Translations under genes and position numbers: made by a program | From: a virus | Length of the DNA stretch: 64,000 bases | Virus record (IMG/VR): IMGVR_UViG_3300042868_008033 | Span: 1 to 64,000 of that record | Reading direction: 5' to 3' (one strand) | Shown: positions 1 to 64,000 of the stretch, one piece after another | Position numbering within the stretch: the first letter of the stretch is position 1 | How the letters are laid out: each line of letters starts with the position of its first letter | Notes under the pieces: model-generated | Told to the model about the DNA's origin: nothing | Database searches by the model: none | What the model saw: the letters and a program-made list of their open reading frames with translations, nothing else

Positions 1-107
1 TGTATTGGTATTGTAATTGCAGGTGGTACTACTGCAACTGGTGCATAATACAAAAGGTCTATTTGAGAAACTTTTGATGCGCTTGTGAGTATGTTTTTAT
101 TTGCCAT
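1..107 (-). CDS. Tail/virion structural protein, N-terminal part (runs off window)
   Basis: An ATG at 107-105 opens a frame that stays open to the window edge, giving about 35 residues beginning MANKNILTSASKVSQIDLL. It lies immediately downstream of the fibre genes in the same direction, so a virion or tail-fibre role is inferred from position. The A+T-rich segment before the ATG contains AATAAATA, similar to a T4-type late promoter, and no clear Shine-Dalgarno. The rest of the protein is outside the window. Confidence 0.55.
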   Translation of the reverse strand, partial: MANKNILTSASKVSQIDLLYYAPVAVVPPAITIPI

Positions 108-162
108 GATTTATTTATTATGCCTTTATTTGTCTGTCATTTTAAAATGGCTTAGTTATATT

Positions 163-879
163 TTATAATCCAAAATTTCTTCTGTGAACATGATAATTTT
201 GAATAATTTCATCAGAAGACAATGCTCTATTATATATTGATACTTTACTAATTCTTGCAGTGGCATATTCAGCACCAATAGGATCACCACCAACATAAAA
301 TGGCATAGCGGATGCTAAAAGACTTGGACTGTCTGCATCTCGCAAACCCACTTGTGTTCCATTAACATATAATTTTAGGTTATTTGTTCCGCTTTGTGTT
401 CCATCATACACAGCACTTATATATTGCCAAGTATTAAGAGCAAACGCATAGAATACTTCAGCAGGATACATTTCAAATTTTTGAGTGGTTAATTTGTAGA
501 ATGTTATCGGATTGGCATTTCCCCTATACCCCATAAGTATTTGACCATCACCGTTTATTGTAGGATACGCCCATACATTCCATGTAAATGCGGTAGAAGC
601 TGTTTGTTGTGGTGTTTGATAAGTAAAACTTGTTCTCTGAGTTGCACCACTACCAAAACTAAAATATGCACCAATTCCAGAAGTATATGCTGGTGAATTA
701 ACTATTGTTCCTGTGTTTCCATTACCACTCAAATCTGTCCAAGTTGTTCCACTACCAATATAACTGGTAGTGTCTGCTGCGTCCAAATATAGTGATAAAC
801 CACCCGTAACTAAACCTGTGGGCAGACTAGTATTACGGGGTCTGGCATTACCGACCACCATGGCCATCATACCACTCAT
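163..879 (-). CDS. LamG/concanavalin A-like lectin-fold tail fibre or adhesin protein
   Basis: 238 residues. The body reads as a LamG-type jelly roll: GGLSLYLDAADTTSY near the start, then WTDLSGNGNTGTI, FTWNVWAYP, WQYISAVYDG, LKLYVNGTQVG, and a closing ISKVSIYNRALSSDEI. This is the classic order of strands in concanavalin A-like glucanase/lectin domains. Such domains at the tips of phage fibres bind surface carbohydrate, so host recognition is the likely role (inference). Its ATG overlaps the stop of the upstream heptad-repeat fibre by 4 nt, which implies translational coupling and probably a shared fibre. Confidence 0.75.
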   Translation of the reverse strand: MSGMMAMVVGNARPRNTSLPTGLVTGGLSLYLDAADTTSYIGSGTTWTDLSGNGNTGTIVNSPAYTSGIGAYFSFGSGATQRTSFTYQTPQQTASTAFTWNVWAYPTINGDGQILMGYRGNANPITFYKLTTQKFEMYPAEVFYAFALNTWQYISAVYDGTQSGTNNLKLYVNGTQVGLRDADSPSLLASAMPFYVGGDPIGAEYATARISKVSIYNRALSSDEIIQNYHVHRRNFGL

Positions 880-2501
880 AACGGAGAAACTCCAGTGCCG
901 TTAATAAACCAAGTATTTGCGTCTACACACATAAGAGTTGCCATACCATATGTTGTTACATTACGACCAGCAGATGTTGTATTGCCTGCTAAGAATAATG
1001 ATACTCCAGTATTTGGCGTGATAGTCACATTCGCACTTGAGGATGTTTTGGATATAATTGTTATAGTATGACCATTAGCGAATACTGTTTGACCTGAATT
1101 TGGTATAAACAAGTTTACGTCAACTGACTGTGTATAGTAAATGTGTTTACCTGCATCAGTTGTTTGTAACACATAATTGGTTGTTTGTCTATTTTGTGGT
1201 ATTGTATTTGCCGCCGTATTGGCCTGAGTGAAAGCACCATTAGCAAATGATGCAGTTGTATTCTGTGATTCGTAAGATGCATTGGCTGTTACAAAAGATG
1301 CATTAGCAAAACTAGCAGCTGCATTGGCTGTTACAAAAGAACCATTAGCAAAACTAGCAGCTGCATTGGCTGTTACAAAAGAACCATTAGCAAAACTAGC
1401 AGCTGCATTGGCTGTTACAAATGCACCGTTAGCGAATGATGCAGTTGTATTTTGTGATTCGTAAGATGCATTGGCTGTTACAAATGCTGCATTGGCAAAT
1501 GATGCAGTTGTATTTTGTGCAGTATAGGATGAGTTGGCTGTAACAAATGCTGCATTTGCGAATGATGCACCACTATTAGCAGTTACAAAAGCACCATTAG
1601 CAAATGATGCTGTAGTATTTTGTGCTGTATAAGATGAGTTAGCTCTAACAAAAGAACCATTAGCAAATGATGCAGTTGTATTCTGTGATTCGTAAGATGC
1701 ATTGGCTGTTACAAAAGATGCATTAGCAAAACTTGCAGCTGAGTTGGCTGTTATGAAGGCACTGTTAGCAAACGATGCCGATGAGTTAGCAGTTACAAAA
1801 GATGCATTAGCAAAACTTGCGGCTGAATTGGCTGTTACAAAGGCACCGTTAGCAAATGATGCTGTAGTATTTTGTGAATCATACGATGCATTAGCAGTTA
1901 CAAAAGCCGCATTTGCGAATGTTGCACCAGAATTAGCCGATACAAATGCACCATTAGCGAATGATGCTGCCGAATTGGCTGTTATAAAAGCCGCATTAGC
2001 AAATAATGAATTTGAGTTTGCCTTATCATAAGAAGCATTTGATGAAACAAAAGCCCCGTTTGCAAACGATGCAGCACTATTAGCCTGTGCATAACCAGAG
2101 TTGGCTCTTGTGAAGGCCGCATTGGCAAATGTTGCAGTAGTATTTTGAGATGTATAAGAGGCATTAGCAGTTTCAAAGGCACCGTTAGCGAACGATGCGG
2201 TAGTATTCTGTGCAACATAAGAAGCATTGGCTGTAATGAATGATGCATTGGCAAATAATGCACCAGAATTGGCTGCAAGAAATGCACCGTTGGCAAAATT
2301 GCCAGCAGAATTTGCAACGCTTGATGGTGTATTTGCCTGTAAGAAAGCCGCCTGTGTTGATGCATCAGACAATTGAGAAATTTGTTCTAATGTATATGAA
2401 TTGGTGCTGTCTGCTTCCAAGTTCACACCAACAAAAATTGTATTGGCTTTGTTGGTTGTTATACTACCCTGTGTTAATTGCGAAATTTTTACTGTTGACA
2501 T
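876..2501 (-). CDS. Heptad-repeat tail fibre protein
   Basis: 541 residues. After a short unique N-terminus (MSTVKISQLTQGS...), roughly residues 50-430 are built from 7-residue units of three kinds, ASFANGA, FVTANAS and YESQNTT, with Asn almost always at position 5. This periodicity suggests an elongated trimeric coiled-coil-like shaft. The last ~90 residues (from NRQTTNYVLQTTDAGK) are a non-repeated beta-rich tip containing NTWFINGTG, as seen in many phage fibre ends. It sits just after the large baseplate protein and 4 nt overlaps the lectin-like gene, consistent with a fibre shaft plus tip module. The low-complexity DNA generates spurious plus-strand reading frames. Confidence 0.75.
   Translation of the reverse strand: MSTVKISQLTQGSITTNKANTIFVGVNLEADSTNSYTLEQISQLSDASTQAAFLQANTPSSVANSAGNFANGAFLAANSGALFANASFITANASYVAQNTTASFANGAFETANASYTSQNTTATFANAAFTRANSGYAQANSAASFANGAFVSSNASYDKANSNSLFANAAFITANSAASFANGAFVSANSGATFANAAFVTANASYDSQNTTASFANGAFVTANSAASFANASFVTANSSASFANSAFITANSAASFANASFVTANASYESQNTTASFANGSFVRANSSYTAQNTTASFANGAFVTANSGASFANAAFVTANSSYTAQNTTASFANAAFVTANASYESQNTTASFANGAFVTANAAASFANGSFVTANAAASFANGSFVTANAAASFANASFVTANASYESQNTTASFANGAFTQANTAANTIPQNRQTTNYVLQTTDAGKHIYYTQSVDVNLFIPNSGQTVFANGHTITIISKTSSSANVTITPNTGVSLFLAGNTTSAGRNVTTYGMATLMCVDANTWFINGTGVSPL
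1240..2300 (-). repeat. Tandem 21/42/63-bp repeats encoding the fibre heptads
   Basis: DNA repeats follow the 7-codon unit. Two exact 42-bp copies lie at about 1321-1404, each with ttggctgttacaaaagaacc, and many diverged 21- and 63-bp copies occur to about 2290. Copy number can change by recombination or slippage, which would alter fibre length. This is coding repeat, not CRISPR: units are contiguous with no spacers. Confidence 0.85.
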
Positions 2502-2504
2502 TGT

Positions 2505-5500
2505 TTACCCCAATAGGATTGTTTTTCCATCTTCTGTTATTAATGTATCACCATCTTCTGTGGCGAGTTCTGGCATATATGGTACTCCAGCTGAACCGTA
2601 TAGTTCAATTTGACTTGATGATATAGTACTGTTTGCAATGAAGGTTCTTTTCACAGCCATATGAGAATTTGTTGTCGAACTCAAATTACTTGTCAAATAT
2701 ATTTTTTTGTTTACATAATCAACTGTGTTAACCACTTTGCTTGAATTGTTATCAACAAGAACAACGTCACCACGATAAACAATATCTCTTATTGGATACA
2801 CTGGATCACTATAGTTTCCATTGTTCATCAAATCATATAGACCTGTTAGAGATGTAATATTTAGTACGTTTGAACCAGAGTTACCTGTTACCAAGGCAAC
2901 GTTTGCATAGGTCAACCAAACATTACTTGCAAGTGTAACTGTGCTTGTTGCATTGTTAACCGAAACAATTTCTGAATATACATTTGGTCCATTTTTGGTC
3001 TCAATAAGAATGTGTGTATTTGGAGTAAATATTTGTTCTAAGTTTGCACCATTTGTTTGATTGATTTTAATTATGTTGTTACTTTTATTGGTAAAATCTG
3101 TTACAATTGTTACCACATTTTCCACATTCATATCAATATAATAAGACCATGGTTTACCCAAATACATTGCTTCAAAAACATGTGAATTTATATTGTTATT
3201 TGATTTTAAACCATATCGACCTAATACATTTGTTCCAACTGGATGCAATAAACCTAAAAGAACTTCTCTGTATTTTGAAATCTCTTTGTCAACTGTAATC
3301 AAATAGGTAAAGTTATTGTACCTATCATCTTGCATAATGTCGAATGAACTTGGTTGTCCTTGTGAGGTCAAATACTGACCATCACCAATGACCAATCCAT
3401 TTAAGAATGTTGCGTTTGCTTTTGCTGAACCGTCACCATATGAAATGTAACCTTGTTTGTTATAGTTTCTGGTGTATACTGTTCTATTACCTGATGCATC
3501 AAAGTAACTATATGACTTTTCAAATTGTGGAAATGCCGAGTTGGCCATTCTCAAGTTGATGTTTCTATCTTCACCTAATATCTTTAATGTTAAATTTGGA
3601 TTTGGATTTGCATTGTAGTTAAACACCTGTAGATTGTACAGTGACAATTGTGTGTTTGCATCTGGAGCCAATAACGATACTGAATTAACTCTGGCGGTAT
3701 ATGTTGATAGGTTGATTGTCGGACCTTGATAGATGACCTCACCTTTACGTGGTAAATTTTCAATCGCAACATTTGACACAACAATATCTTGTATCTTTAA
3801 TGATACACCTGGTTGTGATGAGTAATCTTCACCATAATTTTGTAGGCCAATTGTAGTAATTGAACCAACACGGTCAACAACTAATGAGAAGTCAGCACCA
3901 GTACCTAGTATTCCAGGTACTGTTATGATTGCACCAGATGCTTTTGCGTTTGCTGATTGAACACTGACTGAAGGTAAAAATTCATTTTTATAACCATTTC
4001 CACCTAATGGATAAAGTGGAAATGGATCGGCTGGATTATAAAAATAGGATATTCCTGTTATGGTACCGTTTGCACCAACGCTGGTGACATTTGCATATGC
4101 ACCTTGGCCAGAACCTCCGGTGAAAACTATTCTGTCGTTTGCTTGATACCAACCTCCACCACTAATGATTTGAATTGGTGCAAGTATACCAAGTGGTGCA
4201 ATATCAGAACGTTTGGCTGAGTAAACATCAAACTCATCTTCTGTGGGTACTGTAGAAGTGACCTCGATGGTTGGTATAGATGCAATACCACCACCACCAT
4301 TGTCAACAATCATACTAAAAATTGAACTTGTTTCTAGTGTACTGAAAGATAATGCATTAATTAATTTGGTATTTGCATTTGCACTGGCCATATTTGCAAA
4401 AAAGAAATTACTGTTACCTATTACAACATCATCTTTGTAACCAATAACATCAGTTGTAATGTAACCAACATTTGCTCTTGCATTACCAGGTGCTGATGCG
4501 GTTGTTATAACTGCACCACTGGCCAAAACATTAGATGATTGAACTGTTGCGGTAAGACTAACAACAGCCTGTGCATTTACAGAAGGTACATATCTAATGC
4601 CTGTAATCGAACCTGTTCCACTAACACTAGTAACGTAAGCAAAGGCCGCATTAGCATAATTCACTCTATCATTTATTCTATAACCTGAACCGCCATTAAC
4701 AATCGTGTAAGATGGTGGTAAGAAATTAGACAAAGCATATACGTTTGCTTTGGCACCTCCGCCACCAACCACTGTAACAACTGTGTTTGGTTTTAAAGTA
4801 TAACCGAAACCACCATTCACAACATTGATACGTTGTAGAGAACCTCTTGTTGTTTCTGAAACAATAGCCGATGCACCAACACCAGTAGTGTCATCATCCA
4901 TACCATCATAGACAACAACAGGATCACCTGGTTGGTATAAAGAACCACGTTTAACGGAGTTTATTTTAATTTGACTGATTTGACCTACAATTTTTGCTGT
5001 AAGTATTTCACCATTAAATAACACATCTTGGTTATTTGAGTCAACTATCTTAACAAATTCTCCAGATTCAAACAGTCTTTGAATATCTGAAATAAAGATT
5101 TCTGTTTTTTCTCCAACTAATACCGCTGCTTCAATCGTGGCAATAGACTTTGATTCTAAACCAAACACTCTCAGATTTTTGGTGTTTAGAAAATTACGAT
5201 TACTTGATGCAAGTTTTAAACTCTTTGAAACATACCATGTACCAGCAGAGGCCTTAAACACCGCTTCTTTTGTATTAAAAACTTCAAAGTCTGAGTTGAA
5301 AAGTATACGAAAAAGGAATTCGTATGATGCTGGTGTACCTTTTGTTTGGTATAATTGTCTTGCAACTTTAACTGCTTCTTCTTTACTTAACAGAGTATCT
5401 TTTGGAAAGAATGGTAAAAAATCATTAGTAAAGTAATCTAAAAATTCTTCTGTTGTGGTATCAATATCTTTGTATGATAACAGATTCTTGGTACGTTCGG

Positions 5501-5639
5501 TAACTTTACCCGTTTCTTCCATCCATTCATAGTATGCCTTAATAAACGTGTGAAAGTTTATATACTGGTCATTGTCACGAATGTGCTCAGGTAATTGGTC
5601 CTTGACCAATAAAGAGGTTAGTTGGCCGTTTTCTATCAT
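2505..5639 (-). CDS. Large baseplate/tail structural protein (T4-like, unassigned wedge or fibre-attachment role)
   Basis: 1044 residues. The N-terminal ~140 residues contain FIKAYYEWMEETGKV, KNLLSYKDIDTTTEEFL and the GTPASYEFLFRILF stretch; I recall this conserved head from virion structural proteins placed after gp6 in T4-like marine and freshwater phages. The middle holds several GxGY-type beta repeats (VNGGFGYTLKPN, VNGGSGYRINDRV, ISGGGWYQANDRI). Its ATG overlaps the gp6 stop by 4 nt, so it is made together with the wedge. T4 has gp7, gp8 and gp10 in this position, but I cannot assign it to one of them. It may link the wedge to fibres. Confidence 0.65.
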   Translation of the reverse strand: MIENGQLTSLLVKDQLPEHIRDNDQYINFHTFIKAYYEWMEETGKVTERTKNLLSYKDIDTTTEEFLDYFTNDFLPFFPKDTLLSKEEAVKVARQLYQTKGTPASYEFLFRILFNSDFEVFNTKEAVFKASAGTWYVSKSLKLASSNRNFLNTKNLRVFGLESKSIATIEAAVLVGEKTEIFISDIQRLFESGEFVKIVDSNNQDVLFNGEILTAKIVGQISQIKINSVKRGSLYQPGDPVVVYDGMDDDTTGVGASAIVSETTRGSLQRINVVNGGFGYTLKPNTVVTVVGGGGAKANVYALSNFLPPSYTIVNGGSGYRINDRVNYANAAFAYVTSVSGTGSITGIRYVPSVNAQAVVSLTATVQSSNVLASGAVITTASAPGNARANVGYITTDVIGYKDDVVIGNSNFFFANMASANANTKLINALSFSTLETSSIFSMIVDNGGGGIASIPTIEVTSTVPTEDEFDVYSAKRSDIAPLGILAPIQIISGGGWYQANDRIVFTGGSGQGAYANVTSVGANGTITGISYFYNPADPFPLYPLGGNGYKNEFLPSVSVQSANAKASGAIITVPGILGTGADFSLVVDRVGSITTIGLQNYGEDYSSQPGVSLKIQDIVVSNVAIENLPRKGEVIYQGPTINLSTYTARVNSVSLLAPDANTQLSLYNLQVFNYNANPNPNLTLKILGEDRNINLRMANSAFPQFEKSYSYFDASGNRTVYTRNYNKQGYISYGDGSAKANATFLNGLVIGDGQYLTSQGQPSSFDIMQDDRYNNFTYLITVDKEISKYREVLLGLLHPVGTNVLGRYGLKSNNNINSHVFEAMYLGKPWSYYIDMNVENVVTIVTDFTNKSNNIIKINQTNGANLEQIFTPNTHILIETKNGPNVYSEIVSVNNATSTVTLASNVWLTYANVALVTGNSGSNVLNITSLTGLYDLMNNGNYSDPVYPIRDIVYRGDVVLVDNNSSKVVNTVDYVNKKIYLTSNLSSTTNSHMAVKRTFIANSTISSSQIELYGSAGVPYMPELATEDGDTLITEDGKTILLG

Positions 5640-7714
5640 GTTGTTTTAGCTGTTACATTGACAATGATTGATTGTGGATCAAATTCATCCACTGTAATGA
5701 TTCTGTTGTAAGAAGATGATATAATAGTTGATGTAGGTGTTGTAGTCAATGTTAGTTGACCTAATTCATTGTCAACTGTAATAGGCGAAAACGCATTTAA
5801 TGTAACGATACCATTATTGTAATCTACTGTACCAATATTACCATTGAAGACTGTTTTCACATTAAATGTATCATTAAAATAAGTTCTTAATGTGCCATAT
5901 TTACCTTCAAGCATAACTGTTGCTGCACCAAGTGTACCTGTTGTATCATTGGCTGCATTTGTTATTGTCAATATTGCTGATGTATATCCTGTGCCTTTTG
6001 TTAAGACATTAATTCTTTTAATAACACCATTCACCACTACTGCTTCTGCTGTTGCACCGGAACCATCACCTAATATAGTAATCTTTGGTGGATATTCATA
6101 ACCATAACCAGGATTCGTAACTGTAATAGATTCTACACCACCTGAGGATGAAGGTACCTCCTCGATATAAAGGCCTTGAATAGTTTGCGCCAAGTTTAAT
6201 GGATTTCTATAGACCACTGTCGGTGAACTCAATATACCAGTCAAGAACATACCTTTTTTCAGTTCTGTTCCGTAATATAGTTTGTATGTTGTTGGTGTAC
6301 TTAAATTTGGAAAGAATTTCTTTTGTAACTTGATAGAAATTTCATTTGTAATGATAGAAGAATCGGTTGCGTTGATTCTATTATTGAAATCGGACGCTTT
6401 GAATGTTGAATTAAAAGTATTTAAAGTTGACCTAGCGTATTGATTGATAACATTTCTAACGGCAGCCTTAATTTGTGCCGATGTAGCAGTTGTTTTCTTT
6501 GGATCATACAACACATTTGCTGTAATTTGTACGTAAGTATAATCTGGATCAACAATCGTTGGTTCAATTGTCATTAAAGAAATTGGTTTTAAAACATCTT
6601 TAATCAGTTTTGATTTTTGATTTTCTGTAATCGTATATGCACCAGTCGGTTTCATACAAACAAATACACGACCATAAACAGGAGGATCATTTTGTTGGCC
6701 ACCCCAAACATTCACTGCATCAAAAGAATAACCCAATTTATTTTGTTGAATCGCTGTTATGTAATCATCTTTGGTTACTGCACGACCTTGTGCAGCATAA
6801 GATTTTGGTGCTTGAAAACGAATAGAGTCAATGGTTTCTTTTGAAGAACCTTGTGTTGCAGAAGTTATCGGTGTAATAACCGTGTTACTGTAACCCGCAA
6901 CAGTATTCATTATGACAAAATTATTTGCGCCAGCGGAGTTTAATCCTTGAGTTGTAACATATGAAACACGAACAATATTACCGTTATTTAAACTTTTACC
7001 TAAAATATTATTGCCAAAATAAATTTCGTAGTAACCATTTAGGCCTTCTTGTAGGAAATATACCTTAGAATCGTTGCCTAAAGATAGATAGTCTGTTGAT
7101 GGACTATATGTTGTTAACGAATTGTTTGATGTGGATTGTTGTACTGCCACCAAAAGTGTTGTTGTGTCTATGTCTGTATCTGGTAACTTGAATAGACTTT
7201 TTGGATTTGTTCCAGTGTCTACCAGAAATGAATTTATTTGCGGTCTACCTTGTTTCAGTGTTAGATTATTAAATTGTGCGACACCATTAACAACATCCAC
7301 AGTATGTGCATCCGTATTCACAAAATTATAATTGATGCCATCAATTGCTTCTGAAAGAAAGTTTGTATATTTTGGTAAAGTTATAGTCGAATCTGTTACA
7401 CCATTTATTCTCAAATTGATTGTGGCTGAAGGTGCAATCGCAGATTTTGGTGTGTAGTTTAAAAGTTTTGCTTGAGAAACCACTGAATTTCTTTGTAAAG
7501 CAGTATCTAAAAACATTTCATTTGCAACCATGTTCAAGTAATATGCATTATATTGCGTGTTGTATGCTAATACATCCAACAGTGTGGAAATTGCAGAACC
7601 TTCGTAATTATAATCATTAAGGACACCATTGTCCTTCATATAGTTCTTTAAACTGTCTTTGATTGAACCGAAATCTAGTTCGGTTATGTTGAAATTTGAA
7701 TTAGCACCTGCCAT
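5636..7714 (-). CDS. 6: Baseplate wedge protein gp6 (gpJ-like)
   Basis: 692 residues, close to T4 gp6 in length. The N-terminus has the conserved wedge start (FNITELDFGSIKDSLKNYM, then GSAISTLLDVLAYNTQYNAYY and ANEMFLDTALQRNSVVSQAK). The gpJ-like region continues through SIRFQAPKSYAAQGRAVTKDDY, typical of gp6/P2 gpJ proteins that form the iris of the contractile baseplate. A GxGY-type beta insertion occurs near residues 530-590 (NPGYGYEYPPKITILGDGSG). It lies between gp25 and the large structural protein in one operon, with 1-4 nt spacing. Confidence 0.9.
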   Translation of the reverse strand: MAGANSNFNITELDFGSIKDSLKNYMKDNGVLNDYNYEGSAISTLLDVLAYNTQYNAYYLNMVANEMFLDTALQRNSVVSQAKLLNYTPKSAIAPSATINLRINGVTDSTITLPKYTNFLSEAIDGINYNFVNTDAHTVDVVNGVAQFNNLTLKQGRPQINSFLVDTGTNPKSLFKLPDTDIDTTTLLVAVQQSTSNNSLTTYSPSTDYLSLGNDSKVYFLQEGLNGYYEIYFGNNILGKSLNNGNIVRVSYVTTQGLNSAGANNFVIMNTVAGYSNTVITPITSATQGSSKETIDSIRFQAPKSYAAQGRAVTKDDYITAIQQNKLGYSFDAVNVWGGQQNDPPVYGRVFVCMKPTGAYTITENQKSKLIKDVLKPISLMTIEPTIVDPDYTYVQITANVLYDPKKTTATSAQIKAAVRNVINQYARSTLNTFNSTFKASDFNNRINATDSSIITNEISIKLQKKFFPNLSTPTTYKLYYGTELKKGMFLTGILSSPTVVYRNPLNLAQTIQGLYIEEVPSSSGGVESITVTNPGYGYEYPPKITILGDGSGATAEAVVVNGVIKRINVLTKGTGYTSAILTITNAANDTTGTLGAATVMLEGKYGTLRTYFNDTFNVKTVFNGNIGTVDYNNGIVTLNAFSPITVDNELGQLTLTTTPTSTIISSSYNRIITVDEFDPQSIIVNVTAKTT

Positions 7715-7715
7715 T

Positions 7716-8117
7716 TTATCTGTTTCTCTCTAAAAAAACTGTTACAGTAGTTGGTTGTGTTGCATTTGATATATAAAAAGTTAGTGTAACATCATAAGCA
7801 TTTCTGTCAATGTATGGTGTCACTACTACATTTTTCATATTTACCCTAGGTTCATAATTTTCTATTGCAACTGAAATCTCTTTTTCTAAAGCCGCAGCTG
7901 TAACACTGGAGATATTTTCAAATAAAAGGGTGTCTATATTGGATCCAAACTCTGGATTCCATAGTTTTTCAAACTTTTTTGTTAATAATATGTTTCTCAA
8001 AGAACGGATAATGGCCTGATTGTCATAACTTAAAGCAATATCATTCAACACAGGTCTCTTGGAGAGTGTGAAGTCTATATCGGAGTAGAGTTTTTGTATA
8101 GTTTGTGAGGTTGCCAT
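7716..8117 (-). CDS. 25: Baseplate wedge protein gp25 (lysozyme-like fold, W/gpW family)
   Basis: 133 residues, the usual gp25 size (T4 132). It shows the family pattern YSDIDFTLSKRP, a VRSLRNILLT-like segment (IIRSLRNILLTKKFEKLW) and NPEFGSNIDTLLFEN, followed by the beta-rich VTLTFYI end. gp25 joins gp6 and the sheath at the top of the wedge. It stops 1 nt before gp6. A CATAAATA late-promoter-like element lies only 5 nt upstream of its ATG and no clear ribosome site is visible, which is odd. Confidence 0.9.
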   Translation of the reverse strand: MATSQTIQKLYSDIDFTLSKRPVLNDIALSYDNQAIIRSLRNILLTKKFEKLWNPEFGSNIDTLLFENISSVTAAALEKEISVAIENYEPRVNMKNVVVTPYIDRNAYDVTLTFYISNATQPTTVTVFLERNR

Positions 8118-8121
8118 CTTT

Positions 8122-8129
8122 TATTTATG
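8122..8129 (-). promoter_or_regulatory. Candidate T4-type late promoter element CATAAATA
   Basis: The minus strand reads CATAAATA here, one base from the T4 late consensus TATAAATA. It sits so close to the gp25 ATG that a transcript would be nearly leaderless, so it could be coincidental. The 8118-8214 gap otherwise contains no gene. Confidence 0.35.
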
Positions 8130-8214
8130 TCTAGGAGTAAAACGATTTTTTGGACTTTTGAAGCTGTGGGAAAAAATTCTTGAGCCGGAACGCAAAAATT
8201 CGAAATTTTGGCAA

Positions 8215-9057
8215 TTATGAAATTCTGGTCTTGGCCTTCTCTGTACCAATTAAATTCATAATCAAGTATTTCTCGGTTTCGCCCATATTATTGAGTTTTT
8301 TGGTTTTATTGTATCCTTCAATGAAATATTTTACATTATTGTAAAAATCAATATCAGCTATTCTTCTGGTTTGCATGTAGTTATTCAAATTAGTAATATG
8401 TGTGTTTATATTTGTAATTTGTTGACTTGTCAAATTTGATGATACTGTTGTCACATTTTCTTGCAAAACTATGTCAAATGTCGTTGTGGTAACAATACTA
8501 TTTGCAAATTGTTGTTTATATGTTAACAGAATATCGTTATTTGCAATTAATTGTGGTTCAATCATCAAACTAGTAAAACTACCCATAATAGGTGCATTAT
8601 TTGTAATACCATCGGTTTGTTGAGTAATATACATCGCTGTTCTACCAAAACTCATGGCCATATCAAGGTAGGGATTAATATTATCTGTTCCAACATATGG
8701 AGTTAAACCAGACAGTCTACTTGTGTGTGATAAAAACTCTTGTGCATTACTTCTTAATTGTGTTGCTGAATTGCGAACAGTTACTGAGTTTAATACTCCG
8801 TTTCCGGTATTTGCAAGTTCACTAATTGCATTGGCATTTTGATATATTAACATAATGATGCTTTGCATAGGATTTTGATAATAACCATCGAAATCTTTAT
8901 TTGCAATATCTTGTGCTTGCCAATCTGTAATAAAAGGAGGCATAGCATCCAAATGTTCTATTGTGTCTTGTGATAGTTCTTGTATGTGTCCATTTGGATC
9001 ATCAAAACTATATCCAAAAGAGTGAAAAACTCCCGCTGCATTTGCCACTGCTGTCAT
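8215..9057 (-). CDS. Conserved T4-like structural-region protein of unknown function
   Basis: 280 residues, mostly helical, with no motif I can name. Features include PPFITDWQAQDIANKDFDGYY near residue 40 and a C-terminal basic tail (TEKAKTRIS). It lies between the spike gene and gp25 inside the baseplate operon, starting 2 nt after the spike stop, so a baseplate or hub-associated role is inferred from context only. Confidence 0.55.
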   Translation of the reverse strand: MTAVANAAGVFHSFGYSFDDPNGHIQELSQDTIEHLDAMPPFITDWQAQDIANKDFDGYYQNPMQSIIMLIYQNANAISELANTGNGVLNSVTVRNSATQLRSNAQEFLSHTSRLSGLTPYVGTDNINPYLDMAMSFGRTAMYITQQTDGITNNAPIMGSFTSLMIEPQLIANNDILLTYKQQFANSIVTTTTFDIVLQENVTTVSSNLTSQQITNINTHITNLNNYMQTRRIADIDFYNNVKYFIEGYNKTKKLNNMGETEKYLIMNLIGTEKAKTRIS

Positions 9058-9059
9058 AA

Positions 9060-9923
9060 TTATACTCCTACAAAGGGCGTGAATGGGTTTGTTGTTGGAA
9101 ATCCGTTATTACCATTTCCATGAATATGTGTATCAAATATAGCTGTATTGATTTTATCTGACATTAATACTGCATCCATAACACCAATTCTAGCTAACGA
9201 GAAATTGGCCAAAGGTGCATTTACTGAAACTGCCGCATACACACTACCTAGTGCGTTAATTTGGCCAGGAACTGCAATAGGTGTCGCTGGTGTTGGAAAT
9301 CCAGCAGATACACCACCAGATGTTGTGAATCCATCAAATCCTGCAAAAACACCTGTGCCTGCGGTAACCCTAGATTCAGCATTAATCATGTCTGCATGTA
9401 TCGAACCACCAACGTTCAAATCGGATGCTATGGATATATGGTCAGCAGCACCAAGATACATTGTGCCACCAAAATTTTCATCAGCCGTAATTCTTACATC
9501 AGCATCACCTAAAATATCTACATCACCAACAGACCTAATGTTTGTCTCACCTCTGACTTGTAAGTTATAATTTCCACCTACCTGTACATTCATGTCTTTT
9601 AGAACGTTCAGGTTGCAGTTACCTTGAATCTCAATATTACAATCACCACCAATTAATATGTTTTTATTTGAAACGATGATTGTGAATCCATTGCCATAAA
9701 CTTTGTGTACTTCATCACCATTCGGATGCATTTCAATAAATGTTCCTGACCTATGCGATAAGCACACACGTTCTCTGGTTGGTGTGTCATCCATTTCAAA
9801 TTTATGTCCAGCTTCAGTTTGCTGCACATTATTATATGGATATATTGGTTGGTAATATGTGTTTGCAGCAGACTCTGGTTCTGTCCACGTATTTTCTATT
9901 GGAGGTGAATTAATTTCAGACAT
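9060..9923 (-). CDS. 5: Baseplate central spike, gp5 C-terminal-like triple-stranded beta-helix protein
   Basis: 287 residues. The centre has the short strand repeats typical of gp5/VgrG needles: IEMHPNGDEVHKVYGNG, then VSNKNILIGGDCNIEIQGN, NLNVLKDMNVQVGGNYNLQV and a run of GDVDI/GDADV turns. The last ~20 residues (DTHIHGNGNNGFPTTNPF) contain HxH, as seen at metal-bound spike tips. No lysozyme domain is visible. The OB-fold part is encoded separately at 10759-11085, so the T4 gp5 modules are split between two genes. Confidence 0.8.
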   Translation of the reverse strand: MSEINSPPIENTWTEPESAANTYYQPIYPYNNVQQTEAGHKFEMDDTPTRERVCLSHRSGTFIEMHPNGDEVHKVYGNGFTIIVSNKNILIGGDCNIEIQGNCNLNVLKDMNVQVGGNYNLQVRGETNIRSVGDVDILGDADVRITADENFGGTMYLGAADHISIASDLNVGGSIHADMINAESRVTAGTGVFAGFDGFTTSGGVSAGFPTPATPIAVPGQINALGSVYAAVSVNAPLANFSLARIGVMDAVLMSDKINTAIFDTHIHGNGNNGFPTTNPFTPFVGV

Positions 9924-9926
9924 AAT

Positions 9927-10757
9927 TTAAGGTGTAGATTTGTTTTGGTTCGGTACAACTGCCTGAGCGGATACATTTTCTGCTGTTGGTAAAGTTGCAT
10001 TGTAATTTGCAATCGTTCTATTTGCTGCCGAAACTTCTGCTGCAGAAGTTGGCACCAATAATCCTGTTGTCGCTGCTCCAGCAATAACAATTACTCCCGC
10101 AGCTGCTGTGCCTGCTAATTGAACAGTTTTAATTGTTTCGTTTGCGAGTGTTTTTGCTGAACTAACTAATTCTCCCAAACCACTGTCTGATCCGGCTGTC
10201 AATTCTTGCCAGAAATCCGTCAAAACACTACCAACCAGTTTTAAGAATTTGGCCAAACATTGTGCTAATAATGCTAAGAATCTAGCGGGCAAAGAACGTA
10301 TCCAAGCAATAATGGCTCTGATTTTTGTAACGTATGCTAGTACATATCTTTCAAAATCAATAACGTCTTTTAAAAATTTCTGAACCGTTTTTAACCAACG
10401 AGCCGCTTCTTTGAGTTTAGCTGAAATTGCTGCAAATGCACCTGACTTATCACTCAAACCAAGTATCTTCAAAATATTACGGATTTGTTCTCTAATTGCT
10501 TGTGCTGTAGATTTGATGAATTTTTTCAGATATATGTTTTTTCTCATTTCATCAATAAAACTACAAACGTGAGCCAATTTTTTATTGTTGTTACCTCTAC
10601 TTGTTCCAGTAACAACACTTCTTGCACACATCGGTATTGTTGGTGTTCCTGGAACACGGCCATCATTCTCTGCACCAGGAGGTGGTTTCAGATTTTCATT
10701 ACCAACTATTGGTAAATCTTTTGCTTCTGGTCCTGTTGGTTCTACTGTATCTGCCAT
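9927..10757 (-). CDS. Helical baseplate-hub-region protein of unknown function
   Basis: 276 residues between the OB-fold and needle genes. The N-terminus is Pro/Gly-rich (ENLKPPPGAENDGRVPGTP, PMCARSVVTG), which may fold like a small PAAR-type or linker region, but I do not see a full PAAR motif. The rest is long amphipathic helix (residues ~65-190) followed by an Ala/Gly hydrophobic stretch at ~215-240. Position suggests a hub component; the function is not recognised. Confidence 0.5.
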   Translation of the reverse strand: MADTVEPTGPEAKDLPIVGNENLKPPPGAENDGRVPGTPTIPMCARSVVTGTSRGNNNKKLAHVCSFIDEMRKNIYLKKFIKSTAQAIREQIRNILKILGLSDKSGAFAAISAKLKEAARWLKTVQKFLKDVIDFERYVLAYVTKIRAIIAWIRSLPARFLALLAQCLAKFLKLVGSVLTDFWQELTAGSDSGLGELVSSAKTLANETIKTVQLAGTAAAGVIVIAGAATTGLLVPTSAAEVSAANRTIANYNATLPTAENVSAQAVVPNQNKSTP

Positions 10758-10758
10758 T

Positions 10759-11085
10759 TTAAATATACTCTTGTGTTGTTTGGTCTGGTTCTTTTTCTAG
10801 TCCAGGTAAAACACCCATCATCACCGGTGCCTGACCCGATTCACCATCCATAAAAAACCCTACAATCCATTCACCCAACATAGGTGCTGAAAATGATTTT
10901 GAATGATTAATAGGATACATGGGTAGAGCCCAAGGTAAATCTTCCGTTGGTAAATCTATTTTGTTATCTGTGTGCCAACCAAAAATTCTAACTTTGCATC
11001 GGCCTAGACCCAATGGATCACCTCTGAATTCATTGATACCGACCCACCATATGAATCCATCTTTACCTATAAAATTATTATTCAT
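10759..11085 (-). CDS. 5: gp5 OB-fold domain protein (baseplate hub/spike)
   Basis: 108 residues. It matches the N-terminal OB-fold of T4 gp5: WWVGINEFRGDPLGLGRCKVRIFGWHTDN, then LPWALPMYPINHS, GEWIVGFFMDGESGQAPVMMGVLPG. In T4 this fold sits on the gp27 trimer and leads into lysozyme and needle domains. Here the protein stops after the OB fold. It overlaps the hub gene by 8 nt and is followed 1 nt later by the 276-aa gene. Confidence 0.85.
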   Translation of the reverse strand: MNNNFIGKDGFIWWVGINEFRGDPLGLGRCKVRIFGWHTDNKIDLPTEDLPWALPMYPINHSKSFSAPMLGEWIVGFFMDGESGQAPVMMGVLPGLEKEPDQTTQEYI

Positions 11086-12427
11086 TTACTGCTCTCAAAT
11101 ATGATTGGTCTGGATATTTCAATTTAGTATTTTCTTTTGCTAATTCCAAAATAGTTTGATATACACCTTGTGTTTGTATGATGTGTCTAACAGCGGTGAC
11201 TAAGTATATGCCAGAAAAATATTCATCTTTTTCTCTTGTGGCCGCAGTTGGTGTGCCTTCCATACCTAAAGAATATAACAAAATATTAACTGTTCTTCCT
11301 GCTGTTATGCCGCTGTCTCCAGGTATAATTGCTTTCATTAAAGTGTAGTTTGACAAAGCAATTTGTGCAGTCCTATTAGGCACATAAGTTTCTATGTATA
11401 TATCTTTGGCCACACCGTCTGGTTTTTGACTTATGTATTCTTGGTCAATTTGATTAGAGTTGCTGAATGCCAGTTTCAAAGAACTTTCATACATCTGTGT
11501 TTGATGTTTACCGAATCTATTGATTGCTGAACCGGATGATGTATATCCCAATTCATCTTTACTAAAATTTGTAACGGTCTTTGTTCTTTTAATTGGATCA
11601 ATTGAAATCAATCTGTTGGCATACATACCAGAATTTGTTGCTTCTAAGGTGTCATATGTTTTTATGAATTCATAATCCAAAATATTAAACATATTCTCAG
11701 CTTTGTTTTTAAAATTCAAATCTGATGGTTGATATTTGTATGTTGCATAAGGAGTATCCGCAAACATTGATTGTATTGATTGAAAATAAAATCCATCGTT
11801 TGTTTCATAGAATAACATATCTGCGCCGCCATTAATATCTGGCCTTGCGTATGTTGATAACCAACTTATTGCTTCAAATGGTTTTAATCTAGGTATAACA
11901 AAATCATAGACACCATACGTTTGTTGTATGTATTTAACTTTTTTAGGATTAACTTTTAATCCATTGAATTCATCCAAAAGTAAACTACTTACAATGTCGG
12001 ATATTACTGTTCCTTTGAAGGATTTTGAAACCTTCAGTTGTTCGGACAAAAACAATTCTTCCGATGAAAAATACATTGTAAAAAATTCAGAGTTTTTATT
12101 GCCAGCTGGTTTTCTGTTACCGACCTTATATAATCTATATTTTCTTGAATTTTTATATTCTAATGGTTGATTTTTTGATTTTCCGTAGATAATCTCAATA
12201 AATTCTGAACCATCTAATTTGAGTTTTTCAATAATACCAACAGCATCACGTAAAACAACATTACCAGAACATGCAAATGAATATATGTCTTCAAAAAAGG
12301 ACAACTCAATAACCAAATGTTTTAATTTAAAGGTGTCGCCATAATCGGTAATAATATCCACTGCTTCCAAGTTGAAGTCTTGTGCATATCTTGGTCCGCC
12401 AGCTGGTGCGCTATTATCTTCAGCCAT
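11078..12427 (-). CDS. 27: Baseplate hub protein, gp27-like
   Basis: 449 residues. The N-terminal part (FNLEAVDIITDYGDTFKLK, IELSFFEDIYSFACSGNVVLRD) and the later FVIPRLKPFEAISWLSTYARP and VTAVRHIIQTQGVYQTILEL match gp27/gpD-type hub proteins, which form the torus at the tail tip. It lies between gp53 and the OB-fold spike gene, the expected partner. T4 gp27 is 391 aa, so this one is somewhat longer. Confidence 0.75.
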   Translation of the reverse strand: MAEDNSAPAGGPRYAQDFNLEAVDIITDYGDTFKLKHLVIELSFFEDIYSFACSGNVVLRDAVGIIEKLKLDGSEFIEIIYGKSKNQPLEYKNSRKYRLYKVGNRKPAGNKNSEFFTMYFSSEELFLSEQLKVSKSFKGTVISDIVSSLLLDEFNGLKVNPKKVKYIQQTYGVYDFVIPRLKPFEAISWLSTYARPDINGGADMLFYETNDGFYFQSIQSMFADTPYATYKYQPSDLNFKNKAENMFNILDYEFIKTYDTLEATNSGMYANRLISIDPIKRTKTVTNFSKDELGYTSSGSAINRFGKHQTQMYESSLKLAFSNSNQIDQEYISQKPDGVAKDIYIETYVPNRTAQIALSNYTLMKAIIPGDSGITAGRTVNILLYSLGMEGTPTAATREKDEYFSGIYLVTAVRHIIQTQGVYQTILELAKENTKLKYPDQSYLRAVNE

Positions 12428-12428
12428 A

Positions 12429-13025
12429 TTACTTCATCAATTCCAAAAATTGCGACTCTAGTTTATCCGCATATGCTTTATTTAATATTTTTATATTTCT
12501 TTTTGACTCGTTTAAAGAAATTTCATATTCATAATTTGTAACTGTTCTTCTCGTAACATTTACCTGAATTGTTTCTGAACCCAATGTATATGTTGTTGTT
12601 GTATTAGATTGCAAACTGTTATAAACTTCTTGTGAAATTGTTTCAGTATCAACAGTTGTTGTGTTTGTGTTTATATTTGTTTGTGTGGTAATTTTTTCAT
12701 AATGGTGAATAGAATTTAAATTACCAGTATTATATTTGTTTAGAATATATTTTTCAAATTTATTTGAACTTAATGGCCAGTCCCATTGTGGATCATTTAA
12801 TTGGTTACAATATAAAACAATCCAGAAACGATTAACATCTCCATAATATTTGTAAGCAATAATTTCAGGAGTATCACCGTCTTGTACGTCATAACTATAA
12901 TAAACCAGAGTATTATTTAATATACTTGGTATTACACTTGCTCTTGCCATCAAATTTGTATAGACTGTGGTAACGTTATTTTGGTCCACATATCTTATTT
13001 TTGGTAAAGAATTAAAGTATTGCAT
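12429..13025 (-). CDS. 53: Baseplate wedge protein gp53
   Basis: 198 residues, the T4 gp53 size. The N-terminus (MQYFNSLPKIRYVD) and the LysM-like core (YDVQDGDTPEIIAYKYYGD, FWIVLYCNQLNDPQWDWPLS) are typical of gp53, which clamps adjacent wedges. Start and stop overlap by one base with gp48 (TAATG), giving tight coupling. Confidence 0.88.
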   Translation of the reverse strand: MQYFNSLPKIRYVDQNNVTTVYTNLMARASVIPSILNNTLVYYSYDVQDGDTPEIIAYKYYGDVNRFWIVLYCNQLNDPQWDWPLSSNKFEKYILNKYNTGNLNSIHHYEKITTQTNINTNTTTVDTETISQEVYNSLQSNTTTTYTLGSETIQVNVTRRTVTNYEYEISLNESKRNIKILNKAYADKLESQFLELMK

Positions 13026-14065
13026 TAGTATCCTGCCTCAATTGATGCTCTGTCAACCAAGATAATTTCTTTAAATGTGATGTTCACAATACTTTGTACC
13101 GGTGCACCATCTGTGTGTGTTGTCCATCCATTTGGTGCATAGTTTACATCAATTGATTCGACCACACATCTTTGTAATCTTGGTAGATTTGGATTTGTTT
13201 TGCCTTGGAAACGGAAATCAATGTTAAAATAAGCGGGTGGCACCCAAAACATACCTGCAAAAGCGGTTGATGCAGCTGGCGCAGCCCACTTTCTAAACAT
13301 TTTGATGATTTTTTTAACGTCTTCAGCTTCTTTTGCTGAGTATGGTGTAAATGTGAATGACATATCGAATGTTCTGAAGTCAATACCTTGAAACAACATT
13401 TGTTTCTGTGGATTGAAAACATAACCAGCTTTGTTCAATATAACTCTTGTAGCTTCATTATTTAACACATCTGTAACTTTACTAACAACACTACCTAAAA
13501 GCTTTACTGCACCAGCAGCTGATGCTAATGTTGTGGTATCATCATAAGATGCAGTAGAACTTAAAGAAAAGTTTTCTGGCATGTATAGAGATATGTAACC
13601 TACTGGTGTTCCTTTTCTCTCACTAAAGTAATTTGCAAATGCAGCAATACCTTTCGCTCCACTATCAAGAAGATCCACTCCAGCATTGAGGCCTGAAGTG
13701 AAACCGGATCTAGGGTCATCAGCAACTTTTTTTATAGTATCTGATGTTTCTTTTACAAAAGCAACTCCGCCTGTCGTAACGGATTCTCCAGAAGTTTCAG
13801 AAAATGCACTTGCCGCATCACCAACAGCATCAATAGATTTATCAACCAACTCTCTATTTGCTTTCTTAATGCCGTCCAAACCAATTTCTTTCACTTCTTC
13901 GATTGTAAAGAATACTGAATGTGATTTGGTGGAACTACCTAAGTCTCTTGGATATTGTACAAAGTCCAGTCCGCCACTATCATACAATGATCCAAGTGGA
14001 CCGCCTAGTAATCCACCTGGTATATTAATGCCGCCAATTGATGTTGGTATTGAAATAAGTGCCAT
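13025..14065 (-). CDS. 48: Baseplate tail-tube cap/junction protein gp48-like
   Basis: 346 residues, near T4 gp48 (364). The N-terminus is Gly-rich, followed by LDFVQYPRDLGSSTKSHSVFF, then a tube-fold C-terminal half with FDMSFTFTPYSAKEAEDVKKI and INVNYAPNGW-like VDVNYAPNGWTTHTDGAP, and the closing ITFKEIILVDR. This tail-tube-like fold caps the baseplate before tube polymerisation. It is the first gene of the minus-strand baseplate operon, 35 nt from the divergent gp4 gene. gp54 is an alternative assignment. Confidence 0.75.
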   Translation of the reverse strand: MALISIPTSIGGINIPGGLLGGPLGSLYDSGGLDFVQYPRDLGSSTKSHSVFFTIEEVKEIGLDGIKKANRELVDKSIDAVGDAASAFSETSGESVTTGGVAFVKETSDTIKKVADDPRSGFTSGLNAGVDLLDSGAKGIAAFANYFSERKGTPVGYISLYMPENFSLSSTASYDDTTTLASAAGAVKLLGSVVSKVTDVLNNEATRVILNKAGYVFNPQKQMLFQGIDFRTFDMSFTFTPYSAKEAEDVKKIIKMFRKWAAPAASTAFAGMFWVPPAYFNIDFRFQGKTNPNLPRLQRCVVESIDVNYAPNGWTTHTDGAPVQSIVNITFKEIILVDRASIEAGY

Positions 14066-14095
14066 CGTTTTGTTTTCTGAAAGAGTGATATATAG

Positions 14096-14103
14096 TATTT
14101 ATG
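14096..14103 (-). promoter_or_regulatory. Candidate late promoter for the baseplate operon (CATAAATA)
   Basis: Minus strand reads CATAAATA about 30 nt before the gp48 ATG, in the divergent gap between gp48 and gp4. Spacing is right for a T4-type late promoter, which needs only this -10-like element plus the late sigma factor and gp33. Confidence 0.5.
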
Positions 14104-14535
14104 GCATATTCAGGAACGTTTCGACCCTCAAATCCCCAAAAATACATGGGAGACCACAAAAACATTATATATCGCTCATCATGGGAATGTCGAGTGATGA
14201 ATTGGCTCGACAAAAATCCAAGTATTGTGTCTTGGGCCTCAGAAGAATTGATAATTCCATACAAATCACCAGTTGATAATCGTATGCACCGATACTTTCC
14301 AGACTTTGTTGTTAAAGTTAAGGACAAAAATGGGCAAACAAGAACGATGATGCTTGAAGTAAAACCAAAATATCAAACAATGGAACCTGAAAAGAAGAAA
14401 CGTGTTACGAAACAATACATACAAGAGGTTGTCACATGGGGTGTCAATCAAGCCAAATGGAAGGCTGCAACAGAATATTGTTTGGATAGAGGTTGGGAGT
14501 TCAAGTTAATAACGGAAGACCATCTTGGACTGTAA
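14101..14535 (+). CDS. 4: Head completion protein gp4 (nuclease-fold)
   Basis: 144 residues, T4 gp4 size. Recognised by MAYSGTFRPSNPQKYMGD, YRSSWECRVMNWLDKNPSI, RYFPDFVVKVKDKNGQ and MLEVKPKYQT. The last two carry the PDF and E-x-K residues of a PD-(D/E)XK-like nuclease fold (TnsA-like). T4 gp4 works with gp50/gp65 to finish the head before neck joining. It is the first plus-strand gene, divergent from gp48. Confidence 0.85.
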   Translation: MAYSGTFRPSNPQKYMGDHKNIIYRSSWECRVMNWLDKNPSIVSWASEELIIPYKSPVDNRMHRYFPDFVVKVKDKNGQTRTMMLEVKPKYQTMEPEKKKRVTKQYIQEVVTWGVNQAKWKAATEYCLDRGWEFKLITEDHLGL

Positions 14536-14546
14536 CTAAATATCCA

Positions 14547-15164
14547 ATGACGACAAAATCCATACTCACCACATTATCCGAAGAAAAGGCAGCGGCTCAA
14601 TATCCAACAATGAGCCGTGAATCTTTGCGTTGGTTGTTGCAAAAAGTTGCAGCGCTTAGAAATCCAACACGTTTATCTGTTCCAATTACAAAAGAACAAA
14701 GTAGATGGACAAGACCAGGAGACAGACAGAAATTTTTAATGGGTGGCATGTATTACTTTGTGTATGATCCAAAAGGTAAGGCAAATTTACCATATTATGA
14801 CAGATTTCCACTGGTATTACCACTTAAAAGACAATCAGATGGGTTTATTGGGTTAAATCTACATTATTTGCCGTTAAAGTATAGGGTTCTTTTCCTGCGT
14901 AAGTTATTGAATTTCGCAATCTATGATGAGAATGATGAAATAAAGCGAATCCGTATCACCTATCAAATCCTGGAAGCTTCTTCTAGGTTAAAAGAATTCA
15001 GGCCTTGCATCAAACACTACCTATACAGTCATATAAAATCCAGAATTCTGGCTGTAGAACCTAATGAATGGGATATTGCAACATATTTACCAATTCAACA
15101 GTTCAAAAAGGCAAAACCACAAGAAGTCTGGAAAGATTCGGTCCAAGAAATAAGGAATTCTTAA
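14547..15164 (+). CDS. 2: Probable DNA-end protector gp2-like protein
   Basis: 205 residues from the ATG at 14547; an upstream TTG at 14493 would overlap gp4 by 43 nt and is less likely. The core GGMYYFVYDPKGKANLPYYD followed by FPLVLPLKRQSDGFIGLNL and HYLPLKYRVLFLRKLL is a strongly conserved block found beside gp4 in T4-like phages and usually called the DNA-end protector. T4 gp2 protects injected DNA ends from RecBCD. The match to T4 gp2 itself is from memory of the family, so the name is tentative. Confidence 0.6.
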   Translation: MTTKSILTTLSEEKAAAQYPTMSRESLRWLLQKVAALRNPTRLSVPITKEQSRWTRPGDRQKFLMGGMYYFVYDPKGKANLPYYDRFPLVLPLKRQSDGFIGLNLHYLPLKYRVLFLRKLLNFAIYDENDEIKRIRITYQILEASSRLKEFRPCIKHYLYSHIKSRILAVEPNEWDIATYLPIQQFKKAKPQEVWKDSVQEIRNS

Positions 15165-15836
15165 ATGGCACGCACACTCAACGATTTTAAATCAAGTTTT
15201 TCTGGTGATTTGGCTAGAACCAGTAGGTTCGATGTTGAAATACCTCTACCATTAACTTTGGTACCATATATAAAGTCTGCACGTAGACTAAATTACAGAT
15301 GTGAAGTGGCCACATTGCCAGGAAGAACATTTGCAACAACGGATCAAAAGACTTATGGTCCAATAGAAAAACATCCATATCTCACAACATACAATGATAT
15401 TGATTTGACATTCATTGTTGATGATGATATGCAACAGAGATTGCTTTTTGATGGTTGGTTGAATTACATCAATCCAACATACAATTACAATATGCGTTAC
15501 AAAGAAAATTATGCAACAACTTTGACAATCAATCAATACAACGTTTCAAATGAAAAAACATATGCCGTCAGTTTGATGGATGCATATCCAATTTCTATGA
15601 ATCAATTGGATTTAGATTGGAACGGAGATGGGTATCATAAACTGACAGTAACATTTGCATACACATACTGGAAAAATTTGTCTCTACAAGCTTTGGGTAT
15701 GGACCTTTTGGATGCAGGTTTGGATTCTATTGCAAGTGGAATGGGTGGATTAGGTGGTTCTATTGGAAATGCTGTTTCAAGTGGATTTAGTGGCATAGCA
15801 GATTCAATATCATCACCAATAAATTTTAATGAATGA
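15165..15836 (+). CDS. Tail-tube-fold protein (gp19/gp54-like)
   Basis: 223 residues. The body (FKSSFSGDLARTSRFDVEIP, RCEVATLPGRTF, DIDLTFIVDDDMQQR, YAVSLMDAYPISMNQ, KLTVTFAYTYWK) is the gp19-type tube fold shared by gp19, gp48 and gp54. The final ~45 residues are Gly/Ser/Ile-rich, which plain tube subunits lack. Position between gp2 and the tail chaperones, away from the sheath, favours a baseplate-tube initiator (gp54) over the major tube protein. Confidence 0.65.
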   Translation: MARTLNDFKSSFSGDLARTSRFDVEIPLPLTLVPYIKSARRLNYRCEVATLPGRTFATTDQKTYGPIEKHPYLTTYNDIDLTFIVDDDMQQRLLFDGWLNYINPTYNYNMRYKENYATTLTINQYNVSNEKTYAVSLMDAYPISMNQLDLDWNGDGYHKLTVTFAYTYWKNLSLQALGMDLLDAGLDSIASGMGGLGGSIGNAVSSGFSGIADSISSPINFNE

Positions 15837-15850
15837 ACTAAGGAGTTATT

Positions 15851-16576
15851 ATGGCTTTACCAAAACTTGAAGTGCCAACATATGAACTGGAATTACCACT
15901 TTCTAAAAAGAAAATTAAATATAGACCGTATCTAGTCAAAGAACAAAAGGCCTTGATGATGGCCCTGGAATCTTCTGATGCAAAAACAATTCAACATAAT
16001 GTCAGAGAAATTTTGACTGTATGTACTTTGTCTAAAGATGTGGACATTGATGAATTGCCGATTGTAGATATTGAATATTATTTTCTACAGTTGAGAGCAA
16101 AATCAGTCAGTGAAATCTCCGAATCAAAATACCGTTGTAACAATGAAGTCGATGATAAAGTCTGTGGCAACATCATGGAAGCCAAGATTGATTTGACTGA
16201 GATACAACCAGTACAAGAAGAATATGTGGATCCAGAAATTAAATTGACGGACACAATCACCATCAAGATGAAATATCCACCATTCAAACTGGTCAAAGAT
16301 TCTATTGATATGGATAACATCACAGAAGTTACCTTCAATATGTTGGCACAGTCAATTGAATATGTTTATGATGGTGAACAATTTCATTATGCGAAAGAAT
16401 CTTCGGTAGAAGAATTGGTTGATTTTATTGAACAACTCAACCAAGAACAGTTTGAAAAACTGGAAAAGTTTTTTAATAGTATTCCTAAACTATCTAAGAA
16501 AATTGATATGACTTGTTCCAAATGTGGTTTCGAACACCACTTGGATGTGGAAGGGCTCGAAAGTTTTTTCGGCTAA
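15851..16576 (+). CDS. 26: Tail assembly chaperone gp26-like (T4 base plate protein family)
   Basis: 241 residues. Shows PTYELELPLSKKKIKYRPYLV, VKEQKALMMALES, LRAKSVSEI and a zinc-ribbon-like pair: CNNEVDDKVCGN at ~93-104 and CSKCGFEHH near the C-terminus. This is the gp26/gp51 family, whose genes precede the tape measure and are analogous to lambda G/GT chaperones. The frame ends four bases after a T TTT TTC slippery heptamer, and the -1 frame continues into a gp51-like tail, so a fusion product is likely. Confidence 0.8.
   Translation: MALPKLEVPTYELELPLSKKKIKYRPYLVKEQKALMMALESSDAKTIQHNVREILTVCTLSKDVDIDELPIVDIEYYFLQLRAKSVSEISESKYRCNNEVDDKVCGNIMEAKIDLTEIQPVQEEYVDPEIKLTDTITIKMKYPPFKLVKDSIDMDNITEVTFNMLAQSIEYVYDGEQFHYAKESSVEELVDFIEQLNQEQFEKLEKFFNSIPKLSKKIDMTCSKCGFEHHLDVEGLESFFG
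16564..16570 (+). promoter_or_regulatory. Candidate -1 ribosomal frameshift site T TTT TTC
   Basis: In the gp26 frame the codons are AGT TTT TTC GGC TAA, a perfect X-XXY-YYZ heptamer (T TTT TTC) just before the stop. Slipping by -1 re-reads the final C as CGG and joins the 63-residue downstream frame, giving a ~303-residue product. Confidence 0.7.
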
Positions 16577-16761
16577 TACTTTGTTATGATGATTTAAAAA
16601 ATTACTACAAGACTAACTTTTCTTTGATGCAACACCATAAGTATAGTCTTACCGAACTTGAAAATATGATACCTTGGGAACGAGATATCTATGTCGCCAT
16701 GTTGATTCAATATTTGGAAGAAGAAAACCAAAAACTAAAAGAACGACAAAGAAATAAATGA
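16570..16761 (+). CDS. 51: gp51-like C-terminal extension of the tail chaperone (-1 frame)
   Basis: 63 residues read from the frameshift: RLILCYDDLKNYY, then FSLMQHHKYSLTELENM and IPWERDIYVAMLIQYLEEEN. The LTELENMIPWERDIYV block is conserved in small proteins between gp26 and the tape measure in T4-like phages. An internal ATG at 16627 could also start a 44-residue protein, but no good ribosome site precedes it. It overlaps the next gene by 4 nt. Confidence 0.7.
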   Translation, partial: RLILCYDDLKNYYKTNFSLMQHHKYSLTELENMIPWERDIYVAMLIQYLEEENQKLKERQRNK

Positions 16762-18494
16762 AGTTATTCGGAAATAAAAAAGAAGGTACAGGCGATAAAT
16801 CGTCAAGTCCTGTTGCGTCTGAAAAAACTAAACAATCGGCTGGATTTTTAAAAAGGTCTGTCAATAAAATTGGTGATATTCTGCACAAAAAATTTGGTTC
16901 AACAGAAAAGATAACTGACACCGATTCAATGTCTAACGCCGAATATCTCGGTGAAATTTATAAATTGATGGTGCAAAACAGTGTTGATATAAAATTAGAA
17001 CGTGAACAACAGGTTAACTTTAGAGAGGAAGAAGATTCTGAGGAACAAAAAAGACACTCTGAAATAGTCAAGGCCTTGACTATACGTAGAAGACCGAAAC
17101 CTAAAGCAGTTATACGCCGTGAGAAGAAGGCAGAAGAAAAGGCCAAAGAACCGCCTAAGAAAACTGGTGAACCGCCTAAGAAAACTGGTGAAACACCTAA
17201 GAAACCAGCAGAGCCATCTAAACCAGCTGAACCTGCAAAGAAACCAGCAGAGCCAGCTAAACCAGCTGAAAAACCAGTTGAAAAAGCCAAAAGAGAAGTT
17301 GATGACGGAGTTAAAAAAGCTGCTGAAGAAAAGGCTAAAAAAGATGCTCAAGAGGCAGCCAAAAAAGCTGCTGAAACCAAAGCCAAAAAAGAAGCTGAGG
17401 AAAAGGTTAAGAAAGCTGCTGAAGAAAAGGCTAAGAAAGCTGCTGAAGAAAAGGCTAAGAAAGAAACAGCAGAAAAATTAAAGAAAGAGGAACAAGAAAA
17501 ATTAAAACGTGAGGCTGCGGAGAAAGCTAAATCTGAAAAATTAAAGAAAGATGCAGAACCGGTTAAACCTTCTACTGCAACTCAGAAACCTCCTGCAGCT
17601 GCAAAACCTTCAGCAACCGAAACTGCTGTAAAGGTTGCTACTGGTACCGCAAGTGTTGCTGGTATGTCTGCGGCCGCAGCGGCTTCTATCAAGCTTGAAA
17701 CAGGTTCTGATGCTTCACAAGCTATTAAAAAAGTAGGTCAAATAGTAGATAATGACCCTAAAGCTGGAATTAAATCTTATGGAGTTTTTGGTTTAAATTC
17801 AGGAGGAAAAAATGTTAACGAATCTTCCATAGGTAGTTTCGTTAAAGAAAATCGTCAATTCGGTTTTAAATCAACTATAGCATCTAAACAATTTGATAAT
17901 GAATGGACAAATATTGCCAACACAAGACCTAAAGAACTCTTGGATGCTCAATTGGCTTGGTATGACCGACATGTTGCTAAACCTGCTCTGAAAGACCTAT
18001 CTGGATTTCCAATAGCAATAGTTTCTGATCCTAGAGTTATACTCTATATGACAGATAGAAGAAATCAATATGGAGGCCAAGGCTTAAAATCTGCTCTTCA
18101 AAAAGTGAAATCGGTTTCAACAGCCGAAGAATTTATAGATAAGATGACAGAAATTGATTTGAATAATATAGAAAAAGATTTTAAAACTTATTTACAAACT
18201 AATCCTAAAAATAAACCAGGTTTGGTTGGTAGAATTGAAAAAAGAAAACAACTGGCATTAAGTCTTTCTAAAACTCAAGAAGTTACTAAAACTGAAGAAA
18301 AACCTAAACAGGTTAATTCAAACGCAAATTCAGGCACATATGTGGATCAGTCCTCTAGACAAAATATAGATATGAAGAAACAGGATACTCCTGCACCGAT
18401 AAACATACAACAAAATACAACTAACGTAAACAACACAACCGAATCATCAAATACACCAAAGGTTGATGATAGACCAGCACACCAAAGAAAGTAA
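16758..18494 (+). CDS. Tape-measure-position protein with Lys/Ala-rich stalk and VgrG3-like lytic domain
   Basis: 578 residues. Residues ~1-105 are a conserved head (FLKRSVNKIGDILHKKFG, ALTIRRRPKPKAVIRR). Residues ~105-290 are Pro/Lys/Glu/Ala-rich, TolA-like repeats (KKTGEPPKKTGE, EEKAKKAAEEKAKK). Residues ~330-475 resemble the C-terminal peptidoglycan-hydrolase domain of VgrG3-type proteins: SYGVFGLNSGG, FDNEWTNIA, LLDAQLAWYDRHVAKPAL, RNQYGG. It follows the tail chaperones, where the tape measure (gp29) is expected. I infer a tape-measure or hub role with cell-wall cutting at infection. Confidence 0.6.
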   Translation: MKLFGNKKEGTGDKSSSPVASEKTKQSAGFLKRSVNKIGDILHKKFGSTEKITDTDSMSNAEYLGEIYKLMVQNSVDIKLEREQQVNFREEEDSEEQKRHSEIVKALTIRRRPKPKAVIRREKKAEEKAKEPPKKTGEPPKKTGETPKKPAEPSKPAEPAKKPAEPAKPAEKPVEKAKREVDDGVKKAAEEKAKKDAQEAAKKAAETKAKKEAEEKVKKAAEEKAKKAAEEKAKKETAEKLKKEEQEKLKREAAEKAKSEKLKKDAEPVKPSTATQKPPAAAKPSATETAVKVATGTASVAGMSAAAAASIKLETGSDASQAIKKVGQIVDNDPKAGIKSYGVFGLNSGGKNVNESSIGSFVKENRQFGFKSTIASKQFDNEWTNIANTRPKELLDAQLAWYDRHVAKPALKDLSGFPIAIVSDPRVILYMTDRRNQYGGQGLKSALQKVKSVSTAEEFIDKMTEIDLNNIEKDFKTYLQTNPKNKPGLVGRIEKRKQLALSLSKTQEVTKTEEKPKQVNSNANSGTYVDQSSRQNIDMKKQDTPAPINIQQNTTNVNNTTESSNTPKVDDRPAHQRK

Positions 18495-18497
18495 AAA

Positions 18498-19937
18498 ATG
18501 GCAGATAATAAACTAAATTATCAACAGGCTAGAAGTGTCAGAAAAGCAAAATTTTCCGACATATTGCTTGACCAACTAGCACAAAGTGATAGAAGTGTAC
18601 TTGGTGCTGTTGGTAAAACCATTTCAATGAAAGCTCAGGCTAGAATTAAAGGCATCAAAGAGAAATTTGATCCTTTGAATATCGTAAGATTTATGACTAT
18701 GGGATCCAGATTTGGTCCCGCTTTGTTTGGTAAAATGACTGGTCGTAATCAAAAAGATATTGACTATTTTACTGGCCGTACTAAAAGTGTTGTTGGCACC
18801 AGAAACACCGCAGATAGATTAAAGAAAGTTGGTGGTGACGGTGATTCAGAAGGCATCAATCAACAATTAGCAAAAATATTTTCTTTCCTACAAAATAATC
18901 GTGAAGAAGATATTAAGTTAAAACAATTAGCAAAAAATTCTGAGGAAGAAATTGCCTTGGAAAAAGGTAAACGCCATAAAGAATTGATTGATACACTACA
19001 GAAGTTAATGAAACATATTAATTCTGGTGGTAAGATGACTGCTGAACCAATGGAAAAAACTTCAATGTTTGGCAACATATGGGATAATATCAAGGGTTTG
19101 GCTGAGATGATGGGTGAAATGCGAAAATTCATGTTTGATATGGCAAAAAGAATAGGCATGCCAATTTCTAAAGGCCTTTTGTCGGCTGGTAAATTTGGTT
19201 TACGTATGTTACCAATTGTTGCGGCGGCCGCCGTGGTTGGAACAGCTATTCTTGGCGCTGATTATCTTGCTCGTGAGTATCTTGGTGTTGGAAAAAATGC
19301 AGACGGAACTGATATTGTAATTGATGAGAAACAAGATGAAGAAAACTGGAATAAAATGGATGCAGCTGAAAAGTTTGAATCCAGTATTGCAAGAGCTATA
19401 GAACAAGCCGGTGATATACTTTCACCAAGTGCAGTACTTGAAGCGAGAGCTGCGAGAATAAAAAACGAAACCGAGTATCTAAAAAAGAAAGAACAAGGAA
19501 CTGCAACAAGAGTGGAACCAGAAGCACCAGAAGATATGATGTTTGATCCTGAAGGTAATTTGATACCTTTGCCACCAAATAAGTATCAATCTTCACCTGT
19601 TACAATGCCAGTAAAACCTGCTGTCGTACCACAAGCACCAGCAAATATGGAATTTGATGCTGAAGGTAGATTAATACCCTCGCCTGTACAAACTAAACCA
19701 GTACCTGTACCTGCGATACCAAAGTCTGCACCTGTTTCACCACTATCAAATACCAATTCTGATTTGAATTTACCTAAACCTGCCGCATCAAATGATATGA
19801 AACCTATCATTAACAAGACAGTAAACAATCTCTCACAGAAGCAGGAAAGAACTGGATTAAGACCTAGTCAAATATCTGTGCGTAATGATGAACCAACGTT
19901 CATGCAATTGATTATTGCTTCCACAAGGGTTGTATAA
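18498..19937 (+). CDS. Second tape-measure-position tail protein
   Basis: 479 residues. The N-terminus (FSDILLDQLAQSDRSVLGAV, KEKFDPLNIVRFMTMGSRFG, GKMTGRNQKDIDYFTGR) is conserved among long tail proteins of this phage group. A hydrophobic segment near residues 235-255 (LRMLPIVAAAAVVGTAILGA) could enter the host membrane. The C-terminal third has two copies of an MMFDPEGNLIPLP / MEFDAEGRLIPSP motif in Pro-rich sequence. Together with the upstream 578-aa protein it may replace a single gp29 tape measure. Convergent with gp32 across a terminator. Confidence 0.55.
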   Translation: MADNKLNYQQARSVRKAKFSDILLDQLAQSDRSVLGAVGKTISMKAQARIKGIKEKFDPLNIVRFMTMGSRFGPALFGKMTGRNQKDIDYFTGRTKSVVGTRNTADRLKKVGGDGDSEGINQQLAKIFSFLQNNREEDIKLKQLAKNSEEEIALEKGKRHKELIDTLQKLMKHINSGGKMTAEPMEKTSMFGNIWDNIKGLAEMMGEMRKFMFDMAKRIGMPISKGLLSAGKFGLRMLPIVAAAAVVGTAILGADYLAREYLGVGKNADGTDIVIDEKQDEENWNKMDAAEKFESSIARAIEQAGDILSPSAVLEARAARIKNETEYLKKKEQGTATRVEPEAPEDMMFDPEGNLIPLPPNKYQSSPVTMPVKPAVVPQAPANMEFDAEGRLIPSPVQTKPVPVPAIPKSAPVSPLSNTNSDLNLPKPAASNDMKPIINKTVNNLSQKQERTGLRPSQISVRNDEPTFMQLIIASTRVV

Positions 19938-19939
19938 AC

Positions 19940-19961
19940 AAAAAACCCCGCCGAAGCGGGG
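19940..19961 (-). terminator. Rho-independent terminator for the gp32 transcript
   Basis: Six-base stem CCCCGC/GCGGGG with a CGAA tetraloop at 19946-19961. On the minus strand it is followed by six T residues. No T-run follows on the plus strand, so it mainly stops leftward transcription from gp32. Confidence 0.9.
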
Positions 19962-19982
19962 TCTAAACGGTCAGAGAATCGT

Positions 19983-20864
19983 TTAATCTTCAGCCAACTT
20001 GGCAAAGTATTCCATATCGTCATCATCAGTAGCTGCGATATCAACTTCAACTGGCTTCTTTGGTGCAGCCTTAGCTTGTTCAACTGTGGTACGTGCTCGT
20101 GGAGCATCACCTTCATCATTCAAACCAAGTACTTTATCCAAACGTGTTTTCAACATATCATAAGACTTGAATTCTTTGTCAGCCGTCAACTCAGTCAATG
20201 AGAATTGTGACTTCCAAATTTTCTCCAACTTCTCATCGTCATCCAACAATGCAGATGGTGATGTGAATTCGGACTTATCATAGTTTTGATAACCCGCAAC
20301 TTTAGTGATACGTAACTTAAAGTTAGCACCCTTCCACAAATCAAACGGATTGATTGGTGTTTCATCTTCAAATGCAGGATTCATTGCACCTGTAACCTTC
20401 TCAAAAATCTTGGCACCGAACTTGAACAATTTAACTTGTCCTTCGTTCTCTGGATGCTTAGGATCAGAGATGATATAAACGTTAGCAATGTAACTTAGTT
20501 TGCGTTTTTGTTTACGAACAATGTCTTTGTTCGCTTCAATGCCTGAGTTCCACAATTTGTTGTTGTGTTCACATACAGGACATTGTTGGTTCTTGGTTGT
20601 TAAACACTTGTCGATTAACCAACCACCAGGACCTTGAAATCCATGTTCGAAAATCTTAGCCCAAGGAAGACCATCTTCACCATCAACTGCTGCTGCGGGT
20701 AGAAAACGAATCGTAGCCATGCCGTTGCCAGCTTTGTCTACTTCTGGTCGCCAAAAGTTTTCTTTATCGGATTTACCTTCAGTGGAGGCGTTGAGCTCTG
20801 CCACTTTTGCTTTCAATGTGTCCAGATTGCCTGAACTTTTTTTAAGATTTGAAAAATCTACCAT
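19983..20864 (-). CDS. 32: Single-stranded DNA-binding protein gp32
   Basis: 293 residues (T4 301). The zinc site is visible as H74, C87, C95 and C98, spaced much as in T4 (H-x12-C-x7-C-x2-C). Other marks are RFLPAAAVDGEDGLPWAKIF, WLIDKCLTT, NVYIISDPKHPENEG and an acidic C-terminal tail (DIAATDDDDMEYFAKLAED) that recruits replication partners. The protein coats ssDNA during replication, recombination and repair. The leader has three 11-bp repeats that may be a translational operator, since T4 gp32 represses its own mRNA. Confidence 0.95.
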   Translation of the reverse strand: MVDFSNLKKSSGNLDTLKAKVAELNASTEGKSDKENFWRPEVDKAGNGMATIRFLPAAAVDGEDGLPWAKIFEHGFQGPGGWLIDKCLTTKNQQCPVCEHNNKLWNSGIEANKDIVRKQKRKLSYIANVYIISDPKHPENEGQVKLFKFGAKIFEKVTGAMNPAFEDETPINPFDLWKGANFKLRITKVAGYQNYDKSEFTSPSALLDDDEKLEKIWKSQFSLTELTADKEFKSYDMLKTRLDKVLGLNDEGDAPRARTTVEQAKAAPKKPVEVDIAATDDDDMEYFAKLAED

Positions 20865-20878
20865 GATTTACCTTTCTA

Positions 20879-20911
20879 GTATAAACGGAATATTAACGGA
20901 GTATAAACGGA
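20879..20911 (-). repeat. Three 11-bp direct repeats in the gp32 leader
   Basis: Plus-strand gtataaacgga, atattaacgga, gtataaacgga lie head to tail with no spacing, between the promoter and the gp32 ribosome site (AGAAAGG). Low-structure A/U-rich repeats in this place fit gp32 autoregulation, by analogy with T4. Confidence 0.75.
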
Positions 20912-20926
20912 TTGTCCACATAGTTC

Positions 20927-20955
20927 ATTATATCATATTATTTAGGCATCGTCAA
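20927..20955 (-). promoter_or_regulatory. Sigma70-type promoter for gp32 (TTGACG-N17-TATAAT)
   Basis: -35 TTGACG at 20955-20950 and -10 TATAAT at 20932-20927 with a 17-bp spacer on the minus strand. The -35 lies in the 3' end of the upstream nucleotidase gene, giving gp32 its own promoter. Confidence 0.75.
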
Positions 20956-21436
20956 GTATAAACTTCAACTGTACCAAGGTATCGGCAACATTTTTATGTA
21001 AGATTGCCACACCACCTGCAGCACGCCAATCATTAATAACACTCTCTGTATCATCAATGATTAACGTATCTGTTCTTGCGTATATTTTCTTTAGTTCTTT
21101 ACCTGGAACCAAGTTACGTTGGAAGTCAATACCCTGCGTTTCCAACCATTTAATCTTTTGTTCAGAGATTGCTTTGTGTCTTTTCTCACTTGCTGTGGAG
21201 GACAGAATTTGAGTAGGTGGTAATGCATTACGTAATGCACGTACCAAATCCATTGCATCTGGCATTAGTTCAAGTGTTTCAAAGTGACCATCAGCAATAA
21301 ACTTATCAAAAAATTTATTGAATTCTTTATATTCTCTGGTTGAACTAGGTTGAACTTTAAATAACTCAACGTATCTCTTTTCAAAGTCGGCAATAACGCC
21401 ATCCATATCCAAGTAGATGCAATTAATTTTAGGCAT
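20942..21436 (-). CDS. HAD-superfamily 5'(3')-deoxyribonucleotidase-like protein
   Basis: 164 residues. Motif I is IYLDMDGVIADFE (nucleophile and acid Asp), motif II ILSSTAS, and motif IV LIIDDTESVINDW. Length and motifs fit NT5C-like phage nucleotidases that dephosphorylate (d)NMPs in nucleotide metabolism. It overlaps gp59 by 8 nt, placing it in the replication operon. Confidence 0.75.
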   Translation of the reverse strand: MPKINCIYLDMDGVIADFEKRYVELFKVQPSSTREYKEFNKFFDKFIADGHFETLELMPDAMDLVRALRNALPPTQILSSTASEKRHKAISEQKIKWLETQGIDFQRNLVPGKELKKIYARTDTLIIDDTESVINDWRAAGGVAILHKNVADTLVQLKFILDDA

Positions 21437-22037
21437 GTTCTCTCAAACTTTCTTTTAAAATTGTCTTAAACTTATCTTTATCATAAACAAGAAACGGTGT
21501 GTACTTTTCAATTTTTCTTTTTAATGTAGGCCAAATAACATCATCTGTTATTTTTTTGTTCCACATTGGTAAGAAATTCATAATGTCATTAAGTATACAC
21601 ACCGTCTCAATGTTAATGTTGCCATAAGTCATCTCTCTCAACAGCAATGGATATTGTCCATCTACAACTACCAACATTTCATTAGGTGATTGTGTTGCTG
21701 TGAATAGACCTATTATATCTTGTTCGAATCGGTATGTCAAGCTCTGGTTTCTTTTTTGCCATTTCTTGTAGTTTTCTTCACCTTCAATACCACATATATC
21801 TCCTACCCAATTCACATTGGTTTCTAGGAAATTAGCAATATAAAAAGTACGTAATTCATCTATGTTGTACTTCCGTGATAACTTGTAAAAAGAATACTTG
21901 GCTTTATTGTTTGCAAAGTTGTCCTTTGATACGTTGGTCTTTCCGTTGTAACGAAAAAAATCGTAAGAATCAGAAGTAAAATGAAGTTTAATGCTTTGAT
22001 ATAGGGCATACGCTTCAAATCCTGTCGTTTCGGTCAT
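21429..22037 (-). CDS. 59: Helicase loader gp59
   Basis: 202 residues (T4 217). Recognised from the order YALYQSIKLHF, YDFFRYNGKTNVS, KYSFYKLSRKYNIDEL, FYIANFLETNVNW and a C-terminal helical half with LLREMTYGNINIET. gp59 loads the gp41 helicase at forks coated with gp32, encoded next to it here. It overlaps gp33 by 4 nt. Confidence 0.85.
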   Translation of the reverse strand: MTETTGFEAYALYQSIKLHFTSDSYDFFRYNGKTNVSKDNFANNKAKYSFYKLSRKYNIDELRTFYIANFLETNVNWVGDICGIEGEENYKKWQKRNQSLTYRFEQDIIGLFTATQSPNEMLVVVDGQYPLLLREMTYGNINIETVCILNDIMNFLPMWNKKITDDVIWPTLKRKIEKYTPFLVYDKDKFKTILKESLREHA

Positions 22038-22297
22038 AGGGGCAATTTAGAACTTTTCTTCAATAGGTTTAGGTCTTGTGCTTCTTCTCTAATCTTTGCT
22101 TTCAATGCACTAGAGACTAAAGAAGAAGCCACATCGACTTCCATACCTGTTTGTTCACAATGATGTATGATTGCATCCATATGGGTACCACCCAATTCAC
22201 TGACGCTTTTACTAATCATTTCACTAAATTCATTAATTTCGGTTTTTGTTGGCACTTTGAGCTTTCGTATAGAACAGATGATTTCCAATTTTTGCAA
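22034..22297 (-). CDS. 33: Late transcription coactivator gp33
   Basis: Up to 87 residues. The core INEFSEMISKSV, THMDAIIHHCEQTGMEVD and IREEAQDLNLLKK fits gp33, which bridges RNA polymerase beta-flap and the sliding clamp for late transcription. The listed start is TTG (22297) with AAGG upstream; a GTG at 22255 (73 aa) is also reasonable. It overlaps the hydrolase gene by 65 nt from the TTG start, or 23 nt from the GTG. Confidence 0.75.
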   Translation of the reverse strand: MQKLEIICSIRKLKVPTKTEINEFSEMISKSVSELGGTHMDAIIHHCEQTGMEVDVASSLVSSALKAKIREEAQDLNLLKKSSKLPL

Positions 22298-22745
22298 CGT
22301 ACCTTAATTTCCATTCTGGATTAACGTAGGTGGCATGATAGAACATTGAATTGGTTTCATATATTTTATCATGTAATTTTGTTTGTGTCAAGGCTTTCCT
22401 TGCGACAATTAGGCATTCTTCCCATGCATATTTGCTCCTAACCGGTCCAACATTCTCACCAACCCAACTGAATTGGTATGTGCGGCCCGTTTTTTGATAT
22501 ACCACTTCACAAACTGTTTTGGGATAAAATGGACTATTCACACGATTCATTGTAACTTGTGCTACTGCTAATTTACCTTCAAAAGATTCGTTTGCGGCTT
22601 CATAGTAGATGTTTTTGGCCATGCAAAGTAATTGTTTATTTAAATCCTGTGAAACCACTCTTTCTATTGGAATTGTTTGTTCTTGGGATGTTAAAGGTAA
22701 AATCAATAATGATAAAGAAAATAATAAAGTTGATAAAAACTTCAT
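22233..22745 (-). CDS. SleB-type cell wall hydrolase with N-terminal signal segment
   Basis: 170 residues. A hydrophobic N-terminus (FLSTLLFSLSLLILPLT) suggests Sec export or a signal-anchor. The Hydrolase_2 core is clear: NIYYEAANESFEGKLAVAQV and TMNRVNSPFYPKTV, with the expected catalytic Glu (E49), then CEVVYQ and SMFYHATYVNPEW. It cleaves peptidoglycan, probably as the phage endolysin or a lysis helper. No holin is obvious next to it. Confidence 0.8.
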   Translation of the reverse strand: MKFLSTLLFSLSLLILPLTSQEQTIPIERVVSQDLNKQLLCMAKNIYYEAANESFEGKLAVAQVTMNRVNSPFYPKTVCEVVYQKTGRTYQFSWVGENVGPVRSKYAWEECLIVARKALTQTKLHDKIYETNSMFYHATYVNPEWKLRYVAKIGNHLFYTKAQSANKNRN

Positions 22746-22765
22746 TGCTACTCCTCGTTTGTTTA

Positions 22766-22784
22766 AAGGGGGAAAAACCCCCTT
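22766..22784 (-). terminator. Hairpin, weak terminator
   Basis: Seven-base stem AAGGGGG/CCCCCTT with a 5-nt loop between the 92-aa gene and the hydrolase gene. On the minus strand only a few T residues follow, so it may attenuate rather than stop transcription. Confidence 0.5.
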
Positions 22785-22789
22785 AACCC

Positions 22790-23068
22790 TCAGGATGTTT
22801 TTCTGGTAACCTTGATTTCAGGTGTTACCGGTGTATTAGATACAAAACTATTTAAAGATGTAGCTTTGCTAATAATGTCTGTTTCTGAGGGGATGGTCGG
22901 CAATCCTGGATGTTCAGGTGGTATTTCACCTTTAGACCTTGCCGTTTCGCATTTGATGTGCCAGTCTTGTTGTAGACGGTCTCGTTCTGCGTTGTATGAA
23001 TCATATAACATGTCTCTTGCCATTTTTAATAGTTCAAGACGGATTTCAAAGGGTGTCATGTTTGACAT
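22790..23068 (-). CDS. Small conserved T4-like phage protein, unknown function
   Basis: 92 residues. Starts MSNMTPFEIRLELLKMARDM followed by a predicted helix (LYDSYNAERDRLQQDW), then a Pro-rich stretch. I recall similar small proteins near gp33 in T4-like cyanophages, without known function. A TATAAATA late promoter lies ~70 nt upstream. Confidence 0.6.
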   Translation of the reverse strand: MSNMTPFEIRLELLKMARDMLYDSYNAERDRLQQDWHIKCETARSKGEIPPEHPGLPTIPSETDIISKATSLNSFVSNTPVTPEIKVTRKTS

Positions 23069-23137
23069 AGTTTTCTCCTTGTGTTGTGTAAGTGTGTTGG
23101 TGGATTATTTAAATGGGTCCCACCGAACCCATATACT

Positions 23138-23145
23138 TATTTATA
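23138..23145 (-). promoter_or_regulatory. T4-type late promoter TATAAATA
   Basis: Exact late consensus TATAAATA on the minus strand in the 23069-23149 gap, giving a ~60-nt leader before the 92-aa gene and then the hydrolase/gp33 genes. Confidence 0.6.
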
Positions 23146-23149
23146 CGTA

Positions 23150-23692
23150 TTAAAAACTACGTGTGTACTGTAGACGCCATGCATCTTTTTCTTCGTCACC
23201 ATATGAACGGCTCCAACGAACTGCAACTTTGTCTTGTTTGGTCAAATCGTAACCGACTGCTGTGTGAACACGGGTCGTTTGATATGCGTTTGTAGTATCA
23301 AATGCATTACGATAACGAGCACCAACATCACCAGACAAACCAGCAACCAATGGGAACTTAACACCAGCATCAACTGCATAATGACTAAAATGTGTTGAAC
23401 TGGTTACTCTTTCACCCAAACGTCCACCAACGTAGAAAGCACCGATAGATTGTTTCACACGAACTTCTAGTCCTTGTGAAATTGAACCACTACCAAGTGC
23501 AGTTTGGCTGTTTTCCATTTTAAGGCTATAGTCGGTAGAACCAACTTTATTACCAATAACAATTGCTTCTTTAATATTAGAGACATTTGTTGCACGATTT
23601 GTTTCATCAGAATACTCCAATGAACCATAACCTTGTGCCATCGCTGCGGCACTCATGACCAAAGAGGCCAAAACTAAACTGATTTTCTTCAA
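23150..23692 (-). CDS. Small outer-membrane beta-barrel protein with signal peptide
   Basis: 180 residues. A clear signal peptide (MKKISLVLASLVMSAAAMA, cleavage before QGYG) is followed by alternating strands (YSLKMENSQ, LEVRVKQSIGAFYVGGRLG, VHTAVGYDL, KVAVRWSRSYGD) ending WRLQYTRSF, with the C-terminal Phe needed for BamA recognition. About eight strands are plausible. A phage protein placed in the host outer membrane could alter receptor access or exclude superinfecting phages; this is inference. Not recognised as a T4 gene. Confidence 0.7.
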   Translation of the reverse strand: MKKISLVLASLVMSAAAMAQGYGSLEYSDETNRATNVSNIKEAIVIGNKVGSTDYSLKMENSQTALGSGSISQGLEVRVKQSIGAFYVGGRLGERVTSSTHFSHYAVDAGVKFPLVAGLSGDVGARYRNAFDTTNAYQTTRVHTAVGYDLTKQDKVAVRWSRSYGDEEKDAWRLQYTRSF

Positions 23693-23701
23693 AATTAACT
23701 C

Positions 23702-24283
23702 CTAGTTGTTAAACAAAATCGACTTAGATATATCTATGATATAAATTAGTCTCCTTTTATCAGTCTTATTATATGCACTATGCAATTCAGCATTATCAAA
23801 TGCAAATAAGTCGGACCAATCCTGCTTTATACCATTAACTTCCAGTGCAACATCACCTTCTGGTATGATTAATGGTATATGAATTCTTACTGTGTTGCGT
23901 GAACGATTCTCAATGTCTACATGACTTTTAATAACACCACCTGATTCTAGTACACTGTAACCACTACAACCAATGTGAGCAATATACTGTTGTGTTAGCG
24001 TTGATGCGGTTGGAAATATGTTGCGTATTCTTGGTTGTAAAAAGAAATTATGTTCAACCTTTTGTTCAGGTAATGCATAACGTAGTCCTTCAACCTTCCA
24101 ATCATTCTTTTCTTTTTCATCCAAAACAGCATGTGGGTTTGATGCAGCATATGATACACCGCCTTTAAATGTGGTGTGAAAGTCTTTATGATATTCTAAA
24201 AATTCATCACGTAATTTTGGTGCCAATTCCATCAATTCATCAGCGATTTTAATTTCATTCCTACACCAAATTGACTGCATCAT
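23702..24283 (-). CDS. Aspartyl/asparaginyl beta-hydroxylase-like Fe(II)/2OG oxygenase
   Basis: 193 residues. The double-stranded beta-helix core shows H121-x-D123 in KSHVDIENRSRNTVRIHIPL, the distal His at 168 (FAFDNAELHSAYN) and R178 for 2-oxoglutarate. This is the Asp_Arg_Hydrox pattern. It would hydroxylate Asp or Asn side chains in a protein. It follows the tmRNA and precedes the outer-membrane barrel gene by 9 nt, with a strong site (GGAGG) before the ATG. Confidence 0.8.
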   Translation of the reverse strand: MMQSIWCRNEIKIADELMELAPKLRDEFLEYHKDFHTTFKGGVSYAASNPHAVLDEKEKNDWKVEGLRYALPEQKVEHNFFLQPRIRNIFPTASTLTQQYIAHIGCSGYSVLESGGVIKSHVDIENRSRNTVRIHIPLIIPEGDVALEVNGIKQDWSDLFAFDNAELHSAYNKTDKRRLIYIIDISKSILFNN

Positions 24284-24296
24284 ACCTCCATTAAGT

Positions 24297-24597
24297 GGTT
24301 GGTTATTCTGTTACGAGGAAACCAACCGAAACCCTAGTCAGCGTTTAGGCTGCCAATGCGAACTGTGAGTCGTTTGCGTTTACTTTGATTTAGTTTTAAC
24401 ATCTTCTCTGATGAGCTGTCCACTTCTGTACTATTTGCCCTGTCGAAACTATGCAGGCCCATCAGAAGCATACTAGCACATAGACTTAACTATGAATTGT
24501 GGGTTTCAAGACCACTAATATGCTTATGGTGGACCTGGGGGGATTCGCACCCCCGTCCAGAACACATTTCTAGTTGCTTCATACAACCATAACATTA
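24297..24597 (-). ncRNA. ssrA: Circularly permuted (two-piece) tmRNA
   Basis: On the minus strand the acceptor piece comes first and ends GGUCCACCA at 24527, with T arm GGGGG-TGCGAAT-CCCCC at 24554-24538. A 66-nt intervening segment (24526-24461) is closed by an 11-bp inverted repeat (24515-24525 with 24466-24476). The coding piece then begins GGGCCTG at 24460, which pairs with CAGGTCC of the acceptor piece to form the 7-bp acceptor stem, and has the usual TTTCGACAGGG. The tag frame, 24377-24345, encodes ANDSQFALAA then TAA, preceded by AGTAAAC. A stem GGTTGGTT/AACCAACC closes the 3' part. tmRNA rescues stalled ribosomes and tags nascent chains. The permuted form is typical of Burkholderiales, alphaproteobacteria and cyanobacteria; the tag is beta-like. 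Confidence 0.93.
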
Positions 24598-24603
24598 TTT
24601 ATT

Positions 24604-24632
24604 ATTGTAACACAACCGCAATATCATGTCAA
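24604..24632 (-). promoter_or_regulatory. tmRNA promoter (TTGACA-N17-TACAAT)
   Basis: -35 TTGACA at 24632-24627 and -10 TACAAT at 24609-24604, spacer 17 bp. The predicted start near 24597 is just upstream of the acceptor piece, so the tmRNA has its own sigma70-type promoter. Confidence 0.8.
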
Positions 24633-25288
24633 CTGTTTTTATGGTAATAATCAATTGCTTTAACCAGGCCTTCAATATGGTCTTGTGTTTTTTCTTTGAA
24701 AATCATTGGTTGTTCGTTATCCACGGCCATAATGATTATCAAATCATCAATAGGTGTACCAACTAATTCTTCATACATCAATGCATATGCAGTACATTGC
24801 CAAAAATAATCTAAAATATCTTCACGCTTTTTAATCTTCTTTGATGTTTTAAAATCAATGACTGATAACTTACCTTCATACTCACCAATGCAATCTACAC
24901 GACCTGCTAATCCTAGTTGTGCAGACCACAGTCCGACCTCTTGGTAGTGTATGTTATTGATTTTGTTTAGATGTGGTTTGATTGATATGAACATCTCTTT
25001 GGCATCAGGCATAACAGTGCCTGGTGGTTTTGTTTCATTGTTCAAATAATATTCACACATGGTATGCATATTGGTACCACGGGATGTAGCATGTTTGGAG
25101 ATTTTGTTTGCAACTTCTTCACCAACTCTACGGCGCCATGCCATGATGGCCTCTTTTTTCTGAGCACCCACCACTGTGGTCACCGATGGTAACTTTTTAC
25201 CATCAGGCGTGACATAATATCTTTTCCCGTCAGGAAAAGTTTGAGATTCAATTTTTGGAATCTCTTTTGGTGGGCAATAAATGAACAT
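24629..25288 (-). CDS. PD-(D/E)XK exonuclease (Cas4/MGME1-like)
   Basis: 219 residues. The active site is visible as LGLAGRVDCIGEY (D132), LSVIDFKTSKK (D145, K147) and the QCTAYALMY motif (Q164/Y168). Upstream E117 may complete the set. The N-terminal PSVTTVVGAQKKEAI is also typical. This family processes DNA ends in recombination and replication of T4-like marine phages. It overlaps the radical-SAM gene by one base. Confidence 0.8.
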   Translation of the reverse strand: MFIYCPPKEIPKIESQTFPDGKRYYVTPDGKKLPSVTTVVGAQKKEAIMAWRRRVGEEVANKISKHATSRGTNMHTMCEYYLNNETKPPGTVMPDAKEMFISIKPHLNKINNIHYQEVGLWSAQLGLAGRVDCIGEYEGKLSVIDFKTSKKIKKREDILDYFWQCTAYALMYEELVGTPIDDLIIIMAVDNEQPMIFKEKTQDHIEGLVKAIDYYHKNS

Positions 25289-26802
25289 TATAATCCTAAC
25301 TTTAATTTTTTGTATTCAAGGATAGTTTGATCCGCTTCTTCAATTTTTTTATTCAAAAAAGTTTTATCAAATGTTCCGTCAATAATATCTTTTATATCAA
25401 TACCCATACCAACCAATTCAAATACATCATGGTTAATACTAACACCTTTGTTGGCATTTCCATAAATGGATTTACCAGCAGCAATACGATGCTCCTCTGT
25501 TTCATTATTCAACAATGCTGTAATGATTCTTGCCGTAAAGTAATTAGAGTATTTACTTTTCCAAGCCATTATACCACTATCTCCACCATATCTCATATCA
25601 TCATCCTCTTTTGAAATTGTATATTCATCGGGTGACATTTCAGTGTAACCCCACTTTCCACATTCCTTTTCAAATTCACTTAGGCGACTTACAGAACCTT
25701 TTCTAATTAACAAAGGCCACCAATCCCAATTATCAAACACTTCAAAATTTTGTTCCAACAATATCTTTTGACTTTTGTAAACACTCGATATAGGTTCACC
25801 AGGCAAACCACATATCATACCCGTATATGTGTAGATTGGTTTATATTTTTTTAATTGTCGAATTGCTTCAAACTGTCTCTCATTATCTAGGCCTTTTCCA
25901 ATTGCTTTCTTCGCTTCTGGATGAAAAGTTTCCAAACCAAATGTTGCAGCAACCAAACCAGTATCAGCCAACATAGAAATAGTTTCAGGAAATCTCTCAA
26001 TCAAATCTGCACGTAAAAATGCTGTGTAAGTTATCTTAACACCACTCTTGGCGATTGCCTCAGCAACATAATCCAATTTGACCACGTTGTCGTTAAATGT
26101 ATCATCATTGAACCAATAGTTGTTAACACCAAACAATTCATAATTTCTACGAAATTCATCTGCCAAATTATCCACATGACGAATGTAATCATTCTTCTTT
26201 TTACCTAACAAAGGGAATGCACAGAATCTACACCTAAAAATACATCCTCTACTAATTTCAATAGGCAAAAAATTATTTTTGATTAAATCACTCTCTAACC
26301 ACTTAATAGATAAATCCGTATCATCATTCTTATATGCCATTTCTGCATTGATAGAAAGTGTATCTCTGTATGGCACCCATTTTAAATCATCTAAACGTTT
26401 CTTGGTTAAAAATTTTAGATAGTGTAATACCGCTTCTTCAGCATAACCCCAAAACACCCTATCAACTTGAGTCAAATCTACACCATCAATTGGTGTTTCA
26501 TTGCCACCAATCAGCGTTTTTACGTGTGGATATTTTTCTTTAACGTGTTTGAATATTTTATTTAATTTATCAAATGCATAGATGAATGTAATACTAATAC
26601 CAACAAACAAAGTTTTTGGTCCAATAAATCTAGCGCAGATTGTTTCAAGTTCTTCATCTGTGAAATTACCAAAATAGTCAACAACTTCAACGTTGTAACC
26701 ATGTTGGTCTAAAACTGTTCTTAATCTTGCTGCACCAGCTGGTCGACTAATTGTTCTAGTCCTCTCCATGCCGGTGAAAATAATTCCATGTGTATCTGTC
26801 AT
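25288..26802 (-). CDS. Radical SAM enzyme with B12-binding-like N-terminal domain
   Basis: 504 residues. Residues ~1-140 look like a Rossmann B12-binding domain (VEVVDYFGNFTDE, TLFVGISITFIYAF, TLIGGNETP), but I do not see the usual D-x-H-x-x-G ligand motif, so cobalamin may bind base-off or not at all. The radical SAM cluster motif is C187-IFR-C191-RF-C194, followed by GVNNYWFNDDTFNDN and AATFGLETFHPEA. Such enzymes methylate or rearrange unactivated carbons. It is in an operon with oxygenases and the other radical SAM gene; the substrate is unknown. Confidence 0.8.
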   Translation of the reverse strand: MTDTHGIIFTGMERTRTISRPAGAARLRTVLDQHGYNVEVVDYFGNFTDEELETICARFIGPKTLFVGISITFIYAFDKLNKIFKHVKEKYPHVKTLIGGNETPIDGVDLTQVDRVFWGYAEEAVLHYLKFLTKKRLDDLKWVPYRDTLSINAEMAYKNDDTDLSIKWLESDLIKNNFLPIEISRGCIFRCRFCAFPLLGKKKNDYIRHVDNLADEFRRNYELFGVNNYWFNDDTFNDNVVKLDYVAEAIAKSGVKITYTAFLRADLIERFPETISMLADTGLVAATFGLETFHPEAKKAIGKGLDNERQFEAIRQLKKYKPIYTYTGMICGLPGEPISSVYKSQKILLEQNFEVFDNWDWWPLLIRKGSVSRLSEFEKECGKWGYTEMSPDEYTISKEDDDMRYGGDSGIMAWKSKYSNYFTARIITALLNNETEEHRIAAGKSIYGNANKGVSINHDVFELVGMGIDIKDIIDGTFDKTFLNKKIEEADQTILEYKKLKLGL

Positions 26803-26805
26803 AAT

Positions 26806-27600
26806 TTAAATAAATTCATTATCTCTAACTTTTTTGGTAACATATCGTTCTCTAATTGCCTCAAAAAAATCAATATCTTCATCGGTTAATTCAACCTCAT
26901 CAATTTTTTCTCGGAATCCTCTGACGTAATCCTGTAATTGTTCAAAATCACCGGCATAATTAAAGAATTTTGTTACTTTTTTTGTATCATAAGCATCCAT
27001 GATGATATGATATCTATCCTCATCCGAATCATTTCTAATTTGGTGCCATTGATTCACCCAAAGCATCCAAACACCACCATCTGCTGGCATATGTAAGTTT
27101 TTACCTTGACAAATATGCACACACTTTTTATTCGTAAATAATGGAATATGAATACGTGCCATATATTCTGTTTCTTCAGCATCTCTATGCACCAAACTTT
27201 TTGAGTGTGCTTTTAAACAAGTAACCCTAACTCTGGTTGGATAAAAACCCATTTCACGAATGTCGTCCATTACTTTTTTAATTTCACCAACATAAGCTTC
27301 AGTTGGTTTATCATGTTCTAATCCATGAGAAATATTAAAGTATTTGTAAGCTTTTAGTACCAGTTCATTTGTTGGTAAAAAGGATTCTAGTGTTTGTCCT
27401 TTTTCCAGTTGAACAGCTTCCCAACCGCCAGTCCATGTAGCTTCTTTACACATTAAACTCCAACCACCAAAACCATTGTATTTTGGAGTTTCATATTCTT
27501 CACCTTGTATAACTTGGTCACCTAAAGTGAAAACACTTTCTCTCACTTCTTGTTTTAATTTTTCAATATCTACTGTATAGTCTAATTTTTCGAAAAACAT
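26806..27600 (-). CDS. Aspartyl/asparaginyl hydroxylase-like Fe(II)/2OG oxygenase
   Basis: 264 residues. The cupin-like core has SLVHRDAEETEYMARIHIPL (H-x-D), then WVNQWHQIRNDSDEDRYHII (distal His and Arg). The pattern is like Asp/Asn beta-hydroxylases. The N-terminus has GFGGWSLMCKEATWTGGWE and the C-terminal ~60 residues are helical and unique. It starts 10 nt downstream of the next oxygenase gene. Confidence 0.72.
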   Translation of the reverse strand: MFFEKLDYTVDIEKLKQEVRESVFTLGDQVIQGEEYETPKYNGFGGWSLMCKEATWTGGWEAVQLEKGQTLESFLPTNELVLKAYKYFNISHGLEHDKPTEAYVGEIKKVMDDIREMGFYPTRVRVTCLKAHSKSLVHRDAEETEYMARIHIPLFTNKKCVHICQGKNLHMPADGGVWMLWVNQWHQIRNDSDEDRYHIIMDAYDTKKVTKFFNYAGDFEQLQDYVRGFREKIDEVELTDEDIDFFEAIRERYVTKKVRDNEFI

Positions 27601-27610
27601 TTATTATCCT

Positions 27611-28279
27611 TTATAAGTTTCCAGTTTCTTGTAACATTTCATACACTTGGCCATAATCATACAATTTAGTTCTAAGTGCAAATGCCTTTCTAAGTTTTGC
27701 TTCGCCGCCTAATGGTTCAACATTATGTGGTATTCTCACATCTAACAAATATGCTTCACTAGGTTGAGCAATAAAAGATCCAATTTCATATACATCATCA
27801 AAAGTATATACAGCATCAACATATGTTATTTCTTCACATGTTGGCATATTTTGTTTTTCAGACACAAACTCTTTAACTCTAGTTTTTAATTCTTCAACAT
27901 TAACTTTTTCATCTTTCATATTTACAGACACATCATAGTGTCTATCTTCTTCTGTTTTCCAAGAATTTGCTCCTAGTTTTGCTCTGAAAAAGACCGTTCT
28001 ATAATTTTGTGGGTCATAATAAAAATTGATTGTTGTTATGAAGTCATTATCAACGTGTGGTAACAATAAACTATTAATTGACATTCTGGTTACTTGAAAA
28101 TCTTTCCAATATCTTTCCGGTACAACCTTATACAATACTTCTTTTTCTGGTTCTGGTGTCCAAATTGTATTATGTCTTACACCTAATCCATATTTGCCGG
28201 CAAATGAATCTGCTCGACCTTGTGGTATGATTGTGTGTGGCATATATTCATATGTGTGTTTCAATTTAACAAACGACAT
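27611..28279 (-). CDS. Fe(II)/2OG oxygenase-like protein, paralogue A
   Basis: 222 residues. The core LLLPHVDNDFITTINFYYD gives H-x-D, and YLLDVRIPHNVEPLGGEAK then KAFALRT gives the distal His and Arg. The same layout and about the same spacing occur in the next gene (28266-28805), so the two are tandem duplicates, this one with an extra ~45 residues in the middle. Substrate unknown. Confidence 0.65.
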   Translation of the reverse strand: MSFVKLKHTYEYMPHTIIPQGRADSFAGKYGLGVRHNTIWTPEPEKEVLYKVVPERYWKDFQVTRMSINSLLLPHVDNDFITTINFYYDPQNYRTVFFRAKLGANSWKTEEDRHYDVSVNMKDEKVNVEELKTRVKEFVSEKQNMPTCEEITYVDAVYTFDDVYEIGSFIAQPSEAYLLDVRIPHNVEPLGGEAKLRKAFALRTKLYDYGQVYEMLQETGNL

Positions 28280-28805
28280 TATTGGTTTCCTTTAGCATCT
28301 CTAGTACATCCTCATACTTATGAACAAAAGTTCCTAAGGTAATGGCTTTACGTAAATTGAATTCACCTTTAACGCCATGTATTTGACTTACATCAAGTAA
28401 CCAAATCTCATAATCTTTAGCAACAAAACTACCAACTTCAATCAAATCTTCTTCAAAATATATATACCCATCGGTTTGATTATCCACCTGCAATGTTCGT
28501 GGATTACCAACTTTTGGTCTATAGAATGTAGTTGTACAACTTTCTGTTTGTAGGTAAAAGTTGATTGAAGTAATAATTTCCGTATCCGTATGTGGTGGGA
28601 TTATACAGTCAATCGTCATTACTGTCAAGTGAAAATCCTGCCAGTACCTTTTTGGTATCACACCATATATTTTGTCAGCCTCAGGTGACCATATCTTTTT
28701 ATAGTCGATACCTTTACCTTCATGTTTGAAATTTTTTAGTGGGTCGGTAACTGCATATAATGGTTTTTCAAAATTTGTTTCCAGTTTTGTAAACATTATT
28801 TCCAT
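28266..28805 (-). CDS. Fe(II)/2OG oxygenase-like protein, paralogue B
   Basis: 179 residues. Shares with paralogue A the run RYWQDFHLTVMTIDCIIPPH then TDTEIITSINFYL, FYRPKVG, and WLLDVSQIHGVKGEFNLRKA. H-x-D and distal His and Arg are in place. It overlaps paralogue A by 14 nt and the next oxygenase by 10 nt. Confidence 0.65.
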   Translation of the reverse strand: MEIMFTKLETNFEKPLYAVTDPLKNFKHEGKGIDYKKIWSPEADKIYGVIPKRYWQDFHLTVMTIDCIIPPHTDTEIITSINFYLQTESCTTTFYRPKVGNPRTLQVDNQTDGYIYFEEDLIEVGSFVAKDYEIWLLDVSQIHGVKGEFNLRKAITLGTFVHKYEDVLEMLKETNNVVC

Positions 28806-29503
28806 TCTCTAATTTTTGCCATGCGGCCAGCCCACGATTTTAAAATTACCGTATTCTGTGCATTTTTGTCTACAACTTTTCTTAGGTCGGTTGACAATGA
28901 AATGCGTAAATCATCAGATTTATTTTCATCAACGCCATGCAAAACATATGATGGAAAAAATATCAATCTACCTTCAACTGGTTTAAACCTACGTTCTCGC
29001 AATTTTGGTGTGTTACTTAGAGTATTATTTAACCAATCAATTGCTTGTGCAGAATCAAACGCCACAAGGTCACCACAACCTTCTTTAGCCTTTATGTAAT
29101 ACGTTGCTGCGATAGCAGATTCGGTGTGTCCATGCACCTCTAAGCGTTCTCCTGGTTCACGCACATTGACCCAACCCATGAAGTGTTCACAACCACGAAT
29201 ATTTAACATTCTGAGTTGTGGAATATTTTGCACAATTTTCTTGGTTACAATGTCTATAATTTCTTGTTTAAGTATATCTAAGTTGGGTCTACTGTAGTCC
29301 CATATACTGTTGTTTGGGTCTTTGTCTTTACCCAATACGATATCTTTGCCGATACCATAAATTTCATCTAACAGAGTTTCATTAAATTCTTCATCAAAAC
29401 GTGTTTGTACTTCCCAAATTGGACTTTGCCAAAACATGTTCTGTGCATTTTGATACCAATGGTATTTTTCTCTGTCTTCTCTTGTCATAATATTTTGTGT
29501 CAT
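28796..29503 (-). CDS. 2OG-Fe(II) oxygenase
   Basis: 235 residues. Marks are LEVHGHTESAIAATYYIKA (H126-x-E128), GRLIFFPSYVLHGVDEN (H189) and DLRISLSTDL (R200). This is the putative 2OG-Fe(II) oxygenase family common in T4-like cyanophages and pelagiphages, related to prolyl-hydroxylase-like enzymes. It is the most upstream of the four oxygenases in this run. Confidence 0.8.
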   Translation of the reverse strand: MTQNIMTREDREKYHWYQNAQNMFWQSPIWEVQTRFDEEFNETLLDEIYGIGKDIVLGKDKDPNNSIWDYSRPNLDILKQEIIDIVTKKIVQNIPQLRMLNIRGCEHFMGWVNVREPGERLEVHGHTESAIAATYYIKAKEGCGDLVAFDSAQAIDWLNNTLSNTPKLRERRFKPVEGRLIFFPSYVLHGVDENKSDDLRISLSTDLRKVVDKNAQNTVILKSWAGRMAKIREWK

Positions 29504-29512
29504 AATAAAAAA

Positions 29513-29893
29513 TCAATAGTTTTGTTTTTCAAACCATTCTTTAAATTCTTTTAATACTTGTAATTTCAACTCATGTTCCTCATCTGTTAAATCCTCATCT
29601 TTTGGTAATGATACATAATTTTCATATTCTTCTATTGGATTTCTGTATAATGGATCCATTGTCCAATTAGCTTGTACCACTTTTTCTACTTGAGAATCAA
29701 AAAGTTCCGTCAATACATCTTCATACTCATAAGCTACAGTAAAATATTCATTTTTTTCTTCTTCAGTTAAATTTAAAATTCTTTCCATAAAAGTTTTTTT
29801 TAAAAAATCTGAAATAACTTTAGTATCCAATAATATATTATCACCTTCATAAGTTTTTATGGTCGGAAAATATGTGTAAGAATATTTTTTCAT
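29513..29893 (-). CDS. Small acidic protein, paralogue of the neighbouring 97-aa protein
   Basis: 126 residues, Glu/Asp-rich. It starts YSYTYFPTIKTYEG, then FLKKTFMERILNLTEEEK, YEYEDVLTELFDS, and ends KEFKEWFEKQNY. The 97-aa neighbour has the same order (YSIKRPVKI, FFNTFSS, YHENILIKLFGNS, HEYKEWLDKQ). No known domain. Lying between a possible substrate and four oxygenases, it could be an adaptor, a substrate or a regulator; all are guesses. Confidence 0.6.
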   Translation of the reverse strand: MKKYSYTYFPTIKTYEGDNILLDTKVISDFLKKTFMERILNLTEEEKNEYFTVAYEYEDVLTELFDSQVEKVVQANWTMDPLYRNPIEEYENYVSLPKDEDLTDEEHELKLQVLKEFKEWFEKQNY

Positions 29894-30183
29894 TGTTTAT
29901 CCAACCATTCTTTATATTCATGAACTTGTATTACATCTACTGAATTTCTTAATAATTCTGGGAGAAAAACATCACTCTTTAACAACGAATTTCCAAACAA
30001 CTTAATTAATATGTTTTCATGGTAAGTTAGTGCTTTATAAACACGTTCCTTTTTTTCTTTGTTTAAAGCATTAAACGCATTTGAACTGAATGTATTAAAG
30101 AAAAAAGTCATATGTTCATCAACATATTTTGCACTATCATCCGTTAAAATTTTAACCGGTCTTTTAATGGAATATGTTGGCAT
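29890..30183 (-). CDS. Small protein, paralogue of the 126-aa protein
   Basis: 97 residues. Same layout as the 126-aa protein but shorter in the acidic C-terminal part. It overlaps both neighbours by 1-4 nt, so it is co-translated with the Asn-Cys-repeat protein gene. Confidence 0.6.
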   Translation of the reverse strand: MPTYSIKRPVKILTDDSAKYVDEHMTFFFNTFSSNAFNALNKEKKERVYKALTYHENILIKLFGNSLLKSDVFLPELLRNSVDVIQVHEYKEWLDKQ

Positions 30184-31139
30184 TATGCAACCTTCTTCTT
30201 TGGAATAAATTTTTCAATAAAACGTCCAAGTTCAGCAACCAATTTGAACATAACAAAAATTACAACAAGGCCCGCACCTTTAATAAAACCGGGTTCTTTC
30301 TTACTTGGTCCAAACCAGCGTTGCCACACACCAATAACTTTACAGATTGGTGTACCAAATGCAAACATCATTTTACCAGTCAAACTACCAGTTTCTTTTT
30401 CACCCATCATATAGGCCATTTCTTCAGCCCAAGGTGTTGCAATATCATGTGCCCATGTGATAGACCACTTTTTTGCAGCAACACTAAAATCTTCATCGGA
30501 CATCCAAGGCATCATCTTAGGTCCTTTACCGTCCATCCAATCAACAACAATCTCAGCCCATGCACGATAACCATTGTATATATCCGGATGTGTTTTCTTT
30601 AATTGTTCACCAAATGCTTGGTCAGCCACAAAAATGTTTTTCTTCATCAATCCCAAATCAAACAACTTGGTACAAATAATTTTAGAACAATTACAATTAT
30701 AGGTGAAACAATTTTGGTTGTTCGTGCAGTTGTATACTGGTGTGGTTGCCAATTGGCAATTTCCGCTTTGTAACCATTTTTGTGTATCACAATTAGCACA
30801 GTTAATTGCAGTGCAGTTATTTGTTGCATTACATTGAATACTTGAAGAACCAGAAACACTACAATTCTGTTCTTTATTGTTTACATTATTACAATTGCCA
30901 CCATTATTTTTTTGGTAATGAGTTAAACCACCACGATATACGTTCATATTCTGTGGATTTGACTGCCTTTGTGGACTAGGTGTTGATACTGTACCACCGG
31001 GATTCAACACCAATGTGCCAGCAGGTTTCAAAAATCCATTTAAAAAGTTTAAGCTCGTACTTGCTGTGGTTGCAGCTCTACCAACCTCAGTATTAATTTG
31101 AGAAATTGCAATTGAACTGTTTATATCTGGTGTTGCCAT
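30183..31139 (-). CDS. Virion-like protein with Asn-Cys repeat domain and C-terminal membrane segment
   Basis: 318 residues. The N-terminus (INSSIAISQINTEVGRAATT) resembles the start of small virion structural proteins in T4-like phages. Residues 83-156 hold 12 cysteines (83, 93, 103, 109, 114, 117, 128, 138, 144, 149, 151, 156), ten of them directly after Asn. Residues ~160-275 are Trp-rich and helical (GYRAWAEIVVDWMDGKGPKM). A hydrophobic helix near 288-302 (GAGLVVIFVMFKLVAEL) and a basic tail end the protein. It is 34 nt downstream of a radical SAM/SPASM gene. I infer it may be a modified virion or membrane protein; alternatively the cysteines bind metal. Confidence 0.65.
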   Translation of the reverse strand: MATPDINSSIAISQINTEVGRAATTASTSLNFLNGFLKPAGTLVLNPGGTVSTPSPQRQSNPQNMNVYRGGLTHYQKNNGGNCNNVNNKEQNCSVSGSSSIQCNATNNCTAINCANCDTQKWLQSGNCQLATTPVYNCTNNQNCFTYNCNCSKIICTKLFDLGLMKKNIFVADQAFGEQLKKTHPDIYNGYRAWAEIVVDWMDGKGPKMMPWMSDEDFSVAAKKWSITWAHDIATPWAEEMAYMMGEKETGSLTGKMMFAFGTPICKVIGVWQRWFGPSKKEPGFIKGAGLVVIFVMFKLVAELGRFIEKFIPKKKVA

Positions 31140-31173
31140 TTTTTCTCTATCTTTAAAATGTTGTTATTATTAT

Positions 31174-32625
31174 TTAGGTTTCCAAACGAGATTTGCCATA
31201 TACCGCAACATCATCAACAGTTCCAATAATCTCTTTAACTACCTTGATTGGTATGATTTTTTTCTTATTTTCTTCATTATGTTCAAAAATCGTACCAAAA
31301 ATGTCTTGTCTATCTAATGGTAAAGTATCACTCTTAATCAAAGTTGGTATATAACCATTTGTCATCACAGTGAAAGCAGCTGCGAACAAGGCCACATTAT
31401 CTGAATATGCATTTGCACATGAGATATCCCAATATTTTTCATCCAAGAACATACATGCACCTTTACATATATGTAACACTGGACATTCTGGACACTCTTT
31501 ACGATTTGACCAATGTGTGACAGATTTTAATTCAACATTTGAATAATTATCCAATGTACCACCATGGTGCGATTCACCATTCTTTGAGATTTCCAAAGAA
31601 CTTACGTTCTGACAGGTCATCACATTACCACGTAGGTCAACTGAAATTGTATGTTCATCGTCCATACCACATTTTTGACCTAAATATTTAGATTCTCTAT
31701 GACTCAAAATTGAGGCCATTAAATCATCAATTTTACCCAGCTGAGGCAAGAAACCAATTTTACCATCAGAAGCATATAACTCACCAAAAGCCTTCTGTCT
31801 AAAATCAAAATGTTCTTGTTTTGTGATTAGTGAATACGAAATACCTTCTTCATCATAGGCATCAACCATTGAACCTTCACCAATAATAACATTTTCATCT
31901 CCTGTGAGATTTACAAACCAATCATAGATTTCTTTTCTACTTTGGTTCTTAGCATTCAACATTGCATTGAAACTGAAACTTTTACCTAGTTTTGTCATCA
32001 TGCGATAGAATCCAAGTATACGTTCTTTTTGTTCTGGATCATCAAAAGGATCAGGACCACGTACAAATTGACCCGGTCCATCATGTGAAATTGACACAGC
32101 AAAATCCATCATCATTAACCAATCAATAATTTCATCAGTTAAAATAGAACCATTTGTAATGATACTAAAAATAGGTTTAGTTTTCCAACTGTCAAATTTT
32201 TCTGCAATGGCCTCAGCCAATGGCTTCATTGTTTTCCAATAAACAAGTGGTTCACCACCCCAAAATTCAACTCTTAAACCAACATCTTCATCAAAATGAA
32301 GATTATCTAATTTCTCCATAAAAACATCAATATCTTTTTTAGAGGTTTCTGGTTGGCGTTCAACAAACTTCTGTGAACAATAATCACAAGAATAGTTACA
32401 ACTCAACCCCATCTGAATCTTCAAATGGCTGATTAATTTTGATTTTTTTAGTGGACGATTCTTGTCAAATGGTTTGTAAGGTTTCAAAGAATGTTGTGGC
32501 ATTTGGTCTGCCGGATATTCAAACACATTACCATCAGAATCTTTCAACACATTAGCCATATTGTCATAGTGAAAAACTCTTTTATCACCATCTTCAAATC
32601 GTGTGGCTTCAATTTCAAAAATCAT
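31174..32625 (-). CDS. Radical SAM/SPASM protein maturase-like enzyme
   Basis: 483 residues. The radical SAM motif is C76-NYS-C80-DY-C83, with GGEP in VEFWGGEPLVYWKTMKPL and IITNGSILTDEIIDW. The SPASM-type C-terminal cluster region has CGMDDEHTISVDLRGNVMTC and CPECPVLHICKGACMF then C. This layout is that of anaerobic sulfatase maturases and RiPP maturases that act on Cys, Ser, Asn or other residues of proteins. The next gene downstream encodes an Asn-Cys-repeat protein, the obvious candidate substrate. Two GATAAATA late-promoter-like elements precede it. Confidence 0.85.
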   Translation of the reverse strand: MIFEIEATRFEDGDKRVFHYDNMANVLKDSDGNVFEYPADQMPQHSLKPYKPFDKNRPLKKSKLISHLKIQMGLSCNYSCDYCSQKFVERQPETSKKDIDVFMEKLDNLHFDEDVGLRVEFWGGEPLVYWKTMKPLAEAIAEKFDSWKTKPIFSIITNGSILTDEIIDWLMMMDFAVSISHDGPGQFVRGPDPFDDPEQKERILGFYRMMTKLGKSFSFNAMLNAKNQSRKEIYDWFVNLTGDENVIIGEGSMVDAYDEEGISYSLITKQEHFDFRQKAFGELYASDGKIGFLPQLGKIDDLMASILSHRESKYLGQKCGMDDEHTISVDLRGNVMTCQNVSSLEISKNGESHHGGTLDNYSNVELKSVTHWSNRKECPECPVLHICKGACMFLDEKYWDISCANAYSDNVALFAAAFTVMTNGYIPTLIKSDTLPLDRQDIFGTIFEHNEENKKKIIPIKVVKEIIGTVDDVAVYGKSRLET

Positions 32626-32642
32626 TTTATTTCCTCTTATTA

Positions 32643-32686
32643 TTGGAATAGTATTTATCTTAGTTTGGAATAGTATTTATCTTAGT
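32643..32686 (-). repeat. 22-bp tandem direct repeat with two late-promoter-like elements
   Basis: Two identical 22-bp copies (32643-32664 and 32665-32686) each contain GATAAATA on the minus strand, at 32659-32652 and 32681-32674. They lie upstream of the radical SAM/SPASM gene; the second copy overlaps the PhoH stop codon. This may be a doubled late promoter. Confidence 0.6.
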
Positions 32687-33446
32687 AACCTAGGTCTTCA
32701 CAGGCCACAATCCATTGTTTAACTAAACTGGAACGAACAATATCGTCTGGTGTAAAGTATATTTCTTGAAAGGACGGCATCTTACGTGCCACTTCCAAGA
32801 AACTATGGAATGCTGTTTGGTCTTTGTTACTCTTAATCAAATCAGTTTGTTTAAAATCACCTGAAAATATGATTTTGGACCTATGTCCAACACGGGTGAT
32901 AATTGTATTTACTTCTGACCAATTCAAATTCTGATTTTCATCAACTATAATAATAGCATCATCAATAGAAATACCACGAATGGCAGTAGTAGAAATAAAT
33001 CGTACATGATTTTGTTCCTTTAATCTATCCCATGCATCGGAACGACCAAATAATGTGGCCGCAATCTCTTTGTAAGGTAATTCATAGATTTCTTGTTTTT
33101 CTTCAAGATTGCCTGGTAAATAACCAACGTCACGTAATTGCACAAGTGACCTTACAACTACTACTTGTTTGAATGAATTGGACTTGTCTAATACTTCTTC
33201 TAATGATTTATATAGTGCCAAAAAAGTTTTGCCTACCCCAGGACTACCAAATAGTCCCATAAAGTAGGCACCGCCTTTATACATCTCAAAGAATAATCTT
33301 TGATTTTCTGTTAGTGGATCAAACGTCTTTAGATGGTCTGGTTTAATTCTCAATGAATTGTTTACTGCTGGTTGATGCCTTGTCTTATTCTCATCATCTT
33401 GTAACTGTTCCGCTGCGTATCTGGCTGTTGTTTTTTTGGTAACCAT
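32682..33446 (-). CDS. phoH: PhoH-like ATPase
   Basis: 254 residues from the ATG at 33446 (ribosome site AGGGGA); the upstream TTG is ignored. Walker A is FGSPGVGKTFLAL at ~67-74, Walker B is IIIVDENQNL, and SGDFKQTDL and RDVGYLPGNLEEK complete the PhoH signature. PhoH is frequent in marine and freshwater T4-like phages; proposed roles are in RNA metabolism or phosphate stress, not settled. Confidence 0.9.
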   Translation of the reverse strand: MVTKKTTARYAAEQLQDDENKTRHQPAVNNSLRIKPDHLKTFDPLTENQRLFFEMYKGGAYFMGLFGSPGVGKTFLALYKSLEEVLDKSNSFKQVVVVRSLVQLRDVGYLPGNLEEKQEIYELPYKEIAATLFGRSDAWDRLKEQNHVRFISTTAIRGISIDDAIIIVDENQNLNWSEVNTIITRVGHRSKIIFSGDFKQTDLIKSNKDQTAFHSFLEVARKMPSFQEIYFTPDDIVRSSLVKQWIVACEDLGY

Positions 33447-33585
33447 CAATTCCCCTTTGAAATATTGCTGAAACTTTTTTAGTAGTATCGGGTTTCTTTT
33501 TCTTCCGATTCTTGCTGGAATTCTTTACCTCAGGTATCTCCTCAATTTTCTTTTTTGGTAGAAATAGGGCTGGTATCTGCGCCAT
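33394..33585 (-). CDS. Small basic protein overlapping the phoH start
   Basis: 63 residues from ATG 33585, which overlaps the stop of the 91-aa gene (TAATG) behind AAGGGA. Lys/Pro-rich (LPKKKIEEIP, KNRKKKKPDTTKK). It overlaps phoH by 53 nt. The coupling and the otherwise empty 135-nt gap favour a real gene, but no homology is recognised. Confidence 0.5.
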   Translation of the reverse strand: MAQIPALFLPKKKIEEIPEVKNSSKNRKKKKPDTTKKVSAIFQRGIDGYQKNNSQIRSGTVTR

Positions 33586-33860
33586 TACCATTCCCTTGGC
33601 ATTTTAGTTTTATGACCACTCATTGTATTTCCAGGAATAGTTTCCTTCATACGATTGATGACATACTTTTCAAATGTGGAGTCGGCCTTACCAGTTCCTG
33701 GTGTGTCCATACGCATACCATCGCCTAGGCCTGGAATGCCATCGACTGTGAAGTAACGTTCTAGATGGGGGTTATTTAACTTAAACTCATCATACTCTGC
33801 AAGGCGCATCGTATGTTCTTCAATTTCACTTGTATTTTTATTCAAAAATGTATAAATCAT
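33585..33860 (-). CDS. Conserved small T4-like phage protein (FmdB-like start)
   Basis: 91 residues. MIYTFLNKNTSEIEEHTMRL then YDEFKLNNPHLERYF is a conserved opening in small proteins beside phoH in T4-like phages. The cysteines of FmdB zinc ribbons are absent. Function unknown. Overlaps the 184-aa gene by 4 nt. Confidence 0.6.
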   Translation of the reverse strand: MIYTFLNKNTSEIEEHTMRLAEYDEFKLNNPHLERYFTVDGIPGLGDGMRMDTPGTGKADSTFEKYVINRMKETIPGNTMSGHKTKMPREW

Positions 33861-34411
33861 GCGGTTTGAAACCAGCTTGGCACTGGTCGTGAGTTAAATT
33901 TTCCTCGCCATGAAGCGAGGTGCGTCTTATTATTTATATAGTAATTGCGGTATGACTTGATTGAATCGCCTGCCACTTTTACATCATCAGGCATTGCAGG
34001 TGTTGGTTCTGTGAAGCCAACGCCTTTGGGAATATGTGTTGGTGGTGTGTATAGTGATTCAATCAATTTTTCGCAGGCATGGTTTTTACCATAACGATAT
34101 GTATATTCTTTCATCAATTCAATGAACATAGTATACAACCACTCATAGTTTTCATAAGACTTTCTCACCCATATTGCTGAAGGATGATTGATATGAGTAG
34201 CCTTATACAATGTATAATCACGACTATCACCTAGTGTCCAGAATTTCCTTTTTCTTCCTGAAGCAGAAATACCTTCAAGTTCCACGCCATCAAGAACACG
34301 ATGAGCAGTAGAAAGTAATTGAGCATATTCGAGGATCATTTTGATACAATGTTTGTCGTTATGCATTTCTGCACACACTTTTGGGTCATTGTGAAGGTAA
34401 AAAATGTTCAT
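33857..34411 (-). CDS. Conserved phage protein (FYLHNDPKVCAE family)
   Basis: 184 residues. MNIFYLHNDPKVCAEMHND, KHCIKMILEYAQLLSTAHRV, THINHPSAIWVRKSYENYEW and a C-terminal YRNYYINNKTHLASW are widely conserved in phages of many groups. Conserved H and D residues suggest an enzyme, but no function is established that I can name. Confidence 0.65.
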   Translation of the reverse strand: MNIFYLHNDPKVCAEMHNDKHCIKMILEYAQLLSTAHRVLDGVELEGISASGRKRKFWTLGDSRDYTLYKATHINHPSAIWVRKSYENYEWLYTMFIELMKEYTYRYGKNHACEKLIESLYTPPTHIPKGVGFTEPTPAMPDDVKVAGDSIKSYRNYYINNKTHLASWRGKFNSRPVPSWFQTA

Positions 34412-34415
34412 GTTG

Positions 34416-34565
34416 TCACCAGTGATGGATTACTCCGGCAATAATAAAAAGGTTGGCTATGATGTATGATAACACAATAACAGTCCGGATGCAAGCAATT
34501 TTATTGGCCTCGCTGTTATTGTTACCACTCTTTTCACCTAAAGCTTTACACCACAGGCGCCACAT
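34416..34565 (-). CDS. Small membrane protein
   Basis: 49 residues from ATG 34565; a longer form from 34604 overlaps the next gene more. One membrane helix (VIVLSYIIANLFIIAGVI) at the C-terminus after a basic N-terminal part. Unrecognised. Confidence 0.45.
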   Translation of the reverse strand: MWRLWCKALGEKSGNNNSEANKIACIRTVIVLSYIIANLFIIAGVIHHW

Positions 34566-34830
34566 AAGGAATTTTAATCCTAGGAACATCCATCCACATA
34601 CCATGTGTCTTTATGTTGCCATATTGGTCATGTATGTTTCGTTTAACCTGTAAAGCAACCTTTGCAATTCTATCGCCTTCCATATATTCAACTACCTGAA
34701 ATTCATAACCGATAGGTTCAACCATTACGAATGATGTTGCTTGTGTTGTCTGCATTGCCATACCTGTGCCTCCGGCACTAACACTCGGCAAAATGCCGTA
34801 AAATGTATTGGTTGTTAAAGTTGTACTCAT
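34546..34830 (-). CDS. Small protein of unknown function
   Basis: 94 residues with a Thr/Gly-rich N-terminus (TNTFYGILPSVSAGGTGMAM) and a beta-rich rest ending in VPRIKIPYVAPVV. No domain recognised. Overlaps the three-helix membrane protein gene by 4 nt. Confidence 0.6.
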   Translation of the reverse strand: MSTTLTTNTFYGILPSVSAGGTGMAMQTTQATSFVMVEPIGYEFQVVEYMEGDRIAKVALQVKRNIHDQYGNIKTHGMWMDVPRIKIPYVAPVV

Positions 34831-35114
34831 GTTAACATCCTAATCAAACCAAATGTGTCGATAGCTGTCAACAAGATGTAGTTAGCCAGCATCCCAAATG
34901 ATTTCCGAGTATAAGCAGCCCAAGCATAGAGAGCACAACCAGTAATCCACACAGGATAAAGAACCAAGAGTGGAGGGTTTGGTACCGTGACTGCCATAGT
35001 GATGCTGCAACCAATAGAAATAGCCCAAGCGAGCAACTCAATAACAAAACGAATGTGATTACTGCGCCAATCATTTTTAATCCATTGAATTGTCGGTGCG
35101 AATAGTTGCTGCAT
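34827..35114 (-). CDS. Small inner-membrane protein with three predicted helices
   Basis: 95 residues from ATG 35114 behind GAGGA; the ATG at 35126 contains that site and is less likely. Hydrophobic segments: FVIELLAWAISIGCSITMAV, LLVLYPVWITGCALYAWAAY and FGMLANYILLTAIDTFGLI. Related small membrane proteins occur in cyanophages; function unknown. Confidence 0.65.
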   Translation of the reverse strand: MQQLFAPTIQWIKNDWRSNHIRFVIELLAWAISIGCSITMAVTVPNPPLLVLYPVWITGCALYAWAAYTRKSFGMLANYILLTAIDTFGLIRMLT

Positions 35115-35307
35115 AATATTCCTCATCTGGTATTACATCTAATGTGCCGTTAATTGTAAAACCACATCCACGTAGAAACATGGTAAATTCTTCTAGAATG
35201 TCTTGCAGTTGTTCTGCTTCAAATTCTATAGTAATTTTTGTTCCTGGTTGTTTGTCATTAAAACCCCCCAAGTAGTTGTAGTGTTGACCTGCCATTTCAA
35301 ACTTCAT
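35077..35307 (-). CDS. Small protein of unknown function
   Basis: 76 residues, acidic, alpha/beta (ITIEFEAEQLQDILEEFTMF, LRGCGFTINGTLDVI). Starts 4 nt after the next upstream gene's stop. No recognised domain. Confidence 0.6.
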   Translation of the reverse strand: MKFEMAGQHYNYLGGFNDKQPGTKITIEFEAEQLQDILEEFTMFLRGCGFTINGTLDVIPDEEYYAATIRTDNSMD

Positions 35308-35310
35308 TGT

Positions 35311-35619
35311 TTAACCACCAAATTTAGGAATTTCAATTTCTTCTGATTTTTTAGTTTTCTTTGTAGTTTCAGATGATGTAGAAACTTTAGGAAAACGGCG
35401 TTCAATATCTTCTACTGTTACAGTCTGCATAGCGAATTGTCTGAACAAATCATAACTGTCGGAAACTTTCATGGCATTTTTAGAATTCATACCTGCACCA
35501 TCGAGTGTAAACAATGCACATCCACCATTAGCCAATGGTGCAATTTCAATAATGTGGTCCAAATTAATAATAACAGGACAACCCTTTTCAAGGGAATTGA
35601 CTTCAACAAATAAACTCAT
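35311..35619 (-). CDS. Small protein of unknown function
   Basis: 102 residues. Folded N-terminal part (VIINLDHIIEIAPLANGGCA) similar in style to flagellar-regulator-like small domains, then a Lys/Thr/Ser-rich tail. Not assigned. Confidence 0.55.
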   Translation of the reverse strand: MSLFVEVNSLEKGCPVIINLDHIIEIAPLANGGCALFTLDGAGMNSKNAMKVSDSYDLFRQFAMQTVTVEDIERRFPKVSTSSETTKKTKKSEEIEIPKFGG

Positions 35620-35628
35620 AGTGACTCC

Positions 35629-35883
35629 TTATTTCTTATCACAATCAGCCACACGAATTAAATATACTGTTTGCTCTGTGTGTGGACGTACAAAGAAACA
35701 TTCACCCTTAATCGACCATACAAGGTGGTTTTGAATACCATCTTTAAAGTCTTTTAATACATCTACTGTTGGTGTAGGTCTGGTGACAATTGCCAACATA
35801 AACAATAAAATGGCAACAACCATTAGTATGTAACCAACGAGTTTCACATAATTTTCTTTTAACCAAAGTAACCAAGTTTTCAT
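35629..35883 (-). CDS. Single-pass membrane protein
   Basis: 84 residues. Membrane helix VGYILMVVAILLFMLAIV near residues 16-33 with a C-terminal soluble part having two cysteines (GECFFVRPHT, VADCDKK). Overlaps the next gene by 4 nt. Function unknown. Confidence 0.6.
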   Translation of the reverse strand: MKTWLLWLKENYVKLVGYILMVVAILLFMLAIVTRPTPTVDVLKDFKDGIQNHLVWSIKGECFFVRPHTEQTVYLIRVADCDKK

Positions 35884-36125
35884 ATTTTTCCTAATTGTAA
35901 AAGTAGATTATACACTGCGGTGCCAATTAAGGCAACTGCACCTATAAAGATTGCTAGTTTGATGGATTCTTCTTGATAATATTCAACTTCATGTTTAATC
36001 ATATCCCGTTGCGCCAGGATCATTGGTGGTGCTTCTTGTTCACCACCTAACATATAGACAGTCTTTTCGGATTCTTTCAACCTACGTAAGGCCGACACAT
36101 AATGAATGAATGATAACATTAACAA
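35880..36125 (-). CDS. Small membrane protein with coiled N-terminal part
   Basis: 81 residues with a C-terminal helix (LAIFIGAVALIGTAVYNLLL) and an amphipathic RRLKESEKTV segment. Neighbouring 35.6-36.3 kb genes form a cluster of tiny membrane or coiled proteins. Confidence 0.55.
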   Translation of the reverse strand: MLMLSFIHYVSALRRLKESEKTVYMLGGEQEAPPMILAQRDMIKHEVEYYQEESIKLAIFIGAVALIGTAVYNLLLQLGKI

Positions 36126-36298
36126 GTCACCTTATATGGTGGTGCATAAGGGTCTGGTTGATATGGTGCAGGTCGTGCTGCAAGGTGATGCACCAATTCA
36201 CGCAATGCCACATTTTCTTTTTCAATGAGTTCCAACTCTTTTATACGGAGTTTTATCTCAGACATTTCTTCTTCAAGTTTTTGTAGTACATTAACCAT
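36119..36298 (-). CDS. Small coiled-coil protein
   Basis: 59 residues from ATG 36298, chosen because the longer 36346 start would overlap the upstream gene. Heptad-like VLQKLEEEMSEIKLRIKELE followed by a Pro-rich end (PAPYQPDPYAPPYKVTC). Unknown. Confidence 0.55.
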   Translation of the reverse strand: MVNVLQKLEEEMSEIKLRIKELELIEKENVALRELVHHLAARPAPYQPDPYAPPYKVTC

Positions 36299-36299
36299 A

Positions 36300-36962
36300 T
36301 TAGTCCCATAGTGCTTGATAATATTTGCCGAACAAACGCAAACCATTAGTGATGCGTTCTTGGTGTTTGTTGCGAGCTTCCCAATCTATCTCATATGTAT
36401 GATTTGGTCCATGGCGCATTTCAGTATATCTCTGTTCACTTTTAGGCACTTCATTGCCTTCTACATCAACAGGCACAAAATTCCAATCAGCAACACCAGA
36501 AGTGTACAGTTGTTCCCAATCATTATCTGGTTGTAGTTGTTCAAAAGCCCAAATCATTTCATCCATGACCCAATCGAAACGTTTGAAATGATTGGCATCC
36601 ACATCATATACATTTTCTTTTGGTGGTGCTGAGGTAGACTTCAATTCTTCTGGCACATCATTATCATCAACATTAGGCGAACCATGTTTCGTGGTGTGCA
36701 ACTGTTTCAACATTGGAAGAATAATTGGTGACAATGTGCCATCCATATTCCATGTATCCCATCTGTCGATTTTTACATAACGAATTTGTGGATGAATAAA
36801 GTCCATGAATTTCATGTATGCGGTTGACAATGGCATTAGACGATTGGACCACTTTTCGATGATTGGTTCATCATAGTCAATCTCACGCCAAAAGAAAATC
36901 TTCTCCAAAATTGTATATGGAGAAATCCAGTGGTTACGATAATTTGAGAAATAGATTTTCAT
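36300..36962 (-). CDS. Conserved phage protein of unknown function
   Basis: 220 residues. Contains WDTWNMDGTLSPIILPMLKQ, HGSPNVDDNDVPEEL and FDWVMDEMIWAFEQLQPDND, a pattern I recall from many T4-like environmental phages without known function. Overlaps the epimerase gene by 4 nt. Confidence 0.65.
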   Translation of the reverse strand: MKIYFSNYRNHWISPYTILEKIFFWREIDYDEPIIEKWSNRLMPLSTAYMKFMDFIHPQIRYVKIDRWDTWNMDGTLSPIILPMLKQLHTTKHGSPNVDDNDVPEELKSTSAPPKENVYDVDANHFKRFDWVMDEMIWAFEQLQPDNDWEQLYTSGVADWNFVPVDVEGNEVPKSEQRYTEMRHGPNHTYEIDWEARNKHQERITNGLRLFGKYYQALWD

Positions 36963-37780
36963 AATTTTAACATTTGTTCCAGTGTAAAAACTTTTTTCAT
37001 ATACGGCGACACATCATGCAAAACAGAATGTGCTAAGTCACCTGCTCTACGTGGCATCACATTTACTTTAAAATCACAACCATTCACCTTTTTGAATGTA
37101 TCTATAGTTTGTTGTACTGTGTAACCTTGCCCGCTGCCTAGGTTTTCCAAGAGGATATTTGAAGGTCGTCTAATAGCAAGTTTAATGGCCTCGCATATTT
37201 CAAGTACGTGTATATAATCACGAACTGCGGTACCATCAAGTGTATCATAATCATTACCATATAAATTGAACTCACCTGTTTCTCTCGCTTTCATTAAATT
37301 GTACATCAAACCATCATGGTTCGTTGGATCAATTCTGTATGCAGAACCAATAACGTTGTAGAACCTGAAAATTGTTTGGTCTTTGTTAGTTAATGTGCAA
37401 TAATTACGAACAATTGTTTCAGTAATCTTTTTTGATATTGCATATGGACTTTCTGCACCAGAGGCTGCGCCAGTTGATGCAAAGATGAAATGGTCAAAAC
37501 TCACACGTTCCAAAAGATTCATTGTACCACCAACATTTGTTTGGTAGTAACGCATCGGCCATTTTACAGAATCACCGACATTCACTAATCCAGCCAAATG
37601 AACCACAACATCATAATGGTCATTCAAACAATTCATGTTGTCAATATCTTCTTGTATAAATTTTTCTGCAAGTTGTGGTTTGAACACACGATCCAAACCA
37701 ACAACATATTCATTACTCAACACCTGACAAAGGTGTTGGCCAATGTAACCAGAACTACCGGTGATTAGAATCTTCTTCAT
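36959..37780 (-). CDS. NAD-dependent sugar-nucleotide epimerase (GalE-like, extended SDR)
   Basis: 273 residues. N-terminal GSSGYIGQHL nucleotide-binding motif, HLAGLVNVGDS, the catalytic Y-x-x-x-K in SPYAISKKITE, then FRFYNVIGSAYR and TAVRDYIHVLEICEA. Slightly short for GalE (~330). It probably epimerises a UDP-sugar or prepares sugars for glycosylation. No glycosyltransferase is visible in this window. Confidence 0.85.
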   Translation of the reverse strand: MKKILITGSSGYIGQHLCQVLSNEYVVGLDRVFKPQLAEKFIQEDIDNMNCLNDHYDVVVHLAGLVNVGDSVKWPMRYYQTNVGGTMNLLERVSFDHFIFASTGAASGAESPYAISKKITETIVRNYCTLTNKDQTIFRFYNVIGSAYRIDPTNHDGLMYNLMKARETGEFNLYGNDYDTLDGTAVRDYIHVLEICEAIKLAIRRPSNILLENLGSGQGYTVQQTIDTFKKVNGCDFKVNVMPRRAGDLAHSVLHDVSPYMKKVFTLEQMLKL

Positions 37781-38061
37781 TCTTTGTAATCAATGGAGTT
37801 GATTGATTTCATTTTGTCGGCAATGTCCCAATTCTTACAGTAATCGTTATCTGCGTCAAACAATTTTAAATAATCTTTTGCAGATAATTCACGACTAGAA
37901 ACAATCACCTCATCAATATGATGTTGTGAAAATTCTTTGAAAGAATCTTTGCCAATTTCCATAATGAATTCATCATGTGCATGAGATTCTTCATGAGCCT
38001 CAACCACATAACGCATACGAAACATTGATACAGTTTCAACTAGATACAGTTTCTTTTCCAT
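37777..38061 (-). CDS. Small conserved phage protein
   Basis: 94 residues from ATG 38061 behind GGAG. KKLYLVETVSMFRMRYVVEA then HAHDEFI is a compact ferredoxin-like-looking strand-helix pattern. Overlaps the neighbouring small gene by 26 nt. Function unknown. Confidence 0.6.
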   Translation of the reverse strand: MEKKLYLVETVSMFRMRYVVEAHEESHAHDEFIMEIGKDSFKEFSQHHIDEVIVSSRELSAKDYLKLFDADNDYCKNWDIADKMKSINSIDYKE

Positions 38062-38296
38062 TTTCAACTCCAAAAGTTTTTTCAATTTCAAACACACATA
38101 CATCAGCCAATTCACGGGAAGACCACCTATGATCCTTGGCAAATTGTTTATTTTCTTTTATGATATCGGTACACCTTAACACAATCATCTCGGTGAATTT
38201 CTCAATTGTATATTCCCACTTATACCGTTCTTTGCCTAGACCATATACATCTAGGTAAGATTCTCGGACAAGTTCTCTAAGTTGTTCGTTCATCAA
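38036..38296 (-). CDS. Member of a small MNE(R/Q)-type phage protein family
   Basis: 86 residues. NEQLRELVRESYLDVYG, then FTEMIVLRCTDIIKE. It shares the layout of the three other family members in this window (48179, 48395, 57694), which have MNERI-x-x-L and FAELIV-x-EC. Function unknown; such small acidic proteins are common in phages. Confidence 0.6.
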   Translation of the reverse strand: MMNEQLRELVRESYLDVYGLGKERYKWEYTIEKFTEMIVLRCTDIIKENKQFAKDHRWSSRELADVCVFEIEKTFGVENGKETVSS

Positions 38297-39219
38297 ACCT
38301 CCACAAATTTCAATTGAAATCTATCAGCACGGTCTTCATATGCATCATAACCACGGGGGTTACAAACAATACGAGTAGAACCAACCATGTAGTCGAAATC
38401 TTCATGTGTATGACCATGAGTCCACAATTTGATTTGTGGATGATCCATGATGTATTCGTCCAATGCGCTACTATAACCACCATTCATAATCTGTTCATCA
38501 GCATAACGAGGATGGGTTGATGATTTGCTTGGTGCATGGTGACCCACAACAACAAACTTTTCATCAAACTTACCTTCAATCACAGACTGAATGTAACCCA
38601 ACATTTTACGATGGTCTTCAACCGAATCTTCTGGTGAGAACCGAGAAACACGTTGCTTGAATTCAAAACCATCTTCAATCAATGAATTTACTTCACCAAT
38701 TTTTTGTGTGATGTATTCACCATTCCCATCTTTTTTGTAGATTGGTGCTTTGTAGTTGACCACACGGTCACTATTATCTACACAACGGAAGTCATTCATC
38801 ATGCCTTTCATGTGCAACAATGTAATTGGATCTTCCTTGTTCATATCAGTCCACAAAGTACCGCCAATGAATGTTACATCATCAACAGTTAGAATTTGTT
38901 TATCTAAGATATGTAAATTGCGTAGATAACCAAGCTTATCACGAAGCCTTGTAATAGTATCCCTAAAATCACCGTGATAATGTTCGTGATTTCCAGCGAT
39001 GTAGATAACATGAGGGAATCTAGCAGAGCATTCTTGAAAGAATGTATGCCACGCCTCAGAGCGGCCAAAGCGGTCAGCAAGCGCATATTCGTCCCTTGTA
39101 TTTAAATCTTTAGCAACACAAATATCACCGCCAAGAATGAGTACATCAGCACCTTCGGTATTGTCGAGGCTGATAGTACCAAATTCTAGGTGAATATCTG
39201 AACAAACTGCAATCTTCAT
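38293..39219 (-). CDS. Calcineurin-like metallophosphoesterase
   Basis: 308 residues. Metal motifs: SDIHLEFG (D-x-H), LGGDICVAKD (GD), AGNHEHYHGD (GNH-E), VVGHHAPS and WTHGHTHEDFD (GHTH). Could act as a nuclease, phosphatase or nucleotide hydrolase. It has its own TTGACA-type promoter. Confidence 0.85.
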   Translation of the reverse strand: MKIAVCSDIHLEFGTISLDNTEGADVLILGGDICVAKDLNTRDEYALADRFGRSEAWHTFFQECSARFPHVIYIAGNHEHYHGDFRDTITRLRDKLGYLRNLHILDKQILTVDDVTFIGGTLWTDMNKEDPITLLHMKGMMNDFRCVDNSDRVVNYKAPIYKKDGNGEYITQKIGEVNSLIEDGFEFKQRVSRFSPEDSVEDHRKMLGYIQSVIEGKFDEKFVVVGHHAPSKSSTHPRYADEQIMNGGYSSALDEYIMDHPQIKLWTHGHTHEDFDYMVGSTRIVCNPRGYDAYEDRADRFQLKFVEV

Positions 39220-39241
39220 AGTATTATTTCCTTATGGTGAT

Positions 39242-39270
39242 ATTATAACATGGGTAGTTATATATGTCAA
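39242..39270 (-). promoter_or_regulatory. Sigma70 promoter (TTGACA-N17-TATAAT)
   Basis: -35 TTGACA at 39270-39265, -10 TATAAT at 39247-39242, 17-bp spacer, upstream of the metallophosphoesterase ATG. Near-perfect consensus. Confidence 0.85.
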
Positions 39271-39587
39271 GCCACACTGTTGTTTAATTGCGACACACGT
39301 AGGATCCTTACCTGGTCATCAGGCACGGCAAACATCCTTGCTCGGAAATATGTAAGGCCATGGCTGTGGTGAGGCATCTTTGTAAATTCAACACTTTTAG
39401 TTTTCATCAATTCATCCAGCAGGACTATTAACAACCTTTGTTTGATATCATCCTGAAATGTTGCAACATTCATCCGCAACTGTTCCAAGTCACTAACAAT
39501 AAGTTGCGCTTTAATCATATTGCCTTTGATGGCATATTCCATTTCTTTAATATCAATAGGCAAATTCCATGGATCAATAATAGCCAT
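39267..39587 (-). CDS. Small protein of unknown function
   Basis: 106 residues, helical N-terminal half (EMEYAIKGNMIKAQLIVSDL) with a later GLTYFRARMFAVPDDQVR. No family recognised. One-base overlap with the acidic upstream gene. Confidence 0.6.
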   Translation of the reverse strand: MAIIDPWNLPIDIKEMEYAIKGNMIKAQLIVSDLEQLRMNVATFQDDIKQRLLIVLLDELMKTKSVEFTKMPHHSHGLTYFRARMFAVPDDQVRILRVSQLNNSVA

Positions 39588-39976
39588 TAGTCCACTCTTT
39601 CAATGGCCATTTCACAGTTGATAATCATCTCACAATCATCATTAGACCAACCATTATCTTCAAGGTCTAACCATGAATTACCTTCTTCAAAGAAGTTTTC
39701 TAACCATTCACGGGTTTCATCATCACAGTCATCGAAATCGTGTTCTTCCCAACAACCATCATCCAATTCAATCATCTCACAATCATAACCACAACTATAT
39801 AAATCTACACCTTCTTCCAATACTGGCGGTGTATCACCATCAGACGGCGGCGTTTGAATGTGAAATTCACCCCATCGCCAACCAGTTTCAATCACAATTT
39901 TATTATCACCTAATGATAGATGATTACGTTCAATAATGGATTTTTTCCATTCCGGTTTAATACTCCATGTAGCCAT
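39587..39976 (-). CDS. Highly acidic Cys-containing protein
   Basis: 129 residues, rich in Asp/Glu in the last 80 (ELDDGCWEEHDFDDCDDETR), with five cysteines. A DNA-mimic role is possible for such charge, but unsupported. Expressed with its neighbours. Confidence 0.55.
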   Translation of the reverse strand: MATWSIKPEWKKSIIERNHLSLGDNKIVIETGWRWGEFHIQTPPSDGDTPPVLEEGVDLYSCGYDCEMIELDDGCWEEHDFDDCDDETREWLENFFEEGNSWLDLEDNGWSNDDCEMIINCEMAIERVD

Positions 39977-40323
39977 TATTTTTTCTCCTGAATAGGTTCA
40001 ATCTTTGGTTCTTCGTATGTCATTGGTTGTTCATATCTTGGCATAGCACCAATAAATGCACCACTGGTTGCTTTACGTAAAGCATACAATGGAAAGAAAA
40101 CAACAGCCAATGCAAGTGTAATGCCAATGCCAACTGCAACAAAACATTTTACATAAAAAATATAGGTCACTTCAAGCATCAGATTCCAGAATCCTGCTGT
40201 GCCAAAGTTTTCTGTAGGGTCACCATCATTAAAGGTGCGAATGTGTTTGATAAACTGTTTATTCAAAATTTCTGTTTGATTGGTAAGAATATCAACAATA
40301 CCACGGTACAAACTAATCATCAT
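39976..40323 (-). CDS. Membrane protein
   Basis: 115 residues with one clear hydrophobic helix (CFVAVGIGITLALAVVFFPL) and a Pro/Glu-rich tail. One-base overlap with the acidic gene. Function unknown. Confidence 0.55.
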   Translation of the reverse strand: MMISLYRGIVDILTNQTEILNKQFIKHIRTFNDGDPTENFGTAGFWNLMLEVTYIFYVKCFVAVGIGITLALAVVFFPLYALRKATSGAFIGAMPRYEQPMTYEEPKIEPIQEKK

Positions 40324-40332
40324 ACTAACTCC

Positions 40333-40860
40333 TTATCTTAATGTGTAGTGTGCAACAACAGCATTAGGTTTCTTTAATGCTTCAGCACGCCGTTGTTTAT
40401 ATTTTACATTCTCAACATCTAACAACTTGGTTTCAGAGGTGTCTTTCTTATCCCAAATTGCCTCACACTGAGATTTATTATAGTCTGTAAATTGTAGGCA
40501 ATCCTCGATGAAATATTTTCTATCATCTTCTGGTTTTGTCATCAATTCTTCTTTGTTGGTCGGTTGTGGATCCACACCTTCTTGAATCTTCTTTTCATCT
40601 AATTCAATATGGACAGGATTTTCAGGAATAATTACCTTTTCAATGATGATTTGCTCTTGCTCAACTTTAGGCACCACTGGTGTTTTTGGTCTGTGATTGG
40701 CCAAGACAACAACCGCAGCTAAAGCCATAACACCAATGATGATTTGTTTCCACCAAAGAAAGAAAACAAGACCAAGAACAAATACACCAATAGCACCAAA
40801 TACAATGATTTCCATTGTGTGTTGGGAAATACCAGAATCATTGACGATTTCGGAATACAT
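40333..40860 (-). CDS. Membrane protein with periplasmic or cytosolic acidic domain
   Basis: 175 residues. Two adjacent hydrophobic helices (IIVFGAIGVFVLGLVFFLWW, IIIGVMALAAVVVLA) and a polar Glu/Lys/Pro-rich domain. Cys pair in EDCLQFTDYNKSQCEAIWD. Looks like an envelope protein; no assignment. Confidence 0.55.
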   Translation of the reverse strand: MYSEIVNDSGISQHTMEIIVFGAIGVFVLGLVFFLWWKQIIIGVMALAAVVVLANHRPKTPVVPKVEQEQIIIEKVIIPENPVHIELDEKKIQEGVDPQPTNKEELMTKPEDDRKYFIEDCLQFTDYNKSQCEAIWDKKDTSETKLLDVENVKYKQRRAEALKKPNAVVAHYTLR

Positions 40861-40870
40861 TTAAATCACC

Positions 40871-41119
40871 TTATTGACGATAAGCCACTTCACATTGAAC
40901 AGAAACTGGATACATGATTGTGCCATGATCCGTTTTCTGCGGCAGTGTTTGAATCACTGGACGCATTTTTGCGTCTATACAATCTTTAGACGACCGAATT
41001 ACTTCAGCACGTTCAATGACCTTTGCTTTTTCGAAACCATCCAATTTGGGAGTTGAACACGCAGCTATCACTAAAAAAAGAATAGTAAACATACCATATC
41101 TCAAAGTTTTGTTAAACAT
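40871..41119 (-). CDS. Small lipoprotein
   Basis: 82 residues from ATG 41119 behind AAAGGA (the 41134 ATG contains the ribosome site). Signal MFNKTLRYGMFTILFLVIAA with lipobox VIAAC. It could be an outer-membrane spanin component (o-spanin), given size and type, but a matching i-spanin is not shown. Confidence 0.65.
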   Translation of the reverse strand: MFNKTLRYGMFTILFLVIAACSTPKLDGFEKAKVIERAEVIRSSKDCIDAKMRPVIQTLPQKTDHGTIMYPVSVQCEVAYRQ

Positions 41120-41333
41120 TTTTAATCCTTTCAATTAACTGTGATGCTTCAGTAAAATTGGACACATCATCAGTGAATTCCATTTCCTGAATCATCAATT
41201 CAGCTTTTGCCATACGAATTAATTCTAATGCATAGGCAACATCATCGTTATCGGCTTGATCCAGCCATTCATCAAAACCTTCATTGGTCGTATTCATAAT
41301 AAAATCCAGGTTATCTCGGTCCCACTTATTCAT
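41112..41333 (-). CDS. Small acidic protein
   Basis: 73 residues from ATG 41333, which overlaps the upstream stop. Helical (DNDDVAYALELIRMAKAELM), no domain recognised. Confidence 0.55.
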   Translation of the reverse strand: MNKWDRDNLDFIMNTTNEGFDEWLDQADNDDVAYALELIRMAKAELMIQEMEFTDDVSNFTEASQLIERIKNV

Positions 41334-41535
41334 TGAAGTTCGCCTTGATGCCATTGTCTTTAAATAGAATGCCAAAAAGAGCAGTTAAACCCATTGCTGT
41401 GATAAAACCTATTTCATTCACACCATTAATTGCGGGAATAAGAAACATATTCCAAAGCAACATAACAAATAATGAATTCAAAGAAAGTAGGAATGCAACT
41501 ATTGCTGCTCGCATCAAAAATTTAGACCAGTTCAT
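41326..41535 (-). CDS. Small membrane protein with two helices
   Basis: 69 residues from ATG 41535 behind GGAG. Segments AAIVAFLLSLNSLFVMLLWN and GFITAMGLTALFGILF. Holin-like topology, but nothing else supports lysis. Confidence 0.55.
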   Translation of the reverse strand: MNWSKFLMRAAIVAFLLSLNSLFVMLLWNMFLIPAINGVNEIGFITAMGLTALFGILFKDNGIKANFNE

Positions 41536-41564
41536 AACTTCTCCGTTTATAGTGGGACGAAGCA

Positions 41565-41888
41565 TTAGGCTTCAGCAGTTTCAGTAGTTGTTGGTTGTGC
41601 AACAGGTGTTGTTTTAGGTGCGCCAACATAACGACCATTCTTATCAAACTCGGTATAATTAACCAACTGATATGCTGTTACAGCACGGCCGGTTTTATGC
41701 ACCTTGATGATACCGCCATCTTTGCGGATGTTATAGATGTTTGTGGATAAGCGATAGAGAACCGCTTCTTGATCCGTGCCTTTGAAACAGGACTTAATCT
41801 CATCTGGAGATACAGGTTTACCTGACAAAAGGGTTACGGTGATTTTTTCGTGGCGATTTTGTTTGCCTGAGCGAACGGTGTTTGACAT
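41565..41888 (-). CDS. Small winged-helix-like protein of unknown function
   Basis: 107 residues from ATG 41888 behind AAAGGA (the upstream ATG carries the site). HEKITVTLLSGKPVSPDEI, LYRLSTNIYNIRKDGGIIKV looks like a helix-turn-wing, so DNA binding is possible. Thr/Pro-rich tail. Served by the 41933-41961 promoter. Confidence 0.6.
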   Translation of the reverse strand: MSNTVRSGKQNRHEKITVTLLSGKPVSPDEIKSCFKGTDQEAVLYRLSTNIYNIRKDGGIIKVHKTGRAVTAYQLVNYTEFDKNGRYVGAPKTTPVAQPTTTETAEA

Positions 41889-41932
41889 TTTAAGTCCTTT
41901 CAAAATTACATGATAAGAGTACCAACATATGA

Positions 41933-41961
41933 ATTATAACACAAAGATGGCATGTTGGCAA
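41933..41961 (-). promoter_or_regulatory. Early promoter (TTGCCA-N17-TATAAT)
   Basis: -35 TTGCCA at 41961-41956 and -10 TATAAT at 41938-41933. Same -35 variant as the early promoter family at 43-55 kb, without AGTACT boxes. Confidence 0.8.
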
Positions 41962-41984
41962 CCATCCAGTGTTGTTTTTTTACA

Positions 41985-43127
41985 TCAGAATGGAATTTCA
42001 TCCGTATTTACCACCGTAGGGGCTTTTCCTACGGGAGCATCAACTTTCGCATCAACCTTGGAATACAAGTCGAGGAACGCCATTTTGGTGTCTGTGTCGA
42101 ACCGTGCCACGCATAGTTCAATAGCTTTCATTCGGTCGCCAAAGATTTTAAATGCTTTAGCAATGTGGACCAAACGGCGTGTGGAGATAACTTCATCAAC
42201 AGCACCTTGGTCAAATGATTGTCGAACAATATCAGCCCATTGTGTCAACTTCTCAACAAAATCCTGGTCAGCAATCAATGGTGAAAGTATTTTCTTTTCA
42301 GTCTTAACATCAGGATATTCCTGTTCAACTGTAATAGGGAAACGTTCTAGGAATGCATCATCTAGAATCTGTGAAAGGTAACGACCTTCTTCACTACCAC
42401 GACCTTTAGTGTTTGCAGTAGCAATGACGTTGAACCCATCTTTTGGATATACCATCTCACCGTTTTTCTTGTTGTAGTATGGTTTGCCTTCTAAGATACC
42501 TTGCAAACACATCAACTTATTAGAACCACGGTCAACTTCATCAATCAACAGAATGGCGCCACGCTTCATTGCTGTAATAACAGGACCGTCACGATTAACA
42601 ACGTTCCCATTAACAAGAGTAGGACCACCGAGCAAATCCGATTCATCAGTTTCAATACTAATGTTAACTCTAATGCACTCCCGCCCGAGCTCCGAGCAAG
42701 ATTGTTCCACCATGAGGGTTTTACCATTACCTGAAAGGCCTGTAATGAACACAGGATAAAACAAATCAGACTTAATGATATTACGCAAATCTTTAAAAAA
42801 TCCAAATGGCACATAATCTTTATACTTTGTAGGAATTGATACGTCAGAGTCATCAACTAGTTTAGGTTGTTTGAATTCTAAAACTTGTGCAGCCAATGCA
42901 ATTTCAAGTTCAGGTTCTTTAACAATTGTTTTCTTGGTGCCGATGTTAGGCAATTTATATTCTCCTCGACCAACTCTATAATCAGACTTGGTTACAAACC
43001 AGTGTGGAAAAGAAAGGTCATTTTCTTCAATAACTTGTTGAATGCCGTCACGGGTCAAAATAGAACCTGTGCCATACAATTCTTCGGCTGCTTTAACAAA
43101 AGCGGTTTGATTGCGGTTTAAACTCAT
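41985..43127 (-). CDS. cobS: CobS-like AAA+ ATPase (MoxR/CobS family)
   Basis: 380 residues. Walker A FITGLSGNGKTLMVEQ, Walker B AILLIDEVDRGSN, sensor VIATANTKGRGS and the arginine-finger region DDAFLERFPITVEQEY. T4-like marine phages carry this CobS-like gene together with a CobT-like VWA protein, here at 61441-63531. The pair resembles MoxR/VWA chaperones rather than a true cobaltochelatase (CobN is absent). Confidence 0.85.
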   Translation of the reverse strand: MSLNRNQTAFVKAAEELYGTGSILTRDGIQQVIEENDLSFPHWFVTKSDYRVGRGEYKLPNIGTKKTIVKEPELEIALAAQVLEFKQPKLVDDSDVSIPTKYKDYVPFGFFKDLRNIIKSDLFYPVFITGLSGNGKTLMVEQSCSELGRECIRVNISIETDESDLLGGPTLVNGNVVNRDGPVITAMKRGAILLIDEVDRGSNKLMCLQGILEGKPYYNKKNGEMVYPKDGFNVIATANTKGRGSEEGRYLSQILDDAFLERFPITVEQEYPDVKTEKKILSPLIADQDFVEKLTQWADIVRQSFDQGAVDEVISTRRLVHIAKAFKIFGDRMKAIELCVARFDTDTKMAFLDLYSKVDAKVDAPVGKAPTVVNTDEIPF

Positions 43128-43160
43128 ATTTTTCTCCAGTTATGACATCCACATATTGGT

Positions 43161-43189
43161 ATTATACATGAAAATCAACTCAATGGCAA
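43161..43189 (-). promoter_or_regulatory. Early promoter (TTGCCA-N17-TATAAT) with AGTACT box
   Basis: -35 TTGCCA at 43189-43184, -10 TATAAT at 43166-43161. AGTACT abuts the -35 on its upstream side. Drives cobS. Confidence 0.85.
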
Positions 43190-43204
43190 GTACTACTAAA
43201 ACAA

Positions 43205-43459
43205 TCATTCTGTCTCCCACTTTTCGGTTTGTTTAAAGGATTTCTCTTGGATTGTGAGGCTATCTTTAGATATATGCCTAGGATTACCACATAATCCACA
43301 TTCAGGGTTTCCACAATCCATGGCATGGTGTTTGGCAAACTTGTGAGGTTCTTTAACATCCATGCCGTGGCGTTTGGCAATTTTCATTTGTTTTTTGATG
43401 GCAATCTCATCATTCTGCAAACGTTTTGAGTGTTTGATTTTATCTTCTTCTGTACTCAT
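43205..43459 (-). CDS. Small zinc-knuckle-like phage protein
   Basis: 84 residues, basic and helical, ending with H-x3-DCGNPECGLCGNPR, a Cys/His cluster conserved in small phage proteins. Probably binds zinc. Function unknown. Confidence 0.65.
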   Translation of the reverse strand: MSTEEDKIKHSKRLQNDEIAIKKQMKIAKRHGMDVKEPHKFAKHHAMDCGNPECGLCGNPRHISKDSLTIQEKSFKQTEKWETE

Positions 43460-43468
43460 ATTTAATCC

Positions 43469-44590
43469 TTAAAATGCATCGAAGTTGAAATACTTAGGTG
43501 ATTCTTTCATTAAAATAATAGTGGTGCCGTTTTTCTCAAAGATGAACTGGCCAGTTTTGTTGTTGAATTTCACCAAGTCATCGTTGCCAAAATCTCTTTC
43601 GTTCCAACCTGAATCTTCACCTTGTTCATCATCAACAACCGCTGTGGCCAAGAGTTGCAAACCCTTAGTTTCTTGTGGTTCTACTTTATTTAAAGATTTG
43701 AACCAATAACTGACACTGATATCTTTTGATGACAATGGTGTACCTGTCCATTTTGTTGGACTCACACGGTCAGCCTTACGGTCACCACGATAGACTTCAA
43801 TAGCATATGTAGCACCAGAATCAAACTCTGCCTTCACGTTAAGGATACGCATTGCATCTTGTGGCGATTCATTGTAACGATTCATTTCTTCAATCATTGC
43901 CTTCAACATATCAAAGTTAAATGCTGAAAATACAGAAGCAATGTTTACAATTCGTTCTGTATGTGATTTATCATTCAAGTTATCGGCACAGTACTCACGA
44001 ATGAATGCCTCATCCAAACCTTTAAAGTTAACCATGTAGAAGATACGACCTGGTCGGTTACGCATATGCGAATCAACACGCCATTTATCATTACTGGTCA
44101 ACATAAACAATTTCTTGGTTGAATAAATTCCATCCAATAATGTCAGCAATGCTTCTTGTTCTTCACTGTTATACACCTTCTCAAATTCATCAAACATCAC
44201 AATACATGGTTGCTGAATAGATTGAATCAGTGTATTGAATTTATCACCATGCCATGCAGCATTGATAACAATAGTTGGCACATTTTGTTTGGCCATTTCA
44301 ATACAAATGTTTTTACTCAGCAAGGTTTTACCTGAACCTTTTTCACCCACGAGCATTACACCTGTGGATTTCTCACGATTCCAAAAACTGTTGATGATAC
44401 GTTCAGTGTTACGAATCGTATCACCATACAGTTTTGTAGGCACATCAAAATTCTCAATCTGTTCGATATAGAAATTTTCGAATGGATCCTGCTTGACAAC
44501 ATAGTTGCCAGCAGGTAGAACCTCATGTAGGTCCATTGATTCTCTAGTGGCAATACGAAATGTATTGCCTGACTTCATGTAGTAACTCAT
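43469..44590 (-). CDS. AAA+ ATPase
   Basis: 373 residues. Walker A GEKGSGKTLLSKNIC, Walker B CIVMFDEFEKVY, and the sensor LFMLTSNDKWRV, then MRNRPGRIFYMVNFKGLDE. C-terminal ~150 residues are unique. The second AAA+ gene beside rIIB. Partner unknown; it resembles ATPases found next to rII in T4-like environmental phages. Confidence 0.8.
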   Translation of the reverse strand: MSYYMKSGNTFRIATRESMDLHEVLPAGNYVVKQDPFENFYIEQIENFDVPTKLYGDTIRNTERIINSFWNREKSTGVMLVGEKGSGKTLLSKNICIEMAKQNVPTIVINAAWHGDKFNTLIQSIQQPCIVMFDEFEKVYNSEEQEALLTLLDGIYSTKKLFMLTSNDKWRVDSHMRNRPGRIFYMVNFKGLDEAFIREYCADNLNDKSHTERIVNIASVFSAFNFDMLKAMIEEMNRYNESPQDAMRILNVKAEFDSGATYAIEVYRGDRKADRVSPTKWTGTPLSSKDISVSYWFKSLNKVEPQETKGLQLLATAVVDDEQGEDSGWNERDFGNDDLVKFNNKTGQFIFEKNGTTIILMKESPKYFNFDAF

Positions 44591-44601
44591 TAAGGTTCAA
44601 T

Positions 44602-44675
44602 CCAGTTATTTGCGTTTTCTTGCACAGGTGGTTACCACCTTGCGGGCCAGCTATTTGCGTTTTCTTGCACAGGTG
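44602..44675 (-). repeat. 45-bp tandem duplication at the rIIB 3' end
   Basis: 44602-44630 and 44647-44675 are 29-nt copies with one mismatch, offset by 45 nt (in frame). The rIIB stop lies between them; the second copy, read in frame past the stop, encodes a 13-residue tail PPVQENANNWIEP. Confidence 0.85.
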
Positions 44676-45390
44676 CAGTGAATTCTTCTTCATCAGATGG
44701 CATCACACCAACTTCACCAATCACTTCATAACGGCAGGCACGGCCTTTCGCATTGTCATAATCTGTTGGAATGGATACAACATCACGGGGATTGATTTTA
44801 ACAATCACAGTGCGTTCGCCGCCAAAGTGAGCCAAATAGGACTCAGAGCAGAAATGCAAACCAGCAGAGCAAGTTTGATTCTTGTCATCATTAACTTGGT
44901 TACGTTCCATCTCCACAAACATACCAACAGAATTGTCCATTGTGCCTGTATGACAATCTTTATAATCGTCACGGACTTTTTTGTATGCCAAGAAATGACC
45001 ATCGCCTGTAATTGGCAAACGATTCTTTTCCAAGAAACCATACAACTCATTCACAGCACGGAACGAAGGGTTTTCCATCATGTTCTGCATGAAGTTGGCC
45101 AATGGTTCAATTGGAAAACCTGATTGCAACATCTCAACCATACGGTTAACAATAGCACCATGCATCTCTGTGCCTTTCCAAAACAATTTCTCGCCTTGTA
45201 CTTCAATATTGCCTGCGCCGTAATTCAACACAACCTTTTTAGGATTGATTGTATCACGTACAGTTTCCCAATCACTTGCCTTGATGGCATCAACTACCTT
45301 TTGATAGGTGATATGGGTTTTAGAAATTGTGTGTGGTGTATTATCAATAACAACCACAACATTAGAACCTTGAATCAAATACGGAAACAT
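44632..45390 (-). CDS. rIIB: rIIB-like protein
   Basis: 252 residues from ATG 45390; a GTG at 45399 overlaps rIIA. Conserved block NPSFRAVNELYGFLEKNRLP, DGHFLAYKKVRDDYKDCHTG, GTMDNSVGMFVEM and CSAGLHFCSESYLAHFG. rIIA/rIIB act in membrane-linked host takeover and defence against prophage exclusion. The end is altered by a 45-bp duplication. Confidence 0.88.
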   Translation of the reverse strand: MFPYLIQGSNVVVVIDNTPHTISKTHITYQKVVDAIKASDWETVRDTINPKKVVLNYGAGNIEVQGEKLFWKGTEMHGAIVNRMVEMLQSGFPIEPLANFMQNMMENPSFRAVNELYGFLEKNRLPITGDGHFLAYKKVRDDYKDCHTGTMDNSVGMFVEMERNQVNDDKNQTCSAGLHFCSESYLAHFGGERTVIVKINPRDVVSIPTDYDNAKGRACRYEVIGEVGVMPSDEEEFTAPVQENANSWPARW

Positions 45391-45391
45391 C

Positions 45392-47554
45392 TTAAACACC
45401 TTTCACTGTGTCAACCAAATTAATATACTCACACACATCACCCTCATTTGCATACGAACTCAATTTATCAAGCAGAGGGTATCGCTTAGAAAAATCAGCC
45501 AATTTTTGTTTGTATTGTACAAGCAAATCTTCAACATCTACGTTGTTCTCAACTTGCATTGCTCGCATCAATTGTTGTAACCAATGGATGCCTTTCAACT
45601 TTGGTAGACCAACAAAACCATCTAAGAATGCTTTTGCAGGACTCTTTACATCAACACCATCAATCACCGTCTGGTAATTATAGTTGAAAATGTCGTGCTT
45701 GTCAAGCCGTTCCATCACGGTAGCCATACCAATTTTGGTATTTAAGTTATTAACAGTGGTAGAAATGTGTTCTTCAAGGTTAATCCAGTTTGGCATCTTT
45801 TTGATGGTTTCAATATCACCTTTACGGACACCATACACATTAACTTTCAACTCATCAATCTCGGTTCTATTCAACAACTGTTTCAACTGGTCAACATTGT
45901 GACGCAATTTGGTAAATTGAGGAACAAAGCCTAGCAATGGAACATAATAAAACTTTTCAGTCTTATCAAACTTATCCAATGTATCAGCGGCACGCCAAAC
46001 AAAATCTTGTGATGCTGAGCGATTGGATGCACCACCACGGCGTTCAAGGTGAACAATAGTCACATTCTTACCAAAACCATTACCGCCACCAGCCTTACGT
46101 GGTTTCTCAGTCAAACTTGATGCAGCCATACGCTGTGCAGCAGGTGGATTGTGCAACATTGTATAGAAAGCAACCAAATTCATTGGTTTGGTTTTATCCA
46201 GTTTGTCCAACACAAACACATTTTCACGATAAGTGTTTTTCTCTTTATTGCGGAAATGGTGTTTAGCACGTTCAAATGAACCGGTCTTACAATCATTCTC
46301 AACAAACATTGAGATGTTGTCAACCTCGATATTGAAATATTCAATACGCTTTTGGTCTTTATCATAAGATACAGAATGACTACGATTCTTGCAACGGTTA
46401 TTACCACGTTCAGACTCAAATTGTTTGATATGAATGTTCATAGCCTTCAAATCAAGCAAATCTGCCTTGATATCAAACGAATGATACCCAGCACCACGTA
46501 CATCAAACAAAGCAAAACCAGTGTTGGTCACATATTCAAGCACTGCACCTTGCCATAATTCTTGGTGTTTCTTGTTATACAAAAACTTGGAACGTTCCCA
46601 TTCACCTTCAATCACATCAGCTTCAGCAGTAAGAACCTTGGTCAATGCAGCATTAACTGCAACCAATTTTTTACGAATAGAATCAATGGTCAATGGAATG
46701 TAGGACAAACCTTCACGTGATGCTTGAAAGTCCAACTCACCAATGCCAAATTCAAGCACAAGGCCACATTTCAACAATTGGTGTACACCTTCAAGTGATT
46801 GTTCGGCTTGTGGTACTTCAATAGGATATGCAATGTTACCCATCACAGCAATGGATGAGGTACGATTGTACCTATCAGATTTAACTGAATGAACACCGGG
46901 AATAATATTCTGTGTTTCATATTCAACACGTTCAATATTGATTGTGTTACCTGTGATTGTAGGCAATACAGGGAACCAACGATACACTTTAACTGCTTCA
47001 TCAGTAAATTTACTAAAGTCATACCTGTCATTGACGGAGAATTTTACCTCAACACCATTAGATTCTGATACCGCTTCTTCACCCATCAGAGCAATAGATG
47101 GCACACCAACGTCATTGATAAAGGCAGAGTAAATGCCTTTGCGGCCATTTTGAATGGCAGTGACAGTGAAGTTATCAGTATAAGAGAACGGAGATTTTGA
47201 ACCAAGACCAAGAGCACCGATAAACTCATTAGATTCGGTTTTGGTTGATTCAAAATATGTGGTGTAAATTTTGGTTACTTGGTCATGTGACAAACCAGTG
47301 CCAAAATCACGAATAGAAAACCACGGTTCTAGTGTGGTTGGCAGGTGCACCTCGAAAGGTTGTGTGGTGCCTGCTGCGGTGTGACTATCAATGGCATTAC
47401 ATGACAGCTCACGAATTATCGCCTTAATCTTATTGGCGTACAAACCGCTGGAAAGAATGTTAAATGCTTTTGCTGAATTACGGATACGGAACTCACCGAT
47501 TTCACCAACATTGGAAAGAATGGCCTCTGCTTGAGGTGCGCTATTGAGAATCAT
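45392..47554 (-). CDS. rIIA: rIIA-like protein (GHKL ATPase fold)
   Basis: 720 residues from ATG 47554 behind AAAGG; T4 rIIA is 725. The GHKL ATP site is clear: IIRELSCNAIDSHTAAG (N box), WFSIRDFGTGLSHDQV (G1) and NEFIGALGLGSKSPFSYTDN (G2). Transcribed from a promoter at 47587-47615 together with rIIB. Confidence 0.9.
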   Translation of the reverse strand: MILNSAPQAEAILSNVGEIGEFRIRNSAKAFNILSSGLYANKIKAIIRELSCNAIDSHTAAGTTQPFEVHLPTTLEPWFSIRDFGTGLSHDQVTKIYTTYFESTKTESNEFIGALGLGSKSPFSYTDNFTVTAIQNGRKGIYSAFINDVGVPSIALMGEEAVSESNGVEVKFSVNDRYDFSKFTDEAVKVYRWFPVLPTITGNTINIERVEYETQNIIPGVHSVKSDRYNRTSSIAVMGNIAYPIEVPQAEQSLEGVHQLLKCGLVLEFGIGELDFQASREGLSYIPLTIDSIRKKLVAVNAALTKVLTAEADVIEGEWERSKFLYNKKHQELWQGAVLEYVTNTGFALFDVRGAGYHSFDIKADLLDLKAMNIHIKQFESERGNNRCKNRSHSVSYDKDQKRIEYFNIEVDNISMFVENDCKTGSFERAKHHFRNKEKNTYRENVFVLDKLDKTKPMNLVAFYTMLHNPPAAQRMAASSLTEKPRKAGGGNGFGKNVTIVHLERRGGASNRSASQDFVWRAADTLDKFDKTEKFYYVPLLGFVPQFTKLRHNVDQLKQLLNRTEIDELKVNVYGVRKGDIETIKKMPNWINLEEHISTTVNNLNTKIGMATVMERLDKHDIFNYNYQTVIDGVDVKSPAKAFLDGFVGLPKLKGIHWLQQLMRAMQVENNVDVEDLLVQYKQKLADFSKRYPLLDKLSSYANEGDVCEYINLVDTVKGV

Positions 47555-47586
47555 TACAAAACCTTTTTCAATCAATCAATACAAGT

Positions 47587-47655
47587 ATTATATCAGAAAT
47601 AATACCAACTGGCAACCATGTTGTTGTTAACCTACAACAGTAGTACTTTAGTACT
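47587..47655 (-). promoter_or_regulatory. rIIA early promoter (TTGCCA-N17-TATAAT) with double AGTACT box
   Basis: -35 TTGCCA at 47615-47610, -10 TATAAT at 47592-47587. A perfect inverted/direct pair AGTACT-AA-AGTACT lies 25-40 nt further upstream (47641-47655). Confidence 0.9.
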
Positions 47656-47657
47656 AA

Positions 47658-47891
47658 TCAATGATATCCACCATAACAATGTTCCGTAACATAACTGACA
47701 ACTGCTTGGCGACCATCATCATTCAAATTGAATACATCAATTGGATGTTTAAAATTAAAATGCATATTTGGACTATCCCACCATCTATCTACCAATTCTT
47801 GGCGACCAAGCAATGCCATCAGCATATTATCACAATCAGCCTTTTGCAAAGCGTGTTGTATTTTATTTTGAACTTCTCTTTTGCGCCACAT
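47658..47891 (-). CDS. Small phage protein, unknown function
   Basis: 77 residues from ATG 47891 behind GGAG. Begins MWRKREVQNKIQHALQKAD, later HPIDVFNLNDDGRQAVVSYV. No domain known. It overlaps the upstream gene's stop by 2 nt or less. Confidence 0.6.
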   Translation of the reverse strand: MWRKREVQNKIQHALQKADCDNMLMALLGRQELVDRWWDSPNMHFNFKHPIDVFNLNDDGRQAVVSYVTEHCYGGYH

Positions 47892-47893
47892 AA

Positions 47894-48175
47894 TTAACTC
47901 CAAGTCCTGTGACGTTCAGCCACCCATTCTCTACCATCATATTCCTCAATGTACCAGTCTACATCATCAGGAACTTCTACGATTTTTAAATCTGAGAAAT
48001 CACCACCAGCATCGGTACCATATTCTTCAATCATTGCCACAAGGTCTGGACAATCACGGGGAATATCATAATACCAAAATCTTTCATCAGTAATACCAGC
48101 ACGGTTTTTATATTCATCTAATGCAGCCTCAGATAAACCAAAACCACCATGACACGCATTTATAACAACTTTCAT
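47894..48175 (-). CDS. Conserved phage protein (MKVVIN-x-C family)
   Basis: 93 residues. MKVVINACHGGFGLSEAAL, CPDLVAMIEEYGTDAGG, VPDDVDWYIEEYDGREWVAE, RHRTW: a signature widely conserved in phages of diverse hosts. Function unknown. Confidence 0.75.
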   Translation of the reverse strand: MKVVINACHGGFGLSEAALDEYKNRAGITDERFWYYDIPRDCPDLVAMIEEYGTDAGGDFSDLKIVEVPDDVDWYIEEYDGREWVAERHRTWS

Positions 48176-48178
48176 TCT

Positions 48179-48391
48179 TCAACTCCGAAATGTTTTATTA
48201 ATCTTATCCGCACAATAATGGCCATCCATTCCTTTGTCACCTAGTTCCTCACATATGGTTAGGCATTCCATAACAATCAACTCGGCGAACTTTTCAGGAT
48301 CATCAATGGTATACTCGGGCCAAGTATGCTGATTGCCGCTATTATAGTGACCGCCGGCCTGTGACCAAAGTTCTTTAATTCTTTCGTTCAT
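48179..48391 (-). CDS. MNERI-family small protein, copy 1
   Basis: 70 residues: MNERIKELWSQAGGHY, then EKFAELIVMECLTICEELGD. Tandem duplicate of the next gene, ending with almost the same INKTFRS/IKGTFRS motif. A 22-bp identical DNA segment flanks both copies. Confidence 0.7.
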   Translation of the reverse strand: MNERIKELWSQAGGHYNSGNQHTWPEYTIDDPEKFAELIVMECLTICEELGDKGMDGHYCADKINKTFRS

Positions 48392-48394
48392 TCT

Positions 48395-48589
48395 TCAACT
48401 CCGAAATGTTCCTTTGATTCCACTCCAACAGGCAAGCGCAGAGTTATCTTTTTTCATAACATCTTCACAGATTTTCATACATTCCCATACAATCAACTCG
48501 GCGAATTGTTCCAATTCAAATTCAATCGCATGGTTAGACCACTCGGGGAAACCTGCCTCGATGGAAAGTTGTTTGATTCTTTCATTCAT
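48395..48589 (-). CDS. MNERI-family small protein, copy 2
   Basis: 64 residues: MNERIKQLSIEAGFPEW, EQFAELIVWECMKICEDV, ending GIKGTFRS. Adjacent paralogue of 48179-48391, 3 nt apart. Function unknown. Confidence 0.7.
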   Translation of the reverse strand: MNERIKQLSIEAGFPEWSNHAIEFELEQFAELIVWECMKICEDVMKKDNSALACWSGIKGTFRS

Positions 48590-48601
48590 AATTTTACCTG
48601 A

Positions 48602-49480
48602 TTAACCACAAATTGCATACTCAGCCAAATCAGACCAGTTTTTACCTGCGCCTTGGCGAATCTTTGTTACCTGAATCAGTGTACGGAGCGATAACTCTTT
48701 AACTGAATCTTGGTGTTTCTCAATCAAATTCATAGCATCAGTCTTAACGACCTTATCAAACTCAGGCATAAACTCACCTGTAGACAACAGGTGGCGCATA
48801 CGTTCGACCTTTTGCTTTGTGGTCATTGACAAGTCAACAGCCAATGAACGGGTCAGGATAGCCTGGTCAATATTGGATGCGGACAAGTTGGAGATAAACA
48901 CAACACGACCTTTGAATTCGAAGGATGTAGGCAAATCTTCATCTTTGATATCCGCTCTCCATGAAATGATACGGCGTGAATATGAATCAAGCGCACCTTT
49001 GAGCAGGTTCAATGATGTAGGATCCTTGAGTACGGAATCACAATCATCAAACACAATAACACCATCTTTATTTTCATAAAGTGTGCGGTACAGGCCTTTA
49101 GGTGTTGAATAACCTTTGATGACACGGAATGTCTTGGCAGTCTTAAGGACGGTACCAACAGCGATATCATCAAGCACGGATACATCTTTGAAACCAAGTG
49201 CTGTCAACGTTTGTGACACGGTAAAAGACTTACCAAGACCACCAGGACCAGTCACAACAACGGATGCTTGTGCGCCGTTAGCAAGCATAGTAACCATATC
49301 AGACACAAAACCGAAGCGTTGGTTAATACTAAAACGGGACTCAAGCACAGGTGCAACAGAATTGGATTCTGATTGTGCCTTACGGATGACATAATCCATA
49401 TGCGCCTTGTTTGAACGCTTTACAGTCTTGCCGTTGATAACAGCAACATACTTACCACCAACAAATTTCACATCAATCAT
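48602..49480 (-). CDS. AAA+ ATPase, third
   Basis: 292 residues. Walker A VVTGPGGLGKSFTVSQTL, Walker B GVIVFDDCDSVLKD, sensor VVFISNLSASNID. The N-terminal ~45 residues (KFVGGKYVAVINGKTVKRS) are a small KOW-like or unknown domain. Own early promoter, and a good site (AGGAG). Function unknown. Confidence 0.8.
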   Translation of the reverse strand: MIDVKFVGGKYVAVINGKTVKRSNKAHMDYVIRKAQSESNSVAPVLESRFSINQRFGFVSDMVTMLANGAQASVVVTGPGGLGKSFTVSQTLTALGFKDVSVLDDIAVGTVLKTAKTFRVIKGYSTPKGLYRTLYENKDGVIVFDDCDSVLKDPTSLNLLKGALDSYSRRIISWRADIKDEDLPTSFEFKGRVVFISNLSASNIDQAILTRSLAVDLSMTTKQKVERMRHLLSTGEFMPEFDKVVKTDAMNLIEKHQDSVKELSLRTLIQVTKIRQGAGKNWSDLAEYAICG

Positions 49481-49508
49481 CGTTACTCCTAATCAATCAA
49501 TACTACGT

Positions 49509-49558
49509 ATTCTACAGGTTCTGGTAGAAAAGGCAAGCCTAATACTTTAGTACTCAAG
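49509..49558 (-). promoter_or_regulatory. Early promoter (TTGCCT-N16-TAGAAT) with upstream AGTACT/AATACT boxes
   Basis: -35 TTGCCT at 49536-49531, -10 TAGAAT at 49514-49509. Upstream GAGTACT-AA-AGTATT at 49554-49542, and AATACTTGACC 21 nt further up. Drives the 292-aa AAA+ gene. Confidence 0.8.
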
Positions 49559-49566
49559 CAGTCTGG

Positions 49567-49731
49567 TCAAGTATTCTTCTTGGAACGCTTCGGTTTCTCT
49601 GCTTCAGCAACCATTGCTGCCCGCTTTTCCGTTGCGTCCACCCACTCCTGGTGGTCTGCAACCAGTTTTTTGTACTCATCATATGTGACAACGGCATCAT
49701 TCCAACGATAGGTAAACGTTTCTGGATCCAT
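49567..49731 (-). CDS. Small 54-aa protein (short gene)
   Basis: A frame of 54 residues starting MDPETFTYRW, then VDATEKRAAMVAEAEK and a basic end KPKRSKKNT. Closely packed between neighbours in the same direction, coding-like composition. Its stop overlaps the distal box of the next promoter. A real early gene is likely; no homology known. Confidence 0.6.
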   Translation of the reverse strand: MDPETFTYRWNDAVVTYDEYKKLVADHQEWVDATEKRAAMVAEAEKPKRSKKNT

Positions 49732-49734
49732 ATA

Positions 49735-49941
49735 TTATACGGACTTTCCTGTCGCTAAGTGTACTACGGCAGCTGGGAATAAGACTGCCACCGCCAATTC
49801 CAAGAGGTCTGGATCCAGTTTGTCATTACTTGCAAGGCGTTCTATAGTCTTGGTCATGACCCATGGACGGCGGTCAAGAAAACGGAGAGCTGAATCTAAT
49901 GCAAAATCTTGTGCATATGAAATTTCTAATTCATAATTCAT
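49735..49941 (-). CDS. Small protein of unknown function
   Basis: 68 residues from ATG 49941, overlapping the upstream stop by 4 nt. DPDLLELAVAVLFPAAVVHL is a hydrophobic segment. Unrecognised. Confidence 0.55.
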   Translation of the reverse strand: MNYELEISYAQDFALDSALRFLDRRPWVMTKTIERLASNDKLDPDLLELAVAVLFPAAVVHLATGKSV

Positions 49942-50159
49942 ACTGTCACACCCCAATATTTCATAACACGTTCCAAACAATATAAATGGTCTGTGATTTC
50001 ACCAATGTCCTTGGCTTCATCAATATCAAATATTGCAAAACCACGACCTTCAGCACGATTCACCAAATCCTGTTTTAGTGATTCATATGTACTTTGCAAT
50101 TCCGTTTGTATGATACCATCAACGGTATCCCAATCCAATTCAACAGTTACTTTTTTCAT
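49938..50159 (-). CDS. Small conserved phage protein
   Basis: 73 residues: KKVTVELDWDTVDGII, YESLKQDLVNRAEG, ending HLYCLERVMKYWGV. I recall this arrangement from T4-like cyanophages. Function unknown. Confidence 0.65.
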   Translation of the reverse strand: MKKVTVELDWDTVDGIIQTELQSTYESLKQDLVNRAEGRGFAIFDIDEAKDIGEITDHLYCLERVMKYWGVTV

Positions 50160-50168
50160 AATTAATCC

Positions 50169-50348
50169 TTAATCCTTACTGGGGGGCACCGCAATTATAT
50201 AACAACGTTGATTTCTTGGCAAATCTTTTTCACATTCCATTAATTCTGTGTCCATAATTTTGCCATTAGCAAAATACCCAGTGGGTGACAATACAATCCA
50301 TGAAATGGTAATCATGATGCCAATTATAATGCCAATTATTATATTCAC
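50169..50348 (-). CDS. Small single-pass membrane protein
   Basis: 59 residues from GTG 50348 behind GGTGG; ATG at 50366 would overlap the next gene. A long hydrophobic helix (IIIGIIIGIMITISWIVL) leads to a polar domain with two cysteines (ELMECEKDLPRNQRCYI). Signal-anchor type. Function unknown. Confidence 0.5.
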   Translation of the reverse strand: MNIIIGIIIGIMITISWIVLSPTGYFANGKIMDTELMECEKDLPRNQRCYIIAVPPSKD

Positions 50349-50349
50349 A

Positions 50350-50742
50350 TTACCACCATGAATCATAGTAAACGGCATCGCCTACAGCAATAGCTGCCAT
50401 TGCCTTGCCAATGAATTCCATATCCTGTGCAACAGAATCAGGATCAGGTGGATTATTACCAAAGAAGAAACCAACTGTTTCAGGCAATCGGCCTTTTGTC
50501 ACATCCATTGCCAATGATTGCAGGTCTTCCATTGTCAATCGTACAGGCACACAATTAAACGATTCTTTATCGCCGCCTTTTGAACGATATAGGCGTTCCA
50601 TCCAACCATGGAGGTCGTGGTGCTTACGCCAATATGCCAATTCTTCTAAATCATCTTCACGACCAGCGTCCTGACCACGCACATTAAAATCATCAATCAC
50701 ATCTTCCGCTTTTACACGGAATGCGTACATATCTAAACCCAT
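50350..50742 (-). CDS. Conserved MGLDMYAF family protein
   Basis: 130 residues. MGLDMYAF and YWRKHHDLHGWMERLY are the marks of a small family common in phages and bacteria; a Trp-Arg-Lys-His core may bind nucleic acid or nucleotides. Function unknown. Confidence 0.65.
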   Translation of the reverse strand: MGLDMYAFRVKAEDVIDDFNVRGQDAGREDDLEELAYWRKHHDLHGWMERLYRSKGGDKESFNCVPVRLTMEDLQSLAMDVTKGRLPETVGFFFGNNPPDPDSVAQDMEFIGKAMAAIAVGDAVYYDSWW

Positions 50743-50743
50743 T

Positions 50744-51205
50744 TTAAACTCCCATAACAGTTTTATAAATTGAATGAAACAACTCAGGATTGGCAGTGCA
50801 AGCAGAGTGTGAAAAATCTATAATAGAAAGTTTTGATTTCATTTCATTATCTTTTTTGGCTTTACGTTCAGCACGTTGCTTTGGTCCTAAAACCTTGCCG
50901 GCGTGGTCACCATTGCCACCACGGGTTGTCCATTCTAAATTTGATACATCATTATTCAATTTGTTGCCATCTAAATGATTAACAATTTCTAAATTTTTAC
51001 GATTGGTTATAAATGATATTGCAATCAATCGGTGGACTTGAAATGTTTTCTTTTCCTTTCCATTAGAAAATCCAACATTATAATAACCAGTTGTGCCTTT
51101 GGTTTGAGTCAATTCAACCAATTCACCACGTTTTTTTGAAAACACACGACCATCGGTGCTGACCGAATAATCTTCCCAACCTGCAATTTTTTTAGTCTTA
51201 ATCAT
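50744..51205 (-). CDS. HNH homing endonuclease (NUMOD4 + HNH)
   Basis: 153 residues. NUMOD4-type DNA-binding start (GWEDYSVSTDGRVFSKKRGE), HNH core VHRLIAISFI and VNHLDGNKLNNDVSNLEW. The C-terminal 60 residues are basic. Free-standing homing endonucleases of this kind move between phage genomes; overlap with the downstream gene is 4 nt. Confidence 0.85.
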   Translation of the reverse strand: MIKTKKIAGWEDYSVSTDGRVFSKKRGELVELTQTKGTTGYYNVGFSNGKEKKTFQVHRLIAISFITNRKNLEIVNHLDGNKLNNDVSNLEWTTRGGNGDHAGKVLGPKQRAERKAKKDNEMKSKLSIIDFSHSACTANPELFHSIYKTVMGV

Positions 51206-51729
51206 TTTAACACAATGCCTTCCACATTATACTTTTTCTTCAAAAATGACAAACACGCTTCAGGTGTTGGTCGTGCTGCTTCTTGTTTGCCATTCATCAT
51301 AGCAACCCACTTTTGACGATCCGCACGGAAGAATACAGTACCATCAGGATACGTTGTTTTGGTGCCTTTTACAATAGAACCAACAGTGGTATTGCCAACT
51401 TTTGAAATAACCAGTTTGGTTGGTGTCACTGTACGTTGGCGTGCCATCTTACGTGATGCAGGTTTTGCTTTGGCGACTTTTGGTGTCTTAACTTCAGGAT
51501 CAGCAACACCTGTACTAGGGTTGAATCGTGGGCCGGTCATAGGACCTACCCATGGGAAGAAACCAACAGGCGATGGACGACCAACAAATGACAATGCTTC
51601 AGTCATATCAGACCCACACATTGACCAAGAATCGGTTTCTGCATCATACCAGCGATAATACTTACCTTGCATCCCACGGTCGACCAAATACATGGCAGTT
51701 TGTGGGGGTTTACCAGTTTGAAATTCCAT
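51202..51729 (-). CDS. Phage protein with C-terminal AP2-like region
   Basis: 175 residues from ATG 51729 behind AGGAG; the ATG at 51753 overlaps the -10 box. N-terminal YYRWYDAETDSWSMCGSDM and C-terminal GTVFFRADRQKWVAMMNGK then PEACLSFLKKKYN, the latter like the AP2-type beta-sheet that often accompanies HNH genes. Possibly DNA-binding. Confidence 0.6.
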   Translation of the reverse strand: MEFQTGKPPQTAMYLVDRGMQGKYYRWYDAETDSWSMCGSDMTEALSFVGRPSPVGFFPWVGPMTGPRFNPSTGVADPEVKTPKVAKAKPASRKMARQRTVTPTKLVISKVGNTTVGSIVKGTKTTYPDGTVFFRADRQKWVAMMNGKQEAARPTPEACLSFLKKKYNVEGIVLK

Positions 51730-51751
51730 AATATCTCCTATTGAATGTGTC

Positions 51752-51800
51752 ATTATACATGAATCCTAGGTAATGGCAACCTTAATACTAAAGTACTCCA
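51752..51800 (-). promoter_or_regulatory. Early promoter (TTGCCA-N16-TATAAT) with upstream boxes
   Basis: -35 TTGCCA at 51779-51774, -10 TATAAT at 51757-51752. GAGTACT-TT-AGTATT lies just upstream (51799-51786) and AATACTTGACC farther, 21 nt away. The -10 covers a false upstream ATG. Confidence 0.88.
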
Positions 51801-51816
51801 TCTCCTAGGTCAAGTA

Positions 51817-51996
51817 TTATTGCATTGCGAATTTTTCCATTTTTGTTGGTGTATACAGGCGCTGGGTCAATAACGGATATTCTTTCCGTGATTTAATCTC
51901 GCCAATATTCAATTCTGCCAAACACTGCAAACCAAAATTACTAAATTTAGCGCCTGACAACACATCCAACATATAAATCCAATGTAAATCTTTCAT
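51817..51996 (-). CDS. Small 59-aa protein (short gene)
   Basis: Starts MKDLHWIYMLDVLSGAKFSN and ends in YTPTKMEKFAMQ. Its ATG overlaps the upstream stop by 4 nt (ATGA), which strongly supports translation. Function unknown. Confidence 0.65.
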   Translation of the reverse strand: MKDLHWIYMLDVLSGAKFSNFGLQCLAELNIGEIKSRKEYPLLTQRLYTPTKMEKFAMQ

Positions 51997-52199
51997 TCGA
52001 TATCCCTATCCCATTCTAATGCTTCTAAAGCGTCAATAATACATGAATCAGCAACACTCATTTGTGATGCAACTTCGGCGTTTGTCTTTAATGGCGACAC
52101 CTGCAGCCCATTGGACATTGGTGTTTCCGCCCAATGATATACATCCGCAAGCAATGCCTGCGCCTGTTCTAGTTTTGCAACCAATTCTGAGTTAGTCAT
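51993..52199 (-). CDS. Small protein of unknown function
   Basis: 68 residues, helical: NSELVAKLEQAQALLADVYHWAE with a later ADSCIIDALEALEWD. Part of the early cluster. No domain known. Confidence 0.6.
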   Translation of the reverse strand: MTNSELVAKLEQAQALLADVYHWAETPMSNGLQVSPLKTNAEVASQMSVADSCIIDALEALEWDRDIE

Positions 52200-52209
52200 T
52201 ACTTTTACC

Positions 52210-52431
52210 TTAATCTAAAAGAACCATATATTCTGCTGGATAATGTTTGCGAAACCAATCCAGTCCTTTGCGAACCATTTTGTAGTCGCCTGTCATCTCA
52301 CAACCCATTATGGTGTCATATACTGCAACCGCTTCAGGCGTCAGCATTACACCTTCACCAGAAAACGGATTCTTTACCTCGACAGATTCCTTATCGAGCA
52401 CCATACAATCAAACGGCAATTTTACCTTCAT
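52210..52431 (-). CDS. Small protein of unknown function
   Basis: 73 residues: CMVLDKESVEVKNPFSGEG, TPEAVAVYDTIMGCE, GLDWFRKHYPAEYMVLL. The pattern resembles small phage proteins of unknown role. Confidence 0.6.
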   Translation of the reverse strand: MKVKLPFDCMVLDKESVEVKNPFSGEGVMLTPEAVAVYDTIMGCEMTGDYKMVRKGLDWFRKHYPAEYMVLLD

Positions 52432-52443
52432 TACAATCTCCTA

Positions 52444-52647
52444 TTAACAATCTGGATCAAAATCGTGCCATTCCTGCGCTTCGTCAGGTTGGCCGTCATA
52501 TTCATCACATTCCATATCCACTTCAGGCAGATATGATTCTAATACCTTTGCAGGCACTCGCTTCAGCAATTCTTCCAATGCTGTCACATCACCAGATTCA
52601 ATATCTAATTGAATTTGTGTAATAACTTTATCAACCAATTCATCCAT
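52444..52647 (-). CDS. Small acidic protein
   Basis: 67 residues: DVTALEELLKRVPAKVLESY, then very acidic CDEYDGQPDEAQEWHDFDPD. Conserved in style with small proteins next to MNERI genes. Function unknown. Confidence 0.6.
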   Translation of the reverse strand: MDELVDKVITQIQLDIESGDVTALEELLKRVPAKVLESYLPEVDMECDEYDGQPDEAQEWHDFDPDC

Positions 52648-52655
52648 TTTTTACC

Positions 52656-52778
52656 TCACGCTTCATTAATTGAATAAACAACAAAACCTAACTCATTCGC
52701 TACCTCATATGCTGTTTCCAGATTAGGTGCTTCGATTAAGTCACAGCCGGACTCATGTTCAACAAAATATTCATTCAT
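52656..52778 (-). CDS. Very small 40-aa protein (short gene)
   Basis: Starts MNEYFVEHESGCDLIEAPN and ends in VANELGFVVYSINEA. Preceded by AGGTAAAATT before the ATG, and packed between coding genes. Probably a real micro-gene; function unknown. Confidence 0.5.
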   Translation of the reverse strand: MNEYFVEHESGCDLIEAPNLETAYEVANELGFVVYSINEA

Positions 52779-52790
52779 AATTTTACCTGA

Positions 52791-53054
52791 TTAAAGATAG
52801 GATTCTTCTAACTCAACAATTTGCACATGAATTTCAGCAATATCATCTGCATCCAATTCTGGATCCATGCGGTCGAGGTCATATTGCAAATCTTCAATTT
52901 GTGAATCAATGATTTCATTCACCATCATACGATATGCAATTGGATCAAGACGCTTCACAATCTCGGAACGTGAAAACGTCAAATTACCGATAATAACGTC
53001 ACCGTCACAATCCAACATTTCATCTATCATTTCGATAATCGCTTCGTTTCGCAT
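52791..53054 (-). CDS. Small acidic helical protein
   Basis: 87 residues: MRNEAIIEMIDEMLDCDGD, DLQYDLDRMDPELDADDIAE. Calcium-loop-like Asp/Glu richness but no EF-hand. First gene after an early promoter. Unknown. Confidence 0.6.
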   Translation of the reverse strand: MRNEAIIEMIDEMLDCDGDVIIGNLTFSRSEIVKRLDPIAYRMMVNEIIDSQIEDLQYDLDRMDPELDADDIAEIHVQIVELEESYL

Positions 53055-53083
53055 TTTATTTTACCTCACTGATTTAAAACACA

Positions 53084-53159
53084 ATTATACCAGATTTTAC
53101 CTGACTTGGCAACCTAATACCATAGTACTCCATTTGTTTGCTGGAGTACTACAGTATTA
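53084..53159 (-). promoter_or_regulatory. Early promoter (TTGCCA-N17-TATAAT) with two AGTACT boxes
   Basis: -35 TTGCCA at 53112-53107, -10 TATAAT at 53089-53084. Upstream GAGTACT-AT-GGTATT next to the -35, and AATACTGTAGTACTCC further up. Confidence 0.88.
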
Positions 53160-53164
53160 CCTGA

Positions 53165-53419
53165 CTATCGTGGGTATACTGCAAAAGTAGTAGCATCCGA
53201 CTGCAAACAACTGCTTTGGCGAGTATTTTGTGAACGAAAGGTTCTATGAACCCGAGGACCACGATACCTTAGTTTTACTTTTTGACCAACAGCTTTGTAA
53301 TACTTCAGTACACGTTCCCGCATTTCAACAGGCACGCCTTTGAATAAGGAAGTATTACTTGGACTGCGATACAACTCATACAGTACATGAAAAGTTCTAA
53401 CTTTATCTTCAAATGTCAT
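53165..53419 (-). CDS. Small basic protein
   Basis: 84 residues, MTFEDKVRTFHVLYELYRSP, then basic VGQKVKLRYRGPRVHRTFRS. May bind nucleic acid. Unknown. Confidence 0.55.
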   Translation of the reverse strand: MTFEDKVRTFHVLYELYRSPSNTSLFKGVPVEMRERVLKYYKAVGQKVKLRYRGPRVHRTFRSQNTRQSSCLQSDATTFAVYPR

Positions 53420-53428
53420 ACTTTTTAC

Positions 53429-53590
53429 TCACATTCCTGCTTCTTCAAGACACGCCAACTCGGCTAGTAACTCTTCCGTACTCATCATTGGCAGAATTGT
53501 AGTAGCATAGGTCACAAATTTATCGGGGTCTGAATACCCTTGCATTACAATATGCTCAATAATGAGTGCTAAAGTTTCGTTTTTTGTCAT
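53429..53590 (-). CDS. Small 53-aa protein (short gene)
   Basis: MTKNETLALIIEHIVMQGYS followed by FVTYATTILPMMSTEELLAE, then ELACLEEAGM. Good site GAGAGAG before ATG and its own promoter at 53618-53646. Real gene likely; function unknown. Confidence 0.65.
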   Translation of the reverse strand: MTKNETLALIIEHIVMQGYSDPDKFVTYATTILPMMSTEELLAELACLEEAGM

Positions 53591-53617
53591 TTTCTCTCTC
53601 AACCGTTTAAAAATACC

Positions 53618-53646
53618 ATTCTATCATAGAATCCGACAACTGGCAA
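53618..53646 (-). promoter_or_regulatory. Early promoter (TTGCCA-N17-TAGAAT)
   Basis: -35 TTGCCA at 53646-53641, -10 TAGAAT at 53623-53618. Upstream GAGAACT-AT-AGTACTCAGG replaces the usual boxes. Confidence 0.82.
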
Positions 53647-53663
53647 CCTGAGTACTATAGTTC

Positions 53664-54029
53664 TCAAGCCGACTGCTGTGATAATAAAGTATTAACTGAT
53701 TCACGTATAACGTCAACATAAGTTCTAATGTTATCAAAAGAATTCATTATCTCAGTATCAGTAGTACTAAAGATTTCATTTTCACAATGTTCTAAGATAT
53801 ACTTAACATTCTGGTACAGATTAATACTTTCGTTCTTAATACTTTCGATTGACTCGTAACGTTCAATCAAAAGTTGTAATTCCTCAGCAGAATCACGTAT
53901 GTCAGAAAAATGTATTACATCTAACATATCACCAGTAAAACCTTCTTCTACATTTTCAGTTTCAGCAATAATACTTTCCGTTGCATTGTAGATTGTATCA
54001 CCAAAGATACCTAAGTCAATAGTATTCAT
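53664..54029 (-). CDS. Small acidic helical protein
   Basis: 121 residues from ATG 54029; ATG 54059 would leave no leader after the promoter. GFTGDMLDVIHFSDIRDSAE, ELQLLIERYESIESIKN. No domain. Function unknown. Confidence 0.6.
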   Translation of the reverse strand: MNTIDLGIFGDTIYNATESIIAETENVEEGFTGDMLDVIHFSDIRDSAEELQLLIERYESIESIKNESINLYQNVKYILEHCENEIFSTTDTEIMNSFDNIRTYVDVIRESVNTLLSQQSA

Positions 54030-54066
54030 TTTCGCTCTTTCATCATTGTTTGTTGTCATGTGTTAC

Positions 54067-54094
54067 ATTATACAGGTTTTTTATGAAATGGCAA
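54067..54094 (-). promoter_or_regulatory. Early promoter (TTGCCA-N16-TATAAT)
   Basis: -35 TTGCCA at 54094-54089, -10 TATAAT at 54072-54067. A weaker box follows and an AGTACT sits ~35 nt upstream at 54127-54132. Confidence 0.85.
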
Positions 54095-54436
54095 TATAAG
54101 AGAAAAGTCTTACATTATGGCCATGGAGTACTAAAGTTGCTGTGGATAAGTCTGTGTATAAAATGTGCATAAGTCGCAGATGCTGTGGATATGCTGTGGA
54201 TAACTTTACCTGACTAGTTAATGAGTACTTCCGTTGTAACCTGCATCCAGGTGTACTGAGAAAGTATTAGTAATCCGCATAAAATACTGCAAAAGTGTCA
54301 TAAAGTGCAATTTTGTGTGCTTTAGTGTTACCAGCGCACCTGGCTTCGCAAGTTACCTGTAAGAAACAAGTCTTAGTCTCTGTCTGCGATGGCACCTCAA
54401 AGCATTACAAAGCGTTTCTCGGTACTACAAAGGTTC
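54095..54436. other. Non-coding region with DnaA-box-like array (candidate replication origin)
   Basis: About 340 nt without a convincing gene. It contains five direct 9-mers matching DnaA boxes: TGTGGATAA (54141-54149), TGTGTATAA (54153), TGTGCATAA (54164), TGTGGATAT (54184), TGTGGATAA (54195-54203). Starts are spaced 12, 11, 20 and 11 bp, so they sit on one helix face. T4-like phages normally do not use DnaA, so either an origin bound by host DnaA, a DnaA sink, or a DnaA-regulated early promoter is possible. One GTG-started frame of 42 aa (54267-54395) is not convincing. Confidence 0.6.
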
Positions 54437-54628
54437 TCAGAAGCGCTCTAGTTCGCCATTGAATACTTTTGTTTCAAAATCATAGATAATACATTGTACT
54501 TCATCAGCAAAGCCCAACTCACACAAAAGTTTACACTCCTGTATGAATGCTTCATGGCCTAAACCAAAAGTATACAGCATTTCTTCCAACTCTTGTAATT
54601 GAATACTAATTTCTGACATTTTGCCCAT
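54437..54628 (-). CDS. Small protein of unknown function
   Basis: 63 residues from ATG 54628 behind AGGAG; the ATG at 54664 overlaps the -10. EISIQLQELEEMLYTFGLGH, ECKLLCELGFADEVQCIIYD. Unknown. Confidence 0.65.
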   Translation of the reverse strand: MGKMSEISIQLQELEEMLYTFGLGHEAFIQECKLLCELGFADEVQCIIYDFETKVFNGELERF

Positions 54629-54655
54629 GTAATGCTCCTGTGTTAATATGTGGGT

Positions 54656-54684
54656 ATTATACAATAAAACCGAGAGTTTGGCAA
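54656..54684 (-). promoter_or_regulatory. Early promoter (TTGCCA-N17-TATAAT) with AGTACT boxes
   Basis: -35 TTGCCA at 54684-54679, -10 TATAAT at 54661-54656. GAGTACTTTTTCAGTATA next to the -35 and GGAAGTACTC farther upstream (to 54726). Confidence 0.88.
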
Positions 54685-54778
54685 TATACTGAAAAAGTAC
54701 TCCATTGCCGAGCTAGAGTACTTCCGTTTTCAACGCCCAGCCCCAGCGTCCACCCCAGTCTGCTTTCGAATAGGTGCT

Positions 54779-54806
54779 ATTATACAGGAACCAGACAGGT
54801 TGGCAA
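54779..54806 (-). promoter_or_regulatory. Orphan leftward early promoter (TTGCCA-N16-TATAAT)
   Basis: -35 TTGCCA at 54806-54801, -10 TATAAT at 54784-54779. No gene lies between it and the next promoter; the predicted transcript would begin with a G-rich ~60-nt stretch (54778-54720). It may add to the downstream gene or make a small RNA. Boxes GAGTACT and AATACTTGACC lie upstream, shared with the divergent plus promoter. Confidence 0.75.
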
Positions 54807-54855
54807 TATAGCGCAATAGTACTCAAGCAATCCGGTCAAGTATTCCAGATAACGC

Positions 54856-54884
54856 TTGCCATTTCCTGCAGGATCGGTTATACT
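54856..54884 (+). promoter_or_regulatory. Early promoter on plus strand (TTGCCA-N17-TATACT)
   Basis: -35 TTGCCA at 54856-54861, -10 TATACT at 54879-54884. Leader contains ccatcaaatcaagaaagc, also found before the 215-aa gene. Confidence 0.85.
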
Positions 54885-54914
54885 TTGTCCATCAAATCAA
54901 GAAAGCGAGAAAAT

Positions 54915-55172
54915 ATGACCGAATTCGAAAAGCAGTGCTACGGTATGTCAACAGCAGCGATCCGTGAGCAGTATATGAAAAGCTTTACTGCCAAGCACGT
55001 TGGTCTGGAAATGGTGTGCATGAGCATATTGTCGGACGCTCAGGAATTGCTGGCGATGGGTGCAACCAATGATTCCCGCCAATATATGAACCGTGCTAAA
55101 TTCATCCTTTGCGAAATACAGGACCAGCGTGAAGCGGCCGGCCGCCTGTTGGATGAATTGACCACAGAATAA
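54915..55172 (+). CDS. Small helical protein of unknown function
   Basis: 85 residues from ATG 54915, chosen because it follows the promoter leader with AAGAAAGCGAG; the longer frame begins upstream of the promoter. EFEKQCYGMSTAAIREQYM, DAQELLAMGATND, EIQDQREAAGRLLDEL. Different codon style and G+C than the flanking minus genes. Function unknown. Confidence 0.65.
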   Translation: MTEFEKQCYGMSTAAIREQYMKSFTAKHVGLEMVCMSILSDAQELLAMGATNDSRQYMNRAKFILCEIQDQREAAGRLLDELTTE

Positions 55173-55205
55173 CACTACAGGCAACTGGAAGAAAAAAGTT
55201 TACAG

Positions 55206-55233
55206 TTGCCATTTTCACCAAATCTGGTATAAT
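55206..55233 (+). promoter_or_regulatory. Strong early promoter on plus strand (TTGCCA-N16-TATAAT)
   Basis: -35 TTGCCA at 55206-55211, -10 TATAAT at 55228-55233, followed by an A/C-rich leader and AAAGGA before ATG 55267. Confidence 0.88.
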
Positions 55234-55266
55234 TGACTCTTACAAACAAACAAACAAAGGAAAAAA

Positions 55267-55602
55267 ATGTTTACATTCGCATGTGGTTCGGTTGAAGGTT
55301 TAACTCTCACTCAAAAGCGTGAGACCCTGAAGGCGCTCAAGGCGTCAATTAAGCTCGAGGTTGAAACCAAAAAGGCTTTGCGTGGTCTTGCTGCTGACGC
55401 TAAACTGAAGGCTGCTGCTGAAAAGCGTGAAGCCGCTATCGCTAAGGCACAAGCTCGCCTTGAGAAGCTGCTTGCTAAGCAAGTTGGTGCTGTAGGCGCT
55501 AAGGCAGTGAAAGCCAACAAGCGCCCAAGCAAAGGCGTGGTGTTCGGTGCTGAGGACAATGCTATTGCTGCTGCCATCATGGCTCGCAAAGCAACAGCGT
55601 AA
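55267..55602 (+). CDS. Ala/Lys-rich helical protein, possible DNA-binding H-NS-like architecture
   Basis: 111 residues. A long helix (LKALKASIKLEVETKKAL, AAAEKREAAIAKAQARLEKL) is followed by a basic, Gly/Lys tail (KAVKANKRPSKGVVFGAEDN). The shape, coiled N-terminal part and basic C-terminal part, is like nucleoid or xenogeneic-silencing proteins, but no H-NS motif is present. Strong promoter and site predict high early expression. Function unknown. Confidence 0.55.
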   Translation: MFTFACGSVEGLTLTQKRETLKALKASIKLEVETKKALRGLAADAKLKAAAEKREAAIAKAQARLEKLLAKQVGAVGAKAVKANKRPSKGVVFGAEDNAIAAAIMARKATA

Positions 55603-55604
55603 CC

Positions 55605-55660
55605 ATTCGGGTGCTGCGAGGAACGCAGCAACACCAAAAGCCGGTGCCAACACCGGCGCT
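55605..55660 (+). other. Two adjacent hairpins in a 150-nt spacer
   Basis: Stem 1 TGCTGCG/CGCAGCA (55612-55618 and 55624-55630). Stem 2 GCCGGTG/CACCGGC with CCAA loop (55640-55657). No T-run follows, so not a classical terminator; may shield the mRNA or form a small RNA structure. The remaining 55661-55740 has no feature I can see. Confidence 0.6.
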
Positions 55661-55756
55661 CGAGTGTAAGGCAAAGGGATCGGATCCCAGAGGCCGCCAG
55701 TTGGAAAATTACTGGCACAGTATTTGAAAACAAAAGTTAACAATTTAGGAGTTAGT

Positions 55757-55888
55757 ATGAATGTATTCATTTTTGTGACTGGTTCTTTGGTCGGCGCATA
55801 TTATAACACCGCCGTGCTGTCGGTGGCAAGCGCTTGTGCTGGTGCTTGCACTAGAGGTGCCGAGTTAATACTCCAGCTGGTGGCTTGA
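55757..55888 (+). CDS. Very small 43-aa hydrophobic protein
   Basis: MNVFIFVTGSLVGAYYNTAV then SVASACAGACTRGA, ATG behind GGAG at ideal spacing. N-terminal hydrophobic; small membrane or secreted peptide. Function unknown. Confidence 0.55.
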   Translation: MNVFIFVTGSLVGAYYNTAVLSVASACAGACTRGAELILQLVA

Positions 55889-55904
55889 GTTAAAAAGTAT
55901 TAGG

Positions 55905-55932
55905 TTGCCATTTTCGGTGGCCGTGTTATACT
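55905..55932 (+). promoter_or_regulatory. Early promoter on plus strand (TTGCCA-N16-TATACT)
   Basis: -35 TTGCCA at 55905-55910, -10 TATACT at 55927-55932. Upstream TTGAGTTAAAAAGTATTAGG matches the box family on the other strand. Confidence 0.85.
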
Positions 55933-55962
55933 CCTTCCATCAAATCAAGAAAGCAAAGCGAA

Positions 55963-56610
55963 ATGAACAAATTATCCAAAACCTCAAAGCTCGACAATAT
56001 CCTCAGCTGGTCCCTTCAGGCTCTCGAAACCTGCCAAGGTTCTATTGGTGCGGATGGTGAGCTCGTTCCCGCTTGTGCTGGTTGCTACGCCACGCAAGGC
56101 ACATATAATTTCCCTGGCACCAAAAAAGTGCGCTTCGATAATAAGCAAGCATGGCAGGATGATGCTTGGGTGGATACAATGGTTGCTGCTCTCAAAAAGC
56201 AAAGCTACTTCCGCTGGTTTGATTCTGGCGATATGTACTCCATACAGTTAGCGCTCAAAATGTATGCTGTGATGGTTAAGACCCCCCACGTGAAGCACTG
56301 GTTGCCCACACGGATGCACAAATTCGCTAAGTATCAGCAGGTGCTCACCAAAATGGCTGCTCTGCCTAATGTGATGGTGCGCCCTAGCAGTGATGCTATA
56401 AATGGCACATATACTGCTGGTGTACATGGTAGCACTATATTGCCAGAAGGTATGCCGGTGCCTGCTGGTGTTAAGGTTTGCACGGCACCAACTACAAATG
56501 GCAAGTGCTCTGGTTGCCGTGCTTGCTATTCTAAAGAGGTCCCAGTGGTTGCATATATTGCCCACGGCCGCAAAATGGCAAAAGTTATTCGGTTGGCAGT
56601 GGCTGCTTAA
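55963..56610 (+). CDS. GP88-like Cys-containing phage protein
   Basis: 215 residues. SWSLQALETCQGSIGADGEL, CAGCYATQGTYNFPGTKKV, YFRWFDSGDMYSIQLAL and CSGCRACYSKEVPVVAY: the pattern of the GP88/DUF5131-like family of mycobacteriophages and others, with cysteines C38xxC41 near the start and a CxxCxxC near the end. A fold related to TIM barrels or metal-bound enzymes is possible. Function unknown. Codon use differs from the minus genes, suggesting recent transfer. Confidence 0.7.
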   Translation: MNKLSKTSKLDNILSWSLQALETCQGSIGADGELVPACAGCYATQGTYNFPGTKKVRFDNKQAWQDDAWVDTMVAALKKQSYFRWFDSGDMYSIQLALKMYAVMVKTPHVKHWLPTRMHKFAKYQQVLTKMAALPNVMVRPSSDAINGTYTAGVHGSTILPEGMPVPAGVKVCTAPTTNGKCSGCRACYSKEVPVVAYIAHGRKMAKVIRLAVAA

Positions 56611-56655
56611 GGTTTTCGCTCTCCCCACTTGAGGCTAGGCTGGATGGTGGGGTTT

Positions 56656-56690
56656 AGAGGCAGTGCTGTAATGGTGCTGCCTCTTTTTTT
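56656..56690 (+). terminator. Rho-independent terminator
   Basis: Stem AGAGGCAG/CTGCCTCT (56656-56663 and 56677-56684) followed by seven T residues. Closes the plus-strand island after the 215-aa gene. Confidence 0.92.
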
Positions 56691-56816
56691 GGCTCTGCTG
56701 GAGCTGCTGTCCGAGCAGTAGCGGTGAGGGATGGGGGTGCGGTAGGTAAGTGATTAGCTAAAAAAGTGCCACCTGGTCAAACTCTTTTTTCTCATTTTTT
56801 ATTTTCTGGGGCCCCG
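56691..56816. other. Short G-rich then A/T-rich non-coding junction
   Basis: Between the plus island terminator and the next minus genes. Contains a GGGGCCCC palindrome near 56809-56816 and T-rich stretches. No gene is visible. Confidence 0.4.
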
Positions 56817-57002
56817 TTAAGGGTTTCGAAATTTTTTCTCGGAGGATCCTCTTGATACCGGGAATTTTTCCAGGTCCAGCTTTCGCTCCTCTGCAAATTT
56901 CTGTGATTCTTCTAATGAACCAATCTCATAGCCTTTATCTGGATGCACTCTCAAAGCATTCTCAAGGTTCTCTATAATTCTCTGTACGTCACTATGTTTC
57001 AT
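56817..57002 (-). CDS. Small protein of unknown function
   Basis: 61 residues: KHSDVQRIIENLENALRVHP, SQKFAEERKLDLEKFPV. Last of a minus-strand series of small genes; overlaps the next by 11 nt. Unknown. Confidence 0.5.
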   Translation of the reverse strand: MKHSDVQRIIENLENALRVHPDKGYEIGSLEESQKFAEERKLDLEKFPVSRGSSEKKFRNP

Positions 57003-57270
57003 TTTCAGTTTTCAATTGTATCCACATTACTAAGGCATTCTCAAGGTTCTCATTGACCTTATCTGATGCCACTCTCAGAGCCACCAGAATATCCATAGCA
57101 TCCTCTCTTTCATACCAAGTACCAACGAGTCTGCCTGTAGGGTTTCTGATACCTCTGATAGTATTGCAATCGTATACATGGACCCACTCTTTACGTGAAA
57201 GGCCTCTCTCTTTTATCCATTGGCAATATTGGTCATAGTTACCTGCAACAACAAAATATCTCTGTGTCAT
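56992..57270 (-). CDS. Small protein of unknown function
   Basis: 92 residues: RYFVVAGNYDQYCQWIKERG, IRNPTGRLVGTWYEREDAMD. Similar small phage proteins (VVxGNxxQ) occur in many phages. Unknown. Confidence 0.6.
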   Translation of the reverse strand: MTQRYFVVAGNYDQYCQWIKERGLSRKEWVHVYDCNTIRGIRNPTGRLVGTWYEREDAMDILVALRVASDKVNENLENALVMWIQLKTENET

Positions 57271-57283
57271 TACTCTTTAACTC

Positions 57284-57460
57284 CTACACCATCTCATCAA
57301 CGTTATTACCTTTACTGAAGTACTGTGTTTTCATTATCTGCAATTCTTCCTGACGGTCTTTGATTACTTTAATCTGTTGTTGTTTGATTGTTTCTTGGTG
57401 TACAAGTTTCTGTAGTTCAATTTTGTGTGCCATTGCGGCATTAATACCACTTGCTTTCAT
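57284..57460 (-). CDS. Small helical protein
   Basis: 58 residues from ATG 57460 behind GGAG, overlapping the upstream stop. KIELQKLVHQETIKQQQIKV is coiled. Unknown. Confidence 0.55.
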   Translation of the reverse strand: MKASGINAAMAHKIELQKLVHQETIKQQQIKVIKDRQEELQIMKTQYFSKGNNVDEMV

Positions 57461-57678
57461 AGTTTCTCTCCACAGTGAGGACAATTTTTAGTTGACACAT
57501 TACGCATCTCTTTCAGTGTCTTGTTTAGTTTACGTGCATCGGCAGTAATACGCTTTATGGCTTTACGGTCACGCTCGTGTTTAGCTTTGTTCAATTCTTC
57601 TTTAAGGTGTAGTTTCATCTTAGTCAATCGACCCTCAAAGATTTCAATAAAGCCAGTTATGCCAGTCGATTCACTCAT
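57457..57678 (-). CDS. Small basic coiled protein with C-terminal zinc-ribbon half
   Basis: 73 residues, KHERDRKAIKRITADARKL and final CPHCGEKL. The single CPHCG pair may bind metal in a dimer. Unknown. Confidence 0.6.
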   Translation of the reverse strand: MSESTGITGFIEIFEGRLTKMKLHLKEELNKAKHERDRKAIKRITADARKLNKTLKEMRNVSTKNCPHCGEKL

Positions 57679-57693
57679 TATTTCACTCCTTAA

Positions 57694-58029
57694 TTAAACA
57701 TCCATTGCACATTGATATTGCCGCTCCGCATCACAATCACACAATGTCTCATAATCTCCGTGAATTTCTTCTGCATAGGGGCAAGTATGTAATACATTAG
57801 GCTCTGTGGATTGTTCTTCAAGTCCGAAATGTTGTTTGATAGCAGTGACATATAAATTGCTTTGATACGCTCCGGCTGCTTTTTCTTCGTATGATGCCCC
57901 TTCGTTCATACAGGCTTGAGCACATTCTGCTATAATCAACTCGGCGAACTTTTGTAGCTGCATTGAGTTTACTTCGGGGTAATGACTGCCACCTGCTTGA
58001 AGTGCTATTTCTCGAATTCGTTCGTTCAT
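57694..58029 (-). CDS. MNERI-family protein with Cys-rich C-terminal extension
   Basis: 111 residues. MNERIREIALQAGGSHYP, QKFAELIIAECAQACMNEGA then IKQHFGLEE; extra C-terminal CPYAEEIHGDYETLCDCDAE. Fourth member of the small paralogue family in this window. Unknown. Confidence 0.65.
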   Translation of the reverse strand: MNERIREIALQAGGSHYPEVNSMQLQKFAELIIAECAQACMNEGASYEEKAAGAYQSNLYVTAIKQHFGLEEQSTEPNVLHTCPYAEEIHGDYETLCDCDAERQYQCAMDV

Positions 58030-58032
58030 TTT

Positions 58033-58233
58033 TCACCAACTACTTTCATCTACGATTGTTTTCTCTATTATTACCATATCGCCGTTGATGACAGTTGGCA
58101 ACGACACTTTGACGATTGAACCGATACCAGATGACGAATCAACGGTCACGGTTACGTAGTCAGAATCCGGATACTTATCACAGAATGTTTTGATAGCTAT
58201 CAGGTCTTCTTGGTGTAGGTGTAGTTTACTCAT
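58033..58233 (-). CDS. Small protein of unknown function
   Basis: 66 residues: KLHLHQEDLIAIKTFCDKYP, VTVTVDSSSGIGSIVKVS. Beta-rich. Overlaps the next gene by 4 nt. Confidence 0.55.
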   Translation of the reverse strand: MSKLHLHQEDLIAIKTFCDKYPDSDYVTVTVDSSSGIGSIVKVSLPTVINGDMVIIEKTIVDESSW

Positions 58234-58523
58234 AGTGATATCTCCGGATTGCTAGTAGAATCACCTGCACCCAATATGCAAGCCAGTTTACTATCGTATT
58301 CGATGAGTGTCCAGCTTCGTTTCTCTTTGTTAACCAATAGTGTCACATGCGTACCATTAGTTGTTTTGCCGACCCAAACTGGCATCTCTTTGTATTCTTC
58401 TGTAAAGTATCGCATTACGGATTCGGCATTTGAACATCTTATTGATTTCGACAGAGTAATGACTTCTTGTGCGAATGTTGTAGTGCTGAACAGGAGTGCT
58501 AAGGTGATGATTGTTTTACGCAT
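58230..58523 (-). CDS. Small secreted protein
   Basis: 97 residues with signal peptide MRKTIITLALLFSTTTFA and two cysteines in the mature part (SIRCSNAES, KLACILGAG). Periplasmic. Unknown. Confidence 0.65.
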   Translation of the reverse strand: MRKTIITLALLFSTTTFAQEVITLSKSIRCSNAESVMRYFTEEYKEMPVWVGKTTNGTHVTLLVNKEKRSWTLIEYDSKLACILGAGDSTSNPEISL

Positions 58524-58630
58524 TGTGGTTCCTCTATGTGTTGCATGGCTCGTTCGTGAAGTTTATCCCATACGTCTGGTTCTCCCCAGAAAAGGAAGAA
58601 TAAAATCAGAATTACCAGTAAGTCAGTCAT
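58499..58630 (-). CDS. Very small membrane protein (short gene)
   Basis: 43 residues MTDLLVILILFFLFWGEPDV with a single membrane helix, overlapping the stop of the macro-like gene (ATGACTGA) and the start of the secreted protein gene. Overlaps support coupling. Moderately sure. Confidence 0.5.
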   Translation of the reverse strand: MTDLLVILILFFLFWGEPDVWDKLHERAMQHIEEPQCVKQSSP

Positions 58631-59108
58631 TTTCTAGGACCTTCAGGAATTCTTCCGGAAGGCGGACGTTGGAAAGTCCGGAGGCGCTTGAAAACATCGG
58701 TGCTATCTGAGAAGGAGTATAACCAGCAAGGCCACATCCAATAGCAGTAACATTAAATACCAGATTAGGCATATACTTAGCAAACTCTATGAATTGATTG
58801 ACGTATACTCTAATGTAAGTTAATGGCAAGGTTTCGATATTCTGGTCTTTTGTTGGAATACCATAAGAGTCGCCTTGTAGTCCGACACCAACACCATAGA
58901 TGGCACCGTGGTTGTCAGCAGCAAACTTTGCGGCACCAGCACCGTGTCGGCCGGCCAGGTTCGAACCAAAGACAAAGATTTCTCTTAGAGGTGTCGGTGT
59001 TCGGCCAATACAGAGTTCACAATCCGGTTCATCACAGGTATCTTCCAACCATTCGTTGGTCTGTTCGTCATAATATGCATCATACTGTTCTGAATATTTC
59101 TGGTTCAT
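58623..59108 (-). CDS. Macro-domain-like phage protein
   Basis: 161 residues. EIFVFGSNLAGRHGAGAAKF, GAIYGVGVGLQGDSYGIPTK, LPLTYIRVYVNQFIEFAKYM and IGCGLAGYTPSQIAPMF are the macro-domain-like family of phage non-structural proteins (A1S_2505 type). ADP-ribose binding or hydrolysis, perhaps against host ADP-ribosylation defences, is inferred. Confidence 0.75.
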   Translation of the reverse strand: MNQKYSEQYDAYYDEQTNEWLEDTCDEPDCELCIGRTPTPLREIFVFGSNLAGRHGAGAAKFAADNHGAIYGVGVGLQGDSYGIPTKDQNIETLPLTYIRVYVNQFIEFAKYMPNLVFNVTAIGCGLAGYTPSQIAPMFSSASGLSNVRLPEEFLKVLEND

Positions 59109-59229
59109 AATGTTTCATCATCTTTATGCAATGGGCAAATTGTATAGGTTCGTGGTCAGGATCCGGTAAGTTATCACCGTGTTTCTGTTTCAGTTTCTCA
59201 TAAATGGCTAAGGCCTGTTCATCGGTCAT
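59080..59229 (-). CDS. Small 49-aa protein (short gene)
   Basis: MTDEQALAIYEKLKQKHGDN, then LPDPDHEPIQFAHCIKMMKH. Overlaps the macro-like gene by 29 nt. Coding-like and tightly packed. Unknown. Confidence 0.5.
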   Translation of the reverse strand: MTDEQALAIYEKLKQKHGDNLPDPDHEPIQFAHCIKMMKHYEPEIFRTV

Positions 59230-59238
59230 TATATATCT

Positions 59239-60450
59239 TTAGTTTTTCTTTATTGGTATTATTGAAGGTTTTAAATCAACACCAATATTTTTCAAATCCC
59301 ACATTTGAACATCATTAATCAAATCACTTTCTTTAATTTTTATTGGCTTAAACCATTCGTCTTTCCAATATTGCATTGGTTTATATTTGTATGTATATTT
59401 TTCAGGTACGACATCCAATTGAGGTAGTCCCATATTTTTGTAAGCATCTCTTGTGATAACTTGGTGTACAAAATTTGTAATTGGTCCACGATAGAACTGA
59501 CACCAAGGTCCAACATCAAGTTCTTCCATATCTATATTAGTAACATCCGGCCATTGTATTAAACGTAAATCAATTCCCTTCCAATTCATCATGATATGAT
59601 AAGGATTATTATCTGATTTAGATATTGAGATTTCATCTCCAAGAATGTTTTTGATGTACTTAATCATTTTACTCAAATAAGAACGTTCCTTATCCGAACT
59701 TCTTCCAATAAAACTACCACAACGAATTCTGAAATGGTCTATTTTTGGATTAGCCAATAATCTTATTTCATTTAATATTTCAGGTAAATGTTCGTAACTC
59801 TCTATAGTATAACCGACATAACCACAACCAACACCATATTCTAATATGTTGTTTAAACCACGAAGTTGTTTATTATGTACTTTTAATCCTTGATAACTAC
59901 TGTGATTTAATCCTACGCATACGCTTTTAAGTCCAGATTGAAATATCTTTTTCGTCCAATCAGCACTACTAAATTTCAATCCGTTTGATAATAATTCAAA
60001 TTGTTCAAAACCCAAAGAGTCTATTTGTTTACACAAATCAAAAAAATCCGGCCTCAATGTAGCCTCAGCTCCAGCCAACATAGGAATACCAGTTTTTGGA
60101 AAACCATCAATTTGTTTTATGATATCTTCTATTTTTCTATCTGTGATTTTATTATCAGGTAAATGATAACAATGTGGACATTCTAATTGACACCTATCAC
60201 TAGCTTCAAATAAAATTTGATTGACAGATGAATTTGATATTGGTAATTTTTCTTTTAGGTCCTCATACATTTCTTGAAAATGTTCAATACCGTAATAAAA
60301 TTCAACATCTGTTTCTACAACACTATGCATAATACCATGTTGCGGACATTTTTTGGCCATTAAAATTTCTTTATCATTTTCATATACAATTCCTGGTATA
60401 TGTTTATAACAATGATTACAAAGACTAACTGTTTTATGTATGAAAAACAT
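59239..60450 (-). CDS. Radical SAM protein with N-terminal zinc-ribbon-like motif
   Basis: 403 residues. N-terminal C11-NH-C14 and KKC35PQH38G look like a zinc finger of the type found before the radical SAM domain in tetraether-synthase-like enzymes. The cluster motif is C87-QLE-C91-PH-C94. IPMLAGAEATLRPDFFDLC follows. C-terminal ~150 residues unusual. Third radical SAM enzyme here, 27 kb from the others. Substrate unknown. Confidence 0.78.
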   Translation of the reverse strand: MFFIHKTVSLCNHCYKHIPGIVYENDKEILMAKKCPQHGIMHSVVETDVEFYYGIEHFQEMYEDLKEKLPISNSSVNQILFEASDRCQLECPHCYHLPDNKITDRKIEDIIKQIDGFPKTGIPMLAGAEATLRPDFFDLCKQIDSLGFEQFELLSNGLKFSSADWTKKIFQSGLKSVCVGLNHSSYQGLKVHNKQLRGLNNILEYGVGCGYVGYTIESYEHLPEILNEIRLLANPKIDHFRIRCGSFIGRSSDKERSYLSKMIKYIKNILGDEISISKSDNNPYHIMMNWKGIDLRLIQWPDVTNIDMEELDVGPWCQFYRGPITNFVHQVITRDAYKNMGLPQLDVVPEKYTYKYKPMQYWKDEWFKPIKIKESDLINDVQMWDLKNIGVDLKPSIIPIKKN

Positions 60451-60926
60451 TATTCAATAAAATATCTGTTAACAACTACTTCTAAGATTTCCATAACTTG
60501 TTCTGCTGTCAATGAATTGTCTTCTGCCAGCCTGTCTTCCAAAGGAATGACATACCAACGCCAAGCATCTTCTTCTTCAAGAAACTCATGCCATGCAAAC
60601 AAACAAACTTCTTCATCTGGACGGTGTTGCACCATATTACCAAATGTGAAAGAATGTGTATCGTGTTCAGGAAAAACAAAACCACGTTTTGCAGAATCTT
60701 TATGAATATAGATTGCATATGATTCTAGGTTTGTATTACCGTGTTCTACGTATTCGTAGTCACCATTGGCATCTTCAGTTTCTAAATCACCATAACCATC
60801 AAATGCAACTTTGATTTCAGAAATAGGAGAAATGTTATCACCAATTTCTGGTTCTAGAACCTCAGTCCTATTTTTTAATATTTTAATTAAATATTCTTCG
60901 AATTTATTATAACCGTATTCGTCCAT
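60450..60926 (-). CDS. Acidic protein of unknown function
   Basis: 158 residues with conserved-looking YAIYIHKDSAKRGFVFPEHD and HEFLEEEDAWRWYVIPLEDR. Overlaps the radical SAM gene by one base, so may be a partner. No domain recognised. Confidence 0.6.
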   Translation of the reverse strand: MDEYGYNKFEEYLIKILKNRTEVLEPEIGDNISPISEIKVAFDGYGDLETEDANGDYEYVEHGNTNLESYAIYIHKDSAKRGFVFPEHDTHSFTFGNMVQHRPDEEVCLFAWHEFLEEEDAWRWYVIPLEDRLAEDNSLTAEQVMEILEVVVNRYFIE

Positions 60927-60927
60927 T

Positions 60928-61206
60928 TTATACCTCTTTATAAATGTTAGACCAGATTTTCAGTTTCTCTTTTTTGGCCTGTCTGGCTGCGTTAATATTA
61001 CTGTCAGAAACAATACACTTCTCTACCATAATATCTATCATAGCCAAAAGGTCTCCAACTTCTTCTTCCAAACTCTGCATGTTACTTTTGTTTGTAACAG
61101 GATGCACGGAGTCAAAACCGAAACGGAAAATCTTTGAGATTGCCTGCGTCACTTCAGCACATTCTTCCTGTGTGATACAGAAAATCTCTTTGGTCTTTTT
61201 ATCCAT
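60928..61206 (-). CDS. MazG-like nucleotide pyrophosphohydrolase
   Basis: 92 residues from ATG 61206. EECAEVTQAISKI and EEVGDLLAMIDIMVEKC carry the E-x-x-x-E and E-x-x-D metal-binding residues of the MazG fold. Such phage proteins hydrolyse (d)NTPs, or were proposed to affect (p)ppGpp. Confidence 0.75.
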   Translation of the reverse strand: MDKKTKEIFCITQEECAEVTQAISKIFRFGFDSVHPVTNKSNMQSLEEEVGDLLAMIDIMVEKCIVSDSNINAARQAKKEKLKIWSNIYKEV

Positions 61207-61432
61207 TAATAACCTCATTCAACAAAACTTGGTTGCCATCGGCACCTTGACACCAAGATTCGGCAAAATCTTCTGCTTCACTCTCGGTACGAATCGTGGT
61301 TCGTTGTACCACTTTGTTCTCAATGTACAAGGCAACTTCCCAAACATCAAACTGTCTGTCGAGAACACCTCTAGCAAGTCTAGTCACGGTAGCCTTTCTA
61401 CCTGCACCATAATATTCTGAATAAATTTCCAT
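61199..61432 (-). CDS. Small protein of unknown function
   Basis: 77 residues: EIYSEYYGAGRKATVTRLAR, FDVWEVALYIENKVVQRTTI, FAESWCQGADGN. Similar proteins accompany MazG in T4-like phages. Unknown. Confidence 0.6.
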   Translation of the reverse strand: MEIYSEYYGAGRKATVTRLARGVLDRQFDVWEVALYIENKVVQRTTIRTESEAEDFAESWCQGADGNQVLLNEVING

Positions 61433-61440
61433 AATAACTC

Positions 61441-63531
61441 CTATGTAATAAGTCCGATAAAACGATTCAGTACAACACGACTGTTATGTTTGCCATTATT
61501 GTACTTTGTAAATGCAGAGGCAATACCTCTGAAGGTTGAGTTTTCTTTAACTTCGAAAGTAGAATCCTCATCGGTATCTAGGCCATTTGACCGCAAGATA
61601 TAGTACTCATCATATCCAGTATTCTCCAGAATGGCAAACTTAGATTTTCTAAAATTGTCCTTCATTTCTTCGTGGTTCATTTGTTTCGGAAACCACTGAT
61701 GCACTTTACGGTTAAAATCTCTACCATTGATAACATAAAAACCAATAACATTAGAACCAGTTCTTGCTTTCAACAAACGAATGAAAGCATTTGTCTGTGC
61801 TTCGTAACCATTTTTACCATCAATCTTTTCTTCATGTTTGGTAACAGGATCACGAATAACTAATCTTTCACACTTCATGTGTACATCTGTTAGTCCGTAA
61901 TAAGAATCTTTTTGTAAATAACGGTTAGCATTATTACTTTCACCGTCTGTTAGAAAAATTGTATTGACAATCTGTAATTTGTTTTTCTTTTGAAATTCAG
62001 GAACGATAGTCATTGCATGAACGATTGCTTGGTTCAGGGGTGTGCCTTGCATATGCATCCAATGGGGGAAATAACCACGGACTTTGCCTAGACCAGCCAT
62101 ACAAACTAATGATGAACCTGCATAAGTGAACTCGGAACTAGACATCCTAGATGATAATAGGTTCATCAAACCATAAGGTTTGAAATATATGTCATTTTCT
62201 TTTGGTGTTTGTTTGGTTAGTTTTTCCGTTTCGGTGTCTTCAACAAAAGCAAACACTTCATAGGGTATGTTCATTTTCTTGCAGAACAATACCAAATTGA
62301 TTAATTGTTTCATTGTGTTACCGATGTGGTCAATCATAGAACCAGACCAATCGAGGAACATAACAAGTCCGTGTGATTTACCACCAGGAACAACCGAGAT
62401 TTTCTTAAAGATATCTTCACTGAAACCATAAGAGTAAATCTTATTCATATTCAACTCACCAGTTTTGGCAGTTGTTGTGCGTTTCAACTGGTCAGCATTC
62501 TTACGCATTTCAAATTCTTTAACAAGGTAGGAAACTACTTTGTTACTTTCATTTCGAATTTTAAGGAATGTTTCTGTTGAAGAACTGAAGTTTTCTTCTT
62601 TGTATCTTTTCCAAATATATTTGTGGTCAACAACATCTTTTGGATTAAAATATGGAATATTTGCGTATATAATATTACTCAAACTATTGTCAAAAAGTTG
62701 CTTTTCGTTTTCTTTATAGGCAGCATCAGTAAAAGAACGAATCTGGTCTTCCAGGCTTACTTTCTTATCTTCTTCTACAGAATCAAATTCATCACCATCA
62801 GATTGTTTGTTAGATTCAACCTCTTGTTCTTCTACATCTTCACCATCTTCAAAAGTTTGTTCTTTTGAATTGCCTTGGTCATCAAAATCAACTTCTTCAT
62901 ATTCTGATTCGTCTTCATCTTCACCATCATCATTGTTTTCAGCTTTAGCTTTAGCACGCTTTTGTTCTTCTTCTTCTAATCTGCGTTTCATGTATTTGAT
63001 AATTTTCTTCGATACATCAATAACATCATCATAGGTTTCGGTGGTTTCAACTTCATTAAGCAAACCACGTTCTTCATCATTGAATTCAATACGTAATGCT
63101 GCGCCGCCTTTGCAGTGCAGGTTAATGCGGTCAAGAAAATTCATCTTGTTGATATCTGTTCCTTTGATACCAAAGAAATCTCTACTCATAAGCTCACCAT
63201 AAGCTTTGACGAATGAATTTTTAAGGCCTGGATATTTGTATTTGATTTTGCGTTCAATACGGGAATCTTCAACCACATTAGATACATCTCTGATAACCTT
63301 TTCATCTCTTGCTTTCAACATACCATCCATAGGCGTATAGAGAGCATGGCCAACTTCATGTCCTGTAAAAAGGTCATAAAGAGCACTAGAGATATTTTTA
63401 TCCAGTACCGGAAGTGTCAAAATCCGATTCTTAACGTCAAAAGATGCTGTTGGTACCGGACGTTGTTCAACAACAAGGTTCTCGGTTGCCATCAATTTGG
63501 CTAAAAGTGATTTTGATTCAAGTAATTCCAT
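61441..63531 (-). CDS. cobT: CobT-like VWA-domain protein with HExxH motif
   Basis: 696 residues. The N-terminal region has H58-E-V-G-H62 in LFTGHEVGHALYTPMDG, like zinc metallopeptidases. Residues ~190-270 are an acidic low-complexity linker (DDGEDEDESEYEEVDFDD). The C-terminal VWA domain carries MIDAS residues LDWSGSMIDHIGN (D-x-S-x-S) and FLTDGESNNANR. Together with the CobS-like ATPase (41985-43127) it matches the CobS/CobT pair of T4-like environmental phages. Function not settled; no CobN chelatase subunit is seen. Confidence 0.85.
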   Translation of the reverse strand: MELLESKSLLAKLMATENLVVEQRPVPTASFDVKNRILTLPVLDKNISSALYDLFTGHEVGHALYTPMDGMLKARDEKVIRDVSNVVEDSRIERKIKYKYPGLKNSFVKAYGELMSRDFFGIKGTDINKMNFLDRINLHCKGGAALRIEFNDEERGLLNEVETTETYDDVIDVSKKIIKYMKRRLEEEEQKRAKAKAENNDDGEDEDESEYEEVDFDDQGNSKEQTFEDGEDVEEQEVESNKQSDGDEFDSVEEDKKVSLEDQIRSFTDAAYKENEKQLFDNSLSNIIYANIPYFNPKDVVDHKYIWKRYKEENFSSSTETFLKIRNESNKVVSYLVKEFEMRKNADQLKRTTTAKTGELNMNKIYSYGFSEDIFKKISVVPGGKSHGLVMFLDWSGSMIDHIGNTMKQLINLVLFCKKMNIPYEVFAFVEDTETEKLTKQTPKENDIYFKPYGLMNLLSSRMSSSEFTYAGSSLVCMAGLGKVRGYFPHWMHMQGTPLNQAIVHAMTIVPEFQKKNKLQIVNTIFLTDGESNNANRYLQKDSYYGLTDVHMKCERLVIRDPVTKHEEKIDGKNGYEAQTNAFIRLLKARTGSNVIGFYVINGRDFNRKVHQWFPKQMNHEEMKDNFRKSKFAILENTGYDEYYILRSNGLDTDEDSTFEVKENSTFRGIASAFTKYNNGKHNSRVVLNRFIGLIT

Positions 63532-63707
63532 TATTTTTTCTCAGTCATAATAATAACATTGCCTGTTGGAGTTTCTTCAACTCTCATATTTAACACAGTG
63601 CCTTCTTTCCAGCCTGTTTCAGCAAGCAATTCATCAGGAAATTGTAAGATTGCATCGCCGGTGCCGTCATTCGCTTCTTGCAAATCAATAATATATCTCT
63701 TACTCAT
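63531..63707 (-). CDS. AbrB/MazE-like small protein (short gene)
   Basis: 58 residues: GDAILQFPDELLAETGW, KEGTVLNMRVEETPTGN, VIIMTEK. This is the swapped-hairpin AbrB pattern found in small phage proteins. Its stop shares bases with the cobT ATG (TAATG). Probably DNA-binding. Confidence 0.7.
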   Translation of the reverse strand: MSKRYIIDLQEANDGTGDAILQFPDELLAETGWKEGTVLNMRVEETPTGNVIIMTEKK

Positions 63708-63846
63708 AATATTCCTTCATTTTCCTGTACCAATCTTGGTCATCTTCATGTCCTGATAGTACTGCCCACTTACGGACAACTTCATCTAGCAATTTCCAGT
63801 CAATAGGATCTTGCGGTTCTTGTTTTAGCTCAGTGTTTTGCGACAT
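63700..63846 (-). CDS. Small 48-aa protein (short gene)
   Basis: MSQNTELKQEPQDPIDWKLL, KWAVLSGHEDDQDWYRKMKE. Overlaps AbrB-like gene by 8 nt, tight packing. Unknown. Confidence 0.55.
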   Translation of the reverse strand: MSQNTELKQEPQDPIDWKLLDEVVRKWAVLSGHEDDQDWYRKMKEYYE

Positions 63847-63847
63847 T

Positions 63848-64000
63848 TTAGTCTCCTACAACAGCAATTTGCGACAAAATTGTCTTTTTCTCATCTTTAC
63901 GACTGTATTTTACGACATTCTTATGTGCTTGTACAGGCTTGATTGGTGTACGACACACAGGACGTTGTAATTTTACAACAAAACTCATTTTCTTACTCAT
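63848..64000 (-). CDS. Small basic protein at window end
   Basis: At least 50 residues; ATG at 64000 (or 63988), and it may begin beyond the window. MSKKMSFVVKLQRPVCRTPI, KYSRKDEKKTILSQIAVVGD. Basic. Unknown. Confidence 0.5.
   Translation of the reverse strand: MSKKMSFVVKLQRPVCRTPIKPVQAHKNVVKYSRKDEKKTILSQIAVVGD

Follow-up and report, generated by a model that had tools for sequence, protein, structure and literature searches.

A phage-encoded SPASM radical SAM enzyme and its predicted target, the Asn-Cys repeat of a tail-fibre-like protein

PapB and ranthipeptide maturases (NF047865) are among the nearest described relatives of the system analyzed here, in that a radical SAM core is joined to a SPASM domain and the gene of a Cys-rich substrate lies beside that of the enzyme. 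PapB links Cys to the C-beta of Asp and accepts Cys-Xn-Asp with n = 0-6 (PMC9413430). Its substrate, however, is a small precursor with CX3D motifs, whereas a phage tail fibre carrying Asn-Cys repeats is the substrate proposed here. Sactipeptide and Cys-rich peptide maturases (CteB/SCIFF, CcpM, geopeptide and Nif11) share the SPASM architecture and the Cys-rich targets, and CteB (5wgg) is among the solved structures closest in sequence to our enzyme, but their targets are short secreted bacterial peptides and our enzyme falls below their cut-offs. QhpD and the anaerobic sulfatase maturases, both of which match our enzyme, act as SPASM enzymes on a whole protein, in which they alter a residue or form cross-links, but their targets are cellular enzymes rather than virion proteins and have no Asn-Cys repeat. 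By profile, the enzyme belongs to phrog_1802, whose members include proteins of the Achromobacter phages JWF and 2-1; the PHROG entry is annotated without function or substrate, and the link to an Asn-Cys fibre is, as far as the literature was searched, new. In full-text literature searches (preprints and most subscription journals lay outside these), we found no prior description of Asn-Cys fibre maturation.

The window is a stretch of 64,000 nucleotides of viral DNA (positions 1 to 64,000 of IMG/VR record IMGVR_UViG_3300042868_008033). Its ORF list contains nine contiguous minus-strand genes (25288-32625) whose gaps and overlaps do not exceed 34 bp, and their order is that given in the initial annotation (Table 1). 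The operon adjoins phoH-type and replication genes, outside the structural module, and searches of its ORFs against Pfam, PHROG and NCBIfam found no leader-peptide protease or exporter gene.

Table 1. Features of the operon and its surroundings, in window coordinates; close loci are those with close homologues of the SPASM enzyme
Feature	Coordinates	Strand	Evidence and remarks
SPASM radical SAM enzyme, 483 aa, phrog_1802	31174..32625	-	PF04055, phrog_1802, Cys pattern; predicted to modify the Asn-Cys repeat
Asn-Cys tail-fibre-like protein, 318 aa	30183..31139	-	N-terminal fibre-type module, Asn-Cys region, C-terminal helical domain
Asn-Cys region, residues 83-156	30672..30893	-	12 Cys, ten after Asn; predicted modification site
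C-terminal all-helical domain, residues 153-318	30186..30683	-	Homologues on Gly-rich/Pro-rich phage tail proteins without Asn-Cys repeat
Small protein, 97 aa	29890..30183	-	25/49 close loci; without family match
Small protein, 126 aa	29513..29893	-	Possibly a distant paralogue of the 97-aa protein
2OG_5, 2OG-Fe(II) oxygenase, 235 aa	28796..29503	-	PF13759, E = 2e-17; 41/49 close loci
OxyA, 2OG-type oxygenase, 179 aa	28266..28805	-	HxD...H...R, double-stranded beta-helix model; 48/49 close loci
OxyB, OxyA paralogue (41% identity), 222 aa; accessory	27611..28279	-	21/49 close loci
Aspartyl/asparaginyl beta-hydroxylase-like oxygenase, 264 aa	26806..27600	-	PF05118, E = 6e-9; 48/49 close loci
B12-binding radical SAM enzyme, 504 aa; accessory	25288..26802	-	PF02310 and PF04055; 21/49 close loci
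Further PF05118 hydroxylase, operon membership uncertain	23702..24283	-	E = 2e-14; homologue in 17/49 close loci

In profile searches, the SPASM enzyme matches PF04055 of Pfam with E = 8.5e-10 and phrog_1802 with E = 2e-62. Its ten Cys residues are the three of the CxxxCxxC motif (76, 80 and 83) and seven that fit the C-terminal pattern taken as the mark of a SPASM domain (CX9-15GX4C, CX2CX5CX3C, C), here spaced C319-X13-G-X4-C338, C378-X2-C381-X5-C387-X3-C391 and C403. The CxxxCxxC motif is present in 121/121 homologues, at least 119 of these retain all ten cluster Cys, and the JWF and roseobacter homologues score above the cut-off of TIGR04085. The nearest NCBIfam matches are peptide maturases, some of the better ones cyclophane-forming, and sequence relatives in the PDB are CteB and anSME. 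The top match is PapB (NF047865, E = 3e-22) at 79.1 bits versus a cut-off of 340, and the enzyme lies below every NCBIfam subfamily cut-off searched. Because these curated cut-offs are not reached, we rejected its filing as a PapB, sactipeptide or sulfatase maturase.

The Asn-Cys protein contains 13 Cys in all, and a residue count agrees with the earlier description of 12 in one domain, ten of them preceded by Asn. In the structural model, pLDDT is <50 across most of residues 76-152; a fold search gave no significant PDB match, in part because half of the model is of low confidence, and the helical domain is thus without a known fold. Among 110 non-redundant Asn-Cys proteins, the repeat is C-terminal in 57, precedes the helical domain in 33 and precedes a Hint domain in 13, and the residue between Cys (520 cases) is Asn in 330, Ala in 95 and Asp in 46. 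Over long runs the N-C-N-C alternation is strictly two-residue. The idea that the substrate is a virion protein gains support from other phages, since their Asn-Cys proteins match tail-fibre families in profile searches and are encoded between the tail and lysis genes. For the window protein, neither Pfam nor PHROG gave a significant tail match, and its role in the virion would follow from these relatives and from the shared N-terminal and C-terminal modules. From such sequence comparisons, we regard it as highly likely that the repeat protein forms a fibre or tip of the virion.

Co-occurrence of the SPASM and Asn-Cys genes, the check suggested at the outset, was examined from both the enzyme and the motif side, and the two genes do occur together. 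The 62 close SPASM homologues from IMG/VR come from related rather than independent loci, and in every one of these an Asn-Cys protein is encoded on the same strand, either next to the SPASM gene or one gene apart. In a divergent set (31-56% identity), counting only loci with at least 4.5 kb of upstream flank, an Asn-Cys protein lies within 6.5 kb in 59/60 viral loci and in 46/54 loci from genomes; the opposite-strand control gave 12/161. The arrangement expected of a RiPP, with the precursor gene beside that of the modifying enzyme, is thus present in close and divergent loci alike. In an enzyme-blind DNA scan, SPASM was found beside 31 of 43 ORFs with an in-frame NCNCxCNC motif versus 1 of 37 out-of-frame matches (Fisher p = 5e-11). 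The sole out-of-frame case is a real Asn-Cys tail cut by a contig end, and the 12 in-frame ORFs without SPASM are mostly short or implausible, or come from loci cut close to the gene. The in-frame and opposite-strand controls rule out chance or a compositional artefact, and the divergent loci found by alignment scans rule out that the system is restricted to one T4-like phage group. A repeat protein is missing from eight of the 54 genome loci, of which six (Variovorax, a gammaproteobacterium and Bacteriovorax) fall on separate branches and probably represent another system. The isolated phages JWF and 2-1 carry SPASM/Asn-Cys loci, and similar loci occur in cultured Limnohabitans, Burkholderia paludis and Thalassobacter.

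One SPASM family is paired with many unrelated fibre scaffolds (collagen-like proteins, repeat fibres, Shufflon_N with Hint, and the helical domain), and therefore the common element is the repeat itself. In the JWF protein PJWF_00028, which contains NCNCDCNCNCS, and in 12 further non-redundant proteins, the Asn-Cys run stands directly before the Cys of a Hint domain (PF05203), whose self-cleavage would make the repeat the C-terminal end. The window protein carries the helical domain there instead. Gly-rich tail proteins (L089, L090-L092 and SynMITS9220M01) resemble the window protein in having a fibre-type or other structural N-terminus, a low-complexity shaft and a homologous helical C-terminal domain, but a Gly-/Pro-rich shaft replaces the Asn-Cys region and there is no homologous SPASM gene. 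A SPASM match is absent from the 156-kb record of a phage whose helical domain, 73% identical to ours, sits on a Gly-rich shaft, and from the complete SynMITS9220M01 genome, while the L091 and L092 records gave only weak matches to other radical SAM enzymes. The helical domain as the element that SPASM follows is ruled out, both by the many repeat proteins without this domain that SPASM accompanies and by the lack of SPASM in cases where a Gly-rich shaft carries the domain.

The four Fe(II)/2OG-type enzymes of the initial annotation are all supported, although OxyA and OxyB lack a convincing Pfam or PHROG family. In the OxyA/OxyB alignment, HxD...H...R is invariant (H72, D74, H143 and R152 in 28 sequences), and the OxyA model is a double-stranded beta-helix (pLDDT 92) with Foldseek matches to YcfD, MINA53 and NO66; both proteins thus have the iron triad and Arg within the fold that defines 2OG oxygenases. 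The proposed partnership of the oxygenases with the SPASM/Asn-Cys pair is supported by 67 of about 105 divergent loci, in unrelated phages, where a 2OG oxygenase, sometimes in tandem, lies between the two genes. A profile of this intervening oxygenase matches 2OG_5 of the window at 1.2e-12, placing both in the same family (PF13759). Neighboring genes were also counted across 49 close loci. OxyA and the Asp hydroxylase occur in 48 of them, other genome backgrounds included, and are absent wherever the helical domain is absent, and so may act on that domain and not on the repeat. On balance, the oxygenases probably act on the same protein as SPASM. SPASM enzymes are usually oxygen-sensitive and 2OG oxygenases require oxygen, which counts against a joint system.

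The repeat fibre is genetically tied to one SPASM clade, and very often one to four 2OG-Fe(II) oxygenases are linked to it as well. Our preferred reading, which we hold to be likely, is a phage-encoded RiPP-like maturation system for the Asn/Asp/Ala-Cys tail of a tail-fibre protein; that the SPASM enzyme modifies the Asn-Cys repeat is very likely. In the infected cell, the enzyme would abstract hydrogens in the repeat, and several intra-fibre links would follow, most likely thioethers from Cys sulfur to a carbon of neighboring Asn, Asp or Ala, as with PapB and sactipeptide maturases; on this analogy, we give thioether chemistry an even chance. The PF13759-type oxygenase would hydroxylate Asn/Asp or the helical domain, as would OxyA and the Asp/Asn hydroxylase in the T4-like branch, and in one clade the B12 enzyme would add a methyl group. 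The virion would thereby acquire a fibre tip that is stiff, resistant to proteases and possibly receptor-binding.

In many unrelated phages, the radical SAM enzyme beside an Asn-Cys fibre very probably modifies the repeat chemically. Slightly more probable than not, in our view, is the broader reading of a widespread virion-maturation class, in which phages of many morphologies would make a poly-thioether, hydroxylated Asn-Cys tip by means of their own SPASM enzyme and oxygenases; in some lineages, self-cleavage of a Hint domain would afterwards uncover the modified C-terminus. Maturation of phage tail fibres is normally taken to consist of folding, chaperones and at times proteolysis. If the proposal is true, cross-links made by a radical SAM enzyme would be described here for the first time in a phage structural protein, and an enzyme dedicated to the fibre tip would bring covalent chemistry into host recognition or fibre stability. 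Orphan radical SAM and 2OG-oxygenase genes, usually classed under the auxiliary metabolism of phages, would also gain a function, and many genetically encoded Asn-Cys scaffolds would become available to peptide engineering.

Modification of the repeat could take another chemical form, namely epimerisation to D-residues or C-C cross-links, with the oxygenases and the B12 enzyme as further tailoring enzymes, roughly as in proteusins. The strict two-residue alternation would suit an alternating D/L helix, the window's clade has a B12 radical SAM enzyme and several oxygenases, and cyclophane-forming maturases are among the better matches; but Cys is the constant residue, which indicates sulfur chemistry, and the best matches are the thioether-forming PapB and Cys-rich-peptide maturases, so that we consider this form unlikely. 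A full seven-Cys SPASM domain is, furthermore, typical of cross-linking maturases and unexpected in PoyD-type epimerases. Cys-rich repeats can also bind metals, and tail-fibre loci are recombination hot spots, as would suit a metal-binding or disulfide-rich tip whose SPASM neighbor acts elsewhere and merely travels in the same host-range cassette. This is very improbable given that the same SPASM clade accompanies unrelated scaffolds with only the repeat in common, and that no such enzyme occurs in the records of Gly-rich fibres sharing the helical domain. A secreted RiPP or bacteriocin would agree with the classic arrangement of SPASM and a Cys-rich peptide, and with loci L061 and L062, where the protein is short (about 165 aa) and has 30-31 Cys, but in most phages the repeat ends a recognizable fibre encoded between tail and lysis genes, and we give this reading hardly any credence.

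A system made of the SPASM and Asn-Cys genes only, with the oxygenases and the B12 enzyme as ordinary auxiliary genes of 2-oxoglutarate or other host metabolism placed there by chance, seems to us rather doubtful. T4-like cyanophages do commonly carry 2OG oxygenases, with a proposed role in 2-oxoglutarate/nitrogen signalling (PMC3037559), and OxyB and the B12 enzyme behave as accessory genes, each in fewer than half of the close loci (Table 1). Chance placement, however, does not fit the near-constant presence of OxyA and the Asp hydroxylase across genome backgrounds, nor the oxygenases between fibre and SPASM genes in unrelated phages. The B12 enzyme has a PhpK-type P-methyltransferase as its top NCBIfam match (100.9 bits), which does not reach the cut-off of 600. 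As to the two small proteins described as paralogues, both genes exist, but their similarity is marginal (23% identity, E = 0.001, in one comparison), and the 97-aa protein has no match in Pfam, PHROG or NCBIfam. A fifth oxygenase gene (PF05118) lies just beyond the operon.

The Asn-Cys protein, a 318-aa tail-fibre-like protein, and the adjacent SPASM-type radical SAM enzyme are encoded in what the initial annotation described as a nine-gene minus-strand operon, and the description was borne out: all nine genes were recovered, neighbours never being more than 34 bp apart or overlapping by more than 34 bp, and the protein carries 12 Cys, ten after Asn, at residues 83-156, with one further Cys at residue 266 outside the repeat region. 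The IMG/VR record holding the window (87 kb) includes T4-like genes by PHROG (rIIA, baseplate tail-tube cap, baseplate wedge and nucleotide-sugar epimerase). The sequence identifies the enzyme as a member of the SPASM radical SAM group; its ten Cys are exactly those of the CxxxCxxC radical SAM cluster and the two-cluster SPASM domain set, and the cluster ligands are intact. It is included in PHROG phrog_1802 and assigned to no named NCBIfam maturase subfamily. The 2OG-type oxygenases OxyA and OxyB match no Pfam family, an HxD...H...R set is invariant in them, and the OxyA model has a double-stranded beta-helix fold resembling YcfD, MINA53 and NO66. A third radical SAM gene of the window (403 aa) shows weak similarity to tetraether lipid synthase Tes and to TrsS, far below cut-offs.

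Coordinates of features in the window and in loci (L-numbers) from homology or motif scans
Source	Positions	Strand	Feature
Window	25288-32625	-	nine-gene head-to-tail run
Window	59239-60450	-	third radical SAM gene
L217	6735-7778		fibre gene, end replaced
L002	6627-8519		tail-type protein, Pro/Arg run
L091	17267-20354		three radical SAM-like genes
L271, L272, L273, L261	around 7600-9300		separate enzyme branch
L061	4967-7698		PP-loop island
L062	2760-5491		PP-loop island
L108	2383-2754		CQxCQGC protein
L146	211-582		CQxCQGC protein

The Asn-Cys and SPASM genes are genetically linked. Scanning IMG/VR with the window SPASM protein gave 62 loci (61-99% identity), and the proposed check for co-occurrence across phages found a same-strand Asn-Cys protein in every one, encoded directly downstream of SPASM in 59, after one extra gene in L030, and directly upstream in L061 and L062. 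Among the 49 close loci whose downstream flank is 5.5 kb or longer, OxyA and the Asp hydroxylase were each present in 48, the PF13759 oxygenase in 41, and OxyB and the B12-binding radical SAM enzyme each in 21; SPASM, Asn-Cys protein, OxyA and Asp hydroxylase stay linked in genome backgrounds without other T4-like neighbours. The pairing extends to divergent loci, collected from GTDB genomes and IMG/VR with an alignment of nine SPASM sequences that has the homologue from Achromobacter phage JWF (44% identity with the enzyme of the window) at its head. Of the loci with 4.5 kb or more of sequence upstream of SPASM, 59 of 60 from viruses and 46 of 54 from genomes had a same-strand Asn-Cys ORF within 6.5 kb; the control rate, on the opposite strand, was 12/161. 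From the motif side, an enzyme-blind scan with a DNA pattern for NCNCxCNC took in 80 loci and again upheld co-occurrence, with a same-strand SPASM gene at 31 of 43 in-frame ORF loci versus 1 of 37 out-of-frame ones, this one (L109) ending ...YNNCNCDCNC-stop at a contig edge and being a real case. At L217 and L321, unrelated sequence replaces the end of a LRLVDGGSTISFG...NCNCDCNCC-type fibre gene just before the repeat; the SPASM gene is intact despite this loss, for which frameshift, rearrangement or phase variation are possible causes.

The helical domain (the C-terminal all-helical residues 153-318 of the window protein) also occurs without the repeat: the L089 copy is 73% identical and is carried by a Gly-rich shaft that comes with a similar N-terminal module, the L090-L092 copies by a 1500-aa structural protein, and the SynMITS9220M01 copy by a Gly- and Pro-rich protein. 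A SPASM match and OxyA are absent from the L089 record (156 kb), which has one distant Asp hydroxylase, and from the complete SynMITS9220M01 genome. OxyA and the Asp hydroxylase are absent where the Asn-Cys protein lacks the helical domain, in loci of the same enzyme clade (L061, L062, L150, L163, L170, L232 and L234). SPASM thus goes with the repeat, and OxyA and the Asp hydroxylase go with repeat and helical domain together. In unrelated phages, the commonest gene between the Asn-Cys and SPASM genes is a 2OG-Fe(II) oxygenase (67 loci, sometimes two or three in tandem), whose profile matches the window PF13759 protein (E=1.2e-12; same broad family); a second common family there, of ~280 aa, has no known relatives (61 loci). 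Both are missing from the JWF type, where an uncharacterised 240-aa protein is all that intervenes. The partner that never varies is therefore SPASM, and the oxygenases are frequent but dispensable. In the SynMITS9220M01 protein (L002), a run of ~46 Pro and then one of 8 Arg precede the helical domain; this stretch could be a true low-complexity linker or an artefact of sequencing or assembly. In L091, three consecutive radical SAM-like genes, whose similarity to the SPASM enzyme is weak, lie downstream of a structural protein with the helical domain on a Gly-rich linker.

At the sequence level, the repeat is common to different scaffolds, whose bodies are tail fibres by profile, collagen-like ones included. 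Of 110 non-redundant proteins, 57 have it at the C-terminus, 33 immediately ahead of the helical domain, 13 ahead of a Hint domain (PF05203) and 7 in some other arrangement, and the residue between two Cys (n=520) is Asn in 330, Ala in 95 and Asp in 46. In JWF and Limnohabitans, the repeat fibre gene sits between tail-tip and lysis genes. In JWF, NCNCDCNCNCS is followed without a gap by the Hint cysteine, and self-cleavage at that point would make the repeat the mature C-terminus, the same outcome as in phages where the gene ends after the repeat. In the SPASM tree, the helical-domain type forms one clade (support 99) beside short tail-only types, and Hint types arose at least three times. We infer that the repeat acts as a C-terminal tail or shaft that is exposed and modified, with Hint, and perhaps also the helical domain, as an addition to it.

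In ribosomal peptides, SPASM maturases form links of the thioether or C-C type. PapB joins Cys to the Asp beta carbon and takes Cys-Xn-Asp with n=0 to 6 (PMC9413430), and this spacing tolerance makes it plausible, by analogy, that the phage enzyme links Cys to Asn, Asp or Ala at short spacing; the SPASM-related modification may also proceed by chemistry other than thioether linking. Going by their families, the oxygenases would act as hydroxylases of Asn/Asp or of the helical domain. They may instead serve 2-oxoglutarate control, a role proposed for such enzymes in cyanophages (PMC3037559). SPASM enzymes acting on whole proteins are already known from sulfatase maturation and QhpD, so the kind of system is not new in itself; new in the phage system are the substrate class, motif and biological setting. 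Within the limited coverage of the literature searched, we found no paper that connects phage tail fibres with radical SAM enzymes.

Several loci hold variants or possible relatives. Downstream of SPASM, the L061/L062 island encodes two PP-loop (asparagine-synthase-like) proteins together with an uncharacterised one of 246 aa, and the Asn-Cys protein there ends in CACDCACACDCGG. In L271-L273 (Variovorax) and L261, a separate, apparently chromosomal branch of the enzyme family lies beside short upstream ORFs, those of L261 and L271 sharing the motif ...NC...SSI..L...DCGC.ISP; it seems to be a RiPP-like bacterial relative whose precursor is small. L108 and L146 encode a 123-aa protein with repeated CQxCQGC motifs and the C-terminal end NCNCDCNCNCSDDS, adjoining a more distant radical SAM gene, or in L108 two such genes, a possible offshoot of the Asn-Cys/SPASM system.

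Follow-up and report, generated by a model that had tools for sequence, protein, structure and literature searches.

In the 64,000-nucleotide stretch of viral DNA analyzed here (the window), TTGCCA/TATAAT sequences crowd between 41 and 57 kb, many of them preceded by AGTACT-type boxes, which raises the questions of whether they are promoters and of what binds the boxes. A first-pass annotation had claimed at least 12 promoters with TTGCCA and TATAAT at 41.9–55.9 kb, on both strands, and the counts agree with this. The exact pattern TTGCCA-N16/17-TATAAT was found 10 times in 41–57 kb, against 0.01 expected (200 first-order Markov simulations never gave more than 1), and was absent from 1–41 kb and from 57–64 kb; the relaxed pattern TTGCCW + TAKAMT was found 14 times (0.05 expected). 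Pairs of −35 and −10 hexamers lying 16–18 nt apart, as in sigma-70-type promoters, were thus present beyond chance. We accepted 13 promoters (10 on the minus and 3 on the plus strand), leaving out one match inside an ORF (50194–50222) and one with an 18-nt spacer (55800–55829). The family is kept across about 50 related phage contigs and, on sequence grounds, is one of real promoters, which the sigma-70 RNA polymerase of the host would read. They are probably early, as judged from gene position and sigma-70-type sequence. T4 early promoters are likewise of the host sigma-70 type, with short leaders and arrays of small ORFs near rII; those described here differ by the TTGCCA −35 hexamer and the upstream dyads.

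The boxes are less uniform than first described. GAGTACT-NN-AGTATT-AGG had been placed upstream of the promoters at 49.5, 51.8, 53.1, and 54.8 kb; boxes are present at all four, but only the one at 49.5 kb is the exact string, which the record has nowhere else. The variant at 51.8 kb is AGTATTAAGG; at 53.1 kb we found GGTATTAGG, with AGTACTCCAGC replacing AATACTTGACC, and at 54.8 kb the third box is replaced by ATTGCGCTATA. There were 3 copies of the AATACTTGACC box, and A[AG]TACT-N15-AGTA[CT]T gave 10 counts over the two strands taken together, a symmetric site being counted twice; 0.01 was expected in either case. The 21-nt spacing reported between boxes is correct and reflects how far apart the arms of a single inverted repeat lie. 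The motif discovery that had been proposed as a check was carried out on the approximately 50 related contigs, and its outcome favors a dyad. Palindrome counting, with no motif assumed beforehand, gave the dyad, whose cleanest form in relatives is ATACTTGACC-N5-GGTCAAGTAT. By this comparison, the AGTACT and AATACTTGACC boxes are not independent elements, each being one half of a single 25–27-bp dyad. At orthologous AAA-gene promoters in relatives, the dyad reaches 22–23 bits, and its left half alternates between ATACTTGACC and ATAGTTGACC, i.e. between C and G where the published IscR type-1 consensus has S. A second promoter in tandem (TTGACC-N17-TAGTAT) could be read into the boxes at some sites only, an idea dropped because the dyad is present in relatives. 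A search for near DNA matches in cultured phages returned only a short rIIA match.

Promoters, dyads, and associated gene in the window. Bits refer to the matrix of bacterial iscR-promoter sites; centers are given relative to the −35 hexamer.
Feature	Position	Strand	Remarks
112-aa protein, predicted winged-helix DNA-binding fold	41565–41903	−	conserved in both clades
Promoter TTGCCA-N17-TATAAT	41933–41961	−	112-aa winged-helix gene
Promoter TTGCCA-N17-TATAAT	43161–43189	−	CobS-like ATPase gene 41985–43127
Promoter TTGCCA-N17-TATAAT	47587–47615	−	rIIA
E2 dyad TGTTGT-N6-ACAACA	47622–47639		upstream of rIIA promoter; palindrome counting
Promoter TTGCCT-N16-TAGAAT	49509–49536	−	AAA gene 48602–49480
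IscR-type dyad, AAA-gene promoter	49550–49574		10.6 bits, rank 3 in record, center −26
Promoter TTGCCA-N16-TATAAT	51752–51779	−	
IscR-type dyad with intact left half (ATACTTGACC) and diverged right half	51793–51817		7.3 bits, center −26
Promoter TTGCCA-N17-TATAAT	53084–53112	−	
Diverged dyad GTACTCCAGC-AAACA-AATGGAGTAC, extra AATACT-NN box further out	53125–53149		1.5 bits, center −25
Promoter TTGCCA-N17-TAGAAT	53618–53646	−	
Promoter TTGCCA-N16-TATAAT	54067–54094	−	
Promoter TTGCCA-N17-TATAAT	54656–54684	−	
Diverged dyad GTACTCTAGC-TCGGC-AATGGAGTAC	54697–54721		−1.0 bits, center −25
Promoter TTGCCA-N16-TATAAT	54779–54806	−	shares dyad 54819–54843 with plus-strand promoter 54856–54884
Best IscR-type dyad GTACTCAAGCAATCCGGTCAAGTAT	54819–54843		14.8 bits, rank 1 in 87-kb record; 19/25 of type-1 consensus; center −25 for both face-to-face promoters
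Promoter TTGCCA-N17-TATACT	54856–54884	+	shares dyad 54819–54843 with minus-strand promoter 54779–54806
Promoter TTGCCA-N16-TATAAT	55206–55233	+	UP-like A-tract upstream, GAAGAAAAAAGTTTACAG-TTGCCA; no dyad
Diverged dyad ATACTCCAGC-TGGTG-GCTTGAGTTA	55868–55892		−1.9 bits, center −25
Promoter TTGCCA-N16-TATACT	55905–55932	+	GP88-family gene 55963–56610

A blind search of 84,980 species genomes with the exact dyad gave 12 matches, 7 of them in Pseudoalteromonas; in the two genomes of this genus that were inspected, the dyad belongs to the iscR promoter. We then scored the phages with a matrix made from 19 bacterial iscR-promoter sites and no phage sites. Sites of at least 8 bits lay upstream of 36 of 204 TTGCCA promoters, against 0.57 (maximum 7) with 150 permuted matrices; in the lineage of the window this was 11 of 76 (0.19 permuted). 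Among the 15 best matches per genome, 3 (G010), 6 (L026), 6 (L079), 4 (G002), and 3 (G000) were upstream of promoters, for 0.1–0.63 expected, and none were at promoters in G004, G006, G007, G008, and G009. Genome-wide, strong matrix sites were not commoner in the phages, and no matrix site was found upstream of the four sigma-70-like sites, the only ones, of a 39-kb stretch of T4 (a weak control). The published degenerate type-1 consensus, used alone, was not significant on the window (19 matches of at least 18/25 vs 15.8 expected, no excess); the two best window sites score 19/25 and 18/25. The Comamonas IscR motif (PMC5744064) was too degenerate to serve as a test matrix. A functional P. aeruginosa iscR site is ATAGTTGACCTAATTACTCGGATAA, and sites of this species show 68% and 76% identity to the published consensus (PMC6599224).

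Like the phage dyads, the IscR type-1 operators (ATASYYGACTRWWWYAGTCRRSTAT) of proteobacterial iscR promoters are 25-bp dyads, with the half-site ATA[CG]YTGAC; the phage dyads vary at the same degenerate positions and also accompany sigma-70-type promoters. They differ in belonging to a lytic phage, in serving many promoters at once, in being phased upstream of the −35, and in carrying GACC rather than GACT beside the spacer, most window sites having diverged. Well-fitting dyads in the window amount to 3 sites for 4 promoters, the remaining boxes being diverged versions at the same position, which may still be recognized. Since the dyads of relatives follow the consensus of IscR type-1 sites, and since none of 13 phage records contained an Rrf2-family (IscR-type) gene, the likely binder is the IscR of the host.

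The centers of the iscR-matrix sites cluster at −16, −23 to −26, and −33/−34 from the −35 hexamer, about one helical turn apart, although the spacing is closer to 9 than to 10.5 bp. With centers about 16, 25, and 34 bp upstream, in such steps, a bound protein would be expected to touch RNA polymerase. We propose that a dimer of IscR, the Fe-S sensor of the host, would occupy the type-1 operator and act, most likely, as an activator where the −35 is sub-optimal; for dyads of the −25 class, the AT-rich 12-nt gap (often WAGTATTAGG) could hold an alpha-subunit domain, and the genes concerned would follow the Fe-S state of the host. We assign a probability of about 0.55 to this reading, namely host sigma-70 promoters with type-1 dyads bound by host IscR, probably activating.

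Activation is at odds with the finding that holo-IscR represses the type-1 promoter of iscR and the isc operon in E. coli (PMC4055776). Host IscR could accordingly be a brake, [2Fe-2S]-IscR holding the promoters down in Fe-S-replete cells until infection or stress strips the cluster; site A of the P. aeruginosa iscR promoter, at −43 to −67 (PMC6599224), is indeed near the location of the phage dyads. We consider repression unlikely, though it is the best of the alternatives: the −35 is left uncovered by dyads that lie upstream of it, a simple roadblock needs no phased positions, and the −35 itself is a weak hexamer, not a strong one.

Less probable still is that a regulator encoded by the phage occupies the dyads, at least in the window lineage, in which drift has turned the half-site into AGTACTC(C/A)AGC, the iscR likeness being due to convergence or ancestry. 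The matrix fits most window dyads poorly, and relative L019 alters both halves alike (ATAGTCCACC), as with a changed specificity, but in distant relatives the half-site agrees column by column with iscR promoters (sites picked by score). The phages do conserve small DNA-binding-like proteins, yet no DNA-binding-looking gene is specific to the dyad-bearing ones. The 112-aa protein is a case in point: its model (pLDDT 79, H-H-H-E-E order) matched mostly winged-helix DNA-binding proteins among the best structures, none below an E value of 0.001. This protein is a candidate binder not of the IscR-type dyad (E1) but of a second class, E2, also obtained by palindrome counting, which in related phages using TTGACN appears as TGTTGY-N6-RCAACA at the same place. 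A ribbon-helix-helix regulator on 8-bp tandem AGTACT boxes was also considered; no gene for it was spotted by eye among small ORFs of the closest long relative, and it would leave the TTGACC half unexplained.

UP elements are A/T tracts. The first-pass annotation had offered a binding protein or an UP-like element; the former, as a dedicated DNA-binding protein, is likely, while boxes touched by the RNA polymerase alpha subunit without a separate regulator are very improbable, for although an AT-rich segment adjoins many −35 hexamers and A-tracts occur at some dyad-less promoters (55.2 kb), the main conserved feature is not a set of A/T tracts between about −40 and −60 but a symmetrically varying inverted repeat, which has GC-containing half-sites (TTGACC/GGTCAA) and matches iscR promoters.

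Returning to control by host IscR, we looked for a tie to the IscU/IscA genes of the phages themselves. These do not track the boxes, because they are present in G000, G001, G002, and G006, the last from the TTGACA clade, and absent from G004, G009, and G010. As to the host, the window contains a beta-type permuted tmRNA, and 7 of 8 other phages have permuted tmRNAs; a single genome in a sample of 369 had a beta-type permuted tmRNA, and its order is mostly without IscR. We found no previous description in the literature of phage promoters with IscR sites. The precedent is CtrA in phages of Alphaproteobacteria, where sites for a host regulator are likewise concentrated at phage promoters and were proposed, with binding experiments, to read out the state of the host (Mascolo et al. 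2022, PMC9437464). The case proposed here differs in involving IscR, Fe-S status rather than the cell cycle, T4-like phages, and an operator swap between clades.

Paired boxes that match the IscR site, at a set of probably early promoters in a group of lake phages, suggest that the virus reads the Fe-S state of the cell at the start of infection. More tentatively, a large freshwater group of T4-like phages of Betaproteobacteria may place its early program under helically phased plug-in operators, host IscR boxes in one clade and TGTTGY-N6-RCAACA in another, with a matching change of the −35 across the clade, TTGACN giving way to TTGCCA, and lytic expression gated by host Fe-S status. If so, lytic T4-like phages would wire many promoters to a metabolic sensor of the host, phage gene expression in lakes would be tied to iron, oxygen, and oxidative stress, and Fe-S gating could be predicted from metagenomes by a sequence signature. 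Combined with the genome-wide change of one −35 base, the exchange of operators at orthologous promoters would then be a natural experiment in which a promoter set switches its regulator.

The first-pass annotation had proposed a family of TTGCCA-N16/17-TATAAT promoters, and this was borne out: exact matches numbered 10 in 41-57 kb, where 0.01 would be expected by chance, and zero in the rest of the window. The 13 promoters that we accepted lie on both strands, as had also been stated. For most of them the -10 ends about 30 nt ahead of the start codon, some start codons having been reassigned by eye. The promoter of a gene for a 112-aa protein sits within an inverted repeat (GATGG-TTGCCAACATG-CCATC), the arms of which covary in the orthologues, ATGG/CCAT being lengthened by varying paired bases.

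The window covers 64 kb out of an 87,253-base IMG/VR phage record, and its genes include those for RIIA, baseplate and CobS-like proteins. When the cultured-phage collection was searched for closely similar DNA, a short match in rIIA was all that came up. Relatives were collected via the AAA gene, a sampling centred on one gene by our choice, which gave 80 related loci on environmental contigs, several of 157-180 kb. The window's permuted tmRNA (tag ANDSQFALAA) matches the betaproteobacterial family; permuted tmRNAs were present in seven of the eight other long phage records, which have about 24-28 tRNA genes each. A 58-aa protein (phrog_661), AbrB/MazE-like by eye and without a Pfam match, is kept in many relatives. 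Genes judged by eye to be IscU- and IscA/ErpA-like, for Fe-S assembly, lie beyond the window in the same record, and both clades include relatives that have them. Exact DnaA boxes (TTATCCACA) occur twice, alongside related copies, in a non-coding stretch flanked by presumably early promoters, which is possibly a replication origin; the relatives G001 and G004 have a pair and a cluster of such boxes, respectively.

Coordinates of features (window positions, except where the whole record, L082, is named)
Feature	Position	Strand
Permuted tmRNA	24272-24646	-
112-aa protein	41565-41903	
Inverted repeat	41925-41970	
E2 copy	47622-47639	
AAA gene	48602-49480	
AAA-gene promoter	49509-49536	-
DnaA-box stretch	54141-54203	-
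58-aa protein (phrog_661)	63531-63707	-
IscU- and IscA/ErpA-like genes	L082:9302-9983	-

The relatives contained 316 TTGCCW sites (197 once near-copies were dropped). Outside the hexamers, a GG or similar pair ahead of TTG was conserved, as was, in promoters of the 16-nt class, the entire spacer (about TTTCCNCYGGTTCCTG), with a TG adjoining the -10 or one base ahead of it, in both clades. The -35 itself switches between TTGCCA and TTGACN clade-wide, over whole promoter sets (contigs L002-L081). Gapped palindromes, counted without an assumed motif in front of 427 non-redundant promoters, fell into two classes of dyad. E1, found mostly with TTGCCA, was represented by TTGAC-7-GTCAA, TGACC-5-GGTCA and ATACT-23-AGTAT, which assemble into (A)ATACTTGACC-N5-GGTCAAGTAT(T). 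E2 (TGTTGY-N6-RCAACA, with an AT-rich N6) accompanies both -35 types; it occurs in the window and in many relatives and was strongest in the TTGACA clade, TGTTG-N8-CAACA being found at 49 promoters against 1.5 expected. The upstream boxes described previously, AATACTTGACC and, 21 nt away, AGTACT, are both real, but they belong to one dyad, E1: the former is its left half, and the latter ends its right half. In the related contig L019, both halves are altered alike (ATAGTCCACC-ACCAC-GGTGGACTA), which fits a site for a dimer.

In sequence, E1 matches the operator recognised by IscR, an Fe-S regulator; the published type-1 consensus is ATASYYGACTRWWWYAGTCRRSTAT, with a P. aeruginosa site reading ATAGTTGACCTAATTACTCGGATAA (PMC6599224). 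An exact scan with TACTTGACC-N5-GGTCAAGTA over one genome per species (84,980) returned 12 stretches. Pseudoalteromonas accounted for 7, which should probably be counted as a single locus; the dyad lay upstream of iscR in both Pseudoalteromonas genomes examined. A few chance matches are expected in a scan of this size, so that the matches in other phyla carry no weight. A symmetric matrix built from 19 bacterial iscR-promoter sites only was then run on the phage genomes. Its best matches lay directly upstream of these promoters in related phages (the three best in G010, the five best in L026 and five of the six best in L079), as did ranks 1 and 3 in the window's record. Sites of at least 8 bits, a cut-off of our choice, were present at 36 of 204 TTGCCA promoters, as compared with 0.57 promoters on average, and 7 at most, when 150 column-permuted matrices were used; in the window's lineage, the figures were 11 of 76 promoters versus 0.19. 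Only three sites in the window fit well (14.8, 10.6 and 7.3 bits at 54.8, 49.5 and 51.8 kb), the remaining boxes being diverged dyads at the same position. The degenerate type-1 consensus by itself showed no excess in the window, strong matrix sites were not enriched genome-wide in these phages, and in several relatives none of the top 15 matches fell at promoters. The T4 control was a weak one: the stretch examined had just four sigma-70-like sites.

The centres of 47 sites of at least 8 bits, counted from the first base of the -35, lay at -16 in 13 cases, at -23 to -26 in 24 and at -33 or -34 in 4. E2 also preferred -15/-16 and -24/-25. That two unrelated dyads share these positions, which lie outside the core promoter, points to a bound protein that would contact RNA polymerase; the spacing of the classes, nearer 9 than 10.5 bp, somewhat weakens the helical-turn reading. 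At the AAA-gene promoter, most TTGCCA phages have E1 (at -23 to -26 or -16) and TTGACN phages mostly E2 (at -23 to -29). Dyad class and -35 type switch together there, with exceptions such as L031, where a weak E2-like match accompanies TTGCCA. At other promoters, E1 is paired with TTGACA (in L211, L230, L239, L252 and L268).

A search of 13 phage records, several being fragments, turned up no Rrf2-family gene, and there was no evident DNA-binding protein among the genes specific to TTGCCA phages; host IscR would therefore be the simplest binder of E1. For E2, a candidate binder is the 112-aa protein, which is present in both clades and modelled as a winged helix; its model matched no structure below E 0.001. 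A search of the open-access literature brought up no paper that describes IscR sites at promoters of phages; the closest precedent is the control of Alphaproteobacteria phages by host CtrA (PMC9437464). The sign of regulation at E1 promoters is a matter of judgement. Our guess is that TTGCCA, used throughout one clade, may be a weaker -35 that needs an activator.
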